A program made the translations under genes and the position numbers. Below the pieces are notes generated by a model. The model was not told the origin of the DNA and did no database searches. It saw only the letters and a program-made list of their open reading frames with translations. Shown piece by piece: positions 1 to 64,000 of a DNA stretch of 64,000 nucleotides (the stretch's first letter is position 1; each line of letters starts with the position of its first letter). The stretch is from Isoetes taiwanensis (taxonomy: Eukaryota > Streptophyta > Lycopodiopsida > Isoetales > Isoetaceae), in NCBI GenBank assembly GCA_021234155.1, contig JAJEKV010000019.1:2007200-2071199 (forward strand), written 5' to 3'.

Positions 1-2518
1 TAATCAGTTTCATAAATTGGGTTACACCTTCGTCTACAAGCCGTCCACAAGTGCCCTCAATTAAGCTGGGTATATAATTGACTATTTGAGTGACCACATG
101 TTGAGTATTAAGTAGCTATGATTTAGGTTTTAAATATTTAGTAACTTGGGGACAAAGGACAAGGGATTTTCCGACAAGAGACAATCATAAAATTATTAAC
201 AAACTATGCAAGGTAATTAAGATGGGCACAAGTCCTTCTCTGTCTATTATCCTTGTTTCAGCGCTCTTTTCTAATGGCAAGGAGTCATTGAAAAGAGCCG
301 TGTTCCATTGCAACGGCATCTTGATAGTTAGGACAAAGTAATTCGTTAATTTATATCTTGAAAATATATGGCCCATGCCCCAAAGACAAAATGTACCCAG
401 ACTATAAAAGACAATGTCCCAAAACATCCTCATCAAAGACAATGTACCAAAACATCCTAAGGTTGTGCAAGCAATGTACAATACCAAATCTTACATGATG
501 GAAAGTGGGCTTCATAGCTAAGACAAAGGGCATACATTTCATACATTTGACAAAAGAACACACACACATATCTCACAATTTTGTTAATAGGAAAATGGTA
601 CTATAATAGCAACAAATATATAATAAATTAAATAGATATCTCAAGTTCATAAGGCACTTCAGTCCAACCAGAACTGCTATTTTCAATTTACAACCAACTT
701 GCAATCTGTCATTCTTGTCCACTAGTTTTATAAGCTTGTTATCTTTTCTAACCTTGTGATCCAAGAAGTGTTGAAAATTCTTCTTGAACAAGCTAGTTTC
801 TGCAACGTTTCCATGCATGCCTTCTTGTCCCACCACTACTTAGATAAAATAGATCAGCATTGTTCGATCACAAGAAAAACCACAAATCGAACAAGATACC
901 ATGTTCTCAGGTGCACACCCTGACCCTCAATTTCTTCAAGAACTTGGTGCCGGCCTGGAGCTTAAATACGGGGGTTTCAATGTAGTTGGCTTGAAGCAAG
1001 AAACCATCATGGATAGTATACAGCTTCATTCTCATTTCCACGCCATAGTTGCATAAGATCATGATTTGTATATAACATATATGCAATGGCCAATTTCTTT
1101 ATCATAGAATTACATTCCACACAGAATTACCTTCCATTGTCTATGACAAGCCAAGCACAAGTCCCATGATTCTTCATCTTCAGCCAGCATTGCTGCATAT
1201 TCTGTTGGATGTAGTGTAATAAAGGCAACACTAAAACATACATAAAATGTGGCAGTAGATTCCCTGATGCCATCTTCAGTGCCAGTAATCTATGCAGAAA
1301 CAAAACGAGAAAAATGTCATCACAAGGCAGCATATGCAATAGACAACCCACTTATCAGAGCAGTGTAACCACTGATGAAATGATACATGGTCTGTGGTAA
1401 TGTCAACTTGCTCGTAGGTGGCAGCATACAAAAGGCATTACAAGTCAACAGAATTACGTTCTTTAAATGAGATGCAACACATGGCATCTTCACATTTGGA
1501 ATATATTCAACTGCCCTTGTATTTTCTGTATTTAAGATTTTAAGATTCACAAGCAAATAGTCACAAGACCGAAGAGAAAATATTTAACTGGCAAATGATC
1601 ACAAGTACAAAGAGAAAAGTAACCAAATCATACCTATCAGACTCTTATCTCCATAATCCATTTTCCTGGTGTGTTCATCTAACGCCACATTTTCCAAAAC
1701 TGAACCAAAAAACACAACAAGAACATTAGAAATAAAATTGTTGTACAAGATACATGCAATTTAGTAATCTATGTGGAAGCTGAAAATGTTCTTGTCAAGT
1801 GCAAGATATTTTGTGGATGTCCTTATGAGTTGGACAAAAAATATTCTGTACATAAAGTTCCATTCATGGAATGAAGCTTAAGTCATATAAAAGCAAATCA
1901 GGAGGCAAACCTTAATAGGCTAGTATGAAAGCACGATTTCATCTCCATGAAATAGTATTTGCCAGAGCTAGTGGTGATAAGCAAATATGACAAAGACGTC
2001 ACCTGGAAATGGTTCTACAATGCATTGTTAGAAATGATGCTGTTTTGGCGGATCAGTTCCTTTGGCTCTTTGATTATAGAATATGGATATTTCTTCAATG
2101 TAAACAGAGAATGGGAAAATGATCTCATATGAAATACAAGAAGAAATAGGGGAGTTCCGCTCGCATCCAGATTCGATAGCTTGATCCAAGATTCAAAGAG
2201 AGCTCTGAAATCTGCAAACAAAGTTAGTTCATAGCTTTCGTGCTTTGTGTGACCGGATTAGTCAGGGAAGAGCTACCCACATCGTCAAGGATTGCTAAGC
2301 AATCTTTCTCTTATTTGTTCATATCTATAATAGCTTTAGCTGTAACCTCCCAGTGAATATTCTTATAAAAGCTTAGCCATGCCTGATATTCCTATAAAAG
2401 TTAACAGTTGAAGCTAAGATCGTGGTCATTTCCTCTGTATTAATGTTTCCCAAAACTACTTACCCCCTTTGTAGAGAGCGACCATGATAGAAGCTCCAGG
2501 TAAATATTAACAGACCTC

Positions 2519-2634
2519 TAGCTATAAGGATTGGCAAGAGATTCATGTTGTGGCCCTGTTTTTGAATGTCCCCGATAGCTATGGTTGGCAAGAGATTCAT
2601 GTTGTAGCCCCTGTGCTTGAATGTCTTCCATAGC
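2519..2634 (+). repeat. Imperfect tandem duplication, unit about 58 bp, two copies
   Basis: Two adjacent copies share the core TTGGCAAGAGATTCATGTTG, followed by a diverged GCCCCTG...TTGAATGTC segment. The copies differ by several substitutions and small indels, so the duplication is not recent. No function is visible. Confidence 0.7.
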
Positions 2635-3012
2635 CCTAGAAATCATCCAAATATATCTTAAGACTCGAGCTTCATTTCATAAACTTAGCACTAGCAATCG
2701 TTAGCGATACTAAGCTCTAGAGCAGTACAAATATCATGACCATCTAATTAAGCACGGCATGCTTTCATATGAAAACAGGGAAACGTAGCCAGAAAACTCA
2801 CAGCCATAAACTGAGCCACGATAACAGGTGAAAAGTACACTTACTTGATCTACTGCATCTATGGGAGGTATGATAAAGCATTGCCGGAGCCAACATGCTT
2901 GGCATATTAGTCTCAGTGAACTGATGCTCGACTCTGGAAAAATCCCACTCCCTCTTACTGCCAGAATCGAAAGTTCTTGCAGACTTGAGCGTAGTTATTC
3001 TGTGTGACGAGC

Positions 3013-3071
3013 AAATGAATGCATTAGATTGCAGGTGAATGCATTCAGTATTGCAGATGAATGCATTAGAG
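3013..3071 (+). repeat. Short tandem repeat around TGAATGCATT, about 22-bp unit
   Basis: The motif TGAATGCATT recurs three times at 22-23-bp spacing, each followed by an AG- or CAG-rich stretch. It is a minor local repeat with no visible coding or regulatory role. Confidence 0.6.
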
Positions 3072-3389
3072 GAGAGGGCAGGGCCTGCATTTTCGTAGTA
3101 TCTCATATTAAATAGCAAGAGCTCCTGCGATGGCAGTAGCACCGGTTAGCCGGTTTCGACAGTTCCTCTCCAGCAACAGGGGCAACCGAGCATTTACAGC
3201 CTATCATGGGCTTTTAGCAGTCATTGGCATATTCTGGGTATATATTGGCATATACCTAGCATATGCCATAAACCCACCTCAACAAGGGCTTGCCCCCTTA
3301 GGGGCAACCCAAAAATACATTGAAATATTGGCTAGGGATCTTGCTGATCCTCTAGCTGAAGCCTTAAAGCTGAGTTCTCGTCCTCCGCA

Positions 3390-4440
3390 GCTCAGAGCTT
3401 CTTCTCCATTTCTTCTACGGCCATGGAAATATTGTGGGCAGTTTCAACTGCCTCGGCCCTGCGGCGATTCGCCTCTTGGTACAAGACGAAGATTTCTGCA
3501 AGCTCGATGTCTCGCTCATGGAGAAACCCCCCTTGTGAAGGACAATCTGTCCGCTGCTTTGATACTCTCAGCCGCCAGACGGCTGTTCCCTTCATGAACT
3601 TCTTTAAATCTCTTCATCACCCTGGCAAGGGTGATGTCCACAGGGAGCTCAGGGTGGGGGGAGGGGTTTCCTGGCTTGGCCGCTTGCTAGAAGATTCTGG
3701 AGATGCCATCGTGAACAGGAAGCAGAAGAGGAGTGCAAGTGAAAGGGTAGAAGTGGAAGATCGAAAGAGGAGAGGAAGTGCTACGGATATAAGGTTTAAG
3801 CTATATAACTTACAAGTTTTCAAGTTTCATCTTCAATTTTCTGCTCTTTCAATCCCCTTCCGAACTGATCTACCATGGAAATCACTTCCATGTTATCGAG
3901 CCCAGTTTCTAACCTCGGGTAATTCAAGCCAGCTGCTAAGAAATTTAACATATTACTCGCACGCAGCTTGGCTTGATCGTCAAAATATTCTAACACCACA
4001 TCCCTCCGAATTGCCATGACCCTTTCAATGTTAGATGCCAAATGGGAATGGTTGCCGAACATGCACAATACCACGAATGTAATACATAAACTCTGCCCGT
4101 TTTGGACTAAAAATTCTGCTGAAGACGATAATCTCTCCATTCCTGAATCTTGAGATGTATAGCAGCAGAGTCGAGTCCTTTAATCTTTCCTATCCGCCTC
4201 GTGCATGTCGGCAAGAAAAGTCATCGACTTCCTACAAATACCACCTCAAGATTATCTTCTTCAAATTTCTCAAAAATCCATGAGGCTTATGCTGCCGCGA
4301 TTGACTGAAGGCCCTTCCAAACCTATAAAGGTTGTTGGCAGCTTTGAACGAAGACGCTGGAATTCTTCTTCCATTGGCAGATTCTGCTCCTCTTCAGCAT
4401 AACGAGTCTGTAGCCTCTCATATGCTTCTTTAAGATCTAT
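3390..4440 (-). pseudogene. Unrecognised minus-strand coding-like remnant
   Basis: Several short minus-strand open segments follow one another in different frames. One begins MASPESSSKRPSQETPPP. Another is rich in charged helical residues (ELAEIFVLYQEANRRRAEAV...EEMEKKL). A third near 4380-4440 has a similar helix-like composition (EAYERLQTRYAEEEQ). Together they suggest a coiled-coil protein gene broken by frameshifts. It sits just beyond the LTR fragment of the old minus-strand gypsy element, but I see no gag, zinc knuckle or pol motif in it. The plus-strand frame at 3130-3597 opposite it shows nothing recognisable and is probably a shadow. Confidence 0.25.
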
Positions 4441-4452
4441 AACATTACCAGT

Positions 4453-4856
4453 AGAATCATCATCTTAACAGTACATAATAGAGGGATTAACCATCCATCT
4501 AATCATAGAAGGGTTAGTTGAAGCACAAGCTATCTCGGGACTAACCGGTCTCTTGACTAGAACCATTGTCACGAAAGGCTTCTATTCTTCTAGTCAGGTT
4601 GTAGTGGCTGGTGGCTCCCTCCTCCAACTCTTTTCAAATCGATTTGGAGCATAATTGGGGGTAGGGACCTAATTTGGAGCCTATTCTTAGCAAGTTTTCC
4701 CTGGCCAATCGATTTGAGATAGTGGCACTCCCTAACTAGCTAACTTTTACTAATTAGTACATTAATTACCTAATTAGGTTATTTAACTTGCTAACAATTT
4801 AGCATAGCTAATAAAAGCCCTTTTAGGTTAACCCAAGTTATCCCCTAATGGTCCGG
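4453..4856 (-). repeat. Truncated 3' LTR of the old minus-strand gypsy element
   Basis: This segment matches 25290-25690 in the same orientation over about 400 bp with scattered differences. Shared words include AACCATTGTCACGAAAGGCTT and the ending TAGGTTAACCCAAGTTATC. The intact family LTR ends in GGAACGTCACA on the plus strand; here the match stops at CTAATG and runs straight into pol-derived sequence. The U3 start, the polypurine tract and the pol-LTR spacer are therefore deleted. The outer end is missing as well. Confidence 0.75.
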
Positions 4857-5195
4857 TCCGGTCGATTTGTTTAGATTGGAGTTGGAGTTGATCGCATCAT
4901 GAATGGTCCGGCCATAGCATTGTCGCATAAAGTCTGGGTAAGCGTTATCCAAATCCGCTTTTAGAACCCAAGTTGCGTCTTCCGTTGGTAAGTGCTTCCA
5001 TTTAACCAACTATTGCAATATTTGTGTCCCACGAGTTTGCTTATATGCACGATCAAGGAGAGCCTCAGGTACAATCTCCAATTAATCTTCCATCATCTCC
5101 AGAAGTGTTGGCGTATCAAGGATCTCTTCCAAATCGGGTGTATGCTTCTTGAGAAGGCTCACATGAAAGACTTTATGGACCATCATAGTTGATCA
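4857..5195 (-). pseudogene. Old gypsy element: integrase C-terminus and chromodomain remnant
   Basis: Reading leftward from 5195, the minus strand gives FHVSLLKKHTP, then LDTPTLLEMM, then a chromodomain-like stretch with LEIVPEALLDRAYKQTR and LVKWKHLP.EDATWVL. The same order occurs in the intact integrase of the young element at 18058-19380 and in the copy at 53167-53433. Stops interrupt the frame. It is the 3' end of pol of the old minus-strand chromovirus, separated from its integrase core by about 1.2 kb of foreign sequence. Confidence 0.8.
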
Positions 5196-6440
5196 TAAAA
5201 GGAGACATCCTTAATGTTCAGCTTCAAAATAATGTAGTTTTATCAAGTTATCTGGTTGCCTTCAGTTTATGTGTTGATGGGTAATATTTATGTAGGTGCG
5301 GGTATGTAGAAAGAAAGTGAACAAATCAAGGCCATGGGTTATGGGTAGGACCTCTAGAGCTCAGAAAATTCTAGGAAATAGTTGGGTCGACAATGCTGGA
5401 ATAATCTAGAATTTGTTGATGGGGACAAAGGCCATTTTTAGTGTAAAAAATACAAGAAAAGTTGTAGTCGAAAGCAGGATACAAGGCTGATTTAGGAGTC
5501 TCTTGCAGGACATATCTAACAATGAATTTTTACTATTTATGCATGTAAGAAACTGGCCATTTGTTGTGCAATTATCATTATAACACCAGGAACAACCATA
5601 AGAACAAATTCTAATTGTAATGATTCTCATAAAGCCATTGTTGGCATCTCAAAGACAAACAAGTGCCATCTGTAGTGATGCAAATCGGTTCCATGTATTT
5701 GAAAGCGGAATCTGCTCTTGTGGCGATTTATGGTAAGTTAGAGTATTTAGTGATTTTGTCTTGCCATCTTTAGTCCCAAATCCCAACTTTAAAGTTTTCT
5801 TGTTTGAATGTGTACTTTCGTAGTTTCTATTGTCTACTAGTTTGAAAAGAACCTGTTCTTGAAGGTTAGCTTTCACAAAGAAATGAGCATGGGCTGGTGA
5901 TTTTTTAATAAGACTCCGCACAAATTTTAACTTTCATTAACCCAAGTTTTGAAATAAATATTGTCATATATTATATTCTTGGTATGTGATCTCTTTTCTA
6001 CTTCAGAAAGAGTTTGAAATATGTACAACCTTCTTCCATTGTCTTTAGCTGGATCGTTTTTTCTATCGTGTAGCCTTTCCCTCCATTCTTCACTCGCTTC
6101 ATCCTTCTTTAGTGCTTTCTAGTACATGACGTTTGATCAGAAATGAAGCAAATTGTTTGGAGAGCAAGAGAAGTAAGATCATCTCTCAAATGAGATTTTC
6201 AAGTGTCAAACAAGGAATACACTTATTGTGCAGGGACGTGACTAACTACTAGAAAAGAAGAATTGACCCAATAAAAGGAAGAAATGGCTCAACCACAAAA
6301 GGGTTACAAGGAGAAAGCTATAAAATTATTCCCCAATCACGTCTTCTTAGGAACCCAACCTCATCCTCAACTGTAAGAACAATTCTATAATGCCGCTACT
6401 TTTTTATTTGAAGATGATTGACTTTAGTCTTGCCTACCAA
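5196..6440. other. About 1.2 kb of foreign sequence inside the old integrase
   Basis: Between the integrase core remnant on the right and the chromodomain remnant on the left, the expected DNA-binding region of integrase is absent. This AT-rich sequence without recognisable coding content takes its place. It may be an insertion with a compensating deletion. I could not identify terminal repeats or a target duplication. Confidence 0.5.
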
Positions 6441-7262
6441 ACCATTCATTTAGTTCCTTGTTTGAGCCTCATCCTTGATCTCTCTAAGTGTAGTAGGGAG
6501 TCAGAAGGTAACATTCCAGTTCATTAACTTCTTGTCTGATGGACTTATGTCACTTTTGTCGTGCCTGGGTTGGTATGAGTTCCAAGTGTCTTTCATCTTG
6601 GTGTTTTTATTTTCCTTCATGGACCTTAACCCTTTTTGGTACTGTCATACGCAAAATCCACCAAATGGATATAATCTGCCCATTGGGATTGCTTTTCTAG
6701 ACGTAGTTACCTATCATGTCTTCTATTATGTGATTGGTCCGCTCGGTTTGGCCATCTGTTTGCGAGCGGTAAGCTGCGCTCATGGCAAGCTTAGTTTGAA
6801 TAGTGCTAAAAAAACTTCCAAAATGCACTAACAAACTTAGGATCCTGGTCCAATATAATGGCACGGGGCATCTTATGAAGAGGAATTATCTCCCTTGTGA
6901 ACAACAAAGCGGTGTCTAATGCAGTATCTGTGGTTCGACATGCAAGAAATGCGCCATTTTGAAAAGTTTGTCGACCACAACCATCAATGCATCAAAGCCC
7001 CTTAGAGTGCATAGAAACCCCACCATGAAATCCATGGTAGTAACTTCCCATTTTGCATTAGGAACGTCTAAGGGCTGTAATTCCCCTGGAATACGCAATT
7101 GTTCTGCCTTTGTTTGTTGACATATCTGACACTGTTTAATGTATCTTGCAGTATGCCTCTTCATTCCTGGCCAAAAATAACTGGAGCAGATCTTAAAATA
7201 TGTCTTCATAAATCCCGCATGCCCCGCTATAGGATTGTTATATATGTCGTGGAGAATGAGCT
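6440..7262 (-). pseudogene. Old gypsy element: integrase core remnant
   Basis: The minus strand reads LILHD.YNNPIAGHAGFMKTYF, then YFWPGMK and CQICQQTKAEQLR. This is the HHCC zinc-binding module of Ty3/gypsy integrase. It is followed by the catalytic core with MDFMVGF, ALMVVVDKL and, further along, SQTDGQTERTN and EDM. The corresponding region of the young element is very similar but clearly not the same copy. Stops and frame changes break it after about 7209-6916. It catalysed insertion of the cDNA when intact and belongs to the element split by the 8517 insertion. Confidence 0.85.
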
Positions 7263-7354
7263 TGCGAACTCCTGATGTCTCGGGGACACATAACTTATTC
7301 TTATAATAAAGAAGATTACCTTCCTTCTTATAAAGGCAGAAAGCTTCCCTCTCC

Positions 7355-7900
7355 TTATCTGTTCATAAACTATGCCATTTTTCTTGAAATTCCGGATCTG
7401 TAGGAATAGTCCGCTCTATCTGCCTCCCAAACTCACTAGTGAGAGTGGAAATTGCATTACAATGCGTTCGTGTTACAATGGATGTCTGGACAGCGCGTCG
7501 GCAACAACATTCTGCTTGCCTGGCTTATAGAATACTTCAAAGTCATATTCCTCCAGAAATTCCATCCATCGTCGCTGTCTAAGATTGAGGTGGGTTTGTG
7601 TAAAAATGTATTGGAGACTTTGGTGATCTGTATCCAACTCCTCTATATATGCAAGGCATGCACGAGTGCTAGTAATTCCTGGTCATGCGTGGGGTATCGC
7701 TGCTCCGCATCATTCATCTTTCTAAAGTCATACGTGATTACCCTACCTTCTTGCATTAGTACTCTGCCTGTGGCGATTTTACTGGCGCTCTGGCAACCCA
7801 CTTATCTTTCTGAGGATCTGGCAAGGTGAGAATCGAAGTGGTTGTCAAGGCAGCCTTCAATGACTGAAATCCGGCCTGGACCTAACATTCTCACGTTTGG
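7355..7900 (-). pseudogene. Old gypsy element: RNase H remnant
   Basis: Broken minus-strand frames correspond to VLMQEGRVI.YDFRKMNDA, then the region before HCNAIST. This matches the RNase H portion and its downstream linker in the young element (17521-17850). Several frameshifts are present. It lies in the expected order between reverse transcriptase (right) and integrase (left) for a minus-strand Ty3/gypsy pol. Confidence 0.7.
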
Positions 7901-8516
7901 TAAGGTCTGTAAGAGGTGCTGCAAGTTTGGCAAAGTCCTTAACAAATTTGTGGTAATAGCCCAACAAGCCTAGAAATCTGCAGACCTCGGAGAGATTCGT
8001 TGGGACTGGTCAATCGTTTACTGCCTCAATCTTGGTTGGATCTGTTGCTATCCCTTCAGCAGATACAATGTGTCCCAAATAATCGACCTTGATGGTCGCA
8101 AATTTGCACTTGGAAAACTTGGCATAAAGTTGATAGCGTCTCAACTTCTGCAGAGCCAACCGAAGATGACGCTCATGGTCTTCTAAGGATATCATCGAAG
8201 AAAATGATGGCAAAATCATCAAGTTATTCATGGAAGACATCATTCATCAACCTCATGAATGTAGCAGGGGCATTAGTTAGCCCAAATGGCATAACAGTAA
8301 ACTCATAGTGCCCATAACATGTCCGAAAGGCAGATTTATAGATGTCATCCTCCTTAATTCTTATCTGATGATATCCTGAGCGAAGATTAATCTTTGTGAA
8401 ATACTTGGCCCCTTGCAATTGATCCATTAAGTCATCGGCACGCAGTAGAGCATACCAATTCTTGATTGTGTGCTCATTCAATTGTTTGTAATCAATGCAC
8501 ATTCGCAAGGTGCCAT
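7900..8516 (-). pseudogene. Old gypsy element: reverse transcriptase, main part
   Basis: Frames at 8508-8224 and 8243-8010 encode [54 protein letters not shown] and then [18 protein letters not shown]. These are fingers and palm blocks of Ty3/gypsy RT. The YVDD-type segment falls in the frame change near 8230. The reading continues exactly across the young insertion: the last codons here, ending at 8516, join the KKKDG codons at 21919-22041. The young element thus landed between KKKDG and TLRMC of this RT. Confidence 0.9.
8512..8516 (+). repeat. Target-site duplication GCCAT, left copy
   Basis: GCCAT directly precedes the 5' LTR start TGTGACGT and recurs directly after the 3' LTR end ACGTCACA at 21919-21923. 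Five bases is the usual duplication for Ty3/gypsy integration. Removing the element and one copy restores continuity of the interrupted RT frame. Confidence 0.95.
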
Positions 8517-8651
8517 TGTGACGTTCCAGGACAGTATACGGTCCCAGGACGTATACTGTACTGCCTCGTCACGCGTACACGCCACCCCGACTGACGTGTG
8601 CGCCAACGTGTAGCTAGGTTAGTACCCTAGGGGGCAACGTGCAAGGAGTGT

Positions 8652-8800
8652 GCATTTATTAATGTGCACATTCATTAATGTGCACATTCACTTAGGTGCA
8701 CATTTCCCCATATGGCCACTTGTTGCCAAGTGGGCCACACCCATGGGTGCAATTAATGTGCACATGTCCCAATGTACACATTCATTAATGTGCACACATT
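8652..8800 (+). repeat. GTGCACA subrepeat cluster in the LTR U3
   Basis: TTAATGTGCACATTC-type units recur about six times with small changes, each centred on the palindrome TGTGCACA. The same array is present in the 3' LTR at about 20393-20540. Tandem palindromic motifs upstream of the LTR TATA box fit an enhancer-like array; this is inferred from position only. Confidence 0.8.
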
Positions 8801-8909
8801 TCTATGTGGGCACATTTGGCCACCTAAGCCTTAAAGGCAAGTGGGCCCATTTCCAATTATCCCACATGCCAAAAGGGGATAATTGGAAACCCTAGCCAAC
8901 CCCCTTGTC

Positions 8910-8916
8910 TATATAG
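8910..8916 (+). promoter_or_regulatory. Candidate LTR TATA box
   Basis: TATATAG lies after the GTGCACA array and ahead of the putative R/U5 part of the LTR; the same motif is at 20648-20654 in the 3' LTR. The transcription start cannot be read from sequence alone. Confidence 0.5.
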
Positions 8917-10181
8917 GGTGGGAAACCCTAACTTGCCCATTTTCGTTTCTAGGGCTTTAGAACTCTGTTTTGGCTGCCTCAACAGCCAAAACCGCCTCCC
9001 AGACTCTGCCTGGGAGGATTGCACCCTTAGTTTCCCTTGATTCGAGCGTTTCAGCAGGATGGTCGAGCTCAGGTCAGGAGGAGCCCCTCAAGGATCAGGT
9101 ATTGAGCCAATTAGATAGTCTAAACCCTATTTCAGTCATAGAATCAGTAGGTTTAGCCTCTTAGATTGCCCATAGCAGCTCTCTAGATCTCTAGATAGCA
9201 GATTCTAACTAAAGAACCTAACTCTATGTTGTAGATTAGATATAGTTCTTTAGTTCTTTTGTGATGTATATGGATGATGTATCTCTATGAACTCCTTGTA
9301 TTGGGAAGGGGGGTAGAGACCTAAAGCTTTGTAGTTGATGCTCCTAGTGTAGCCTCTCTAGCACACTGTAGATTCGGCCTGTGCACAAGAGCCACACCGG
9401 GTTGTGGGTGAAGGGGCCAGACTGGCTAAGAAGGAGGTTCATGTCCTGACTCTTGAACGATCCCTCTGGTGTGTAAAGCCTACCAGGGATCATTGTGACT
9501 AGGTCTAATGGCTTGCCACTGCGTGTGGGCAAGGCATGGGCTCGACACCCGTGAAGTGGTGTTCACTTTCCAGTGGGTTCAGTCGAATAAGGGCAGTGGC
9601 CCTCTAGTCACCTTGAGTCAGCATGTAGATCTCTGGAGGGAGTGATCCCTACCTGCCCCATCGGAACTGGGAAGATGAGCCCAGGAATAGCCCTTTTGGC
9701 TATGCATCCGGCGGGCTACAGTCAGGTCCCGACACTTTTCAGCCCACTCTGCAAAGTGTGCACAGGAGGGGCGGATGGAGTGGACAACCCTATGCCATGT
9801 TCATATGCCAGCCAAATCCATTGCCATGAATTCTGTCTGCAATGAACTCTGGAGACCCAAGCCGTCAGTCATCCCCTTGAGTCTGAGCCTTGGGTAGGAT
9901 TCCCCGTATGTATTGTGCTCACCTTGTTTATGCAGATGTGATGGACCACCCTTCGAGGTGGATATGTGCTTATGTTATGTACTGACATGTATGTTTACGC
10001 TTCCGCAGCTAGGTAGGCCCTGAGGGAGACGGGGTAAAATGACCCCTTCACTCTTCCCACTGGAACCCGTCATGGTTGCAGTGTCATGTGGAGGGCCCTG
10101 TATCGGCACGGAGCTGGTATGGGGGATGAACTCCTGTTTGTATACGGTGAGGGCACCGTATGCGAGTAGGGGACGTCACAG

Positions 10182-10193
10182 TGGTATCAGAGC
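10182..10193 (+). other. Primer-binding site for initiator Met-tRNA
   Basis: TGGTATCAGAGC lies one base after the 5' LTR and complements the 3' end of plant initiator methionine tRNA, the usual primer for plant Ty3/gypsy minus-strand DNA synthesis. It also fixes the orientation of the element as plus. Confidence 0.95.
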
Positions 10194-10385
10194 TATGTTC
10201 TTGGAGACCAAGAGCAAAGCACTGGCCATGTTCCTAGTAGACTAACTTGATAGGATCCTTACACCTCGAAAAATGGGAAATTTTTTTTCTCATTTTTTTA
10301 GTTTTGCTAAGCTAGCAACAGTTAAAATAAATGAAAACATAAAAATATTAAGAATTGGTGAGCCAACATCCAAAAAGTAGGGTGG

Positions 10386-10450
10386 TCTCACACGTCGCGC
10401 CAGGACAGGAAATGACATTTTCATTTTTGCCGGGCGCAACGCGGTGAGAC
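10386..10450 (+). repeat. 66-nt palindrome, copy 1 (module A)
   Basis: Outer arms TCTCACACGTCGCGCC and GGGCGCAACGCGGTGAGAC pair across an inner ATGACATTTTCATT hairpin. This is the most diverged of four copies. Copy 2 starts exactly 199 bp downstream. Confidence 0.85.
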
Positions 10451-10584
10451 ATTCAAATTTAGACACCAAAAAGTTGTAAACTACAGTGAAATAACTTGAT
10501 AATTCTAATTTTAAGCTAAGAATCAGTAGAATTAGCATGTTACATGTTCAAAAAGTACAAAATTTAGTAGTGGGCCCCACCATG

Positions 10585-10650
10585 TCTCACACGTCGCGCC
10601 AGGACAGGAAATGACTTTCTCATTTTCGGGCTGGGCGCAACGTGTGAGAC
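10585..10650 (+). repeat. 66-nt palindrome, copy 2 (module A)
   Basis: TCTCACACGT at the left pairs perfectly with ACGTGTGAGA at the right. GCGCC pairs with GGCGC inside that, and the centre is a TGACTTTCTCA loop-stem. It lies about 76 bp upstream of the module A TATA box, a position compatible with a promoter element, a transcript hairpin or a replication-type structure. Confidence 0.9.
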
Positions 10651-10725
10651 CTTGCTTAATTAGGTGTTTGAGATGCTTTAGGCAACCCAAAAAGGTAGTT
10701 TAAAAGTTGACCTAAAAATTGGCCC

Positions 10726-10734
10726 TATAAATAG
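10726..10734 (+). promoter_or_regulatory. TATA box of accessory module A
   Basis: TATAAATAG stands about 100 bp ahead of the histone-like start codon at 10832. The leader after it ends AGGCGATCTTC, a word also found in the leader of module B at about 12831, so the two modules appear to share a duplicated promoter-leader. Internal TATA-driven units inside an LTR element, on the sense strand, are not standard for chromoviruses. Confidence 0.65.
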
Positions 10735-10831
10735 ACCTAGACCCCTCCCATTTTCGCGCTCTCCCTTAGAACTTTGCTCGTACTTGCCAAGGCGATCTTC
10801 TGGCGCTTAGCTCCGATCGACAAACTACCAA

Positions 10832-12172
10832 ATGATGGCCCGCACCAAAACGTACCCGCAAGGAAGCCTAGACAAAGCGGATCCTCCGGCGCCCGGTACC
10901 GGCCTCTTCGAGAGAGTCTTCGAGAACGCCTTCTCCATGAAGGCTTAATCTTCTTCGAAAGCGAGGAAGCTGTGGATCGGACGGAGCGACCGCATTGCAA
11001 GCTTGTAGAGGATGACCGACCGGACATCATGCACCAAATCCTTGAGGAGATCGCACAGGAGGAGGGAAGAAGCGAGGGGAGCAAAGAGGAGCAGATAGGG
11101 CGATCCAACAGCCCGGGGAGCAACAGGGTGAGGACACCCACCCACGTGAGGATAGCGGGGAGCAAGCGGACCAATCAACGTTTTCAGAGCAACCCCAGGC
11201 TGAGATCCACCTGCAGGAAGAGCAAGGAAGAGAAGAGCAGCAGCAGCCAACACTCAGCCCCGCAGAAGAAGCCGATCTTGCACGCTTCATCAGCAAGTAT
11301 GAAGCCAAAGAGCGCCGCCGGGAGCAGAGGACGAAGAGTCGGGAAGATGACTCGACCCCTGCCAGCCAGCCCAAAAAGAGGAAGGCCAAAGCCATTAAGG
11401 CGGGCAAGAGGAAGGTCGTGAAGATCGGCAAGTTTAGCCGGTAGGTCCCGCGGATCAACTAACCAACAGCGAAAGCGCACCCGCCCCTCACCGACGACTT
11501 CGGACGAGGATTACGCCCCCAATCCAGAGGGGCGAAGCTCTTCAAAACCCCTACCGTGGAGAAGGAGGTACCCGGAGGTGGCACCCGAGGAAGATCATTC
11601 CGAAGCAGCATCGAAGCCCCCACCTTTTCCAACGTGGGATAGGGTAAAAGCCCCGTGACCACAACGGGAGGCGTACGTGATAGACCCGGTCAAGGTCTAT
11701 CAGAAGAAGATCAAGGAGCACAACGCGTACATGGTGAAGTGGGAGGCATATAATGCCTACTATCGTGAACACAGTGGTAAGAACTATCGGCGGACATCCG
11801 GACAAGAAGTCGACCTTGAAGCCACCGCCACCCGGGCCCAAGCCTCCCCGAGCACCAGGTAAGAAGCGGAGCAAGAAGAAGAAGTTGGAGGACAGAGCCC
11901 TCAAGGAGATCCGCCACTTCCAGAAGAGTTACGGACTCTTGATCCCCCGTGCGCCGTTCCAACGCTTGGTTCGTGAAGTCATACAGGAATACAACACGGA
12001 TATGCGAGTAACCGACGAAATGTTCTTTGTGCCTACAGGGGAGGCGTGAGAGGCAAAAATAGTGCAAACATTTTGAAGATTCAACGGCTACCGCTGCAAA
12101 GGTGCCAAGAGGGTTACCCTCATGAGGCAGGATATGTATCTTGCCAGGCACATCAAGGGAGAACGGCCTTGA
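10832..12172 (+). pseudogene. Accessory gene A: histone H3-family (centromeric-H3-like) protein, broken
   Basis: The first codons read MMARTKTYPQG, which is the histone H3 N-terminus (ARTK). A long insert follows: an acidic stretch (FFESEEAVDRTE...ILEEIAQEEG), a Gln/Glu-rich stretch and a basic, nuclear-signal-like segment (KKRKAKAIKAGKRK, near 11370-11420). The histone fold lies at about 11880-12172. It has [11 protein letters not shown] (alpha-N), [14 protein letters not shown] (alpha-1), then EA.EAKIVQTF (alpha-2) and AKRVTLMRQDMYLARHIKGER (loop 2 and alpha-3). From family knowledge, [10 protein letters not shown], LLIPxAPF and RVTLMR.D are typical of plant CENH3, while PFQRLVRE and ARxIxGER are typical of canonical H3. 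Frames change at least three times. In-frame stops lie at 10946, near 11657, at 12047 (where H3 often has Cys) and near 12080. Undetected introns could explain some of the breaks. Confidence 0.75.
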
Positions 12173-12319
12173 AACCGTTTTTGTAAATAATGAACATTTT
12201 TGCTAATATAAAGAATTTTTGTGTAAATAAAGTGTCAGATCTTGTTTAAATAAGTTAAGATATCGATTCCTAGCTTTTGTTTTAGGTAAATTGGAGCTTT
12301 GAGCAAAATTGAGATGATG
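12173..12319 (+). other. Module A 3' end and module spacer
   Basis: AT-rich sequence after the histone-like stop, with TTTGTAAATAATG and AATAAAG words that could serve as a polyadenylation region. The first palindrome of module B begins directly after it. No coding content is seen. Confidence 0.4.
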
Positions 12320-12385
12320 TCTCACACGTCGCGCCAGGACAGAAAATGAGATTCTCATTTTCGGGCTGGGCGCAACGTGTGAGAC
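12320..12385 (+). repeat. 66-nt palindrome, copy 3 (module B)
   Basis: Nearly perfect palindrome: TCTCACACGT/ACGTGTGAGA outside, GCGCC/GGCGC in the middle, GAAAATGAGA/TTCTCATTTTC at the centre. It starts 1934 bp after copy 1, and copy 4 follows at 199 bp, the same spacing as in module A. Confidence 0.95.
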
Positions 12386-12518
12386 CATGCCCAAAAATGC
12401 CCAAAACAGCTCCAAATCGACCAAATAAGGGGTCAATTTGGCCTAACTCGATGAGTTTAGTGGAATTACAGCCTTAGATCACTTAAATTGAGTAAGCCTA
12501 GCCCAATTAGGACCCATG

Positions 12519-12584
12519 TCTCACACGTCGTGCCAGGACAGAAAATGAGATTCTCAAAATCGGTCTGGGCGCAACGTGTGAGAC
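12519..12584 (+). repeat. 66-nt palindrome, copy 4 (module B)
   Basis: Same structure as copy 3, with a GTCGTGCC variant on the left and TTCTCAAAATCGGTC in the centre, so the central stem is shorter while the outer ten pairs are kept. Conservation of the outer stem across all but the first copy suggests it matters more than the centre. Confidence 0.9.
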
Positions 12585-12772
12585 CTCGTACCATTTTCTT
12601 CACCAAATGATCTCCAAATTGTTGCAGTAGGTTCAGTAGTTCAGTAGTTGTTCTTAGCATGCTCAAACCCTAGAAATAGTCTTCAAACTTGCAATTGCAT
12701 CCCTTAATAGATCAGAATCACCTGATCTCAGTAAAATCTAGGTCATCCAAAAATTAGGGTTTCCCCCAATTC

Positions 12773-12780
12773 TATAAATA
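12773..12780 (+). promoter_or_regulatory. TATA box of accessory module B
   Basis: TATAAATA lies 122 bp before the ATG at 12895 and about 190 bp after palindrome copy 4. Like module A, the leader contains AGGCGATCTTC and a GAGGCGCTT word. The arrangement palindrome-199 bp-palindrome-TATA-leader-ATG is the same in both modules. Confidence 0.6.
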
Positions 12781-12894
12781 AGTTCCCCAATTCTCATTTA
12801 GCACCCTGCAAATTTGCTCTCCACTGCTTAGGCGATCTTCCAGCTCCTTGAGGCGCTTCTGCATCCGTCTGTTACTCCCTTCCTTGCTAGATCA

Positions 12895-14408
12895 ATGGCC
12901 ACTGCCGACGGGGGCGATGGTGCGGCGCCCGGTGCCTATGTCTTAGAGGGCGGATGTCAACGACATCTTCCAAGTCTTTGGGAAAGAAATTGATATCCAA
13001 GCTACACTAAATGCAACCCCAGCATATAGGCAAGTGCTAGCAGAGTTTCAAGCCAGGGTAGGACCCTCCCTTATTCAGGTCCCTCCTTGCATAGGATATT
13101 TCGTTCCCCGGCCATCCCTTCAAGCAGCCTTGGGTGATGTCCCCAACATCGCCAAGTATTTAACCAACAAGGCAGAGGGCTGCGACTACATGGTCCCCGG
13201 CAAACAACAGACCAAGTACTTCTCTTACACCGCCCTAGCCATCTTCTTATCCCACCGCGGCCGAAAACCAAATGGGGCAACCTCTATCTTTTCGATGGAG
13301 GTGGACCCCATAGCAGCCCAAGCAGAAGAGCAGATGCTTCTGCAGTATCAGCAAGAGCAAGAAGCAAGGGAAGAAGGAGAGGAGTCAGATGACGAGGAAT
13401 ACACGGAGCTCGACTCAAATGAAGAACGGGCGCCAAGCAGAGCAGAGCTGATCAACTTCGGGCTTGAGGCAAAACATCGAGTTGCTCCCCACTTGGGCTA
13501 GGCATCCCAAGCCTAGCCCCTATCATCATCAAGCGGAGAGGAGTATCTACTCCTGGCGACATCGAGAACCTTCGAATGCGAGGAGAGGAGCTCAAATTGA
13601 ACGAACTGCTCCACCAACTGCGGCAGACCGACATGGGACGACTTCATCGTCCGGGGGGAGCCTCGGACTTTCGCTTCAGGTCGAGGAGAAGGCGACACCT
13701 ACGGGAAGCGACACCCGATATCAAGCCCTCAAAGAAAGCATCGGGCAAATGATGGACGGGGGGCTGCCAACGAGGGAGGAGGAGTTCCTCGCCCTCCAAG
13801 AACAGATGGGGATCCGCGGGAAAACCACGAGCATCTTAATGCCCAGGCCTTCGACACCACCCCCGGCAAGAGGAGGAGGAATCGACCTCAGGAGAGTCGA
13901 CTCCACAATTGAAGACTACCGGGAGCTAACGGAGATAGAGGTCGACGAGTACGCCGGGCGGCACAGAGCAGGAGGCCAAACAAGTGGAGAATCATCCGCG
14001 ACGCACAACGACAGGTCGCTCAGGTACTACTTGCCGCTGCTGCTGGATGGGAGGATAGCGGTAATACACCGCAAGTTCAGTCCCAGAGGGGAGGAAGGGG
14101 TGTTCATGCTGATTGCACTCTCGGGCTTCGGCAGGCATGCTCGCATAGCGGCAAACGTTGACTATGCTGTTCTGGTCAAGAGAGCAATGGCACTCGACCT
14201 CTTCGACTTCGCCATACCCCATCGACGTCAGGCGAGATTGGCGGTGACTGCGGCCCTTACATCCGACCGCAGAGTGGAAGACCTGGTGAGAGCCTTACAG
14301 GGAGGCTCGTCGGCAAGCATCATCAGGAACTTGGGTCACTCGGTAGGGACGGCCCAAGTTGAGAAGTTTCTTGAAGACAACCCGTCTTACCGGCGATTTC
14401 AAGATTAG
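12895..14408 (+). pseudogene. Accessory gene B: unrecognised protein, broken
   Basis: The likely start is MATADGGDGAAPG at 12895. After a frame change the coding continues as DVNDIFQVFGKEIDI, then through 13034-13501 with a globular part (PPCIGYFVPRPSLQAALGDVP...YFSYTALAIFLSHRGRKP) and an acidic patch (EEGEESDDEEYTE). A further frame, 13464-14408, carries PTREEEFLALQEQMG, a SLRYYLPLLLDGRIAVIHRK block and helical segments near the end (NVDYAVLVKRAMALDLFDF, then RRVEDLVRALQGG). Composition and length suggest a real protein of about 480 residues, now split by two or three frameshifts or spliced. I recognise no domain and find no histone fold. Its module structure matches that of the histone-like gene, so the two probably act together. 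Confidence 0.55.
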
Positions 14409-14580
14409 TTAGACTCTTGATCCCGGAAACTTTTTGTACTAAAATATTATATGATATATGAATATAAATTCTGTTGCACTTTAAATGTTTTGTTGATGTA
14501 TTTTTGCCCCACAATTATACCAACAAACATAAACAATGCAAGAGAACAAAGGAAACTAACCATATAGCTATGAATCACTT
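14409..14580 (+). other. Spacer between accessory region and gag, with possible splice acceptor
   Basis: AT-rich spacer. The gag frame is open only from 14560 and has no ATG at its beginning. The word TTGTGTATGCAG ending at 14590 would suit a splice acceptor, so gag may be translated from a spliced transcript or from the internal ATG at 14686. Which one cannot be decided from sequence. Confidence 0.35.
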
Positions 14581-16500
14581 GTGTATGCAGCGAGAGGCCT
14601 AAGCGCAGGGGAACAACAACTGCGAGAACTTATAGATGAGCAGACCCCGCCCAGACCACCCCCGGCAAGGAACCTATTTGAAGATATGGAACCCATGACC
14701 CCAGAGGAGGAGATATCCCAGATGAGGACGGACCTTGAGCAGATAAAGGCCTTGCTGTCTGCGCAAGCAAGAACGGGTTCGGTGGGCAATGCTCAATTGC
14801 CACAAGCACCAGTTCGGAAAACAGGAAGAGACAAGAAGAGGAGCAAGAGAAGGAGATCCCCGAGCTCGGATTCCTCCGACTCAAGCTCAGACTCAGACTC
14901 CGAGGAAGAGGAAGAGCAGGCCCAGGACCGAACAGATGCAAGGCAAAGGAACACTGAAGAGGGAAGGCAGAGGAACACCCCAGATGGACGACAAAGAGAC
15001 ACCAGGGCCTCTGACTACCAGAAGAAGGTAGATTCCGCGCTGGGCAATGTATGGAAGGCCCGCAAACTGGAACAGTTCTCGGGGGAGAACATGTCAGGAT
15101 TAGAAGCAGAGGCATGGCTGGACGAAATGAGTGAGTACGGCAATGCTTATGGCATGAAGGATAAAGACAAAGGAAGAGTGGCAACAGCCAACTTGAAAGG
15201 AGCCGCACGGATTTGGTGGAAGGGTTATGCAAAGGCACATGGCTTAAGCAGGGATGCTTGTAAGTTCAGGAAGTTTGCTAAAGCCTTCAAGCGCCATTAC
15301 GTCCCAAGGGAACATAAGTCCAGTATGATGCAGCAGTTCTATAGGTTGCAGCAAGGCAACAAATCAGTCCAGAAATATACAGAGGAATTCATGAGGCTAA
15401 GGCTGTATGTGCCAAAGTTGGGAGAGAAGCATGCAGTTGAAAGTTATATTGAGGGGCTGAATGAGGAGATCCGCAAGCTTGTGAGGGCAATAAACCCTAA
15501 GACAGTATCAGAAGCAGAGTCCAAGGCTATAAGCTTGCAGGGGACGGGACCTCAGAATAGCGGGCAGAAGCAGCAGTATTTCCAGGATAAAGGCAAGGCG
15601 ACAGGAAGCTATAGCCCTAGGGCAGCCAGTCCAGGTCCAGCTAGAGCCCCACATGGTGGCAACCAGGGGAAACAGCAGGAGAAGAAGCAGGTGTCCTTCA
15701 AGGACAAGCAGGAGGGGTCAAACTACTCCAAAGCAGTGCGATCCTTTTTGCAGGCGATGCCCAAGGAAAAGAGACAGGAGTGCATAGAAAAGCAGCTTTG
15801 CTTCAGGTGCTTCCAGCCAGGCCATAGGACAGCAAACTGCCCCTACGTCATGAGTGCAGCTCTAGCGGAGTTGGGAGATTGGGACGCTCTGTCTGACGAC
15901 GACGGCGAGGAAGGCCGCGACTACATTCAGGGTGAGTGCCATATCTTTGCCGCAATAGATACAGAGCAAGCAGAGAGCCAGTATAAAGTAATTTCCACAG
16001 TAGGGAAGGCCAAGACCAAGTCCTTCATAGTCTTGATAGACTCAGGAAGTAGCCATAACTTTGCATCCCCCAGAATGGTTCAGATGTTGAAGTTGAAACC
16101 ACTAAAGTCAAAGCCAAGGCCCGTTGTCTTAGCAAGTGGTGCAGTAAGGCAGACGGCAGGCAAGAGAATTAACTTCGACATCGACTTGCCAGGGATTAAT
16201 ATCCAGATGGGGGCAGAAGTAATGGGCATTGGCAAGTACGACTTGATCATAGGAATGGAGTACCTTGGACCAGCAGGGGCCATTATTGATTGTGGAAAGC
16301 AGAAGGTGACCTTCCCAACGCCCGACGGCAAGATCATTGAGATAACAGGTAAGGAAGTTGTTCCCATCATGCATTGTATGTCTTCTAAACGGATGTTCAA
16401 GTGCATCAAGAGTGAGCAAGTGGCATACATCTTCAAGCTTGAGATTAGTGAGCCGGAATCGGAGGGAAGCAAAGAAGACAAGGTGCTCAGCAAGTTCTGA
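14581..16500 (+). CDS. gag: gag and aspartic protease of the young chromovirus
   Basis: One long frame of about 639 codons. The N-terminal part is charged and partly disordered ([17 protein letters not shown] near residues 95-112). The capsid-like part follows, with [29 protein letters not shown] and [15 protein letters not shown] zinc knuckle [14 protein letters not shown] (CX2CX4HX4C) lies near residue 412. The retroviral-type aspartic protease follows, with the catalytic motif [10 protein letters not shown] near residue 483 and a later [10 protein letters not shown]. The frame starts without ATG; the first in-frame ATG is at 14686. It ends TGA at 16500, and the RT continues in the -1 frame, where an open frame overlaps the stop. 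This is either a -1 frameshift signal or a one-base mutation; plant chromoviruses usually have one continuous gag-pol frame. Confidence 0.93.
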
Positions 16501-17954
16501 AGCAAATAGCTAAGCTGATCACGGAGTTCCATGATCTCTTTCCAGATGAGATCAAGCAGCTCCCTTCTTATAGGGGAGTCGAGTGCGAGATAGCACTCGA
16601 ACCGGGAACAAAGCCAACAAGCAAGGCTCCATATAGGATGACAACACAAGAGTTGTCGGAGCTAAAGAAGCAGTTGCAAGAGCTGCTTGACCTAGGTTTC
16701 ATTAGACCTAGTGTTTCGCCATTTGGAGTGCCCATTCTCTTCGTCAAGAAGAAGGATGGCAGTTTAAGGATGTGCATAGACTATAGGCAGCTGAATAAGC
16801 ACACTATTAAGAACAAATATGCGCTCCCAAGATCAGATGACTTGATGGATCAGCTACAAGGAGCAAGAATCTTCTCCAAAATCGACTTAAGGTCAGGTTA
16901 TCATCAGATCAGGATAAAGGAAGAAGATATCCATAAGACCGCCTTCAGAACGCGGTATGGGCATTATGAGTTCACGGTAATGCCTTTCGGCTTATCGAAT
17001 GCCCCCGTGACGTTCATGAGGCTCATGAACGACATCTTCAGGGAGTTTTTAGACACCTTTGTGATTGTTTTCTTTGATGACATTTTGGTGTATAGCAGAT
17101 CCCTTGAAGAGCACGTACAACACTTGAGAAGAGTGCTGGAGAAGTTGAAGAGGCACCAGTTGTACGCCAAGTTGTCGAAGTGCCACTTCACAACAGAGAA
17201 GGTGGAGTATCTCGGTCATGTGATCTCAGCAGAAGGCATCTCGACGGATCCTGCAAAGATTGAAGCCGTCATTCAGTGGCCGGCGCCGAAGAATGTGCAT
17301 GAAGTCAGAAGCTTTCTCGGCCTAGCAGGGTACTACAGGAAGTTCGTGAAGAACTTTGCTAAGATAGCGGCCCCGTTAACGGACTTGACGAGGGCGGAGA
17401 AAGTGAAAGATTGGGCGGAACATTGGCACAAGAAAGCCCAAGCAGGGTTTGAGTTGTTGAAGGAAGCTTTAACAACCGCCCCAGTCTTAACCCTGCCAGA
17501 CCCGGAGAAAGACAAGCTTGTAGCAACAGACGCAAGTAAGATAGCTACAGGTGCAGTGCTTATGCAAGAAGAGCGTGTGGTAGCGTATGATTCCAGGAAG
17601 ATGAACGATGCAGTTGTCAGGGCATTAAGAATTTGGAGGCACTACCTGTTGGGAAGGAAGTTCCAGTTGGATACAGACCACCAGAGCCTCCAATATGTAT
17701 TCACGCAACCACACCTCAACCTGAGGCAGAGAAGGTGGATGGAGTTCCTTGAAGAGTATGACTTTGACATAGTCTACAAGCGAGGGAAGCTCAATGTGGT
17801 AGCGGATGCGCTTTCAAGGCATCCCCTGACAACTAGAGTGCATTGCAACGCAATTTCGACCCTCTCCAGCGACTTTGGTAAGAAGATTGAAGATTCCTTG
17901 CCAACGGATGTGGATTTCAAGGAAGTATGGGCAAGCCTCTCTAAAGGAGGCTAG
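16500..17954 (+). CDS. pol: Reverse transcriptase and RNase H of the young chromovirus
   Basis: The frame is open upstream of the first ATG (16638), beginning [21 protein letters not shown] blocks are [76 protein letters not shown] and the catalytic [10 protein letters not shown], followed by [10 protein letters not shown]. Note FFDD where YVDD or FIDD is usual. RNase H follows with [32 protein letters not shown] and [10 protein letters not shown], ending at [11 protein letters not shown]. The RNase H segment lacks the usual ...ERNYPTHDKELLA stretch after RKMNDA, so about ten residues seem deleted. It ends at TAG 17952-17954, ahead of the integrase in another frame. Confidence 0.95.
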
Positions 17955-19380
17955 AGCGGATAAGGAGCGGGGAAGCCTTTAAACATTATAAGAAGGAAGG
18001 CAACCTGTTGTACCATAAGAACAAGTTTGTGCGTGCCCAATCATCGGTGTAAGGAAATTGATCCTCCACGACACGCACAACAGCCCAATAGCTGGCCATG
18101 CGGGATTCATGAAAACATATTTCAAAGTGCGCAGCAGCTATTATTGGCCAGGAATGAAGAAGCAGGTAGCTCGCTACATCAAGGAATGCCAGCTATGTCA
18201 GCAGACGAAGGCAGAGCAGCTTCGAATTCTAGGAGCATTAGAGCCATTAGCGGTGCCAAACGCTAAGTGGGAGGCGATTAGCATGGATTTCATCACAGGA
18301 CTCCCAAGGACCGTAAGAGGGAAGGATGCTTTGATGGTAGTAGTCGACAAGTTGTCGAAAATGGCACATTTTGTGCCTTGCAGGACCACAGATACGGCTA
18401 TGGACACAGCGAAGCTCTTCACCAAAGAGATCTTCAGGCTTCATGGCATGCCAAGGGAGATTATCTCCGACAGGGATCCGAAGTTCATGAGCGCCTTTTG
18501 GCAAGACCTCTTTGCGACAATCCAGACGAAGCTATCCATGAGCACGGCGTATCATCCTCAGACGGATGGCCAGACGGAGCGGACCAACAGGATTTTAGAG
18601 GACATGCTACGAAACTATGTCTGGAATAAGCAAGGTATGTGGGAAGAATTTATTCACTTGGTGGAGTTTGCCTATAATAGCACCAAGCAGGAATCATCCC
18701 AAATGTCGCCATTTATGATCAATTACGGCTATCAGTGCCTAACTCCAGACACTTGGCACAACCCCGTGTCAAAAGTGGAAGTTTCGCAGCAGATGTTGGC
18801 CGATATGCAGCAGCTTGTGGAAGAAGTTCGAGGGTATCTGCTGGCAGCAAGAAGTCGTCAAAAGAGCATCGCCGACAAGCATCGAACAGTAAGAGAGTTC
18901 AAAGTTGGAGATGATGTTTGGCTCAAGATCAAGGTGAAGCAGGCGAAGCTCAGAATCGGGAACTGCAAGAAGCTTGCTCCAAGGTGGGCTGGACCTTTCA
19001 GAATAGTCAAGAGAGTAGGTAATCAATCCTACAAGTTAGACTTGCCAGCACACCTAAAGATTCATAAGGTCTTCCACGTGAGTTTGTTGAAGAAGCATAC
19101 TCCAAATCCAGACGAAGTCTTGGACACTCCAACGTTGTTGGAAATGATGGAGGAGGAGTTGGAGATAGTCCCAGAATTGATTCTTGATAAAGCTTTCAAG
19201 AAAACGAGGAGGTCAGAATTCCTCCAGTATTTGGTCAAGTGGAAACACTTACCAGTGGAAGACGCGACGTGGGTACTTAAGAAAGATTTAGTAAAGCAGT
19301 ACCCACAGTTTATGGAGCAATGGGACGGCAAGGTCATCTCCGAAGAAATCGGCTCAGGCATGTCGATATGTGTAGATTAA
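17955..19380 (+). CDS. pol: Integrase with chromodomain of the young chromovirus
   Basis: The open part is 18058-19380. Upstream, 17975-18050 encodes FKHYKKEGNLLYHKNKFVRA in another frame, so the N-terminus is frameshifted near 18048. The HHCC module is LHDTHNSPIAGHAG...CQLCQQTK. The DDE core has MDFITGLPRTVRGKDALMV (first Asp), ISDRDPKFMSAFW (second Asp) and TDGQTERTNRILEDML (Glu). The DNA-binding region has VGDDVWLKIK and LAPRWAGPFRIVKRVG, then HKVFHVSLLKKHTP. The C-terminal chromodomain (LILDKAFKKTRRSEF, YLVKWKHLPVEDATWVL) keeps the central Trp of the aromatic cage but lacks the usual aromatics at the two other positions, like group II chromodomains. Such domains direct chromovirus integration to particular chromatin. 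Confidence 0.95.
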
Positions 19381-20237
19381 GTCTATGTGTAGTTAAGATT
19401 AATCTACGCATGCAACCTATGCTAGGTATGGGTCGCATGCGTGTTACCGATGATGAGACCACTACGGTGATCTCTAGGGCGTGGTGTAATGTCAATGTAG
19501 GCATGACCCGCGTTTTCGCTTTGAAAGTGGAAGGTAGATTAGAAAGTCTACTCACGTCCCACGGAAGTAGGCGACCTCGAGAGAAAGGAGGTCATGAAGG
19601 AATGCATCGATAGGAAAAGCACCTCTAGCCCCATATATGCTTTGATAGGAGGAATCGGGCCTTCCGCCCCCACATCTGGGGAAGGACCTATCCTCCCGCC
19701 ATTTGGGCAACTAGGGTGTAGGCATGGCGGCATATAGGCATATAGGTCTTTGTCTCCACGGCCATAATGGAAGATTCACCCTCTTCCCAGGAGATTAGCC
19801 ATGCATCCATGTAGATAGGTGGGGTGGTCACCATATAACCAAAATTTTATTAATAATTAAATGATACTAACGTAGTGTCGACTTGCAGGCCAATAGAGCG
19901 CTCCGGAGGGCAAGGAGGTCGAGCTACGAAGACTTGCAACACAAATTTTGTTGCAATGTGTTGCAAGGAATGAAGAGGACCTCGAACGTTAATCTTAATT
20001 TTGATAAACTTAATTGTCATGTTAAGTGAATTATTGAGTAACCTGTTTTAATGATGTATGAATTGATAAGTTATTTCATAATATAATGGCGTGATAATCT
20101 CCTAAAAATATTACCTTTAAGGTAATCTTAATAAATGTGTGTAAGTATTATAGTAGTTATCTCATGTATCAGGTTGATTGCAGGTTAGGATGATTCCAAG
20201 GTGGGGAGACCCACGATGCTGCGGACAGCATCATTTC
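19381..20237 (+). other. 3' untranslated internal region of the young chromovirus
   Basis: No coding content is recognisable between the integrase stop and the polypurine tract. A second polypurine-like word, AAGGTGGGGAGA, occurs at about 20198-20209, upstream of the one that borders the LTR, within a local duplication of about 40 bp. Confidence 0.6.
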
Positions 20238-20250
20238 AAGGTGGGGAGAA
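20238..20250 (+). other. Polypurine tract of the young chromovirus
   Basis: AAGGTGGGGAGAA directly precedes the 3' LTR start TGTGACGT and would prime plus-strand DNA synthesis. Its position supports the LTR boundary chosen. Confidence 0.85.
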
Positions 20251-21918
20251 TGTGACGTTCGGGGCGGTATACGGTCCGGGGCGATTATCTTGATCTTGCC
20301 ACGTCATGGCATTACCGCCACCTCGACCGGCGTGTGTGCTTAGCGTGTAGCTAGGTTAGTACCCTAGGGGGCAACGTGCAAGGAGTGTGCATTTATTAAT
20401 GTGCACATTCATTAATGTGCACATTCACTTAGGTGCACATTTCCCCATATGGCCACTTGTTGCCAAGTGGGCCACACCCATGGGTGCAATTAATGTGCAC
20501 ATGTCCCAATGTACACATTCATTAATGTGCACACATTTCTATGTGGGCACATTTGGCCACCTAAGCCTTAAAGGCAAGTGGGCCCATTTCCAATTATCCC
20601 ACATGCCAAAAGGGGATAATTGGAAACCCCTAGCCAACCCCCTTGTCTATATAGGGTGGGAAACCCTAACTTGCCCATTTTCGTTTCTAGGGCTTTAGAA
20701 CTCTGTTTTGGCTGCCTCAGCGACCAAAAACCGCCCCGAACTTCTGCACGGGAGAATTGCACCCTTAGTTTCCCTTGATTCGAGTGTTTCAGCAGGATGG
20801 TCGAGCTCAGGTTAGGAGGAGCCCCTCAAGGATCAGGTATTGAGCCAATTAGATAGTCTAAACCCTATTTCAGTCATAGAATCAAAGTGGGTTTAGCCTC
20901 TTAGATTGCCCATAGCGACTCTCTAGATCTCTAGATAGCGATTCTAACTAAAGAACCTAACTCTATGTTGTAGATTAGATATAGTTCTTTAGTTCTTTTG
21001 TGATGTATATGGATGATGTATCTCTATGAACTCCTTGTATTGGGAAGGGGGGTAGAGACCTAAAGCTTTGTAGTTGATGCTCCTAGTGTAGCCTCTCTAG
21101 CACACTGTAGATTCGGCCTGTGCACAAGAGCCACACCGGGTTGTGGGTGAAGGGGGCGACCGGCTAAGAAGGAGGTTCATGTCCCGACTCTTGAGCGATC
21201 CCTCGGTGTGTAAAGCCTACCGAGGGGATCATTGTGACTAGGTCTAATGGCTTGCCAGCGTGTGGGCAAGGCATGGGCTCGACAACCGTGAAGTGGTGTT
21301 CCCTTTCCGGTGGGTTCGGTCGAATAAGGGCGGTGGCCCTCTAGTCACCTTGAGTCGGCATGTAGATCTCACGGAGGGAGTGATCCCTACCCGCCCCATC
21401 GGGCGGGAAGATGAGCCCGGGAATAGCCCTTTTGGCTATGCATCCGGTGGGGCTCTGATCAGTCCCCGACACTTTTCAGCCCACTCGCAAAGTGTGCAAT
21501 GAGGGGGGCGGATGGAGTGGACAACCCTATGCCATGTTCATATGCCGCCCAAATCCATTGCCATGAATGCATGCGCAATGAACTCACGGAGACCCAAACC
21601 CGTCGATCATCCCCTTGAGTCTGAGCCTTGGGTAGGATTCCCCGTATGTATCGTGCTCACCTTGTTTATGCAGATGTGATGGACCACCCTTCGAGGTGGA
21701 TATGTGCTTATGTTATGTAATGACATGTATGTTTACGCTTCCGCAGCTAGGTAGGCCCTGAGGGAGACGGGGTAAAATGACCCCTTCACTCTTCCCACTG
21801 GAACCCGTCATGATTGCAGTGTCATGTGGAGGGCCCTGTATCGGCACGGAGCTGGTATGGGGGATGAACTCCTGTTTGTATACGGTGAGGGCACCGTATG
21901 CGAGTAGGGGACGTCACA
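20251..21918 (+). repeat. 3' LTR of the young chromovirus (1668 bp)
   Basis: It starts TGTGACGTTCGGGG and ends GGGGACGTCACA, collinear with 8517-10180. The 60 bp after the first 20 are strongly diverged. Elsewhere the differences cluster at sites reading CG, CGG or CCG here and CAG or CTG in the 5' copy. The open frames at 20387-20698 and 21260-21502 are LTR sequence, not genes. Confidence 0.95.
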
Positions 21919-21923
21919 GCCAT
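21919..21923 (+). repeat. Target-site duplication GCCAT, right copy
   Basis: Matches the left copy at 8512-8516 and is part of the codons for Asp-Gly of the interrupted RT on the minus strand. Confidence 0.95.
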
Positions 21924-22041
21924 CCTTTTTCTTCACAAACAAAATAGGGGCAATAAAAGGTGATACACTTGGCCTAATGAATCCCAACTTAAGAAGCTCT
22001 TGCAACTGCTTCTTAAGCTCTACCAATTCTGGTGTACTCAT
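21919..22041 (-). pseudogene. Old gypsy element: N-terminal part of reverse transcriptase
   Basis: The minus strand reads [20 protein letters not shown], then FIRPSVSPF and [11 protein letters not shown]. This is the conserved start of Ty3/gypsy RT, and its next residues ([12 protein letters not shown]) are found at 8516-8480, beyond the young insertion. The frame is open up to the insertion point. Confidence 0.93.
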
Positions 22042-22239
22042 TCAGTGCAGAGCCTTATTCATTTGGCATGGAATGTGATTTCACATTCCACGCCTCAGAA
22101 AGGTGGCAAGCTTTGAATCTCATCCGGAAAAAGGCCGTGGAATTCTCAAAGTACGACAGCTATTTCCCTAGGCAAGCTCTCAATAATTTCTTCATGTTTG
22201 GACTTGGCCTCTACTGACACAAGTCTAACAATGCAAGCA

Positions 22240-22515
22240 ACCTAATACCTCTTGATGGCTTTATCCAACTGAAGCAATGAAATACATTGCATAATTGAGA
22301 TAACTGATTTACCTGCTATGGTTATTCGAGCTCCATTAGCTGTGTTAAAGGTGACTTCTCGCTTTTCGCAATCAAGCCAAGAACTCTATATCCACAATAA
22401 GATCATATCGGCCGATGTTCATAATCTTGGCTCCTAGAGCAACGGGTGCTCCAGGCAGCTGAATGTTCAAGTTGATACGGCCGTGAGTGTAACGCATGGC
22501 TCCACTAGCCAGTCT
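22240..22515 (-). pseudogene. Old gypsy element: aspartic protease remnant
   Basis: The minus strand gives RLASGAMRYTHGRINLNIQL, then PGAPVALGAKIMNIGRYDLI and VDIEFL. This aligns in order with [20 protein letters not shown]...[14 protein letters not shown] in the young protease. Stops and frameshifts follow. The active-site LIDSGSS part is not visible, because an LTR-like fragment begins at about 22541 just where it should be. Confidence 0.75.
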
Positions 22516-22537
22516 AATTGGATGTGGCTATGATTTC

Positions 22538-22612
22538 AAAGGACGCTCCCAGAATCTATACGACGCTCTTATGGGCTCTTATCGTATAAATACGGGGAAT
22601 TCCCCTCCCGTT
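22538..22612 (-). repeat. LTR-edge fragment inside the old protease region
   Basis: GACGCTCCCAGAATCTATAC at about 22542, followed by CGTATAAATACGGGGAATTC, matches the outer edge of the family LTR seen at 23551, 24241 and 51206. Only about 75 bp remain. It indicates a further insertion or a rearrangement within the old element. Confidence 0.7.
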
Positions 22613-23529
22613 TCACATGCATCATCACCAATTGCTAGCCCCATGATTCTTTCGGCTTCCGCCCGGATTGCTTCATCTTCACTCACCTCCAAACGAGAAG
22701 GAGGGTAGAACTTGATGAGTATCAACACTTGGTCGGGCTGCTCTACCAATGTGTAGGGCTCTCCTAAGGCGTTCAGCTTCAGGAGGAAGCGCTCCTAGAT
22801 GAAAAATAGGGTAGGGGACTCTATGTCCCGCGGTGAACTGCTGAACAAGCTCAATTAACAGGAGCTCCACCCTGCCTAAATCGTCGGCAAGCTGCTCGCC
22901 AAGCTCAGCAAAAATCTGATGGACACTGAGGTTACAGTAACTAATGTAACCTCAAATATGGGCCATGTTCATTTGCGCAGGGAAATGTACGGAAAGAAGG
23001 CACTGGTACAGCGAATATCAAAAAATATAACCGTCACTTTTCAGATTTTAAATTTCAAACCTTTTTTTTTGGAAAAAAAATTTATACGGCAGAAATATGC
23101 GCGTATTTTTATACGCATTTTTATACGGAGGTGTGATAGAGAAAATACGTATTTCTTTTTGAATTTTGAGTCGCTATTTTGCCGATCATGCCCCTTTTGA
23201 TCCTGTGCCCATTTGATAGACGCTGGTTACCTATGTTCCTTAGTCAATTGGACTGTTCCCGACGCGTTGGTTCAAAAATCGTCTCCATTTGAGCTACCTA
23301 GGAAAGTTATGGCCCGTGGAAACAAGGGACCTCATTCCCTCCCAAAACTTAACATATTTGATTCTAGGGACTCACACCTTAATTTCCAACTAGCTTAATC
23401 CTTCCATAACTAGGCCAACATACGTACTAGCTATATAATTGGAATAGTTTAACTTATATAAGTTAAAGCCCCCTACAACTAACCAATCTAACGAGTTAGA
23501 CTATGGCCAGTGCAATGATTTGGTCTACC
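22613..23529 (-). other. Unclear interior of the old gypsy element, possible gag remnant
   Basis: A minus-strand open stretch at 22870-22679 and its continuation (LGEQLADDLG, VELLLIELVQQFTAG) has a gag-like helical composition, but I find no zinc knuckle. From about 22973 to 23205 lies an AT-rich segment with repeated TATACGG, TACGCG and TACGTA words and a start CAGGGAAATGTACGG. That start recalls the end of the TIR element at 42716, though I could not find a matching far end. Confidence 0.4.
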
Positions 23530-23550
23530 AAAATCATGCTTTGATACTGC
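23530..23550 (-). other. Diverged primer-binding site of the old gypsy element
   Basis: Directly next to the LTR edge at 23551, the minus strand reads GCAGTATCAAAGCATG. The young element has TGGTATCAGAGC at the same place. With three or so changes this is the decayed initiator-Met primer site and shows that the LTR to its right is the 5' LTR of the minus-strand element. Confidence 0.65.
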
Positions 23551-24240
23551 GACGCTCCCAGAATCTATACGATGCTCCCATCGTGTAAATATGGGGAATT
23601 CCCCTACATGGCAATTACATCACCATGGAAAGGCCCTCCGTCTAACTCGAACCACTTGGGATGGCCAAGTGTCCGGGTGAGGACACGGAGGTGTCATTCA
23701 TCCCACATCCTCTATAGGAGTCGTATACAGCGGAAGTGTACATACATGTTAACACATAGCAATCATACACAAATAATATACCACCACGAAGGGTGGTCCA
23801 TCCATCATCATATAAATAGCAAATACAAGTACAAGATACATAAACAATATACCATAAATAAGCGCTCGACCCCAGGCTCAGACTCCGGAGGGTCGACTGA
23901 CGGTCAAGGCCTCAAGATAATAGCAGACAGAGATATAACATGGCATTGGCTGGGATAGAATAATGGCTAGGGTAGTCCACTCCATCCGCCCCTCTTGTGC
24001 ACACTTTGCAGATAGGCTAAACATGCTATGGCGTGATTGTAGCCTTCCGGAGATGCAATCTCATGGAGTCACCCTATGAGACTACTCCGAATTACATCTC
24101 CCTGGTCCGATGACGCAGGTCAAGGAGGCGTCCCTCCCTGGGCATGACGAATCCCTGGGTGTGCTGCATCTGACAGTAGGCGGACAAAGTAGCCATTATT
24201 TTGGCGGGCGGTATCATTCCCCAAAAATACAGGTCGTTAA
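23551..24240 (-). repeat. Truncated 5' LTR of the old gypsy element
   Basis: It begins GACGCTCCCAGAATCTATAC (plus strand) and follows the LTR at 24241 closely for about 600 bp. It then departs after CCCTGGGTGTGCT into about 80 bp of other sequence and runs into the next, complete LTR copy. It carries the primer-binding site on its inner side. Confidence 0.8.
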
Positions 24241-25761
24241 TATGAAGCTCCCAGAATCTATACAATGCTCCCATCGTATAAATACGAGGAATTCCCCTTT
24301 TGTGGCAACTACATCACCATGGAAAGGCCATCCGTGTAACTCGAACCACTTTGGATGGCCAAGTATCTGAGTGAGGAATGCGGAGGTGTCATTCATCCCA
24401 CGTCCTCTATGGGAGTCCTATACAGTGGAAGTATACATACATGTTAGCACATAGCAATCATACACAAATAATATACCACCACAAAGGGTGATCCATCCAT
24501 CATCATATAAATAGCAAATACAAGTAAATATATATAAACAATTTACCATAAATAAGGGCTCTACCCTGGGCTCAGATTCCTGGGGGTCGACTGATGGTCA
24601 AGGCCTCAAGATAACAGCACACAGAGATATAACATGGCATTGGCTGGCATAGAACAATGGCTAGGGTAGTTCACTCCATCCGCCCCTCCTTTGTACACTT
24701 TGCAGATAGGCTGAAACATGCTATGACGTGATTGTAGCCTTCCAGAGATGCAATCTCATGGAGTCACCCTATAAGTCTACTCCGGGTTACATCTCCCTGG
24801 TCTGACGAGGCAAGTCAGGGAAGCGTCCCCTCCCCGGGCATGACAGATCCTTGAGTCTGCTAGAGAATACGTGCCACATTAGTGACTCCCACATCTGTAC
24901 CCGACTCACTCCCCTAAATCTAGAGGCCAGCTCAATTGCCTGTTCGAGCCCCAAGACGTCCATATAGGCACTCATCCTGGGACCCAGGGAGTATCAGACC
25001 CATATTCAACCCTCTTCAGTGATCGACTATAAGCCTAGCACACTATAGGAGTTCTATAGCCACGTTAGACAAGCCCCCACCTCTATTTCACCATCATACC
25101 CCTTATCTGGTGCTAAATCACAATATAGCATCCACAACCAAGTGGGCTCTTGTGCACAGGCCGCATTTACTGGATCTTAAGGGTTCTAACTAGAGACATA
25201 TCTACTTCTAGGAAGCTTTCAGGTCTCTACCCACCCTTAACCCCAGACACACAGGAGGAACAGAAAGAGAGAACATCATCATAAGCAAAGTATCCATCAT
25301 CATCTTAACAATACATAATAGAGAAATTAAATATCCATCTAATCATACAAGGGTTAGCTAAAGCACAAGCTATCTAGAGACTAACTAGTCTCTTGGCTAG
25401 AACCATTGTCACGAAAGGCTTCCATTCTTCTGATCGGGTTGCAGTGGCTGGTGGCTCCTCCTTCCTCCAACTCTTCCCAAATCGATTTGGGGAAGAATTA
25501 GGGGTAGGGACCCAATTTGGACCCTATTCTTAGCAAGTTTCCCTTGGCCAATCGATTTGGGTCAGGTGGCACTCCTTAACCAGTTGACTTTTACTAAATA
25601 TTACATTAATTAGCCTACTTAGGTTATTTAACATGCTAACAATTTAGCATAGCTAATAAAAGCCCTTTTAGGTTAACCCAAGTTATCCTCTAATGACCCA
25701 TAAGGGTCTACCTATACACCGGTGACGTGTCATATACCATATAAGTACGTGGAACGTCACA
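24241..25761 (-). repeat. Complete LTR of the old gypsy family
   Basis: From ATGAAGCTCCCAGAATC to GGAACGTCACA on the plus strand, about 1.5 kb. The minus-strand ends are TGTGACGTTCC and GGGAGCTTCA-like, the same termini as in the young element and in the copy at 51206-52614. It lies head-to-tail with the truncated LTR to its left, an arrangement that can arise by unequal LTR recombination or by nested insertion. Confidence 0.85.
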
Positions 25762-25960
25762 ATTAATATTGCTGCAATGCATGTGGGGACATCCCCTATG
25801 AAAATTTGCCATGTGGATGCCAAGTAAGCCGGCTCATTCTTCTACTTGCCAACTAATACTGACTTTGGTAAAAAAGAAACCTGACTGGCCATGGCAAATA
25901 TGACGTGCAATTCTTTAACCCAAGTTATGAGCCATTTTGAGATCCTAAATCCGCCCAAAT

Positions 25961-26009
<49 letters not shown>
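25961..26009 (+). repeat. GATA microsatellite
   Basis: About twelve uninterrupted GATA units just beyond the LTR end. Simple sequence repeat with no other visible role. Confidence 0.97.
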
Positions 26010-27109
26010 TATGGAATAATTTAATGGCTAAACTTAGCTATTTAGCGATTTTTTAGCGCATTCTTTAAAACATGTTGGCTAAAGTAAATGAAAAAAATTG
26101 AAAAAATATTAATAATATTAGCTTTAACTTTTTTCTGTGCTTGCACCAATCTTTGAACTCTTCAGCCAAAGGCAAGAAAGTAAGAGACTGAAAATTTAAA
26201 ATGTTTAGCCAGAACATAGAAAATTTTTGAATAAGTTTCGGGCTAGTTTAGCTAAAGTAATTCTAAGAAATATATGATTAATAATTTATTTCCTCGCATC
26301 CAAGGAATTTGAGGCCTAGACTAAGCTAGCAACAATTTTCTAGCATGTTTCCACAAAGGAAAAAAAAAACGTTTAAAGTAAATGGAAACAAATGGAAAAC
26401 AGTATAATAATTTTAGCTTGAGGTTTTCACCCAAACCACAGAAAGTTTTAGAATGTTTTTTTGGTTAGTTTAGCTAAATGCAAGAAAGTACGAGAGGGAA
26501 AATTTATAGAGTTTAGTAAATCACAAAACAATACAGAAGTTGGGTTGACATTTTGGTCTGGAATGACGACACGTGTCCTTCGCCTATATCACGGAATAGA
26601 AGTTGGACGACGATTCCGCGTTGCAAGTAAACAACTAGTTAGGTCGATTGTCTGCTATCCCTATTTCAGATTCGGAGCTAGATGGCTTTGCATGTTTCAG
26701 ATTCGGGTCTAGCAGGCTCGATCCATCTCAAACCGAGGCCTGATCCACCGCAAATCGGGGCCTGATCTCAAATTCTTGCTCTGCACATGCCAGATTTAGC
26801 CATATAAGGAGCTAAACATGCATTATCAGCTGCATTATTGGCCTTGCATGCTCGCCCACAGAACCGGTTCATCTCAAATCGAGGCATGCTTGCTCTGGAA
26901 AGGCTGGATTTGGCCCTGGAAAGGCTAGGTTGCATGCTCTTCCACATGCCTCCTTCATCTCAAATCTACTCATGCTTGCTCTGCATAGGTCGGACTTGAC
27001 CACATAAATTTCTTGCTTAATCACAGGTTCAAACTGCCGGATTAGTATGGAGCTCATTTGTAACATCTATAACAGGCAGATCTGTGCAAAGCTCAACCGA
27101 ATCATGAAA
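26010..27109. other. Intergenic stretch with no recognisable gene
   Basis: AT-rich first half, then a part with recurring GCATGCTTGCTCTG and CTCATCTCAAATC-like words at about 26670-26990 that look like a decayed short repeat. No open frame has a recognisable domain. Confidence 0.5.
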
Positions 27110-27288
27110 TGCCTCCCCAACTTCTGTATTGTAGAGGAATGGAAACTAGTCCAGCATTCCCAATTTGCAGGTGACCCGCTCCAGGTTCCAACATTCCCAA
27201 TTTGCCGGTGACCCGCTCCCGGCTACCACCGGTCGCGGGACCCCACCAGCAAACTGGAAATGCTATCCCAGTTTCCATTCCTCTATAC
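27110..27288. repeat. Inverted-repeat (hairpin) element, about 180 bp
   Basis: The left arm GTAGAGGAATGGAAACTAG and right arm CAGTTTCCATTCCTCTATAC are complementary. Between them, CATTCCCAATTTG(C)GGTGACCCGCTCC occurs twice in tandem. The core word GGTGACCCGCTCC recurs (as its complement) in the hairpin at 34822-34931. The structure fits a foldback MITE or a hairpin-RNA source. No target duplication is evident. Confidence 0.75.
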
Positions 27289-27346
27289 ATTTTGGAATTA
27301 TATTTGGATAAGTTTAGCTTAAACCATTACAGCTAACAGAAAATAT

Positions 27347-27360
27347 GTGATTAGTAATTT
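27347..27360 (+). repeat. Target-site duplication of the truncated LINE, left copy
   Basis: GTGATTAGTAATTT borders the oligo-T run (the LINE poly-A tail on the other strand) and recurs exactly at 31013-31026. A 14-bp exact match at both ends is the expected length for LINE target-primed insertion. Confidence 0.75.
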
Positions 27361-30300
27361 TTTTTTTTAGAGATAAAAAATAGACATTATTTACTTTAAA
27401 GGAATGGTACAAAGAGACATAGCAGGGGTGTACTCATCTGTAAATCTGAGATGAGGATAGCTACATAGCTCCTTCTTGCACTATTCCCTTGTACTTCCTA
27501 GTGTAAGCTTAGGTAGGTTCCCCATATTTCGACCTTTACTTCTTCTTCACCCTCGAAGGCTAACCTGAATTTTTTCAGCCTTTCAAGTACTATAGCTGAT
27601 GTGGTGATATGTCTTCATGATTTTCATCGAAGACCAAGGCGTTTCTCCTTTTCCATATTGACCAGATTGTCCAGGTCCTAGCTATATGAAGGGCCACCTT
27701 ATTCATGGTGCACCATTCTAGGGGAAGGATTCCCAACAACAGTTCCTTGGTGCCTAACGGGTATTCAAAGCTATCCAAACTCCATGCCCATACTACTTGC
27801 AGCTTCTCACATTCCACCAGACAATGTTCTATGGATTCCCGTTCGGCCTCGCACAAGGGGCATACTGGGCTGATGTTATTGTCCCATTTTGAGACTAGTT
27901 GATTGACCCTTGGAACCCTGTGTATCACTTGCTAGAGGAAAGCATTTATCCGAGGGGGAGGATATTTCTGCCACGCATCTCTCCAGATGTTTTTAAGGTT
28001 TTCCTACGTGATTACTAGTTCCCATTTGGTTGGTATTGGAATTAAACCCTTAGTCCTCAAGCTTTTGTAACTTGATTTCACAAACTTGTTTGGCAAAATC
28101 GTGGGGTGCAAAACCCATGGATTTTGATCTCCCGTAGTTATAGTGTTTGGAAGTACTGTGGCCACACATTCCCATATTATTTTGTCTGCGTCCTTTAAGG
28201 CAAAACGTACCTGAAATTCTGCCCAACTGACTAATTGCTCTCCCTTGTACCATTGAGCACAAGAATCTATTCCACAATTTTTCCACCTCTTTACGATCCT
28301 TGCATCAGCCACCATACCTAAGGGGCCCTGTTTGTTGTGCAGAACCACTGGTACCCACCATGGAGGGGAAGTCTCTGCTTCGAATTTGTTGATGTCAAGC
28401 GTAAATAGTTTTTTTATTATTTGCCAAGCCGAAATTAATCCCTTCAGGAATGGAGAAGCTTCTCTACATGGCCTAAGATAAAAAAAGAGTGACCATGGGA
28501 GTGATACTTTGACGGAGGGCTTACTATGCTTACATAATGCTAATAGAGCCTGGTTGATGAGGTGCATACCTGGAGACTTCACCTCTTTCTGTATGATCAT
28601 CCATATGAATTTGGCTATTAATACTTTGCTCTGTAATGATATGTCGACCATTCTAATTCCTCCTTCTGTCTTATCTCTCTTGCACTTCCACCAAGCGATT
28701 TTGACCACTGCCCCTTCTTCATTCCCTCCCCAGACAAAGTTGCGGATTAGCCCTTCTAATTCTTGTGCCTTCTCTTTTGGGGCTAGTAAAATTGATGACG
28801 TGTAGACATGAGTATTGCTTAATACATGTTTTGCCACAGTAATCCGACCTGCAAGTGATAGCTTTGCCACCTTCCACCAATTTAAGTGTTTCTGAAGGCC
28901 TAGTAGTATTTCGTCCCATATTTGTGCATTAGCGATATTGATGCCCACTGGAACGCCTAATAGGTTGGAATGCCCACCCTCTAGAATTATTTTCCATGGT
29001 AGGATTGTCAAGCATGTGGGATGCAGTTCTTCCAAAGGCCATTGTACTGCGCATTTATTCCAATTTATGAGACATCCTGAAGCTATTGAGAAGGAGGCTA
29101 GTAATTTGCCTGCGCATGACAGGTTCTCTTCCTCTGCCTCTATGAATAGAAATGTGTCGTCTGCATATTTGTTGCATATTTGTTGAGAGCCATCCAACAT
29201 TTCTAGTCCCTGAATCATACCGTCTGCAGAGGCTTGCACGAATATTTGTGAAAGTGCTTCTGCTGCAATATTGAAGAGGAATGGGGCTGAGAAGCACCCT
29301 TGCCTGATGCCCCTTTTTATGTCAAATATTGGAGAGGGTTCACCTTGGAATATGACTGAAGCTCGAGTAGATCGCAGAAGTTTCATGACCCCTTCTGTAA
29401 AAATTATTCCACAATCCAGCTTGAGCATCATTTTATGCAGAAAACTCCATCTGATACTATCATAAGCTTTGGTAAAGTCTAGCTTTAGGTAGGGCACCTT
29501 TTGTTTTGTTTTTCTAGCCCAGTGCAAACCTTCGAATGCTGCTGAGACATTGCTAAGGATACTCCTGCCCGGTAGAAAGCCCGATTGAGCTTGTGAGATG
29601 CCTTCAGCTAGAATTGGCTTGATCTTCTATGCCATAACCTTAGCTATGATTTTATAGAAAGCAGATAAAAGTGTGATGGGCCTCCAATCATTGATTGTGC
29701 TTGGCTCCTTACTCTTGGGAACCAAGGAAATACATCCTGTGTTCAATCTTGGATTTAGATTTTCAGCTTGCATAAAGTCTGTGTATGTAGAGAAGATATC
29801 ATTCTTGACCCATTCCCAATAGCATTGATAGAATTCTATGGGAATTCCATCCATACCCGGACATTTATTTTTAGCCAGTAAAAAGGTGGCCTTTTGAAGG
29901 TCCTCAATAGAGAGGGGAAGACTTAATATATCTTGCTGACTAGGTGAGACTTTTGAAACCACCAACTCTTCGAAAGTCTATTGAAATGGTAAGTTATGTT
30001 CTCCAAAGAAAGCATTGAAATGGTTATATAGATACCTTTTGAGATCTCCTGGAGATTTGAGAATTGAGCCGTCATTTTGAGTGATGGACGATAGTGTGGA
30101 AGATCTCTTCTTTTCTTTAGCTGTCTTGAAGAAGAACTTTGTGCATTTATCAGCTTCTTTTAGCCAGGTCAATCCTGCTTTACATCTCTTTTCAGCTATC
30201 TTGACCTCTTTTAATGTCTTCATCTGTTCTATTATCCTTTTCTCCTTCATCCCATCATTGGGGCCCAATGCTCTAAGTGAGAGAAGTTGGCCATAAAGGG

Positions 30301-31012
30301 AATCCAGTTCTTCCCTTTCTTTTTGCACTTTAGCCCTACCCCAGCTTTTAGCATAATTTTTAATATTTGAAAGAGCTGTTATCATGGTTTCCATACCAGT
30401 TCCCGATCTAAAAGCCGATTGCCATATGCTTTTGCAGGACTCCACAAAAATCTGGGTCTCAAATATCTGGTATTTAATTTGAATACTGTTTTAGAAGTTC
30501 TAAACTGACAGTTCTTAGTAGATATCACTTGTGGATTATGATCGGAGATAGCATTCTTTAATTGATTGGACCTTTGAAGATATGGGAGGATGGAGAAAGC
30601 CACGTCATTCATATAGCATCTATCGTGCCTTGCATACGTCCTCCCTGCTCCGAGCCATCCATTACACAATGTAAATCCCTAATCTCCTTCCAGCTCCATA
30701 AAACCCATATCCTCTACCAATTTACACCACTGAAGCTTCTCAAACCCGTGTACAATTTCTGACGAGGCCCCTTGTCTATCCTCGGCCGCCTCCACCATAT
30801 TGAAATCCCCTGTCATTAGCCATGCTACCTGACTTCCAAAGCCTTTCAATCTGTGTCTGAGAGTAGCCCATAAAGCACCTCTGCCCCTGGGGTTGTTATG
30901 GGCGTAAATATTCACCAGACCCCATATTCTACCTTCTTGTTGCCATATAATTATAGCCCACCTACCAAACCTGTCTATCTGTGAATCACATACTTTTACG
31001 TCCTCCTTCCAG
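27361..31012 (-). mobile_element. 5'-truncated LINE, minus strand, 3.65 kb
   Basis: The 3' tail is the oligo-T at 27361-27368. Reading leftward from 31012 come the endonuclease, reverse transcriptase and a C-terminal zinc-binding segment of ORF2. ORF1 and the N-terminal part of the endonuclease are missing, so the insertion was 5'-truncated. The duplicated GTGATTAGTAATTT sites bracket it. The right boundary falls just before the codon for the Trp of WKEDVKV, which aligns with the Trp of AWSMDVHV in the LINE at 53487-59414. The minus-strand frame happens to stay open beyond it to 31134. Confidence 0.85.
27590..31012 (-). pseudogene. LINE ORF2: endonuclease (partial), reverse transcriptase, zinc-binding end
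   Basis: The endonuclease part runs from 31012 to about 30400 (FGRWAIIIW, GLVNIYAHNNPRGR, WLMTGDFNMVEAAEDR, then SDHNPQ). The region 30445-29978 is the linker (AGLTWLKEADKCTKFFFKTAK). The RT occupies 29965-28004: NKCPGMDGIPIEFYQ, NTGCISLVPKSKEPSTINDW, RPITLLSAFYKII, KLDFTKAYDSIRW, GIRQGCFSAPFLFNIAAEAL and the catalytic CNKYADDTFLF. The zinc-binding end is at 27928-27590 (SPVCPLCEAERESIEHCL). Frames break at about 30660, 29970, 29600 and 27960. It once nicked the target and copied its own RNA. Confidence 0.93.
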
Positions 31013-31026
31013 GTGATTAGTAATTT
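31013..31026 (+). repeat. Target-site duplication of the truncated LINE, right copy
   Basis: GTGATTAGTAATTT, identical to 27347-27360, placed exactly where ORF2 similarity to the fuller LINE fades. Confidence 0.75.
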
Positions 31027-31191
31027 ATTCCCTTGTAGGTAGATGGGTTTTTTATGTCTTAAGGAATTTGCAGGAAAGAAGCTTTTGCCTTGGGAAATTT
31101 TGATTCTGCAAGCACCAATTGGCCCCAAGGGCATTTCAATTATTTTGTCAAAACTTAGGGGTGTTTTGTGAATTTTAGAATTTGAAATTTG

Positions 31192-31224
<33 letters not shown>
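31192..31224 (+). repeat. A33 homopolymer
   Basis: An uninterrupted run of 33 A. It could be the tail of a very short plus-strand retrotransposed sequence to its left, but no element body is recognisable there. Confidence 0.95.
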
Positions 31225-31226
<2 letters not shown>

Positions 31227-32428
31227 ATAGGTCTCAAGGGCATTATGGAAATTTAAAGGGAACATAAAGGAATTTGAGGAATTAACCGAAATCTTAAGGG
31301 TATTTGAAGAATTTTCAAAACTACAAAATACATTGTGTATTGATGAGGGGCATTCCATAAAATTATGAAAAGTTAGGTATGTGGTGAAATTTGTCAAAAC
31401 ATACCAATTTGAAGAACTTAGAACATGGATCCAACATACCACATTAACTCCTTGATCAATAGACTCATGGTAGATTAGTGTGCATGCGTATCGTAAATGG
31501 CTAGTTGCAATCATTTGTGATTGATGTTCAATAACATAAGAAACAAATTTGTATGGTTTGCATTTAGTATTCAATTTTGAGAATGGCCAATAACATGGCA
31601 ACATACGGGCGATTTACGTAGAAGGTTTTTTGCCCTGTGTTGAAACACCGTAATGCTCTATTCCAACTCCTGCTTCTCTTTCCTCACAATAGGCCGTCCA
31701 CGATGCGATTGCTAAACGGGATGTCAGCTTCAACACGGGATCAGCAACAATTCAGGTGGCCCATCGCTATTTGTTCATGTGAATCTCCCAATAGATAATG
31801 TGGAAGAGTACGTACTTGGATTGGATTTCAGCGTCCACGAAGACCAATTAATGAGTGGGACATGGTATTAAGAAGAACTGAGGTGAACGACCAACCAATG
31901 AGTGGGACAGGTATTAAGAAGAAGTGAGGTGCGCCATGAGAAGGTTGAATGTGGAAGGAAGGAAGGCTAGCCTTATTCGCCCCCCTTGCTGACGTGGCAT
32001 CATATCCGACCATTGAATGCGTGAATTGAAGGGCCAGATTTGATGCCAGGTCAGTTGGGGAGGGGAGAAGGAAGGCGTCCAAGGAAGGCATATCCATAAG
32101 TTAATGGTCAATGGGCCTTGAGCTAACATGGTTGACATGAGTTAATGCGCAGGTAAGAAAGGGAAGGGAGCATGAGTACCCGACAAATGTATATGAAATG
32201 GATGGGACAATGAATGTCCAAGAGATCTACACAGAGAGATGGCCTAGACGAAATGGACATGTAAGGAATGAAAGCTCAGAGAGTAAAACTAAGGAACCGA
32301 GAAGCCATGAGATGGACAAAACGACACGTGTAGGACGGCCACCTACCAGGGGTGCCATTATTAGGGTGGCCACATAAGTAAAGAGGCCCAAAGCCCAGCG
32401 AGGCGGATCAAATTTTCAGCCCGAGGAG
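31225..32428. other. Intergenic region ahead of the decarboxylase-like gene
   Basis: No gene recognised. A direct repeat of about 42 bp lies at about 31845-31930: CCAA(T/C)(T/C)AATGAGTGGGACA followed by GGTATTAAGAAGAA(C/G)TGAGGTG, twice. A clear TATA box near the gene start is not evident. The last 100 bp are purine-rich and probably include the 5' leader. Confidence 0.5.
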
Positions 32429-33652
32429 ATGGTGAACGAGCAGGACGAGTTCGTCTTGCAGATCTTCAGAACCCAAAAATCCATCCACGAGTGTTTCGTC
32501 CTCGACCTTGGCCGATTACGGGAGCTGTACTCAGCCTGGGCCGAAGCCCTCCCAGGCACCCGGCCCTTCTACGCTGTCAAATGTAACAGTAACCCTTGGT
32601 TCCTTTCCGCCATAGCCGAGCTTGGCCTTGGCTTCGAATGCGCCAGTAAGTCCGAAATGGAAAAGGTCCTCTCCTTGGATGTTCACCCTTCTCGCATTAT
32701 CTTTGCTCACCCTAGAAAGGTCCCTTCCCATATTAAGTATGCCTCTAGTTGTGGTATCCATACTTCTACTTTTGATTCTATCAGTGAGATCTCTAAGGTT
32801 AAGGCTTGCTCTGGCTCCAATGCCCGCTTGCTTCTTCGCCTCTCCGTCCCCCAGACTGCCTCTGCCATTCCTCTCAATAGGAAGTTTGGTGCCTCCCTCT
32901 CTGACGTGGATGTCCTCCTCAGCTCCGCCCACTCCGCTGGCGTTCGCGTTGTCGGCGTTGCTTTCCACGTCGGTAGCGGTGCCACCCTCGCAAAGAACTA
33001 CGCCGACGCTATCGCCCTCTCCCGCGCAGTATTCGACCGCGCTATTGCCATTGGTTTACCCCCCCTACATGTCCTTGACATTGGTGGTGGTTTCTCTACC
33101 TCTAGTACCCTCACACTTCGCCATGCCGCTCGCACCATTCGCAATGCGCTCGCCATGCACTTTCCCTCTGGCGGCATTGACGTCATTGCCGAGCCTGGAC
33201 GCTATTTTGCCGAGTCTCCCTTTACCCTCTGCACCCCTATCTATGCTAAAAGAGTCACTGGGCACCTTCTCAAGGAATATTGGATAGCTGATGGCACATG
33301 GGGCAATCTCAACAAGAGAGATCCAAGTGTTACACATCCTCGGCCTTTTAGAATATGTTCTGAAAATGTTTTGCATGATAATAAGTATCCCTCTACTGTC
33401 TTTGGTCCGACTTGCGACTCCGATGACCATGTGTTAGATGGGGCGATGCTTCCTGATCTGAATGAGGGAGATATACTTGTTTGGCCAAACATGGGTGCTT
33501 ACACACAAGTCCTTGGGTGTAGCTTCAATGGTTACGAGACAACACCCACTCCAGTTGTCCTCGCTACTGGGAAAAATAGGGATGAGGTTGAATTAATCCA
33601 CAAGGTTAAGAGTAAGATGGCCAAGATGGGCTATCAAACTTGGGAGTCATGA
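32429..33652 (+). CDS. Ornithine decarboxylase-like PLP enzyme (fold-type III)
   Basis: An intact 407-residue single exon, as usual for plant ornithine decarboxylase, which makes putrescine from ornithine in the polyamine pathway. In order: PFYAVKCN with the PLP-binding Lys51; the barrel blocks FECASKSE (69-76) and HVGSG (180-184); the glycine loop DIGGGF (217-222); the phosphate-binding EPGRYF (255-260); WIADG (285-289); and the catalytic Cys in FGPTCDSDD (Cys329-Asp330), then PNMGAYT and FNGY. The family usually has NDG and YGS.N...YDH in the segment after residue 285. Here it reads ADGTWGNLNKRDP, so Tyr becomes Trp and Asn becomes Ala near the active site. That suggests altered substrate preference or a specialised paralogue. 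Start choice: the first ATG, in context GAGATGGTGAACG, lies upstream of all conserved blocks at typical spacing. No signal peptide, so cytosolic. The first two thirds are C-rich at third positions, unlike the surrounding DNA. Confidence 0.93.
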   Translation: MVNEQDEFVLQIFRTQKSIHECFVLDLGRLRELYSAWAEALPGTRPFYAVKCNSNPWFLSAIAELGLGFECASKSEMEKVLSLDVHPSRIIFAHPRKVPSHIKYASSCGIHTSTFDSISEISKVKACSGSNARLLLRLSVPQTASAIPLNRKFGASLSDVDVLLSSAHSAGVRVVGVAFHVGSGATLAKNYADAIALSRAVFDRAIAIGLPPLHVLDIGGGFSTSSTLTLRHAARTIRNALAMHFPSGGIDVIAEPGRYFAESPFTLCTPIYAKRVTGHLLKEYWIADGTWGNLNKRDPSVTHPRPFRICSENVLHDNKYPSTVFGPTCDSDDHVLDGAMLPDLNEGDILVWPNMGAYTQVLGCSFNGYETTPTPVVLATGKNRDEVELIHKVKSKMAKMGYQTWES

Positions 33653-33794
33653 TTGAAGCTCAAAGAGATTTCCATTTTAAATTCGTTTATCATGTTTGAA
33701 AGGGACACTTTTGTTGTAATAGTTTGATTGACAAAACCCGAAAAGGATATTTGACACTGTATATGGTTTAAATTGTGCCTTTATTTGGCCAAAT

Positions 33795-33992
33795 AAAAAG
33801 GGCATTTCATATTGCACATGTTCTAGTGTACTTTATGTTTGCATTGCACAACATTGGAGATGATACAAGATCCTCCAATTAGAGTATGGTCATAAAAAGG
33901 TCATTTCATATTCCCCATGTTCTAGTGTTACTTTATGTTTCCATTGCGCAACATTGGAGATGATACGAGATCCTCCAATTAGAGTATGGTCA
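33795..33992 (+). repeat. 99-bp tandem duplication after the decarboxylase-like gene
   Basis: Two units of 99 bp, each AAAAAGG(G/T)CATTTCATATT...GAGATGATAC(A/G)AGATCC...AGAGTATGGTCA, differ at about seven positions. The first unit lies in the likely 3' UTR or just beyond it, close to an AATAAAA word at 33793 that could be the polyadenylation signal. Confidence 0.9.
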
Positions 33993-34821
33993 AATGTAGA
34001 TGTCAAAGAGAACGCAAAGGGTTATACGAATGTTTTTTACATGAAGGGCTTGACGTCAACATGGATCCATTCCATCGGCTTCCTCTTCGGTTGAATGGGT
34101 TCATGTTCACATGAATCCCTTTAGTTTTGACATATGACATTTCTTTTTGACACGAACATGTGATCCCAACATTTTATAAAGGTTCATGTGGACATGATCT
34201 TCATGTGACCAAACTTTGTATTGGTTCCAGTTCTTCTATTTTAGTTCATAAATTTTCTGTATGTTTTCTTAATATTTTATCACAACAGATAAGAGTTTTA
34301 AGCCTTTCTCCACATCCATTTCAAAAGAAAAAAGAAAATGCCTATGATCAGCCAATTGAAATTACAATTTAGTTATATTCCCAAGAAAATGTACTTGATC
34401 AAAAAATACAAGGGGCAAACCCATGTATGTCCAAAGTGCAAACTACCTTTGGACGAAAGCATACAAGTTCCCGTTCAACAATAAGCAACAAAGATAATAA
34501 ATTTGCATGCAAGCCAATATACTTACACGTAGCATACTTTCATGCGTACAAAAGTTGTATGCAAAGCCCTTGCATGAAAAAAGTCCCAACCATATTAAAT
34601 TGCAATTAACTTAACTTGATATGCCATATTTGCAAATTGCAAGTGTTCCCATAATTGTACGCTTAAAATGCTATAAAAAAATATCAAAAAATAAACCATC
34701 GTAAGTTCCAAGTAAATTCACAGTCCCAATGTACGTTAAGATGATGTCACTGGCAACCTCGTTATAGATGTCCATGTATACGATTTCATCACTTAAAAAT
34801 GAATGGGTTAGAAACATGTAT
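33993..34821. other. Intergenic stretch with no recognisable gene
   Basis: AT-rich, short open frames only. I see no element ends or conserved motifs. Confidence 0.55.
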
Positions 34822-34931
34822 GGGGGCATGGTCATTGAGACCACATTCTGGTGTGGACCGGTGGGGCCCTGCAACTGGCGGATCTGGGAGCGGGTCACCG
34901 GCCACACTGGAATACCAATGACCATGCCCCC
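34822..34931. repeat. Inverted-repeat (hairpin) element, 110 bp
   Basis: GGGGGCATGGTCATTG at the left is the exact complement of CAATGACCATGCCCCC at the right. Inside, GACCACATTCTGGTGTGGACCGG pairs loosely with CCGGCCACACTGGAATACC, so almost the whole unit folds back. The loop side contains GGAGCGGGTCACCGG, also present as complement in the hairpin at 27110-27288. A MITE or a hairpin-RNA locus are both possible. A TATG or ATGT word flanks it, but no firm target duplication. Confidence 0.8.
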
Positions 34932-34979
34932 ACAACATGGAAATTGGGAGCAAAATTATCCCCCCTTTTTTTGCTCCCC

Positions 34980-35780
34980 TGTTTTCAACGAGGCAGAGCT
35001 CCAGCTATGGCGCCGACGGAAATGCGTCCTCTAGGCCCCCTACTTCATCATTTTATCTTCATAGGGCGAAGGCCATCGCTGGACAGAAGGTGAACATACT
35101 GGCGCAAGGAGGCGTTAATCTATTTTCTAGATTAGGGTCTTCATTCTTGGCATTTTAGTGTTGTTTTGTACTTTTGCTGCTTCAACAGTGTCTTTTGATG
35201 GCAGCCATCTGTCTATGATCGATTTTGAGAGTGATATCATAGTTATTAAGTGATCTTTCTTAAAGTTTATTGATTTTTTGTTCAATCCTTATGTTTTCTT
35301 TAACTTTGCAGGTGGAAACAATGTTCTTCACGGATCTTCTGGCCCGAAGGCGACTCAAAGTTTAGGTAGAGTAGTTTTTGTTTGTCTTTTATTTGCTTTC
35401 TTTCTAATTTTCATACATGCAGGTCGGAATGCAGTGGAAACATTGATGCTTTCTTTCTAAATGTTTATGCATTCAAGTCAGAATGTAGTGCAAATACCAA
35501 ATGTAGACTCAACTAGCTGTTATTTCTTTGCTTTTCAACCTTTAACTGTTTGCAGATGCTAACTGTCCTTGCATGCAGATGCAGATGCAGTTTCTATAGG
35601 CAAGCAAGCCATAAATTTGGTTGTTATAAGAGGTATCTCCTGTTTATATATCAGGTTTGTGATTTCAGGTTACGTATTAATCAAGTTCTTTTTTGTAGGA
35701 AATGTTAGCGGAAAAAAGACTCGTATGGAAGATCATCCCTCGTTCAACTTTGTAACTGAAACTTTGAGTGCTTCAATGTA
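34980..35780 (+). other. Possible exons of an unrecognised spliced gene or its remnant
   Basis: Several exon-like islands are bordered by good splice signals. An ATG-containing island at about 35004-35088 ends AGAAG|GTGAAC. An island after TTTAACTTTGCAG at about 35312-35366 ends TTTAG|GTAGAG. One after TTGCATGCAG lies at about 35578-35632, and a last one after TTTTGTAG at 35700-35781 ends SFNFVTETLSASM and a stop. Frames do not join cleanly in any order I tried, and no family is recognisable. It may be a decayed host gene. Confidence 0.2.
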
Positions 35781-35781
35781 A

Positions 35782-40031
<4,250 letters not shown>

Positions 40032-41950
40032 GCCCGTCAAATTTTGATCCTCTCAATCTGATTTTTCAAGAGTATGAAACATTCATCTACTATCAATTGC
40101 ACCTGGATTGCCAAACTTTGTTAGTTAATGAAGCACAACACAACGATGTAATCACATCCCTTAAGCTGGTTCACAACTTTGGCCTAAGTGTCTCATTCCT
40201 TTTTTGTGAAGATTGGAGCAAGATTAGAGCGACAAAGAAATAGAGAGAAAGGAGAATAGAGAGAAGAAAGAGAAAGGGAAGGCAGTGATTGACTTAAGGT
40301 CATGAGTGATTGATTTAAGGTCTGGCTCAATCTGACCCTAAGAAATCCAAAGATACTTCCACAAAAGCTTCATAGATCTCCCACTAAACTGGCATGTTGA
40401 CTCAAACTTTAGAAAAGATCTTGGGCAGTGGTAAGCTCGTCTCCAGATGGAGTAATCCTTGGGATGGAACACTATAAATTCACATTAGCCAAATTTTATT
40501 AACGCCAGGCATGTGTTTTGATGGTACATTAAGGGTTTGCACCTGGGATTAAGCTAAGTTTTGTTTTTGTTAACTGAATTAACTAACTGTCGCACGACTA
40601 GTTAAGCTAGCATATAATTAAGGAATTTGGATAAGACTTGGTGAATTTTTTCAACCGAAACCACTAACTAAACTTATCATAGTGAAAAGAAAAACCCTCC
40701 TACACTAGTAACATTGACCAATATGACAAACCTAAAATTAATAGAGACGCTTATTAGAAAAACAATCTGCTAAAATCTAGCATAACCAGATGATAAAATC
40801 TAGCATATTTGAATGAAGTGCTCTTTCATAAGGGGAAGCTTTACTACCGTACAAATCGATATAAATGGGAAAGAATCACAAGAACCTTCACATAAAACTT
40901 ATGACAAGCACACTACATTAGTTCAAAATTGCACATGTATGATTTAGGAGACATCTAGAGTATCCAAGTAATGCAGAGTGGGGAATCCTCACTCTAGTCT
41001 GCACTAAAGTAGCGAAGAATCTCTCCAATCAATTGAATTACCCATGGGCATATCGGGTGGAAACCTAAGGCAATATGTGAAGATCTTGCCCACTGCATCC
41101 ACAGACTGATTGTGTGGAGATGTAGCTACTATTCGCAATCCTCATGGATTGCCCCACAATGTAGCATCAAGACAACATTAAGAGGTCATGCAAGGCTGGA
41201 GTTCTTGTATGAATGGCTAGGCAAAACATCTATTTAGATAACGCGGGCATGGATCCTAATGTAGATAAGTGGGATGTAATGGTGTAACTTATAAGCTTAA
41301 ACTGTGGATCAACAATGTAATCCTTAGGATCTACAGCACAGTTAATGCCTTGTATAACTTGTGTATGTTTCATTACAAAAGGCGTAAAGGCTAGCAATTA
41401 TGTAGCAAAAATTGATAGAATTTTTCTCTATAACTTAATCGCTTCTATGAGTAGAAATGAGATTGACAACAATAGCATCAGATGCCAATCAGAGCTTCTA
41501 ACGCCAATGAGACAAGAGGAGATAAGACTACTAATAGCCAAGACAACATGAAAGACAAGGGAATAATTTGAGACCTCGTTATATCTCAAGGTATGAAAAA
41601 AAGATGCTCTTGATCTCCAACAGAACATGTGAGGAGCATATCCTTGCCCTCATGTTCCCAAACAACGCATTCAAATGCAGCGTAAGCTATTAGCCAATGG
41701 TGTAGCTCAACTTGCTAGAGAACAAGGAGGAAGAGTATATCTCCTAGTTCATCACAATCCTACAATATAGAGACAACACAAGAAATAATATAAGAATGAT
41801 AAGAATGATAAGGAGGCAAGAAGGCGTCAAAACATCATAGCAGTCCTATGAAGGAACATAATCAAACATAAACATCCAAACCTTTGAAGGCACAGAGAGA
41901 ACGGGAGGAATCATAGTTGACGCATAAATTGATCAAGTACAACAATTTTG
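40032..41950. other. Intergenic stretch after the GST gene
   Basis: No gene recognised. A small tandem repeat at about 40284-40322, G(A)TTGA(C/T)TTAAGGTC(AT/TG)G twice, follows the GST 3' UTR. The part from about 40900 to 41950 may be the eroded upstream section of the gypsy relic that becomes recognisable at 42205, but I see no LTR. Confidence 0.4.
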
Positions 41951-42715
41951 TAGGCAACCAATTAAATTTCACAAACATCACAAGAGTAGCTATGGGAAGG
42001 CTAACTGGATCAGAATGTATTTAGTAGAGAAGAAACCTTGTAGAAAGGGGAACAATGATGGAGGTTACAACCAAATGGAAGATTTGTTTTGCAATCTTCT
42101 GGAAAGATTGGATTCCAATTGTGTCATAATGGAGCAAAGGTTGTTCTTGGCAACACTATCACAAGAAAACAAATCTGGGTTGAATACACATGCATTTACA
42201 TGAGCAATAGATTCTAAATGCATCACCACTGGACAAAGATGTCGTTGAAGGATACACTGGAGGCCTTCGACAAGAACTCAAGGGACAGGTCAAGAGTTGA
42301 AGGCCTATGATCATAAGAGAAGCAGAACATTATGATAAGAACCTAGAGTCAACCGCGACTAAGCATGTACACTTTGCACTGTCAGTCAGGGATAACAACA
42401 AGGGGAAGCTACCGCCTACCTATAAAAAGGAGATATTTCTTCAATGAAGCCTTTGGAGATTTCAAAACTTGCAAAAAAAAAACCAAGGAAGGCAGTTCAA
42501 CTGATAAGATAGGAATTGCAAAAACGGTAGGAAAAGGCCAGATATCAAGAAGTACGAAAAGAGAATGGAGGTCATAAATAAACACAAAGTTGAAGGAATT
42601 CTTGAATAATCTAATACCTGATCATAAGGAAATAGCAAGATACAAGAAGGTATACTTTATTGCAGACAGTTGGATACTTGTCCCACAATTGCTTAAAGTT
42701 GAAATCTGCCAACTT
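41950..42715 (+). pseudogene. Plus-strand gypsy relic: gag remnant, left part
   Basis: Frames at about 42205-42600 read LDKDVVEGYTGGLRQELKGQ, then RPMIIREAEHYDKNLE. This resembles the gag segment [19 protein letters not shown]...EAES of the young element. Further on, YKKVYFIADSWILVPQLLKV occupies the place of the zinc knuckle but has lost its cysteines. The sequence stops exactly at the TIR element start (42716) and resumes at 49773. Confidence 0.6.
42708..42715 (+). repeat. 8-bp target-site duplication GCCAACTT, left copy
   Basis: GCCAACTT immediately precedes CAGGGATAGGTTC and recurs at 49773-49780 immediately after the complementary end. Eight bases is the duplication made by hAT-type transposases, and also by a few other superfamilies. 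Confidence 0.92.
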
Positions 42716-42728
42716 CAGGGATAGGTTC
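42716..42728 (+). repeat. Terminal inverted repeat, left end
   Basis: CAGGGATAGGTTC, exactly complementary to 49760-49772. The following 100 bp contain TACGT, ATACGTAT and a 9-bp stem GCCGTAT...ATACGGC at about 42790-42818, the sort of subterminal repeats that transposases bind. Confidence 0.9.
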
Positions 42729-42871
42729 AATACGTTGTACGTTTTATAGGAATACGTATGAATTGTATGATACAGCACATATTTGCCGTATAAAACGTAA
42801 AAAATACGGCAAAAAAAAAAAATTCAAAGCGTCGGAAGATTTTTGGCGTCAGAAAACAGAGGTTTCAAACA

Positions 42872-42879
<8 letters not shown>

Positions 42880-42902
<23 letters not shown>

Positions 42903-42904
42903 AA
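42880..42904 (+). repeat. A25 homopolymer near the left end of the TIR element
   Basis: Uninterrupted A run about 165 bp inside the element. Similar A and T runs occur at 49389-49403, 49467-49486 and 49590-49614 near the right end. Confidence 0.9.
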
Positions 42905-44710
42905 CCCTAAAATATACCAGCCTTAAGACTAGATACTCAGACATTTAAGACTTAAGATTCCATTTGGAATAAAAAGCCTTTAAATTTGCAACCCTAGATA
43001 AGATTAGGTGCCATACCTTATCTAAGCCTTGAGAAGGGTCAAGAAACAATAAATAGACTAAAGATCCAATGGCAAGTCTTTAAAAAAGAAAACATTCAGA
43101 AATCAAACCAATGAACTCATGTCAAAGATAAACTGGAGACGAAGAGGAATATAATGATTAATAATATAGGAACTGATAATATCCTAGATTGTTAGGTCAA
43201 CAAATAAAGTATATCCACATAACATCAAAAACAGAAAACCATGCAGACAAAAGATAATAAGTTAAACATTTAAGATTAATAAATGTATACTATGAAGTCT
43301 AAAAATGAGTCAGAAATTAAGTATTTGCAGAAGTGGTGTATAACACAAAGTAAAAAAGTAACCCATAAAATGTAAATATGGTAATGGAGTACTATGAAAT
43401 CCATATAAGATTCAGAAGCATTTAAACAACATATCTTTTAGAAGCACAAAACCAAACTGGCTTTTAACCACATAGGTGGTCTGCAAAATAAAGCCAGAAA
43501 ACATCAAAGTTTGGAAGAATATCACCACTTACAGAATCAGTAGAATTTGAGCAGTCACTAGGGTTCAGTCCGGTTACCTGCACCACAAGAAATTAGACAA
43601 GCATTAGAATGGTTGCCAATAACAGGGTAGCAGGTAAGCAATGGACAAAACCGGCTTATCACCTTTCACCACAGTAACCTAGTTTAAATACTGAAACATA
43701 ACTGATAGAAAACATAAGAGATGAGATTAAGAAGGGATACAAGCATAGTAGCCATAGCTGGAAACAAAAGCAAGGTAACCATGGTTAAACAATGGATCCA
43801 TAAACCGAAGGAGAAATTTAAGACATAGAAACTAACGGACCATGGGATGAAAAAACAAATTGAAATACATAGGTCAAGAAATATAACAAACTGGAAAAGA
43901 TGGTTAAAAAACGTCTAAGGAAATTAGACCTGTTAGGAGGATAAAGGTGCACTTTTGGAGTTACAGCTAGATACTGGCAGGGATTAAAAAGGAACTATAG
44001 GTACAGAAATGATTGAAGTAAATGTGAACAAGAAGAGAACATAGCAAAGTAAACAAGGCAGAACATCAAAGATCCCAAAGATATAGTAAAAGCCAAAGAA
44101 GTTATAGAAAGAAAACATGACTTGAAATAAGGTATAGAACAAGAAAAGTAAAACTAGAAAAAGGCTAACGAAAATTGGACAGAGTTACAATTGTTGATGC
44201 AACAAAGCTCAAATTGGATTACGTAAAACCGACCATAGGGAGAAAAATCATATAGAATTATAAAGGTCAAGTAACATAACAAACTGGTAAAAAACCTCAA
44301 AGAAAAATTAGATCTGTCTGAAAAGGAACAGATAAGGAGGATAAAGGTGCAGTTACGAAGATACAACTAGAACAGGGATACAACTAGAACAGGGCATAGA
44401 ATAAGAATAAAGGAACCAAAAGAACAAAAATGATTGATTGCCAGATTAAACATGTATGAATGTGGACAGCAGTAGTAGTAGTAAAGATCAATCACGAAAT
44501 ACGCAGATAAAGCTGTAGGATCACAAAATAACCTGGTAGTCTAAACTATATATCAGAGATAAACCCAAACCAAGTCCAAGAGATCTAGTGTCAAGATATT
44601 CAATCATTGTTCAATATTACTAGACATGGTTTCATATTACTGGAGCTACATAGAGAAACCTACACAGCTCAACTTCAGGAGAAAAAAAGGCATGTGATAT
44701 AATAAACATC
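42905..44710. other. Non-coding left part of the TIR element
   Basis: AT-rich sequence with no recognisable frame on either strand. It contains a duplicated segment: GATAAAGGTGCA(C/G)TT(T/A)... near 43942 and 44340, and ...GAAAT(T/C)A(A/T)A... with CATA(G)GTCAAG(A/T)AA(A/C)ATAACAAACTGG near 43870-43900 and 44265-44290. The copies are about 400 bp apart. The transcript ends of the minus-strand genes could lie here. Confidence 0.45.
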
Positions 44711-45322
44711 TTAAAACAAGAGAAACAAAGCTGAACCTATATCAAGGACTTTTAAAAGGTCATGGCAGAAGATAGGGATCATCAAAACAAAGGGCATAGA
44801 AACCTGATTGGAAGTCTTGGCAGGTCCAGAGTCTTCAACAAAATCAGCATCAGGAATAAGAGAGCTCGTAGTAACAGTTTGTTCATCCGAGCCAATGACA
44901 ATGGGAGAGTTAACATTAGAAACCGGAATTCTAATAGCAGAAACATGATTGGTCTGGACCGAATTGCTCCCTTCTTCTAAGTTTGGTAACATATTGGTCG
45001 CAGGTTTAGCCATAGCCTTTGCAGGCTTATGATAATCAAACACACTCTTCCTCTTTTCAGCCAATTTCTTTTCCATCTAAAGTTTGAGAATAGTGGCTTT
45101 GTTTAAACCACCCTTTTTCCTTCCCATACACCGGAACCAGCAACAGGCATAAGACTGAACAGCAGCAATAAGGTGAAGCAAGGAAAAATCTGAGCAATCT
45201 ACCTGGGTTAAATACATCTTTAGGAAACCGGCAATGATACCGTCGGAGTAAATCCATCCGTTGTTCTTCCAACCGTAAGACTTCCAGGCTGTGAATCCTC
45301 GAAGGTAGACGTCTCCGGCCAT
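44711..45322 (-). CDS. Unidentified second gene of the TIR element, possibly spliced
   Basis: Two minus-strand open parts look connected. The first starts MAGDVYLRGFTAWKSYG at 45322 and runs to a CAG|GTAGATTG word near 45205. The second, from 45076, reads MEKKLAEKRKSVFDYHKPAK and then a Ser/Val-rich tail. A basic KKGG stretch lies between them. The second part looks like a disordered, charged tail. No domain is recognised, so a role in mobilisation is only a possibility suggested by location. Confidence 0.35.
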
Positions 45323-45874
45323 CGTGAGCCGGAAAAGGTTAATAAAAAACCTAAAGTGGACTTATGTTCACAAAACTCCATAAAGGGAAATACCATTAAG
45401 ACCAAGAAATGGAGAAATGAAAACATATTAGATATTTATCCTATGGGGCAGATAACAATACTTCTTGAACCCTTATATTAAGAGAGTGAGTCAGACTAGT
45501 GGATATTTAGCAGAAAAATCAGCTTAACATACCAAGGAAATACATAAAAAAACCCTTCCTCCTACCTCAGATTGGGAGGTCCCTCAAACATATAAGAGTA
45601 ATAGAAAGTTGCAACAGGGAGAGTAGGGCCCTGTTGCAACACAGGGACCCTACCCAACCCGTAACAGAAATTAACAAGAAGAAACACAAATGGAAATACT
45701 TACAGGATACGTTTCAGGACCCTAGAAAGGTCGTCAATATCATACGGAAGGCCAGGGAAATTGTTAACTTTCAGTGTCCTAAGAACAATTCTGATGATGT
45801 CCTCCCTTAGAAAACCGTTATTACAAATGGGTACACATCAACTCATAGATGTCTTCAGCAGCAGCCATGCAGTT

Positions 45875-48800
45875 TCAGTGAGCATATACAAAAGGAAAAA
45901 TTTGAGAGATGATGACCTTACAAGCCTGCCCGTATGGTCTACATCCCCATGCTTTGATGAATCTGTTAACCTTAAATTCAAGTTTGTTTCGCTTGTCATA
46001 TCTGGAGTATTGATATAACCCTATAAAAGGGTCCAAGACTTGTACTGATACATTGAGGAAATTTATCCTATAGCCCAACTTGGAGCCATGCTTGTATTCT
46101 GTTTCATCCTTAACTCCCAGGAGGTACATGTTGTAGACTGTACAAACAGATTCCGTTGAGACCAGCCACATTTCCACCATTAATGATGCTCAAATCGTCA
46201 ATATATCTAAAGGAGAACTGGAACCTAGCAATATCATTGAATCTTCTCATTTTTGCTAACCTAGAAACAAATCTAAGTTCAAACCAAGCCAAATAAAGGT
46301 TACACCAAGCAGGACTGCTTGAAAACCCCATTGGAATACCTTTTCTTTGTCTCCAAATTTGAGACCCCATCTGTAGGTAGCAATGGCTCAAGAGCCATGT
46401 ATTGATCTTGCAAAACTCCTGCATTGTAACCACAGACTCTTTATGGTTCATTAACCTTTTTCCATTTCACTCTGAAGAAGCCCGCTATGTTTTTGACAGT
46501 GAGTCTAGCCAAAGGTAGCTTGCGAGACATAAAATTCCATACAAGAAAAGCAACATCATTGATAACCTCAACTATACCTTCGTCCCCTTCTAGAGGTATG
46601 TTTTCATAACACTTTGTAATGTCAATGGAAAAAACATTGAATATTTTGGGAGGAAGATTGAGAACAAAATCAAATGATGAGCTTATAAGCCAACAAGGGT
46701 TGACCTTGTCCCTCATCCATAATCTAATTTCAGTTGTATTCCAATGGCATACTTCAGGCCATAATTCCACAAAATTGCTCAATATAGCAGTTAAAAAGTC
46801 TGAAACTTCAGTAAAGATGGTATTATGAGCATTAGAGAGCCATCTATAATCCCCTTTGTGTGCTTTAAATATTCCCATCAGATAGGGTAATCTGTTACTG
46901 GACGGATTCTGAAGCCCGAGGTCAGCTGTGATGTCTTTGACGCATTCAGATTTAATTTCATCAGCACTCATGGGAACCTTTTCAAAGTCAGAGCAGTCTA
47001 GCCTAATCATGGCCATATCTCTAATATGTTTTTGGCAAATGAAGGATGGGTTGTTCCCAGCCTTGTCAACCTCAGATATGTACAGATTTCTTTGTAACCA
47101 TAAAACATTTTTCCTAACATTGCCATCATCCCATAGGTATCTTTTTGGCTCACATTTTGATCTGAACTGAGTAAGCCTCACTTTAGCTAATACTATCAAT
47201 TTGTTTTTCAAATCCTGAATATGAAAGTCAGAAATGTGAAGTGTGCTAAAATGATAAACAGAGAAAAATTGATCTACATTGGCTCTGAAGTCATTCAAAA
47301 ATTTATCAGTAGAACATGCCCCATCAGGGATATGGTTAAGACCATATGATAAAGCCAGTCTGAGTTTTGGACAATGAATAATTTCAAGGTCCATAGTGCG
47401 AACATGCCCAATAGCAGGATCAATAAACCTGGCTAGGCTCGGGTTACTACAAGGGCATTTCTTAGGAAACCCATTGGCAAAGACTTCAAATGGTTTGTAA
47501 AGCTTATCTCTTAATTGATCCGGGTATCTCCAGCCAAATAGAGTATTATTTAAGAGCTCATCAGCTATCTCTGGAATATTTTCTGATAGGATGTCCTTGA
47601 AAATGCTTCTTATGCTGAATTTTTCCAGGGATTTGGAGAAAAAGGTACTGTGGACTACTTTAGTCCTGGTTTTACTCTTTTCAGTAATGAGGTGTCTTCT
47701 TCTGTTGCAGTCTTTGACTACAGATCTTGCGTTAAGGAAGACCTAAAAAAAGTTTATATTAAATTTCAGTGGAAGGAAAATTATTCAGGGAACAAAAGCT
47801 TAGAAGGCTAAAAGGAATTTTAACTATATCCCAGATATGAAAAGAAGGTAAGTTGCCTGTAACTGGGTAAATTACAGCCAACCAAAAGGTATAAAAGTTT
47901 TTTTTGAAAGACCATCATTCCAAGGGAAAACTTTATTCAAAACCTTGGAGGATGTAAAAGTTCAGACAATAACATAGAACAGTCACATAGAACAAGTAGG
48001 TAAAGCAACTTAAAGTATATACCGAAATGCAAAACACATAAATAACACTTAATCAGATTTAAATGAAATAAAACAACAAACCTGGTAATATCGGTATAGT
48101 CTAGTTTTATTGGATCAACCATATCCAGGGCAAGGTCCTTGTTTCCACATTTAGTGACAGAGCCATCATCAGCATCAGGTAGCTTCTTGGATTGTTTGTC
48201 ATTCTTGTTCACAGTAGGATTGTTGCAATCTAAGAGTCGAGGATCCATTGTGACTCTCGGAGGTCGTTTTGGAGAAAAAACACTAGAGGACATACTGCTA
48301 TTAGAGTCAGCCTTCTTATGGACAGGTGTACTATTCTTTTTTGAAGCTTGGTCCAACCTGAAGGAAACGGGCCTCAGGGTCTTTTCAGCAATATCAGCTA
48401 GTTTACTGTTTCCAAATGCAGCTTTAAGATCACAATTAGGCGATTCAGCATATAGTAGAGTCATGCTGATAAAGACCCTCCTAACCTCCAAGTAAGATAA
48501 GTAAGCCAAAACAGCAGGTTTTAGAACATTGTGCAGCAACTTAGTGAGACCCACCATCTTAGCCATAGGGGAAGAATCCGGAAAAACAGTATCCAAGTTA
48601 TTTAAAAGAAACCAGACAGCCTGGTCAATCCACACAATACCACTTCTGCATTCCGTTTTATTTTTTATTTCCTTCTCACAAGCACAAGTAAGAAAAGGGC
48701 AGTGAGTTCTCCAATTTTTTTTGAAAAAGAACTCGTCTCTTTTATCATTGGAGAAAGCCATGTTTCCCTTTTGGCTAACATTTAAAGGGGTATTATATAG

Positions 48801-49382
48801 GCAAGGATGTCCAAAGAAATCAGATTTAAATGGTAAGGACACTTCTCTCTTAGTGAAGAACTTCTCAAGCTTTGCTGCCTTGGCAGTGGCATTTCTGATT
48901 TCGTCATCAGTGATACCGGTGAGAGCTTTCCAAGTGTCAACATTGATAGGGGCAATGGCACCAAAGTTTTAACTTTTCCAAATAACATGATTCCAAGCAG
49001 CGCCATAGCACTCAACACTCTGTTCTGGTATAATGGGAAACTTGGAGGAATTCTGTAGAGTTAGAGTAGGAACAGACTCATCACTATCAATTTCACTGTC
49101 ATACTTATCACAAAGTTCCTCATCCGGCAAATCCTCCTCAGAGAACAAACAATTCTTCACATCATTTTTCATAAAACCATCAGAACCTGATTCAGTCGTA
49201 CCATCAACAAGGACGGAAGGCTTCATGTCATGAACTTTTTCTAAATGAGAAAGTCCAACAAGAAACTTCTTTCCTAGATCATCCTCCATACATGTTCTAG
49301 CAAATAAGACTGCTTCCATCTCAGAATAGACTTTAGAAATTATAATTTTGCATACCTCAAGTTTAAAATTTGCTATCTTCAT
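45875..49382 (-). pseudogene. Penelope/TERT-side reverse transcriptase gene, probably intron-containing
   Basis: Coding runs leftward. The N-terminal part is 49319-48969, with an acidic patch EEDLPDEELCDKYDSEIDSDE. After a frame change it continues from about 48965 to 48080 (WKALTGITDDEIRNATAKAA...GHPCLYNTPL). An intron of about 350 bp is likely between 48080 and 47740. The next block, 47740-46441, has RRRHLITEKSK, CPCSNPSLARFIDPAIGHV and MDLEIIHCPKLRLALSYG, then FKAHKGDYRWLSNA and FSIDITKCYENIP (RT motif A). After a one-base shift near 46450 come QRKGIPMGFSSSPAWCNLYL (motif B) and FRYIDDLSIING (catalytic YIDD, about 46205-46194). After another shift comes FLNVSVQV...YDKRNKLEF. GIPMG plus YIDD resemble Penelope-like and telomerase-type RTs rather than LINE or LTR RTs. 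No GIY-YIG endonuclease is visible. Confidence 0.7.
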
Positions 49383-49759
49383 CTTTTGAAAAAAAAAAAA
49401 AAATTGTTTTCTTCGTGTACGCGAAAACATCTAATTCGCGTATCTTGGCAGTTGGTTTCAGCATGGAAAAAAAAAAAAAAAAAAAAGACTCCGCGTACGA
49501 ATTTGAAATTTGAATTTCGCGTATGCGAAACCTTCTGTTAGTTTTTCGGTGTCTTGCGAAACAAAGGTTTCGGCGATATCTGAACGCAATTTTTTTTTTT
49601 TTTTTTTTTTTTTTCATCGCGGTTTTTCTTCGTTTCACGCGACTGAAAGCGGATGGTTTAGCCAGACGTGAAAATTTTTTTTTCTGGCCGACGACTAAAA
49701 AATACATAAAATACGTAGTTTTAACTTTATACGTCAGTAATTTAGATTTCGTACGTACA
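49383..49759. other. Subterminal zone of the TIR element, right side
   Basis: Dense TACG, CGCGTA and CGAAA words (for example TTCGCGTATGCGAAAC) alternate with long A and T runs. The left subterminal zone has the same flavour. The composition differs from everything around it and would suit transposase-binding repeats and a promoter for the leftward RT gene. The small open frame at 49707-49363 is made of homopolymer sequence. Confidence 0.5.
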
Positions 49760-49772
49760 GAACCTATCCCTG
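49760..49772 (-). repeat. Terminal inverted repeat, right end
   Basis: GAACCTATCCCTG, the exact complement of 42716-42728. Confidence 0.9.
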
Positions 49773-49780
49773 GCCAACTT
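49773..49780 (+). repeat. 8-bp target-site duplication GCCAACTT, right copy
   Basis: Identical to 42708-42715. With one copy removed, the gag-derived frame (KVEICQL followed by an acidic linker) runs on into the protease remnant. Confidence 0.92.
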
Positions 49781-50262
49781 TGAAATCTTCGATTGGAGCA
49801 CTACATCAAGAGAAGAGGAGGAAGACGAGAAAATTGAAGCCATGCTAGCAGCAATAGAAGAGGAAGTTTGGGGTGAGGATGAACCACGATCAATGCCGCC
49901 ATCGATACATGTAAAGTAGATGATCAACCTAGTGTCATAATTGGTGGAGCCAAAATAGGAAAAAAATAAGTCAAAGTTCTCATCGATATGGGAAGTTCTC
50001 ACTTTATCTCCTGGAAAGTCATTCACAGGCTTAAGCTGCCAACAAGGAAGGTGAAGAAAGGAAATGTCAGACTAGCCAACAGGCAAATGACTATGATCAC
50101 ATGGGGGCAATGGACTGTGATATGCATAAATCTCAATAATGATATACTCGTCAATATGGAATGGTTAAATCCAAAAAAAGCATTGATAGACTACTACAAT
50201 AGGACAATTTCAGTCCTTGGTAAGGGCAACACTAGAGCAACAAAAGATAGACATAGTTTCAT
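49773..50262 (+). pseudogene. Plus-strand gypsy relic: protease remnant, right part
   Basis: After an acidic linker (EEEDEKIEAMLAAIEEEVWG) comes VLIDMGSSHFISWKVIHRLK, which matches the protease active-site block [13 protein letters not shown] with Ser changed to Met. Then INLNNDILVNMEWLNPKKAL follows, the usual second protease block. The relic ends where a minus-strand copia fragment starts at about 50262. Frame changes are present. Confidence 0.75.
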
Positions 50263-51205
50263 TCATACCTTTCTACTGATCCATCAGCTTTTCTTTTGAT
50301 CTTGAACAATCATTTACTCCCTACTATATTCTTGCTCTTTGGTCGAGTTATCAATTTTGTTAAGTCTATGTGCGCTTGAAAGGGTCCAGCTCACTTTTCA
50401 ATGCCTTTTTCCACATGCTACATCTAGCCATAAAGCTTGCTCTGTGTTTTCAGTTTCACAATACAAGTCATTACCTTTGGTTTTGGCTCCCTCTTTGATT
50501 GGCCATATAGTTCGGTGTGAAAAAGAAGCTTTGATTTTAGGCGCTCCACTTCTCTGTGACGATCTCGACTTCTAGATCTCATCGCAATAGTTTCTTCATC
50601 ATATCCTACTTAAAATATGTAAATGCTTCTACTATCAAATATTCTTCTCAATTCTTCAGAAAGTAGCATGTATGCAAGACATTTACAGATTTTATTTTTC
50701 TAACTGATCGCTTTTTACGTGCCCAAACTTCCTCTGGCATGGCCCCTTTTACTACATCGTGGGGAGCCTGTTTTGTATATAACATGCAGTTCCTACTGCT
50801 TCTCTCTACAAGTAATTTGGTAAGCCTGCATGCCATCTGACTGCATTCATAATGGATCGTTTTTTGCGCACTGCTACTCCATTTTGCTGCGATGTTTACT
50901 TAAAAGTGTATTGCCTTTTGATGCCACGCAACTGACTAAACCTCCTGAACTTATCTGACTTATATTCCCCGTCAAGGCCTAGCCTTGGAGATTTCACGTA
51001 CATGATTTTTCTCGTTCTACTTTTGCAGTGAATAGCTTGAAAGCATTAAATACTTCGCCTTAGATTTAAGAAAATAGCATTTGGTGCATCCTGCTAAAGT
51101 CATCAATGAAGGTAGCAAAATAAGACTTGCCTCCAAGACTCTTAACTTGTACTGGACTACATACGTCAAAATAAATTGATTTTAATAATTCAGCTGCACG
51201 TTATT
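50262..51205 (-). pseudogene. Ty1/copia relic: integrase and start of reverse transcriptase
   Basis: Leftward from 51190 the minus strand reads SLGGKSYFATFIDDFSRMHQ, the conserved start of the copia integrase core. At about 50760-50650 comes GAMPEEVWARKKRSVRKIK, its later conserved block. At about 50350-50265 comes RPKSKNIVGSK, then LFKIKRKADGSVERYE, the start of copia RT. Integrase before RT is the copia order. The copy is full of stops and is interrupted at 51206 by the LTR of a gypsy element. Confidence 0.8.
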
Positions 51206-52614
51206 TGTGACGCTCCCCGAATCTATATGATGCTCCCATCATATAAATATGGGAAATCATGGCGACAATACTACCATAGAAAGGCCCTCCGTCTCACTCG
51301 GACCATTTGTGATGGGCAAGTGTCCGGGTGAAGGACACGGAGGTGTCATTCGTCCCACGCCTTCTATAGGAATCCTATATGGCGGAAGCATACATGCAAG
51401 CTTAGCACCTGGCAACAATACAAACAAATAATATACCACTACGAAGGGTGGCCCATCATCATCCATAAGAATGCAATAGAACACCAACATAACAAGGAAA
51501 TGCCTCATAAATAAGGGCTCTACCCTGGCTTAGACTCCTGGTAATCAACTGACAGTCAAGGTCTCTAGATAACAACAGACGAAATCATAACAATGGCGTT
51601 GGCTGGCATAGAACAATAGCTATGGTAGTCCACTCCATCCGCCCCTCCTGTGCACACTTTGCAGATAGGTTGAAACATGCTATGGCGCGATTGTAGCCTT
51701 CCGGAGACGCAATCCCATGGAATCACCCTATGGAACTACTCCGAGTTACATCTCCCCGGTCCGATGAGGCAGGTCAGAGAGGCGTCCCCTCCCCGAGCAT
51801 GATGGATCCCTGGGTGTGCTAGAGAACACGTGCCACCTCAGTGACCCCTGCGTTCATACCCGACTTACTCCCCTAAATCTAAAGGCCGGCTCACCTGCCC
51901 ATTCGAATCCAGGGCGCCCACATAATATTTGGCATGTCACATGCGACCCAGGGAGTGTCAGACCCATATCCGGCCCTCTCAGTGACAGGCTATAAGCCTT
52001 GTAGCCATGCTAGGCAAGATCCCACCCCCGATTCACCATCACACTCGTTATTTGGTGCTGAATCACAACATAGCATCCACAGCCAGGTGGGTTCTTATGC
52101 ACAGGCTGCATATACTGGGTTTTAGGAGGTTCTAGCTAGGAATATCACTAAATCTAGATAGCTTTTAGGTCTCTACCCCCCTTAATCCCATACCACATAG
52201 GAGGAACAGAAAGAGAAGACAGAATCAGATACAAACATCCGTCATCATCATAAGTAGATCATAGAATAGAATCTAATCATCCATGGGTTAGATTAGCATA
52301 CAACTACCTAAAGACTGACCTGTATCCTAGCTGGACCCATTGTATCCCTCTGCCCTTCCAAACTCGAATTTGGGGCAGAATTGGGCTGGGAGCTCAATTT
52401 GCCACCCAAAGATAGCAACCTGCCCTTAGCCAATCGAGTTATGCCAAGTGGCACACTCTAATTAGCCTATTTGGCTAATTAATACTATTAGTTGGTCTAC
52501 TTAGGTTAGTTTAATCCCAATAATCCCTTTTAGGTTAGTCCCCTATGGTCCCAATACCTTGGTGACGTGTCAGGTTAGGTATATGTATACCGTATACTTA
52601 CATGGAACGTCACA
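51206..52614 (-). repeat. 3' LTR of a third gypsy element, minus strand (1409 bp)
   Basis: The plus strand begins TGTGACGCTCCCCGAATC and ends CATGGAACGTCACA, so on the element strand the ends are TGTGACGTTCC and GAGCGTCACA. It shares its whole layout with the LTR at 24241-25761, including GAAGGGTGG.CCATCATC and ACTCCATCCGCCCCTCCT, but is clearly diverged from it. It sits inside the copia relic. Confidence 0.9.
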
Positions 52615-52632
52615 TTCTACCCCCTTAGAATA
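52615..52632 (-). other. Polypurine tract of the third gypsy element
   Basis: On the minus strand ATTCTAAGGGGGTAGAA runs directly into the LTR start TGTGACG. This sets the LTR boundary and shows the LTR is the 3' one. Confidence 0.8.
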
Positions 52633-53166
52633 ATGATGTCCTCAACATTAAGGATCATAGAGAACATATTTAATAAAGGAAAAGTAGTGTAGTTACTTTA
52701 TTATAAAACATAGGATATTACAACAAGATCATCAATGATCAGAAGTTTTGGACCGGAGTCCTGTCATACCATAACATAGAAACACTTATTATGCATAACA
52801 ACAAGGTCCAATGGACCGTAAGGAAAAAAGATAAAAACACAGCATGACTCCTAAAGTGAGCCGTCAGAAAATTGCAAATGCCGTTGTATGCACTACACAC
52901 CTGCAGGATTATAGTACATCAGTACTCAAGATAATTATATAATGTTGTGGTTGAAGGGACCACCCCCTTTATATAACAAAAGTGAAATGGAAACGCGGGA
53001 ATCCTATAATGCCTAAGGCTTGCAAGTCGTCGCGGTGTAAGGAATGGTAATGTTCCCATTAAAGCCATCGACGGTTGCATCCTAACATGCCTAGATGCAC
53101 TTCTCCCCTGTCCTAGGATGCGTCTACCCCAACCCCCTGCATGATCCCTGCCAGATCTGCTACACA
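52633..53166 (-). other. 3' untranslated internal part of the third gypsy element
   Basis: No coding content recognised between the chromodomain stop and the polypurine tract. Its length is comparable to the equivalent region of the young element. Confidence 0.5.
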
Positions 53167-53433
53167 CTACATACCATTAGAGTCGGACTCGATAGCATCA
53201 TGGATGGTCTGACCCTGGCATTGCCGCATAAAGTCGGGGTGGGCCTTGTCAAGGTCTTGTTTAAGCACCCAAGTGGCATCCTCAATAGGCAAGTGTTTCC
53301 ACTTAACTAAATACTGCAATATCTGGGTTCTTCTCGTTTGTTTATATGCTCTATCAAGAAGAGCTTCTGGAACAATTTCCAACTGCTCATCTGTCATCTC
53401 GAGAAGCATTGGTAATTGCAAGCCAAGCAACAC
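53167..53433 (-). pseudogene. Third gypsy element: chromodomain end of integrase
   Basis: An open minus-strand stretch reads LLEMTDEQLEIVPEALLDRA, YKQTRRTQILQYLVKWKHLP and IEDATWVLKQDLDKAHPDF. This aligns with the end of the young integrase and keeps the central Trp of the chromodomain. Similarity is lost upstream at about 53405, before the LINE insertion, so the rest of this element is deleted. Confidence 0.88.
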
Positions 53434-53470
53434 TCCATGGATATCCAGCTACCATTGGATGAAATGAGGT

Positions 53471-53486
53471 TCACTTGAGCGCTTTT
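53471..53486 (+). repeat. Target-site duplication of the long LINE, left copy
   Basis: TCACTTGAGCGCTTTT precedes the T run and recurs at 59415-59430. The 16-bp exact match defines the LINE ends. Confidence 0.93.
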
Positions 53487-53643
53487 TTTTTTTTTTTTTT
53501 TTTGAAGAACGTGTTTTATTTCATATTATACACTCAAAATATTACAAAGTACTTCCAGAAGTAAGAAATGTCCCTGAAGCATCAATCACTTTTAGATGAT
53601 CACTCCACATTGGAATTTTAATACGATCAGACCAATTGGAGAT

Positions 53644-56600
53644 CTAAAAGCAATTATACAACTTCTTACGAATTTCTTGAAGCACCACCTGAGAAGAAAT
53701 ATGCTTATCATAAAAGACCTTTCTTCGTCTTCGCTTCCATACACTCCATATTAGCCAAGACTTTGCCATGTGAAATGCAATCCTTTTAGAAGCAGTCCAC
53801 TGATTTGGATAAATACCCAAAAGAAAGTGCTGACTATCCAAAGATACTCCAAAAAGAGAATGCAGCCAGGACCTAAGACTACTCAGCTCTGCACACAAAT
53901 ATAAACAATGCTCCAATGTTTCAATGCACCGCTCACACATTGGCAAAGTGGGCTTACTCCCGGCTTAAAGCGATGAACCATCTCATTAACTCTCAAAGAG
54001 TGATAAATCACCTGCCAAATTAGAGCATTTACTTTTGGAGGATTATATTTAGACCAAACAAGGTTCCAGATGGATTGCCATTGAGAAGACAAAGTCTGTA
54101 AGTGCCATTTGTGAGAAGGTGATAAAGTATTTGAGGAAGTAAGCAATCTGTAGCATGAACTTACTAGATTCTTGCCTTCTTTAACACCTTGAACAAAGTT
54201 CCAGCATCTCTTGTTACCCACCTTCTTAATTAGAGGAAGAGCACTTGCTACATAAGCCCATATACTGATATTTTTATCCAACAAGACATATGTCTCCTGA
54301 AACCATTGCCAAGGAGCAATGTCAATACCAAAATACCACTGTTCAATAGAAATAATACCTGCTCTCCTCCACCTCGCTTGGGAATGCACATGCATAAATT
54401 CTACAACTGGGTGTAGTTGTCCATGAGTATACAAAGGCAACCACAGAAAGGGGGAAGATGCCTGGAGACAAGCTTCCTCTAATCAAATGTAATCACCTGC
54501 TGGACTACCTTCCAGGCCCGAAGCTTTCAGTACTGGAGAGGCATGTGAAGAAACTTTCAATGGATATAACAATGCCCAAGGGAGCTCCATTCTCACATCT
54601 CGCTTATGAAAAACCATACACTTCTTTACTGATTGTTTAAGTAACTTCATACCTGGTGATGCACAATCATCTTTCAACAAACTGAACAATAGTTTAGAAG
54701 CTAAGACCTTACCTTGTAAAGAAAGATCCAACATACCAAGTCCTCCTTGTTGTTTAAACAACATACATTTCTTCCACGCCACCTTCACAGTGCCTCCTTG
54801 ATCGATACACCAGACAAAATCTCTTACAATCTTTTTTATCTCTGCAAACTTAGAAGCTGGAGCCAATAGAACCGAAACCAAATAAATATGCGTATTGTTC
54901 AATACTGACTTAGCTACTTGAATTCTACCTGCCAAGGATAACTTTGAACCTCTCCACCAAATCAGTTGCCTTTGTAAATTTAAGATAATTTCATCCCATG
55001 CTTCATTCATGTCAATATCTAAACCAAAGGGGACTCCTAGAAGCTTTGTCTTTGCAGATGGTACAACAACCTTCCAGGCATACTCATATAAAAAATGCGG
55101 AACTGCTTCCTTCCCCACCCATAAGGCACTATACTTAGCCCAATTAAGGAGACAGCCAGATGCAATTGAAAATATATCCAAAATCTTTTTGATTATCTGC
55201 ACATTATTCTCTTTCCCATCCACTAGCAAGAAGGTATCGTCTGCAAACTGATTAATCAAAACATGTTCACCTTCCTCCAATAATAATCCCTTTACCAAAC
55301 CATCCTGTTCATCCTCATGCAAGAGTTGCGAAAGTCCTTCTGCCACTGAGCTAAAGGGCAACCTTGCCTTATTCCACGTTCAATTGGAAAAAGCACCAAT
55401 GGTTCTCCATGATATAGTACTACCCCCTTAGCAGAAATCAACATTTTTTGCATCATAGATCGGAAACCAGACCCAAATCCCAATTTCAAAAGCATGACAT
55501 CCAAGAAAGTCCACTTCACACTATCATAAGCTTTAGCAAAATCCAATTTTAAATATAGAAGATTTTGACCTGAACATTGGGCCCAATGAACTCCTTCATA
55601 TGCTGCCACTATATTATGAAAAATTTGCCGACCTGGAAGAAAGCCTGACTGAGCCGCATCTATTCTCAATCCCAAAACCTGTTTAAGTCTTTCTGCATAG
55701 GCTTTTGCAATAATTTTATAGATAGTAGATAGAAGAGTTATTGGGCGCCAATCATGAATGCTCATAGGTTCTTTCACTTTAGGAATAAGAGAAATCAAAC
55801 CCGTATTCAAAATCCTATCAAATTGATGTGAAGTACACAGAGCTTTGTAGGCCTCCATAATGCTTACTGACGTCCATTCCCAATACCTTTTAAAAAATTC
55901 TACAGGGATACCATCCATACCTGGACATTTATCTGATGCCAACTCAAATGTTGCTGCTTGCAATTCAGACATGGAAAGTGGGGCCTCTAACAATTGAGAT
56001 TCCTCTTGTGAAAGAATTGCATGAACCTTAGAAAGCACAATATCCTGCATTACATCCTCATGAGGCAAGTGTTTGACCTTAAAAAAAGTTTCAAAGTATT
56101 GAGTAAGGGACTGCTTAATCTCATTTGGCTCTGTCATTACCCTCCCATCCGGCAGAGATAAAGAGTGCATAGTACCTGCATACCTCTTCTGCTTTGAAGC
56201 TCTAAAAAATAGCTTATTACAACGATCTCCATCTTTCAGCCAGGTTAATCCAAATTTAACTCGTCTTTGATTGAATTTGGGCCACTTCAAGACCACGAAT
56301 AGCATCAATAACTGTTGCAATCTAAAAGAGTTCGTACCCACTTTCTTAAGCTCCTCTAATTCAAGATATAACTTACTTAATGTCTCTTTTTTTCTTCACG
56401 AACTCGTTCGCCCCCACCTTTTCGCAAAAATCTTGACATTTGCCAAAGCCTCAACAATTCTTCGTGATGCCATGTTGTTGAGATGAAGCCTTTTGCCAAG
56501 CCTCCTGACATCCTGCTTCAAACTCCTCATTAGGCAACCATCTAGTATTCAATTTAAATACCGTTTTTCTCTTTTGTCGACTATGAGTAAGTTCACGATT

Positions 56601-57313
56601 TTCAAGAATTTGAGGATTATGGTCCGAGACTACTTGTGCCAAATAATTAAGCCTCCATAACCGTGGACATATATCACAAAGCACACTATTTGCATACATT
56701 CGATCATAACGAGCCTGTGACAATCCTGGGCCAACCCAATTATTAGTCCACGTAAAAGATGAATCTCCATCAACTTCCATAAACCCATGTTGAAAAAGTA
56801 ACTTCTGCCACTGCTGCCGTTCAAAGCCGCTTACAATCTGTCCACCACCTAATCTGTCTTGTGCTGATTCGACCATATTGAAATCCCCTACTAAAAGCAA
56901 GCCACATTTTCTCCCCATTTTGGTATTTTATTACGTAAAGTAGCCCATAAAGTTGCTCTTTTTCTAGGAATATTAGATGCATATACATTAATGATACCAC
57001 ATTCTTGAAGTCCTTGTTGCTTCCATTTAATGATTGTCCACCTTCCAAATTTATCTTTTGCTGTAAATGTGACATGAACATCCATACTCCAGGCTATCAT
57101 TGTACCACCCCGAGCCTTGCCTGAAGTACTTATTATAGCAGAAGTTTGCTTCCCAAACAAATTCATCATTGGAACAACCCTGCCTCTATCACATTTATGC
57201 TCTTGAATACATAAAATATCTGGATTAATGTGTTTAATTAAATTAGCCAACCTCTGCCGTTTTTGAGGAGATGAACGTGCTCCTCTCACATTCCAAGACA
57301 TGATCTTAAGCAT
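53644..57313 (-). pseudogene. LINE ORF2: endonuclease, reverse transcriptase, zinc-binding end
   Basis: It starts MLKIMSWNVRGARSSPQKR, the beginning of the APE-type endonuclease. This continues with ILCIQEHKCDRG, LLVGDFNMVESAQDR and VVSDHNPQIL (the conserved His). The RT from about 56341 to 54483 has DKCPGMDGIPVEFFKRYW, NTGLISLIPKVKEP, DWRPITLLSTIYKIIAK, LKLDFAKAYDSVKW, GIRQGCPLA and the catalytic INQFADDTFLLV. The end, 54440-53644, has PPKVNALIWQVIYHSLRV and CVSGALKHW. The start codon overlaps the ORF1 stop by eight bases, so ORF2 was probably translated by reinitiation. Frame changes occur near 56900, 56450, 55330 and 54460. Confidence 0.93.
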
Positions 57314-59052
57314 GAGGTATTTTGGATTTCTTCTTCCTCCTCTTTTTTGATGAGGCTTTTCCCACTTTTACCTCAGTATCCTGTGGCTTATATAATACCA
57401 AGGCCTGGTCCATGTTATGCTCACTAATATCACCAGTATCCTTGTGCCTATCTTCCTCCTCAAATGAATCGTCACCAGCCTCTGACTCTATGATATCACC
57501 GTTATCCAGGTTATGCTTCACCCTTGCTTTGCTTTTACGTTTTTTAGGACTTTGCCATGCCAACTCATCATTGGAACATTTTACCATCTCTTCATCTGGT
57601 GATGAATCATGAACATCCTCACCAACCACCATTGGAACTGCTGCTATATCTTTTCCACATTCTTGCGAACCAGATACCTTCTTTTCATCCAGATTCTCTG
57701 GAGCAACTTCTGTAGGGTTTGCAGACATATCCATATTTTGCTGTTTATCATAAATGGGATATTCTTTCTGCACATCCACATCCAATATCTTCAAAGAAGG
57801 AAACCAATACTTTAACTCACTGCCATTCAAAAGCTCTAAGTTAAAGCGTGAGAAAAACTCCCTACTCTTCACTATTACCTCCTTAGGAAGACTCTGATCC
57901 ATTGGTAATGCTACACAAACACGAGCACCTCTGAGAATTGAATGAGATATATGCTTACCAATACCATTAGAAATAGAGATAAGGAACTTTGGAAGCAATA
58001 GATCCGGTGGCAAACCACGAATTTGAAACCAACAAGGCAACATTGCTTTATAAGGATTATCAGTAGAAAAGCCTGGTGAATAATGCTTAAAAATGACACA
58101 TGAGCCTCCTATTGAGAAAATACCTCTTGAAGTCAATCTATTAACAGGCGCTTCGTCGTCAAACCCCAGCAAAAAGAAATTATTACCTAACACTTTGAAA
58201 GAATTAAAAGGTGCAATAGACATCCTTCTGAGCATAGGAACCAATCCATCCAGTAATTTTAGTAGAATTAAAATAATTTCCAGCAAAGTACCCAATTACA
58301 GAATGTGCCACCAGTTTAGCCACACACTTTCGATGCTCCAATTGATCCACTTCTATAACTGGTATGCCACAAACTTTGTTTCCAACAGCAGAACCATTAA
58401 TGCCTTGAACAAAGTCCTCCACACAACCAGAATGCGAAAACTCCCCTTTCCTCTCTTTCAACACTTCAAAAAAATTCTGCTTATTACCATGATCCAAGAA
58501 AGTAAGCGCTTCCTGCACACGTGAACTCTGATAATTATGAGCAAGATCTTTACGCACCCAAGTACTAAAATGAGCATTTCTCAATCTGTTAACTGTGTCA
58601 TTTGATCTCCAAGCATTTGGAGGATCTTGGCGAACAGGGTTAGACCGCAAATCTGCAAACCCACCATTATTACTTTCGGTAGCTTTAGGTGCCTCAGCAT
58701 CTCCTTTCTCCATCTGTAAAGCCTCAGCACATGGCAAATCCTCAGAAACATTGGCTAGTACCTCCATACTTGTTTTGCTCACTATTTTATCATTTGTCAT
58801 TTTAGTTACTTCCTCAGTCACTGTAAACAAAGATTTCAAGGGTTGCAATGCCTTTGCAATTGAAACAGTTGATGTATTTACCTGCGTATGCATCTTTGCT
58901 ACTTCACCTGCATGGCTTGAGCCTAAAGGAGTATAAAAGCAAAAAATTTCTGGAAACCCACCAGCCTTCTCCATTTGACTCATAGACCGAAAGTCTGACT
59001 TTCGTGCTAAATCCTTCCACCGAACATTATCCTTGATAGAAGATTCAGACAT
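57306..59052 (-). pseudogene. LINE ORF1: nucleic-acid-binding protein
   Basis: The first part, 59052-58204, starts MSESSIKDNVRWKDLARKSD. The second, 58295-57306, has NNFFLLGFDDEAPVNRLTSR, then a block around PYKAMLPCWFQIRGLPPDLL and NGIGKHISHSILRGARVCVA. This is the pattern of the DUF4283-type domain of plant LINE ORF1. The C-terminal part is acidic, then basic (SKKRRKKKSKIPHA). One frameshift at about 58250 separates the two parts. ORF1 proteins coat the element RNA. Confidence 0.85.
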
Positions 59053-59414
59053 TGAGACATCTGAAGTGAAAACCCCTTCACCAAAACCTACGCCACACCC
59101 TGTTGCTGTAAAACCCCTGCGGCAACAGAGCCCCTAAGAAATAGAGATCCGCCCAAGAGAATAGTGCAGGTTGCTCCGCTGAGCCTAATCAACCCTGTTA
59201 CTACCTCCAATTCTCAGAGGATTTCAGGCAAGATTCCGTAATATGGCCGAAACTGAAAGACTCTTGACTTGCACCAGTAATCTTCTGTAAAAGCATTCAT
59301 ATAATATATCAATGGAAAGGGCTCGACAAGAGCTTTCCAATGGTGTAAAGAACACTGAATTCTGACTCCGAACGCCAAAGTTATGGCCTCTCAAAGTTTG
59401 CTCCCAGAATTATC

Positions 59415-59430
59415 TCACTTGAGCGCTTTT
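59415..59430 (+). repeat. Target-site duplication of the long LINE, right copy
   Basis: TCACTTGAGCGCTTTT, identical to 53471-53486. Confidence 0.93.
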
Positions 59431-59619
59431 AGGCCCCAGTCTCACAGATTAGCTATAAACATCATCGATGACATGTGAAGCAGCTAGTTGCATATTCAGT
59501 GGTTTGCCACTTCACTGGCCCTTTCTTGGATCTGAAATGCGTGACGTCAACCATGTCTTCATTGCTTTTACTCAGTGCTAATGGATAGCAGAACTCAAGC
59601 AACATCTGCATAACCACTT

Positions 59620-61900
59620 CCAGATTTTTTTTGCTAAGAAATATTTTTCCTTTCAGTCAGAAATGCGAGGTGCAATTATGTCTAGAAATTCCCCCATCGT
59701 GTCTGATTTTCCCCATCGTCTATGCTATAATGACTGATGTTTTAGGATCAATATTCTTTGAATCAAAAAGAGACAAGTGCCCAGGCTTGATGGTTTGCCA
59801 ATTAAGTTCTTTTATGAATACTGGGAATGGTTGAAGCCAGATGTGTATGATGTTTTTTATCACTTTTAGTAGTCTACTGCTTTGGATAGAATTCTAAACA
59901 CAGGTGCCATCTCACTCGTCCCCAGGGTCAAGGATCCTCAGTCTATTTCAGACTGGCGACCAATCACCTTATTGGCATCATCTTTGTCAAGGCTTTTACA
60001 GAACGAGTGAAGGATATTTTGGCTGAGTCCATCTCGACAATCCAACCAGACTTTCTTCCAAAAAGATGCATTATGAACAATATTCTTGCGGTATACGAGA
60101 AAATCTATTGGGCATGTAAGCAAAACCTTCCAGTTGTGTATCTTATCTTGACTTTGCGAAGGCCGAAGTCAGTGTTAGCTAGAGATTCATGTGTCGATGT
60201 ATGCTAAGGCTGGAATTCGGGTAGCAATTCACATCAGACATCATGAAGCTGCATGTCTCTGCTCAGGCATCTATTATGTTCTATGATGAGCTGTCAGAGA
60301 TCTTCTTACTTGTTCATAGTATTCGCCAAGAATGCTCTTAGCACCATGGCTCTTCACAATTATTGCAGAGGCTTTATCACAGTTATTCACTATTGCAACC
60401 ACATAGAAGTTTCTCCATGGTCTCTAACATAAGAAGTTTGCCGTTCCTCTTTTTGCTCACTAACAATGAATTTAGAAGCTGCCAAATTGCTCTTAGATAC
60501 ATTTTCACTGCCTTCTGATATCCTTGGGGAGTGGCATAAGTGAATAGCTTTATAGACATTGCACTTCCTGACTCCAGCATGTGTTCATGAAGTCAATCCT
60601 TAGTAGTACTCATGTTTATATGGCATCCCTTAAGGCAAAGTGCATGAGCTCATTGCAATAGTCTAGAACTTTTTATGGGCGGGTAATGAGAAAGGTGTTG
60701 TAATTAAGGTGGCTTGGTCGAATGCATCCTTCCAAAAGGGGTATGTGGTATGGGTATGCTGGACTTTTTATTGTAGAGCAAAGTCCTTATTTCAAAGTTC
60801 ATTTGGAGACTCCTGAAGGGTGAAGACGACTCTTTTGATTTACGCCTTCTTAGACATTCTCTGGGTCATTGTGTTCTTCTATCAAGAAGGCCATCAGACC
60901 AGTTCTGCCTTAGGCATTTATTTCAGCATTTGCAGCCTTTTCCAAATGCTTGTCCATTTCTGTGTGGATTATTGACAGTTTGGGATGCAGTCAGACATCC
61001 TTTTTGGCCATGTCCTCCTTCCATCCACGCCCTATTGGAGACTCCATGATGGTGGCCACCACTGCCTCCAAACCCCTCAACTCCTCCATTGGCTGCATCA
61101 GTTCATCCCTTTACACAGAGACGATGGATCCTTACAGGTGTCTATTCAAGCATGGTATGAAGTCGGTCTGTATTGTCTTCGCTTGAATTTCAAGCAAAGT
61201 TTCTACTCTCCCATTGGAATGTGTCTGTATAGGAGAAGGCTGCTAAAAATTTGCCTCTTTTGATGCAGATTAATATTACAGAACTACTGCTTTGTGGTTG
61301 TCACAAAAATATTTATAAAGAGAAGCACTTTGTCAGCACAATATATCGCCTCTTCTTAGCACCACAACCCCTCTCGTTGCTAGATGGGTAGTGCCTATAG
61401 ATTCCAAATCTCAATTCAAGTCATACATGGCGCTGGCTTTAGGATAAATTCCTCCATCTTAAAGTTTCTGTACTTTGATAGTGGGTTATCCACAGGTGCC
61501 TGCGTGTTAATGCCTTCCAGATGATCTTCACATAGCTGCAATAATGCACGTTCTGCCTTTCAAACATTGAAACTCTTGAGCGTTGTCTTTTTTATTGTAC
61601 AGAGGTTCAACCGATATGGTCCCAGCTACAAGGTTTCTTTAATAGCGTAATGGACTGTCGACGCATCCTCTTGGTGTCCTTGACTGTCGATGCATCCTCT
61701 TGGTGTCCTATCCCAATGCATAACCTCCCGCTAGACAAAGGGCATTCCATCTTGGTTCTGATTGGCTCCTGTGGTTGATATGGGAGTGTCGAAGACGTCA
61801 AATTTCTTAGACATTTACTCATCTGCACGGGGCGTTATTGTTGTGGCCCAGGATAAGATATTAATGGCTTACATTATTCCTCCCTCGAGCCAGAAGTGAG
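59620..61900 (+). pseudogene. Decayed plus-strand LINE ORF2
   Basis: Short frames in changing phases follow LINE RT order. 59765-59830 gives RDKCPGLDGLPIKFF and YWEW. 59895-59970 gives NTGAISLVPRVKDPQSISDW and RPITLLA. Around 60050-60150 is FLPKRCIMNNILAVYEKIYWA. Around 60240-60390 is MKLHVSAQASIMFYDELSE, a degenerate RQGC-type block, then IIAEALSQ. Around 60670-60740 is GNEKGVVIKVAW. It is related to, but older than, the two minus-strand LINEs. Neither end is identifiable. Confidence 0.75.
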
Positions 61901-62194
61901 AGAACATATTTTGATTCGATATCTTCAAATTGGTTCTTATTGATATTCTCCTATTCTGGAGTAAGTACATTGTGCTTTGGACTCATGTTTCTGTGTCATT
62001 TTCTTGTGCTTACACAGTTAATTGAATGAGACACGTACATTCTGGACTTTTAATATCTGATTAGTAAACTTTTTATTTTCATCCTTAAAAAAAAAGGGAG
62101 TGACTTGATGTTTGTCCTAAAGGTGGTTTTGAGGAGATTGTCTGAATAGATTTAAAATTTTTGATCTCCTAATAGTTAGTTGAGCTTCCCTTTG

Positions 62195-62805
62195 AATTTT
62201 TTTTTACAATTTTTTTAGGGGAACGAAAAAGTTTTAATCAAAAATAAGATTTTATGGGTTTTAACCATTGTATTTTGAAGTATGTAAGTCACTAATTGCA
62301 GATAAAAAGCTCTCACGGATAGCGGTCGCAGATCTGCAAGGAAAAAGGAAGAGAAGAAAGGCAAGAAAAAGAAAAGCAAAATAGGTCGGATTAAGGCAAG
62401 AAGAGGTCCGGTGCAAAATCCACAACCAAGACGGATCAACCAAGCATTCTGATGGTTTGTGGGCGAACATCGTGCAAACATTTTGTGTTTGATAAGCTGA
62501 AAAATATTGGTTGCAAAAGAGGGCATTTTATTGCCACTAAATATTCCAGTAGATAGATTATATGGCGCCTCCCTATCCCGCTCCAAAACGGCTTCCATAT
62601 TTTACTTTTGTGCAGCTGCCAAAATCTCTGAATTTCGTTTGGCTATGGGTGCCTGATAGAGTTGCGCAGATCGTACCCTACATGAAACATGACATTGTAA
62701 ATTCAGGAAGCTATTGATGGAAATGAAGTCTTATTGCTCAGTTTGTTCAAAAATTTTCAAAAGCAGATCTCCTATTTCTCTGATTATGGTGTTGTAAACT
62801 TTTTT
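62195..62805 (+). repeat. Long inverted repeat, left arm
   Basis: About 610 bp that match the complement of 63288-63880 with many small differences. Matching pairs include AAAAAGCTCTCACGGAT against ATCCGTGAGAGCTTTTT, and CCTACATGAAACATGACA against TGTCATGTTTCATGTAGG. The spacer between arms is about 480 bp. The open frame at 62598-62215 is a by-product. Confidence 0.85.
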
Positions 62806-63287
62806 TTGTTGTAGTTGTTTATGGGCGGGGGAGTGTTTTTTGGGTTTGAAGGAAAAGCAAAAAACAATCATAAAAAACCACAATAAGAAAAGGTTGTTTT
62901 CTTTTAATAAGAAACGGGTCGGGATTACACTATTGCCAATCCTTAGAATGCATTGTTTTCCTGTCTTGTGTTCTTTATTTCTTAGGATGGGTATCCAAAT
63001 ACATCTACTTCTCTGCCAGAGTTGCAGAAAAAAAAGAACCATTTTTAGTTTGGCAGTTGAAGTTGGTCCTTGTCATTTTTGTCCACCTCTCGATCCCTTT
63101 TTCTAGGACAAAATTCGAGCTTCTCTTTCGAATCAAGGCATATCCACAACAAAAAAAACGAAAAAGAAAAAGAAAAATCATTTATGATCCATCTTTGCAC
63201 TACATCGAAAAGCACTAGAAGAAGGGCAAAACATCCTGGCATATCCACTTCTTTCCTCCAAAGTAGAAGAAAAAATATCTATTGTGT
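62806..63287. other. Spacer of the long inverted repeat
   Basis: AT-rich, with many A and T runs. No gene is recognised, and the arms are not similar here. Confidence 0.5.
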
Positions 63288-63880
63288 GCTTCCTAGTTTA
63301 CAGCACAATAGTGCGAGAAATAGGGGATCTGCTTTTGAAAAAATTCAGACAAACAGAGCACCAAGATTTCTTCATGGCCATCAATCAGTTCTTGAATCTG
63401 AAGTGTCATGTTTCATGTAGGGTACGATCTGCCCCACTCCATCGGACACCCACAGTAAAACAAAATCCAAAGGTCTTAGCAGCTACACAAAAGCAAAATA
63501 TGGAAGTTGTTCTGGATCGGCATAGGAAGGCGCCATACAATCCATCTATTAGAGTATTTAATGGCAATGCAATGCCCTACAGCTAATTTTTTTCCAGCTT
63601 ATCATGCACAAAATGTTTGCATGATATCTGCCGTCGGCCCATTACAGTTCTTCGTTGATCCATCTTGGTTGTAAATTTTGCACTGGACCTCTTCTTGCCT
63701 TAATCATCCGATCTATTTGTTTTTCTTTTTCTCGCCATTCTTCTCTTCCTTTTTCTTTGCGGATACGTGACCACAATCCGTGAGAGCTTTTTATTTGCAA
63801 TTCTTGACTTGCATATTTCAAAAAGCAATGATTAAAACCCATAAAAATTAATTTTTAATTAAAGCTTTTTCTTTCCACCC
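63288..63880 (-). repeat. Long inverted repeat, right arm
   Basis: Complement of the left arm. Together they could form a 600-bp imperfect hairpin about 1.7 kb long. Two copies of one repeat inserted head-to-head, or a foldback transposon, would both produce this. I saw no flanking duplication. Confidence 0.85.
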
Positions 63881-64000
63881 AAAATTTTGTAAAAACATTG
63901 CAAATACTATGATAGTAGAAAGAAAAGAAAAGATAGTATTCCACGGGAAGATAGCTTACGGGACAATTTACAAGACATCTTAATCGGTCCTGCTCCCGCT

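Follow-up and report, generated by a model that had tools for sequence, protein, structure and literature searches.

A histone H3-family gene inside a Ty3/gypsy chromovirus-type LTR retrotransposon of Isoetes taiwanensis

The window, a 64,000-nucleotide stretch of DNA, contains an LTR retrotransposon flanked by a 5 bp TSD, GCCAT, at 8512-8516 and 21919-21923 (Table 1). Its primer-binding site, TGGTATCAGAGC, is presumably of the initiator-Met type. The coding regions follow the order gag, protease, reverse transcriptase (RT), RNase H and integrase, and together with the chromodomain at the integrase C-terminus, the LTRs and the TSD they identify the element as a Ty3/gypsy chromovirus. The element has inserted into the RT gene of a related chromovirus on the minus strand, and parts of that interrupted RT lie on both sides of it. 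This older chromovirus adjoins a repeat region (23551-24861) containing a tandem duplication. Elsewhere in the window, an intronless, open gene of 407 codons for an ornithine/diaminopimelate-type decarboxylase occupies 32429-33652 (+; E 1.5e-63), and a frame at 38767-39420 (+) carries a glutathione S-transferase N-terminal domain after about 105 residues without a match. A DUF4283 protein at 57306-58295 (-), upstream of endonuclease- and RT-like frames (54483-56918, -; kind assigned by eye), is perhaps the ORF1 of a LINE. The primer site, the chromodomain type and the DUF4283 protein all point to a plant host.

Table 1. Features of the LTR retrotransposon and of the chromovirus that it interrupts (window positions).
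Feature	Position	Strand	Evidence or remark
Older related chromovirus, split by the LTR retrotransposon	4872-8541 and 21877-22545	-	
LTR retrotransposon	8517-21918	+	LTR pair by blastn; ends and TSD from sequence
5' LTR	8517-10180	+	TG...CA ends; 93.9% to 3' LTR (blastn)
Primer-binding site TGGTATCAGAGC	10182-10193	+	sequence
Palindrome 1, unit 1	10385-10451	+	RNA fold z -6.6
Palindrome 2, unit 1	10584-10650	+	z -7.0
TATAAATA box, unit 1	10726-10733	+	sequence
Leader, unit 1	10770-10800	+	74% to unit 2 leader over 31 nt
H3/CENH3-like gene, broken frame (MARTK tail, charged insert, C-terminal histone fold)	10835-12172	+	
Open piece, alpha-N to start of alpha-2	11753-12049	+	PF00125 E 2.8e-11; PDB H3 E 7.9e-12
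Whole histone-fold region	11897-12169	+	one frame through two TGA
AATAAA downstream of the histone gene, resembling a poly(A) signal	12226-12231	+	sequence
Palindrome 1, unit 2	12319-12385	+	z -8.8
Palindrome 2, unit 2	12518-12584	+	z -7.6
TATAAATA box, unit 2	12773-12780	+	sequence
Leader, unit 2	12810-12840	+	
Second accessory gene, about 500 codons, unknown family	12895-14408	+	two frame breaks (codon model)
Gag and protease	14581-16500	+	PF03732 5.8e-18; PF08284 6.7e-9
Reverse transcriptase and RNase H	16638-17954	+	PF00078 1.9e-41; PF17917 3.4e-22
Integrase with C-terminal chromodomain	18058-19380	+	PF17921 4.2e-19; PF00665 2e-9; PF00385 3.3e-10
Chromodomain of integrase	19168-19326	+	PF00385 3.3e-10
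3' LTR	20251-21918	+	blastn; ends by sequence

About 4.4 kb of additional sequence, organized as two consecutive sense units, separates the primer site from gag. Each unit consists, in order, of a pair of palindromes, the box TATAAATA, a leader containing AGGCGATCTTC and then an ATG (10835 in unit 1, 12895 in unit 2). The four palindromes are closely similar, measure 67-68 bp and are spaced by exactly 199 bp within each pair; four such matches are observed against 0.00 from shuffles, and all four fold as RNA far better than shuffled versions (z -6.6 to -8.8). The leader and start regions of the two units are 73-74% alike over 31-33 nt. Judged by this arrangement, the palindromes, TATA box and leader may form a putative internal promoter module that the units share. 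Unit 1 is completed by the histone gene and then AATAAA at 12226. In unit 2, the C-terminal part of the second gene is open at 13740-14405; its structure model (mean pLDDT 34.8) is too poor for a fold search, and neither of the gene's two open pieces has a Pfam match above cut-off. No Rfam match is found in the 64-kb window.

The gene of unit 1 is certainly a member of the H3 family, and the initial annotation had placed it correctly: on the sense strand, inside the LTR element and upstream of gag. That annotation had also read a histone fold running in order from alpha-N to alpha-3 and proposed a profile search as its check; the open piece at 11753-12049 scores 44.2 bits against Pfam Histone (PF00125), above the curated cut-off of 26.4, and its best PDB match is an H3 chain. 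When the piece is read on to 12169, with X at the two TGA stops (12047-12049 and 12074-12076), the best PDB match improves to 3e-18 and the fold is covered to its end. The fold thus passes through alpha-N, alpha-1, alpha-2 and alpha-3 in a single frame with both TGA inside, and an H3-like C-terminus is reached at 12169. Taken alone, the end piece 12061-12171 has no Pfam family match, and neither it nor 11753-12049 matches NCBIfam; the 215-residue open piece at 10774-11421 is likewise without a Pfam match. A chance histone match is ruled out by shuffling, as the real piece reaches 57.3 bits with a profile of H3 proteins from ENA and the best of 2000 letter-shuffled versions reaches 6.7 bits.

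At the opposite end of the gene, the ARTK start that had been claimed follows directly on the ATG at 10835. This is the sole MARTK start among the 2813 ATGs of the window (both strands), of which only two are followed by at least three of the four ARTK residues. The tail continues with ARKPR in a different frame from MARTK. Between tail and fold is the long charged insert already described, of roughly 330 residues, and the predicted product comprises about 440 residues (446 in the query). All the motifs named earlier, including LLIPxAPF, RVTLMRxD, PFQRLVRE and xIxGER, are present. At DNA-contact or core positions, 12 of 23 residues are identical, including R69, R72, R83, K115, R116 and D123, and four more are Lys/Arg swaps; R63 is replaced by P, as in CENH3, and H113 and R129 are altered. 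The alpha-2 helix is poorly conserved, either degraded or mis-read, and the alignment contains no loop-1 insertion. The predicted structure of the histone piece is poor (mean pLDDT 51.6), with four helices in H3 order.

The identity of the histone within the family is addressed by 11 diagnostic columns at which Arabidopsis and rice CENH3, the only two CENH3 used, agree with each other and both differ from H3.1. The window gene has the CENH3 residue at six of the 11 and the H3 residue at none; six or more CENH3 residues would arise by chance (1/19 per column) with p 8e-6. One of the six, F54, also occurs in part of a set of unnamed ENA proteins described below. Over the aligned fold columns, 14 match a CENH3 alone, six H3.1 alone, 38 both and 39 neither, where two CENH3 sequences have two chances to match against one for H3.1. 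Overall similarity points the other way: Arabidopsis H3.1 scores 71 bits (49% identity), above all three plant CENH3 (rice 67 bits and 46%, maize 52, Arabidopsis 51; identity 41-46%) and above human CENP-A (46 bits). A tree was built from 41 rows, 36 of them different, which include 19 of the 113 ENA rows and 13 rows from a search with a CENH3 alignment. In it, the end branch of the window gene is 2.18 long, and p-AU is 0.50 for grouping with CENH3, 0.51 with plant CENH3 and 0.24 with the ENA set. The tree gives the gene no place, and the leaning towards centromeric H3 stands on the diagnostic columns but not on the tree or overall similarity. The 10-residue motif previously taken as a CENH3 mark is set aside as not specific, since it also occurs, in an otherwise H3-like fold, in some of the ENA proteins. 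A CENH3 origin is nevertheless favoured by the diagnostic residues. With plant CENH3 the gene shares the ARTK start, the 10-residue motif, LLIPxAPF, RVTLMRxD and the six diagnostic residues; it differs in a C-terminus of xIKGERP instead of the GGRRPW type, in an alpha-1 with QRLVRE as in H3, in the insert after the tail and in its retrotransposon carrier. With canonical H3 it shares the fold in full order, an 11-residue end and the 49% identity to Arabidopsis H3.1, and differs from it in lacking every diagnostic H3 residue, in the long insert and in the degraded alpha-2.

A search with the whole gene returns 169 protein matches; among the 120 of these listed, none covers more than 24% of the query. 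Removal of seven named histones or histone-bearing proteins from the 120 leaves 113 unnamed ENA proteins (P0003-P0121, at least 113) of 297-453 residues with an H3 fold. Among 20 aligned rows, the N-terminus is MARTKQTARK in 16 and MARTKQTAWK in one, with a later start in three; the H3 fold forms the C-terminal end in all 20, and most carry ALK(E/D)IRHFQK in it. In the 17 full-length rows the insert measures about 260-345 residues; it contains a separate conserved domain and acidic-basic stretches. These proteins share with the window gene the tail-insert-fold layout, the long charged insert, the C-terminal position of the H3 fold, a similar length and the 10-residue motif. They also give the highest pairwise scores (P0003, 81 bits and 50%; four others 75-77, one 72), P0003 standing above Arabidopsis H3.1 and rice CENH3. 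The size of five of their clusters among the matches listed (P0013, P0051, P0071, P0072 and P0087), 33 to 46 members each, suggests a multi-copy gene. The window gene and the ENA proteins could accordingly be two branches of one broad class of mobile H3 genes with this layout, distinct from host CENH3, and the CENH3-like residues of the window gene would then have arisen by convergence. We consider this unlikely. The inserts show no similarity (hhalign probability 0.1%), and the conserved domain of the ENA insert is absent from the window gene. At the diagnostic columns, evaluated for 69 of the 113 rows after 44 were dropped for other C-termini, the ENA folds carry a mean of 7.1 H3 residues and a mean of 1.2 CENH3 residues (largest 4), opposite to the pattern of the window gene. 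An IMG/VR scan, with 53 pattern matches, contains no relative. The ENA set hints at a second family of mobile elements with histone genes and does not count as evidence for the window element.

The 98-residue open piece gives one protein match among five candidates, from Thelazia callipaeda. The CENH3-alignment search gives 7993 matches, the best 120 of which are largely long H3-type proteins; two of its matches, P0125 and P0237, each hold two H3 copies. A GTDB scan yields eight loci matching the fold region, and the two examined (L002 and L007) are ordinary H3 in MAG contigs.

Run against all six frames of the window, the ENA H3 profile detects the histone fold only once, and the older, interrupted chromovirus is without it. 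The absence of the fold from this related element would suit a separate insertion, in which a host CENH3-like gene or pseudogene and its neighbour entered one copy of the element and form no part of the family. Such an origin is highly improbable given the sense orientation, the position between primer site and gag, and the two consecutive units with one promoter module; moreover, no insertion-flanking repeats surround the histone unit among the repeats listed. We describe the locus as an LTR retrotransposon with an integrase chromodomain that carries an H3-family gene, a description supported by the features above.

The gene is not the single open frame that the initial annotation implied. 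The best codon-model path has six breaks in 1.33 kb of histone gene, two in 1.51 kb of the second unit and three in 4.69 kb of gag-pol; the density in the histone gene exceeds that in gag-pol (binomial p 0.005), in a comparison that favours gag-pol, on which the model was trained. The weight of these breaks depends on the state of the sequence. The LTRs diverge by K2P 0.053, about 5% and perhaps inflated, and their differences are abnormal: 36 of 54 events touch CAG/CTG in the 5' LTR (17% expected) and 35 of 54 touch CG in the 3' LTR (16% expected), each with p about 1e-15, where the expected rates, computed for one-column events, are slightly low and control pairs are handled likewise. The differences often come with indels of 1-2 bases, yet identical runs of 283 and 216 bp occur. 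The two LTRs contain 58 and 25 CAG/CTG. The three control repeat pairs give six comparisons, in five of which CAG/CTG lies close to the expected value (sixth, p 0.04). CG is raised in some (17/55 vs 15%; 29/146 vs 11%), an excess of the kind expected from normal decay at CG and smaller than that in the LTRs; a fourth control, a short tandem pair, is without CAG/CTG. The observed/expected ratio of CAG/CTG is 0.69 in 10182-12300 against 1.07-1.55 in gag-pol, and a value of 0.78 in the host decarboxylase gene indicates that part of the low range is ordinary.

Long-read sequencing makes errors at methylated sites, and local base-calling error is the likeliest source of the LTR differences, a reading that rests partly on this general behaviour. 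In the literature searched on base-calling errors, nothing on methylated CHG sites was found, neither for nor against. Because of the abnormal differences, the damage to the gene and the age of the element are both uncertain. Breakage of the histone gene may in part be sequencing error, so the breaks are treated as provisional. Dating from LTR identity is set aside, since the differences cluster at CAG/CTG in the 5' LTR and CG in the 3' LTR, and with it any judgement of the element as young.

The higher break density in the histone gene is what would be expected of passive transduction, in which a host histone cDNA or gene is dead, decaying cargo without a role. Such events have ample precedent, and many LTR elements of plants contain pieces of host genes. 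Mobile elements of plants, LTR elements included, commonly capture genes (PMC7264820, PMC13317346). Maize has 400 transposon-captured genes, rice 672 and sorghum 1343, the last mainly from LTR elements (PMC7264820). Dead cargo is a real possibility, if not the one to be expected. Fresh cargo should resemble its source, whereas the gene is about 50% identical to H3 and CENH3 (at most 51% over the whole fold to any other histone row of the tree) and the LTRs are about 95% identical to each other; the divergence of the histone would thus predate the insertion, with the proviso that the source gene itself may have been diverged. The retention of CENH3-specific residues and the promoter module common to the histone unit and the second gene also speak against it.

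Weighing these points, we see an evenly balanced case for the reading that a chromovirus-type element captured a host H3-family gene, most likely of CENH3 type, and kept it as an accessory gene with a putative internal promoter and an antisilencing role. In its favour are a histone match far above chance and the gene's sense orientation within LTRs and TSD; against it, the element is known from a single copy. According to this scheme, a Ty3/gypsy chromovirus-type element would have acquired the host gene, most likely the CENH3-type one, and retained it between primer site and gag. As the two sense units share a promoter module, the histone probably has its own mRNA, made from the internal promoter and separate from the LTR-driven gag-pol RNA. 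The predicted product is an H3 variant some 440 residues long, its ARTK tail roughly 330 residues from the fold; in the nucleus it would have host H4 as its partner. There, it may coat the element's own new DNA, or it may act as bait for the host proteins that read or write the H3 tail; either action would lessen the silencing of new copies. The sequence itself establishes the fold, the tail motif, the location in the element and the two-unit layout, and a CENH3 source, expression, action in the nucleus and a gain for the element are inferences.

The initial annotation had the element reading chromatin with its integrase chromodomain, a view weakened by the residues of that domain; the marking or mimicking of target chromatin that it suggested would be a hypothetical role. 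The domain is indeed present (PF00385), but at integrase residues 371-423 two of the three aromatic-cage positions are not aromatic in a by-eye alignment to HP1. By this alignment, it lacks the methyl-lysine cage of type I, as is usual for type II chromodomains, which have no full aromatic cage and for which no partner has been identified (PMC6317226). Known chemistry consequently gives no support for a link from the chromodomain to the H3 tail that the element itself encodes.

Histones encoded by selfish elements are known from viruses, namely the H4 of bracoviruses and the histones of Marseillevirus and Medusavirus. These differ from the window element in belonging to DNA viruses and not to an LTR element. 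Closer in kind are the orchid Gypsy AlkB elements, in which a Gypsy-type element carries a host-derived domain possibly directed against host silencing (PMC9289625), and the LTR elements with additional ORFs, which also hold extra host-derived genes (PMC7264820). One survey took in 121 angiosperm genomes and 25,565 consensus sequences and reports 15 domains uncommon in LTR elements; its section on these domains does not name a histone, and the word 'histone' appears twice in the main text, neither time as such a domain (PMC9289625). In the literature searched on histones in mobile elements, a scope that most subscription papers and all preprints lie outside, no retrotransposon with a histone gene was found. 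Host-gene capture by plant LTR elements is already known, and H3-type cargo appears to be new to the literature searched.

Seen more broadly, there might exist a plant retrotransposon lineage that encodes a CENH3-like histone and a second protein from an internal promoter to control its own chromatin, and the ENA set might reflect repeated uptake of H3 by selfish elements, with the tail split from the fold each time. We regard this as rather unlikely. Should further copies of the element share the gene, it would be unusual cargo, and the finding would rank well higher if several copies keep the histone frame. Retrotransposon silencing acts through histone H3. In conclusion, if the reading as a captured accessory gene is true, an H3-type protein of its own would be the element's direct counter-move at the level of silencing, and cargo of the CENH3 type would bear on the frequent link between retrotransposons and centromeres.
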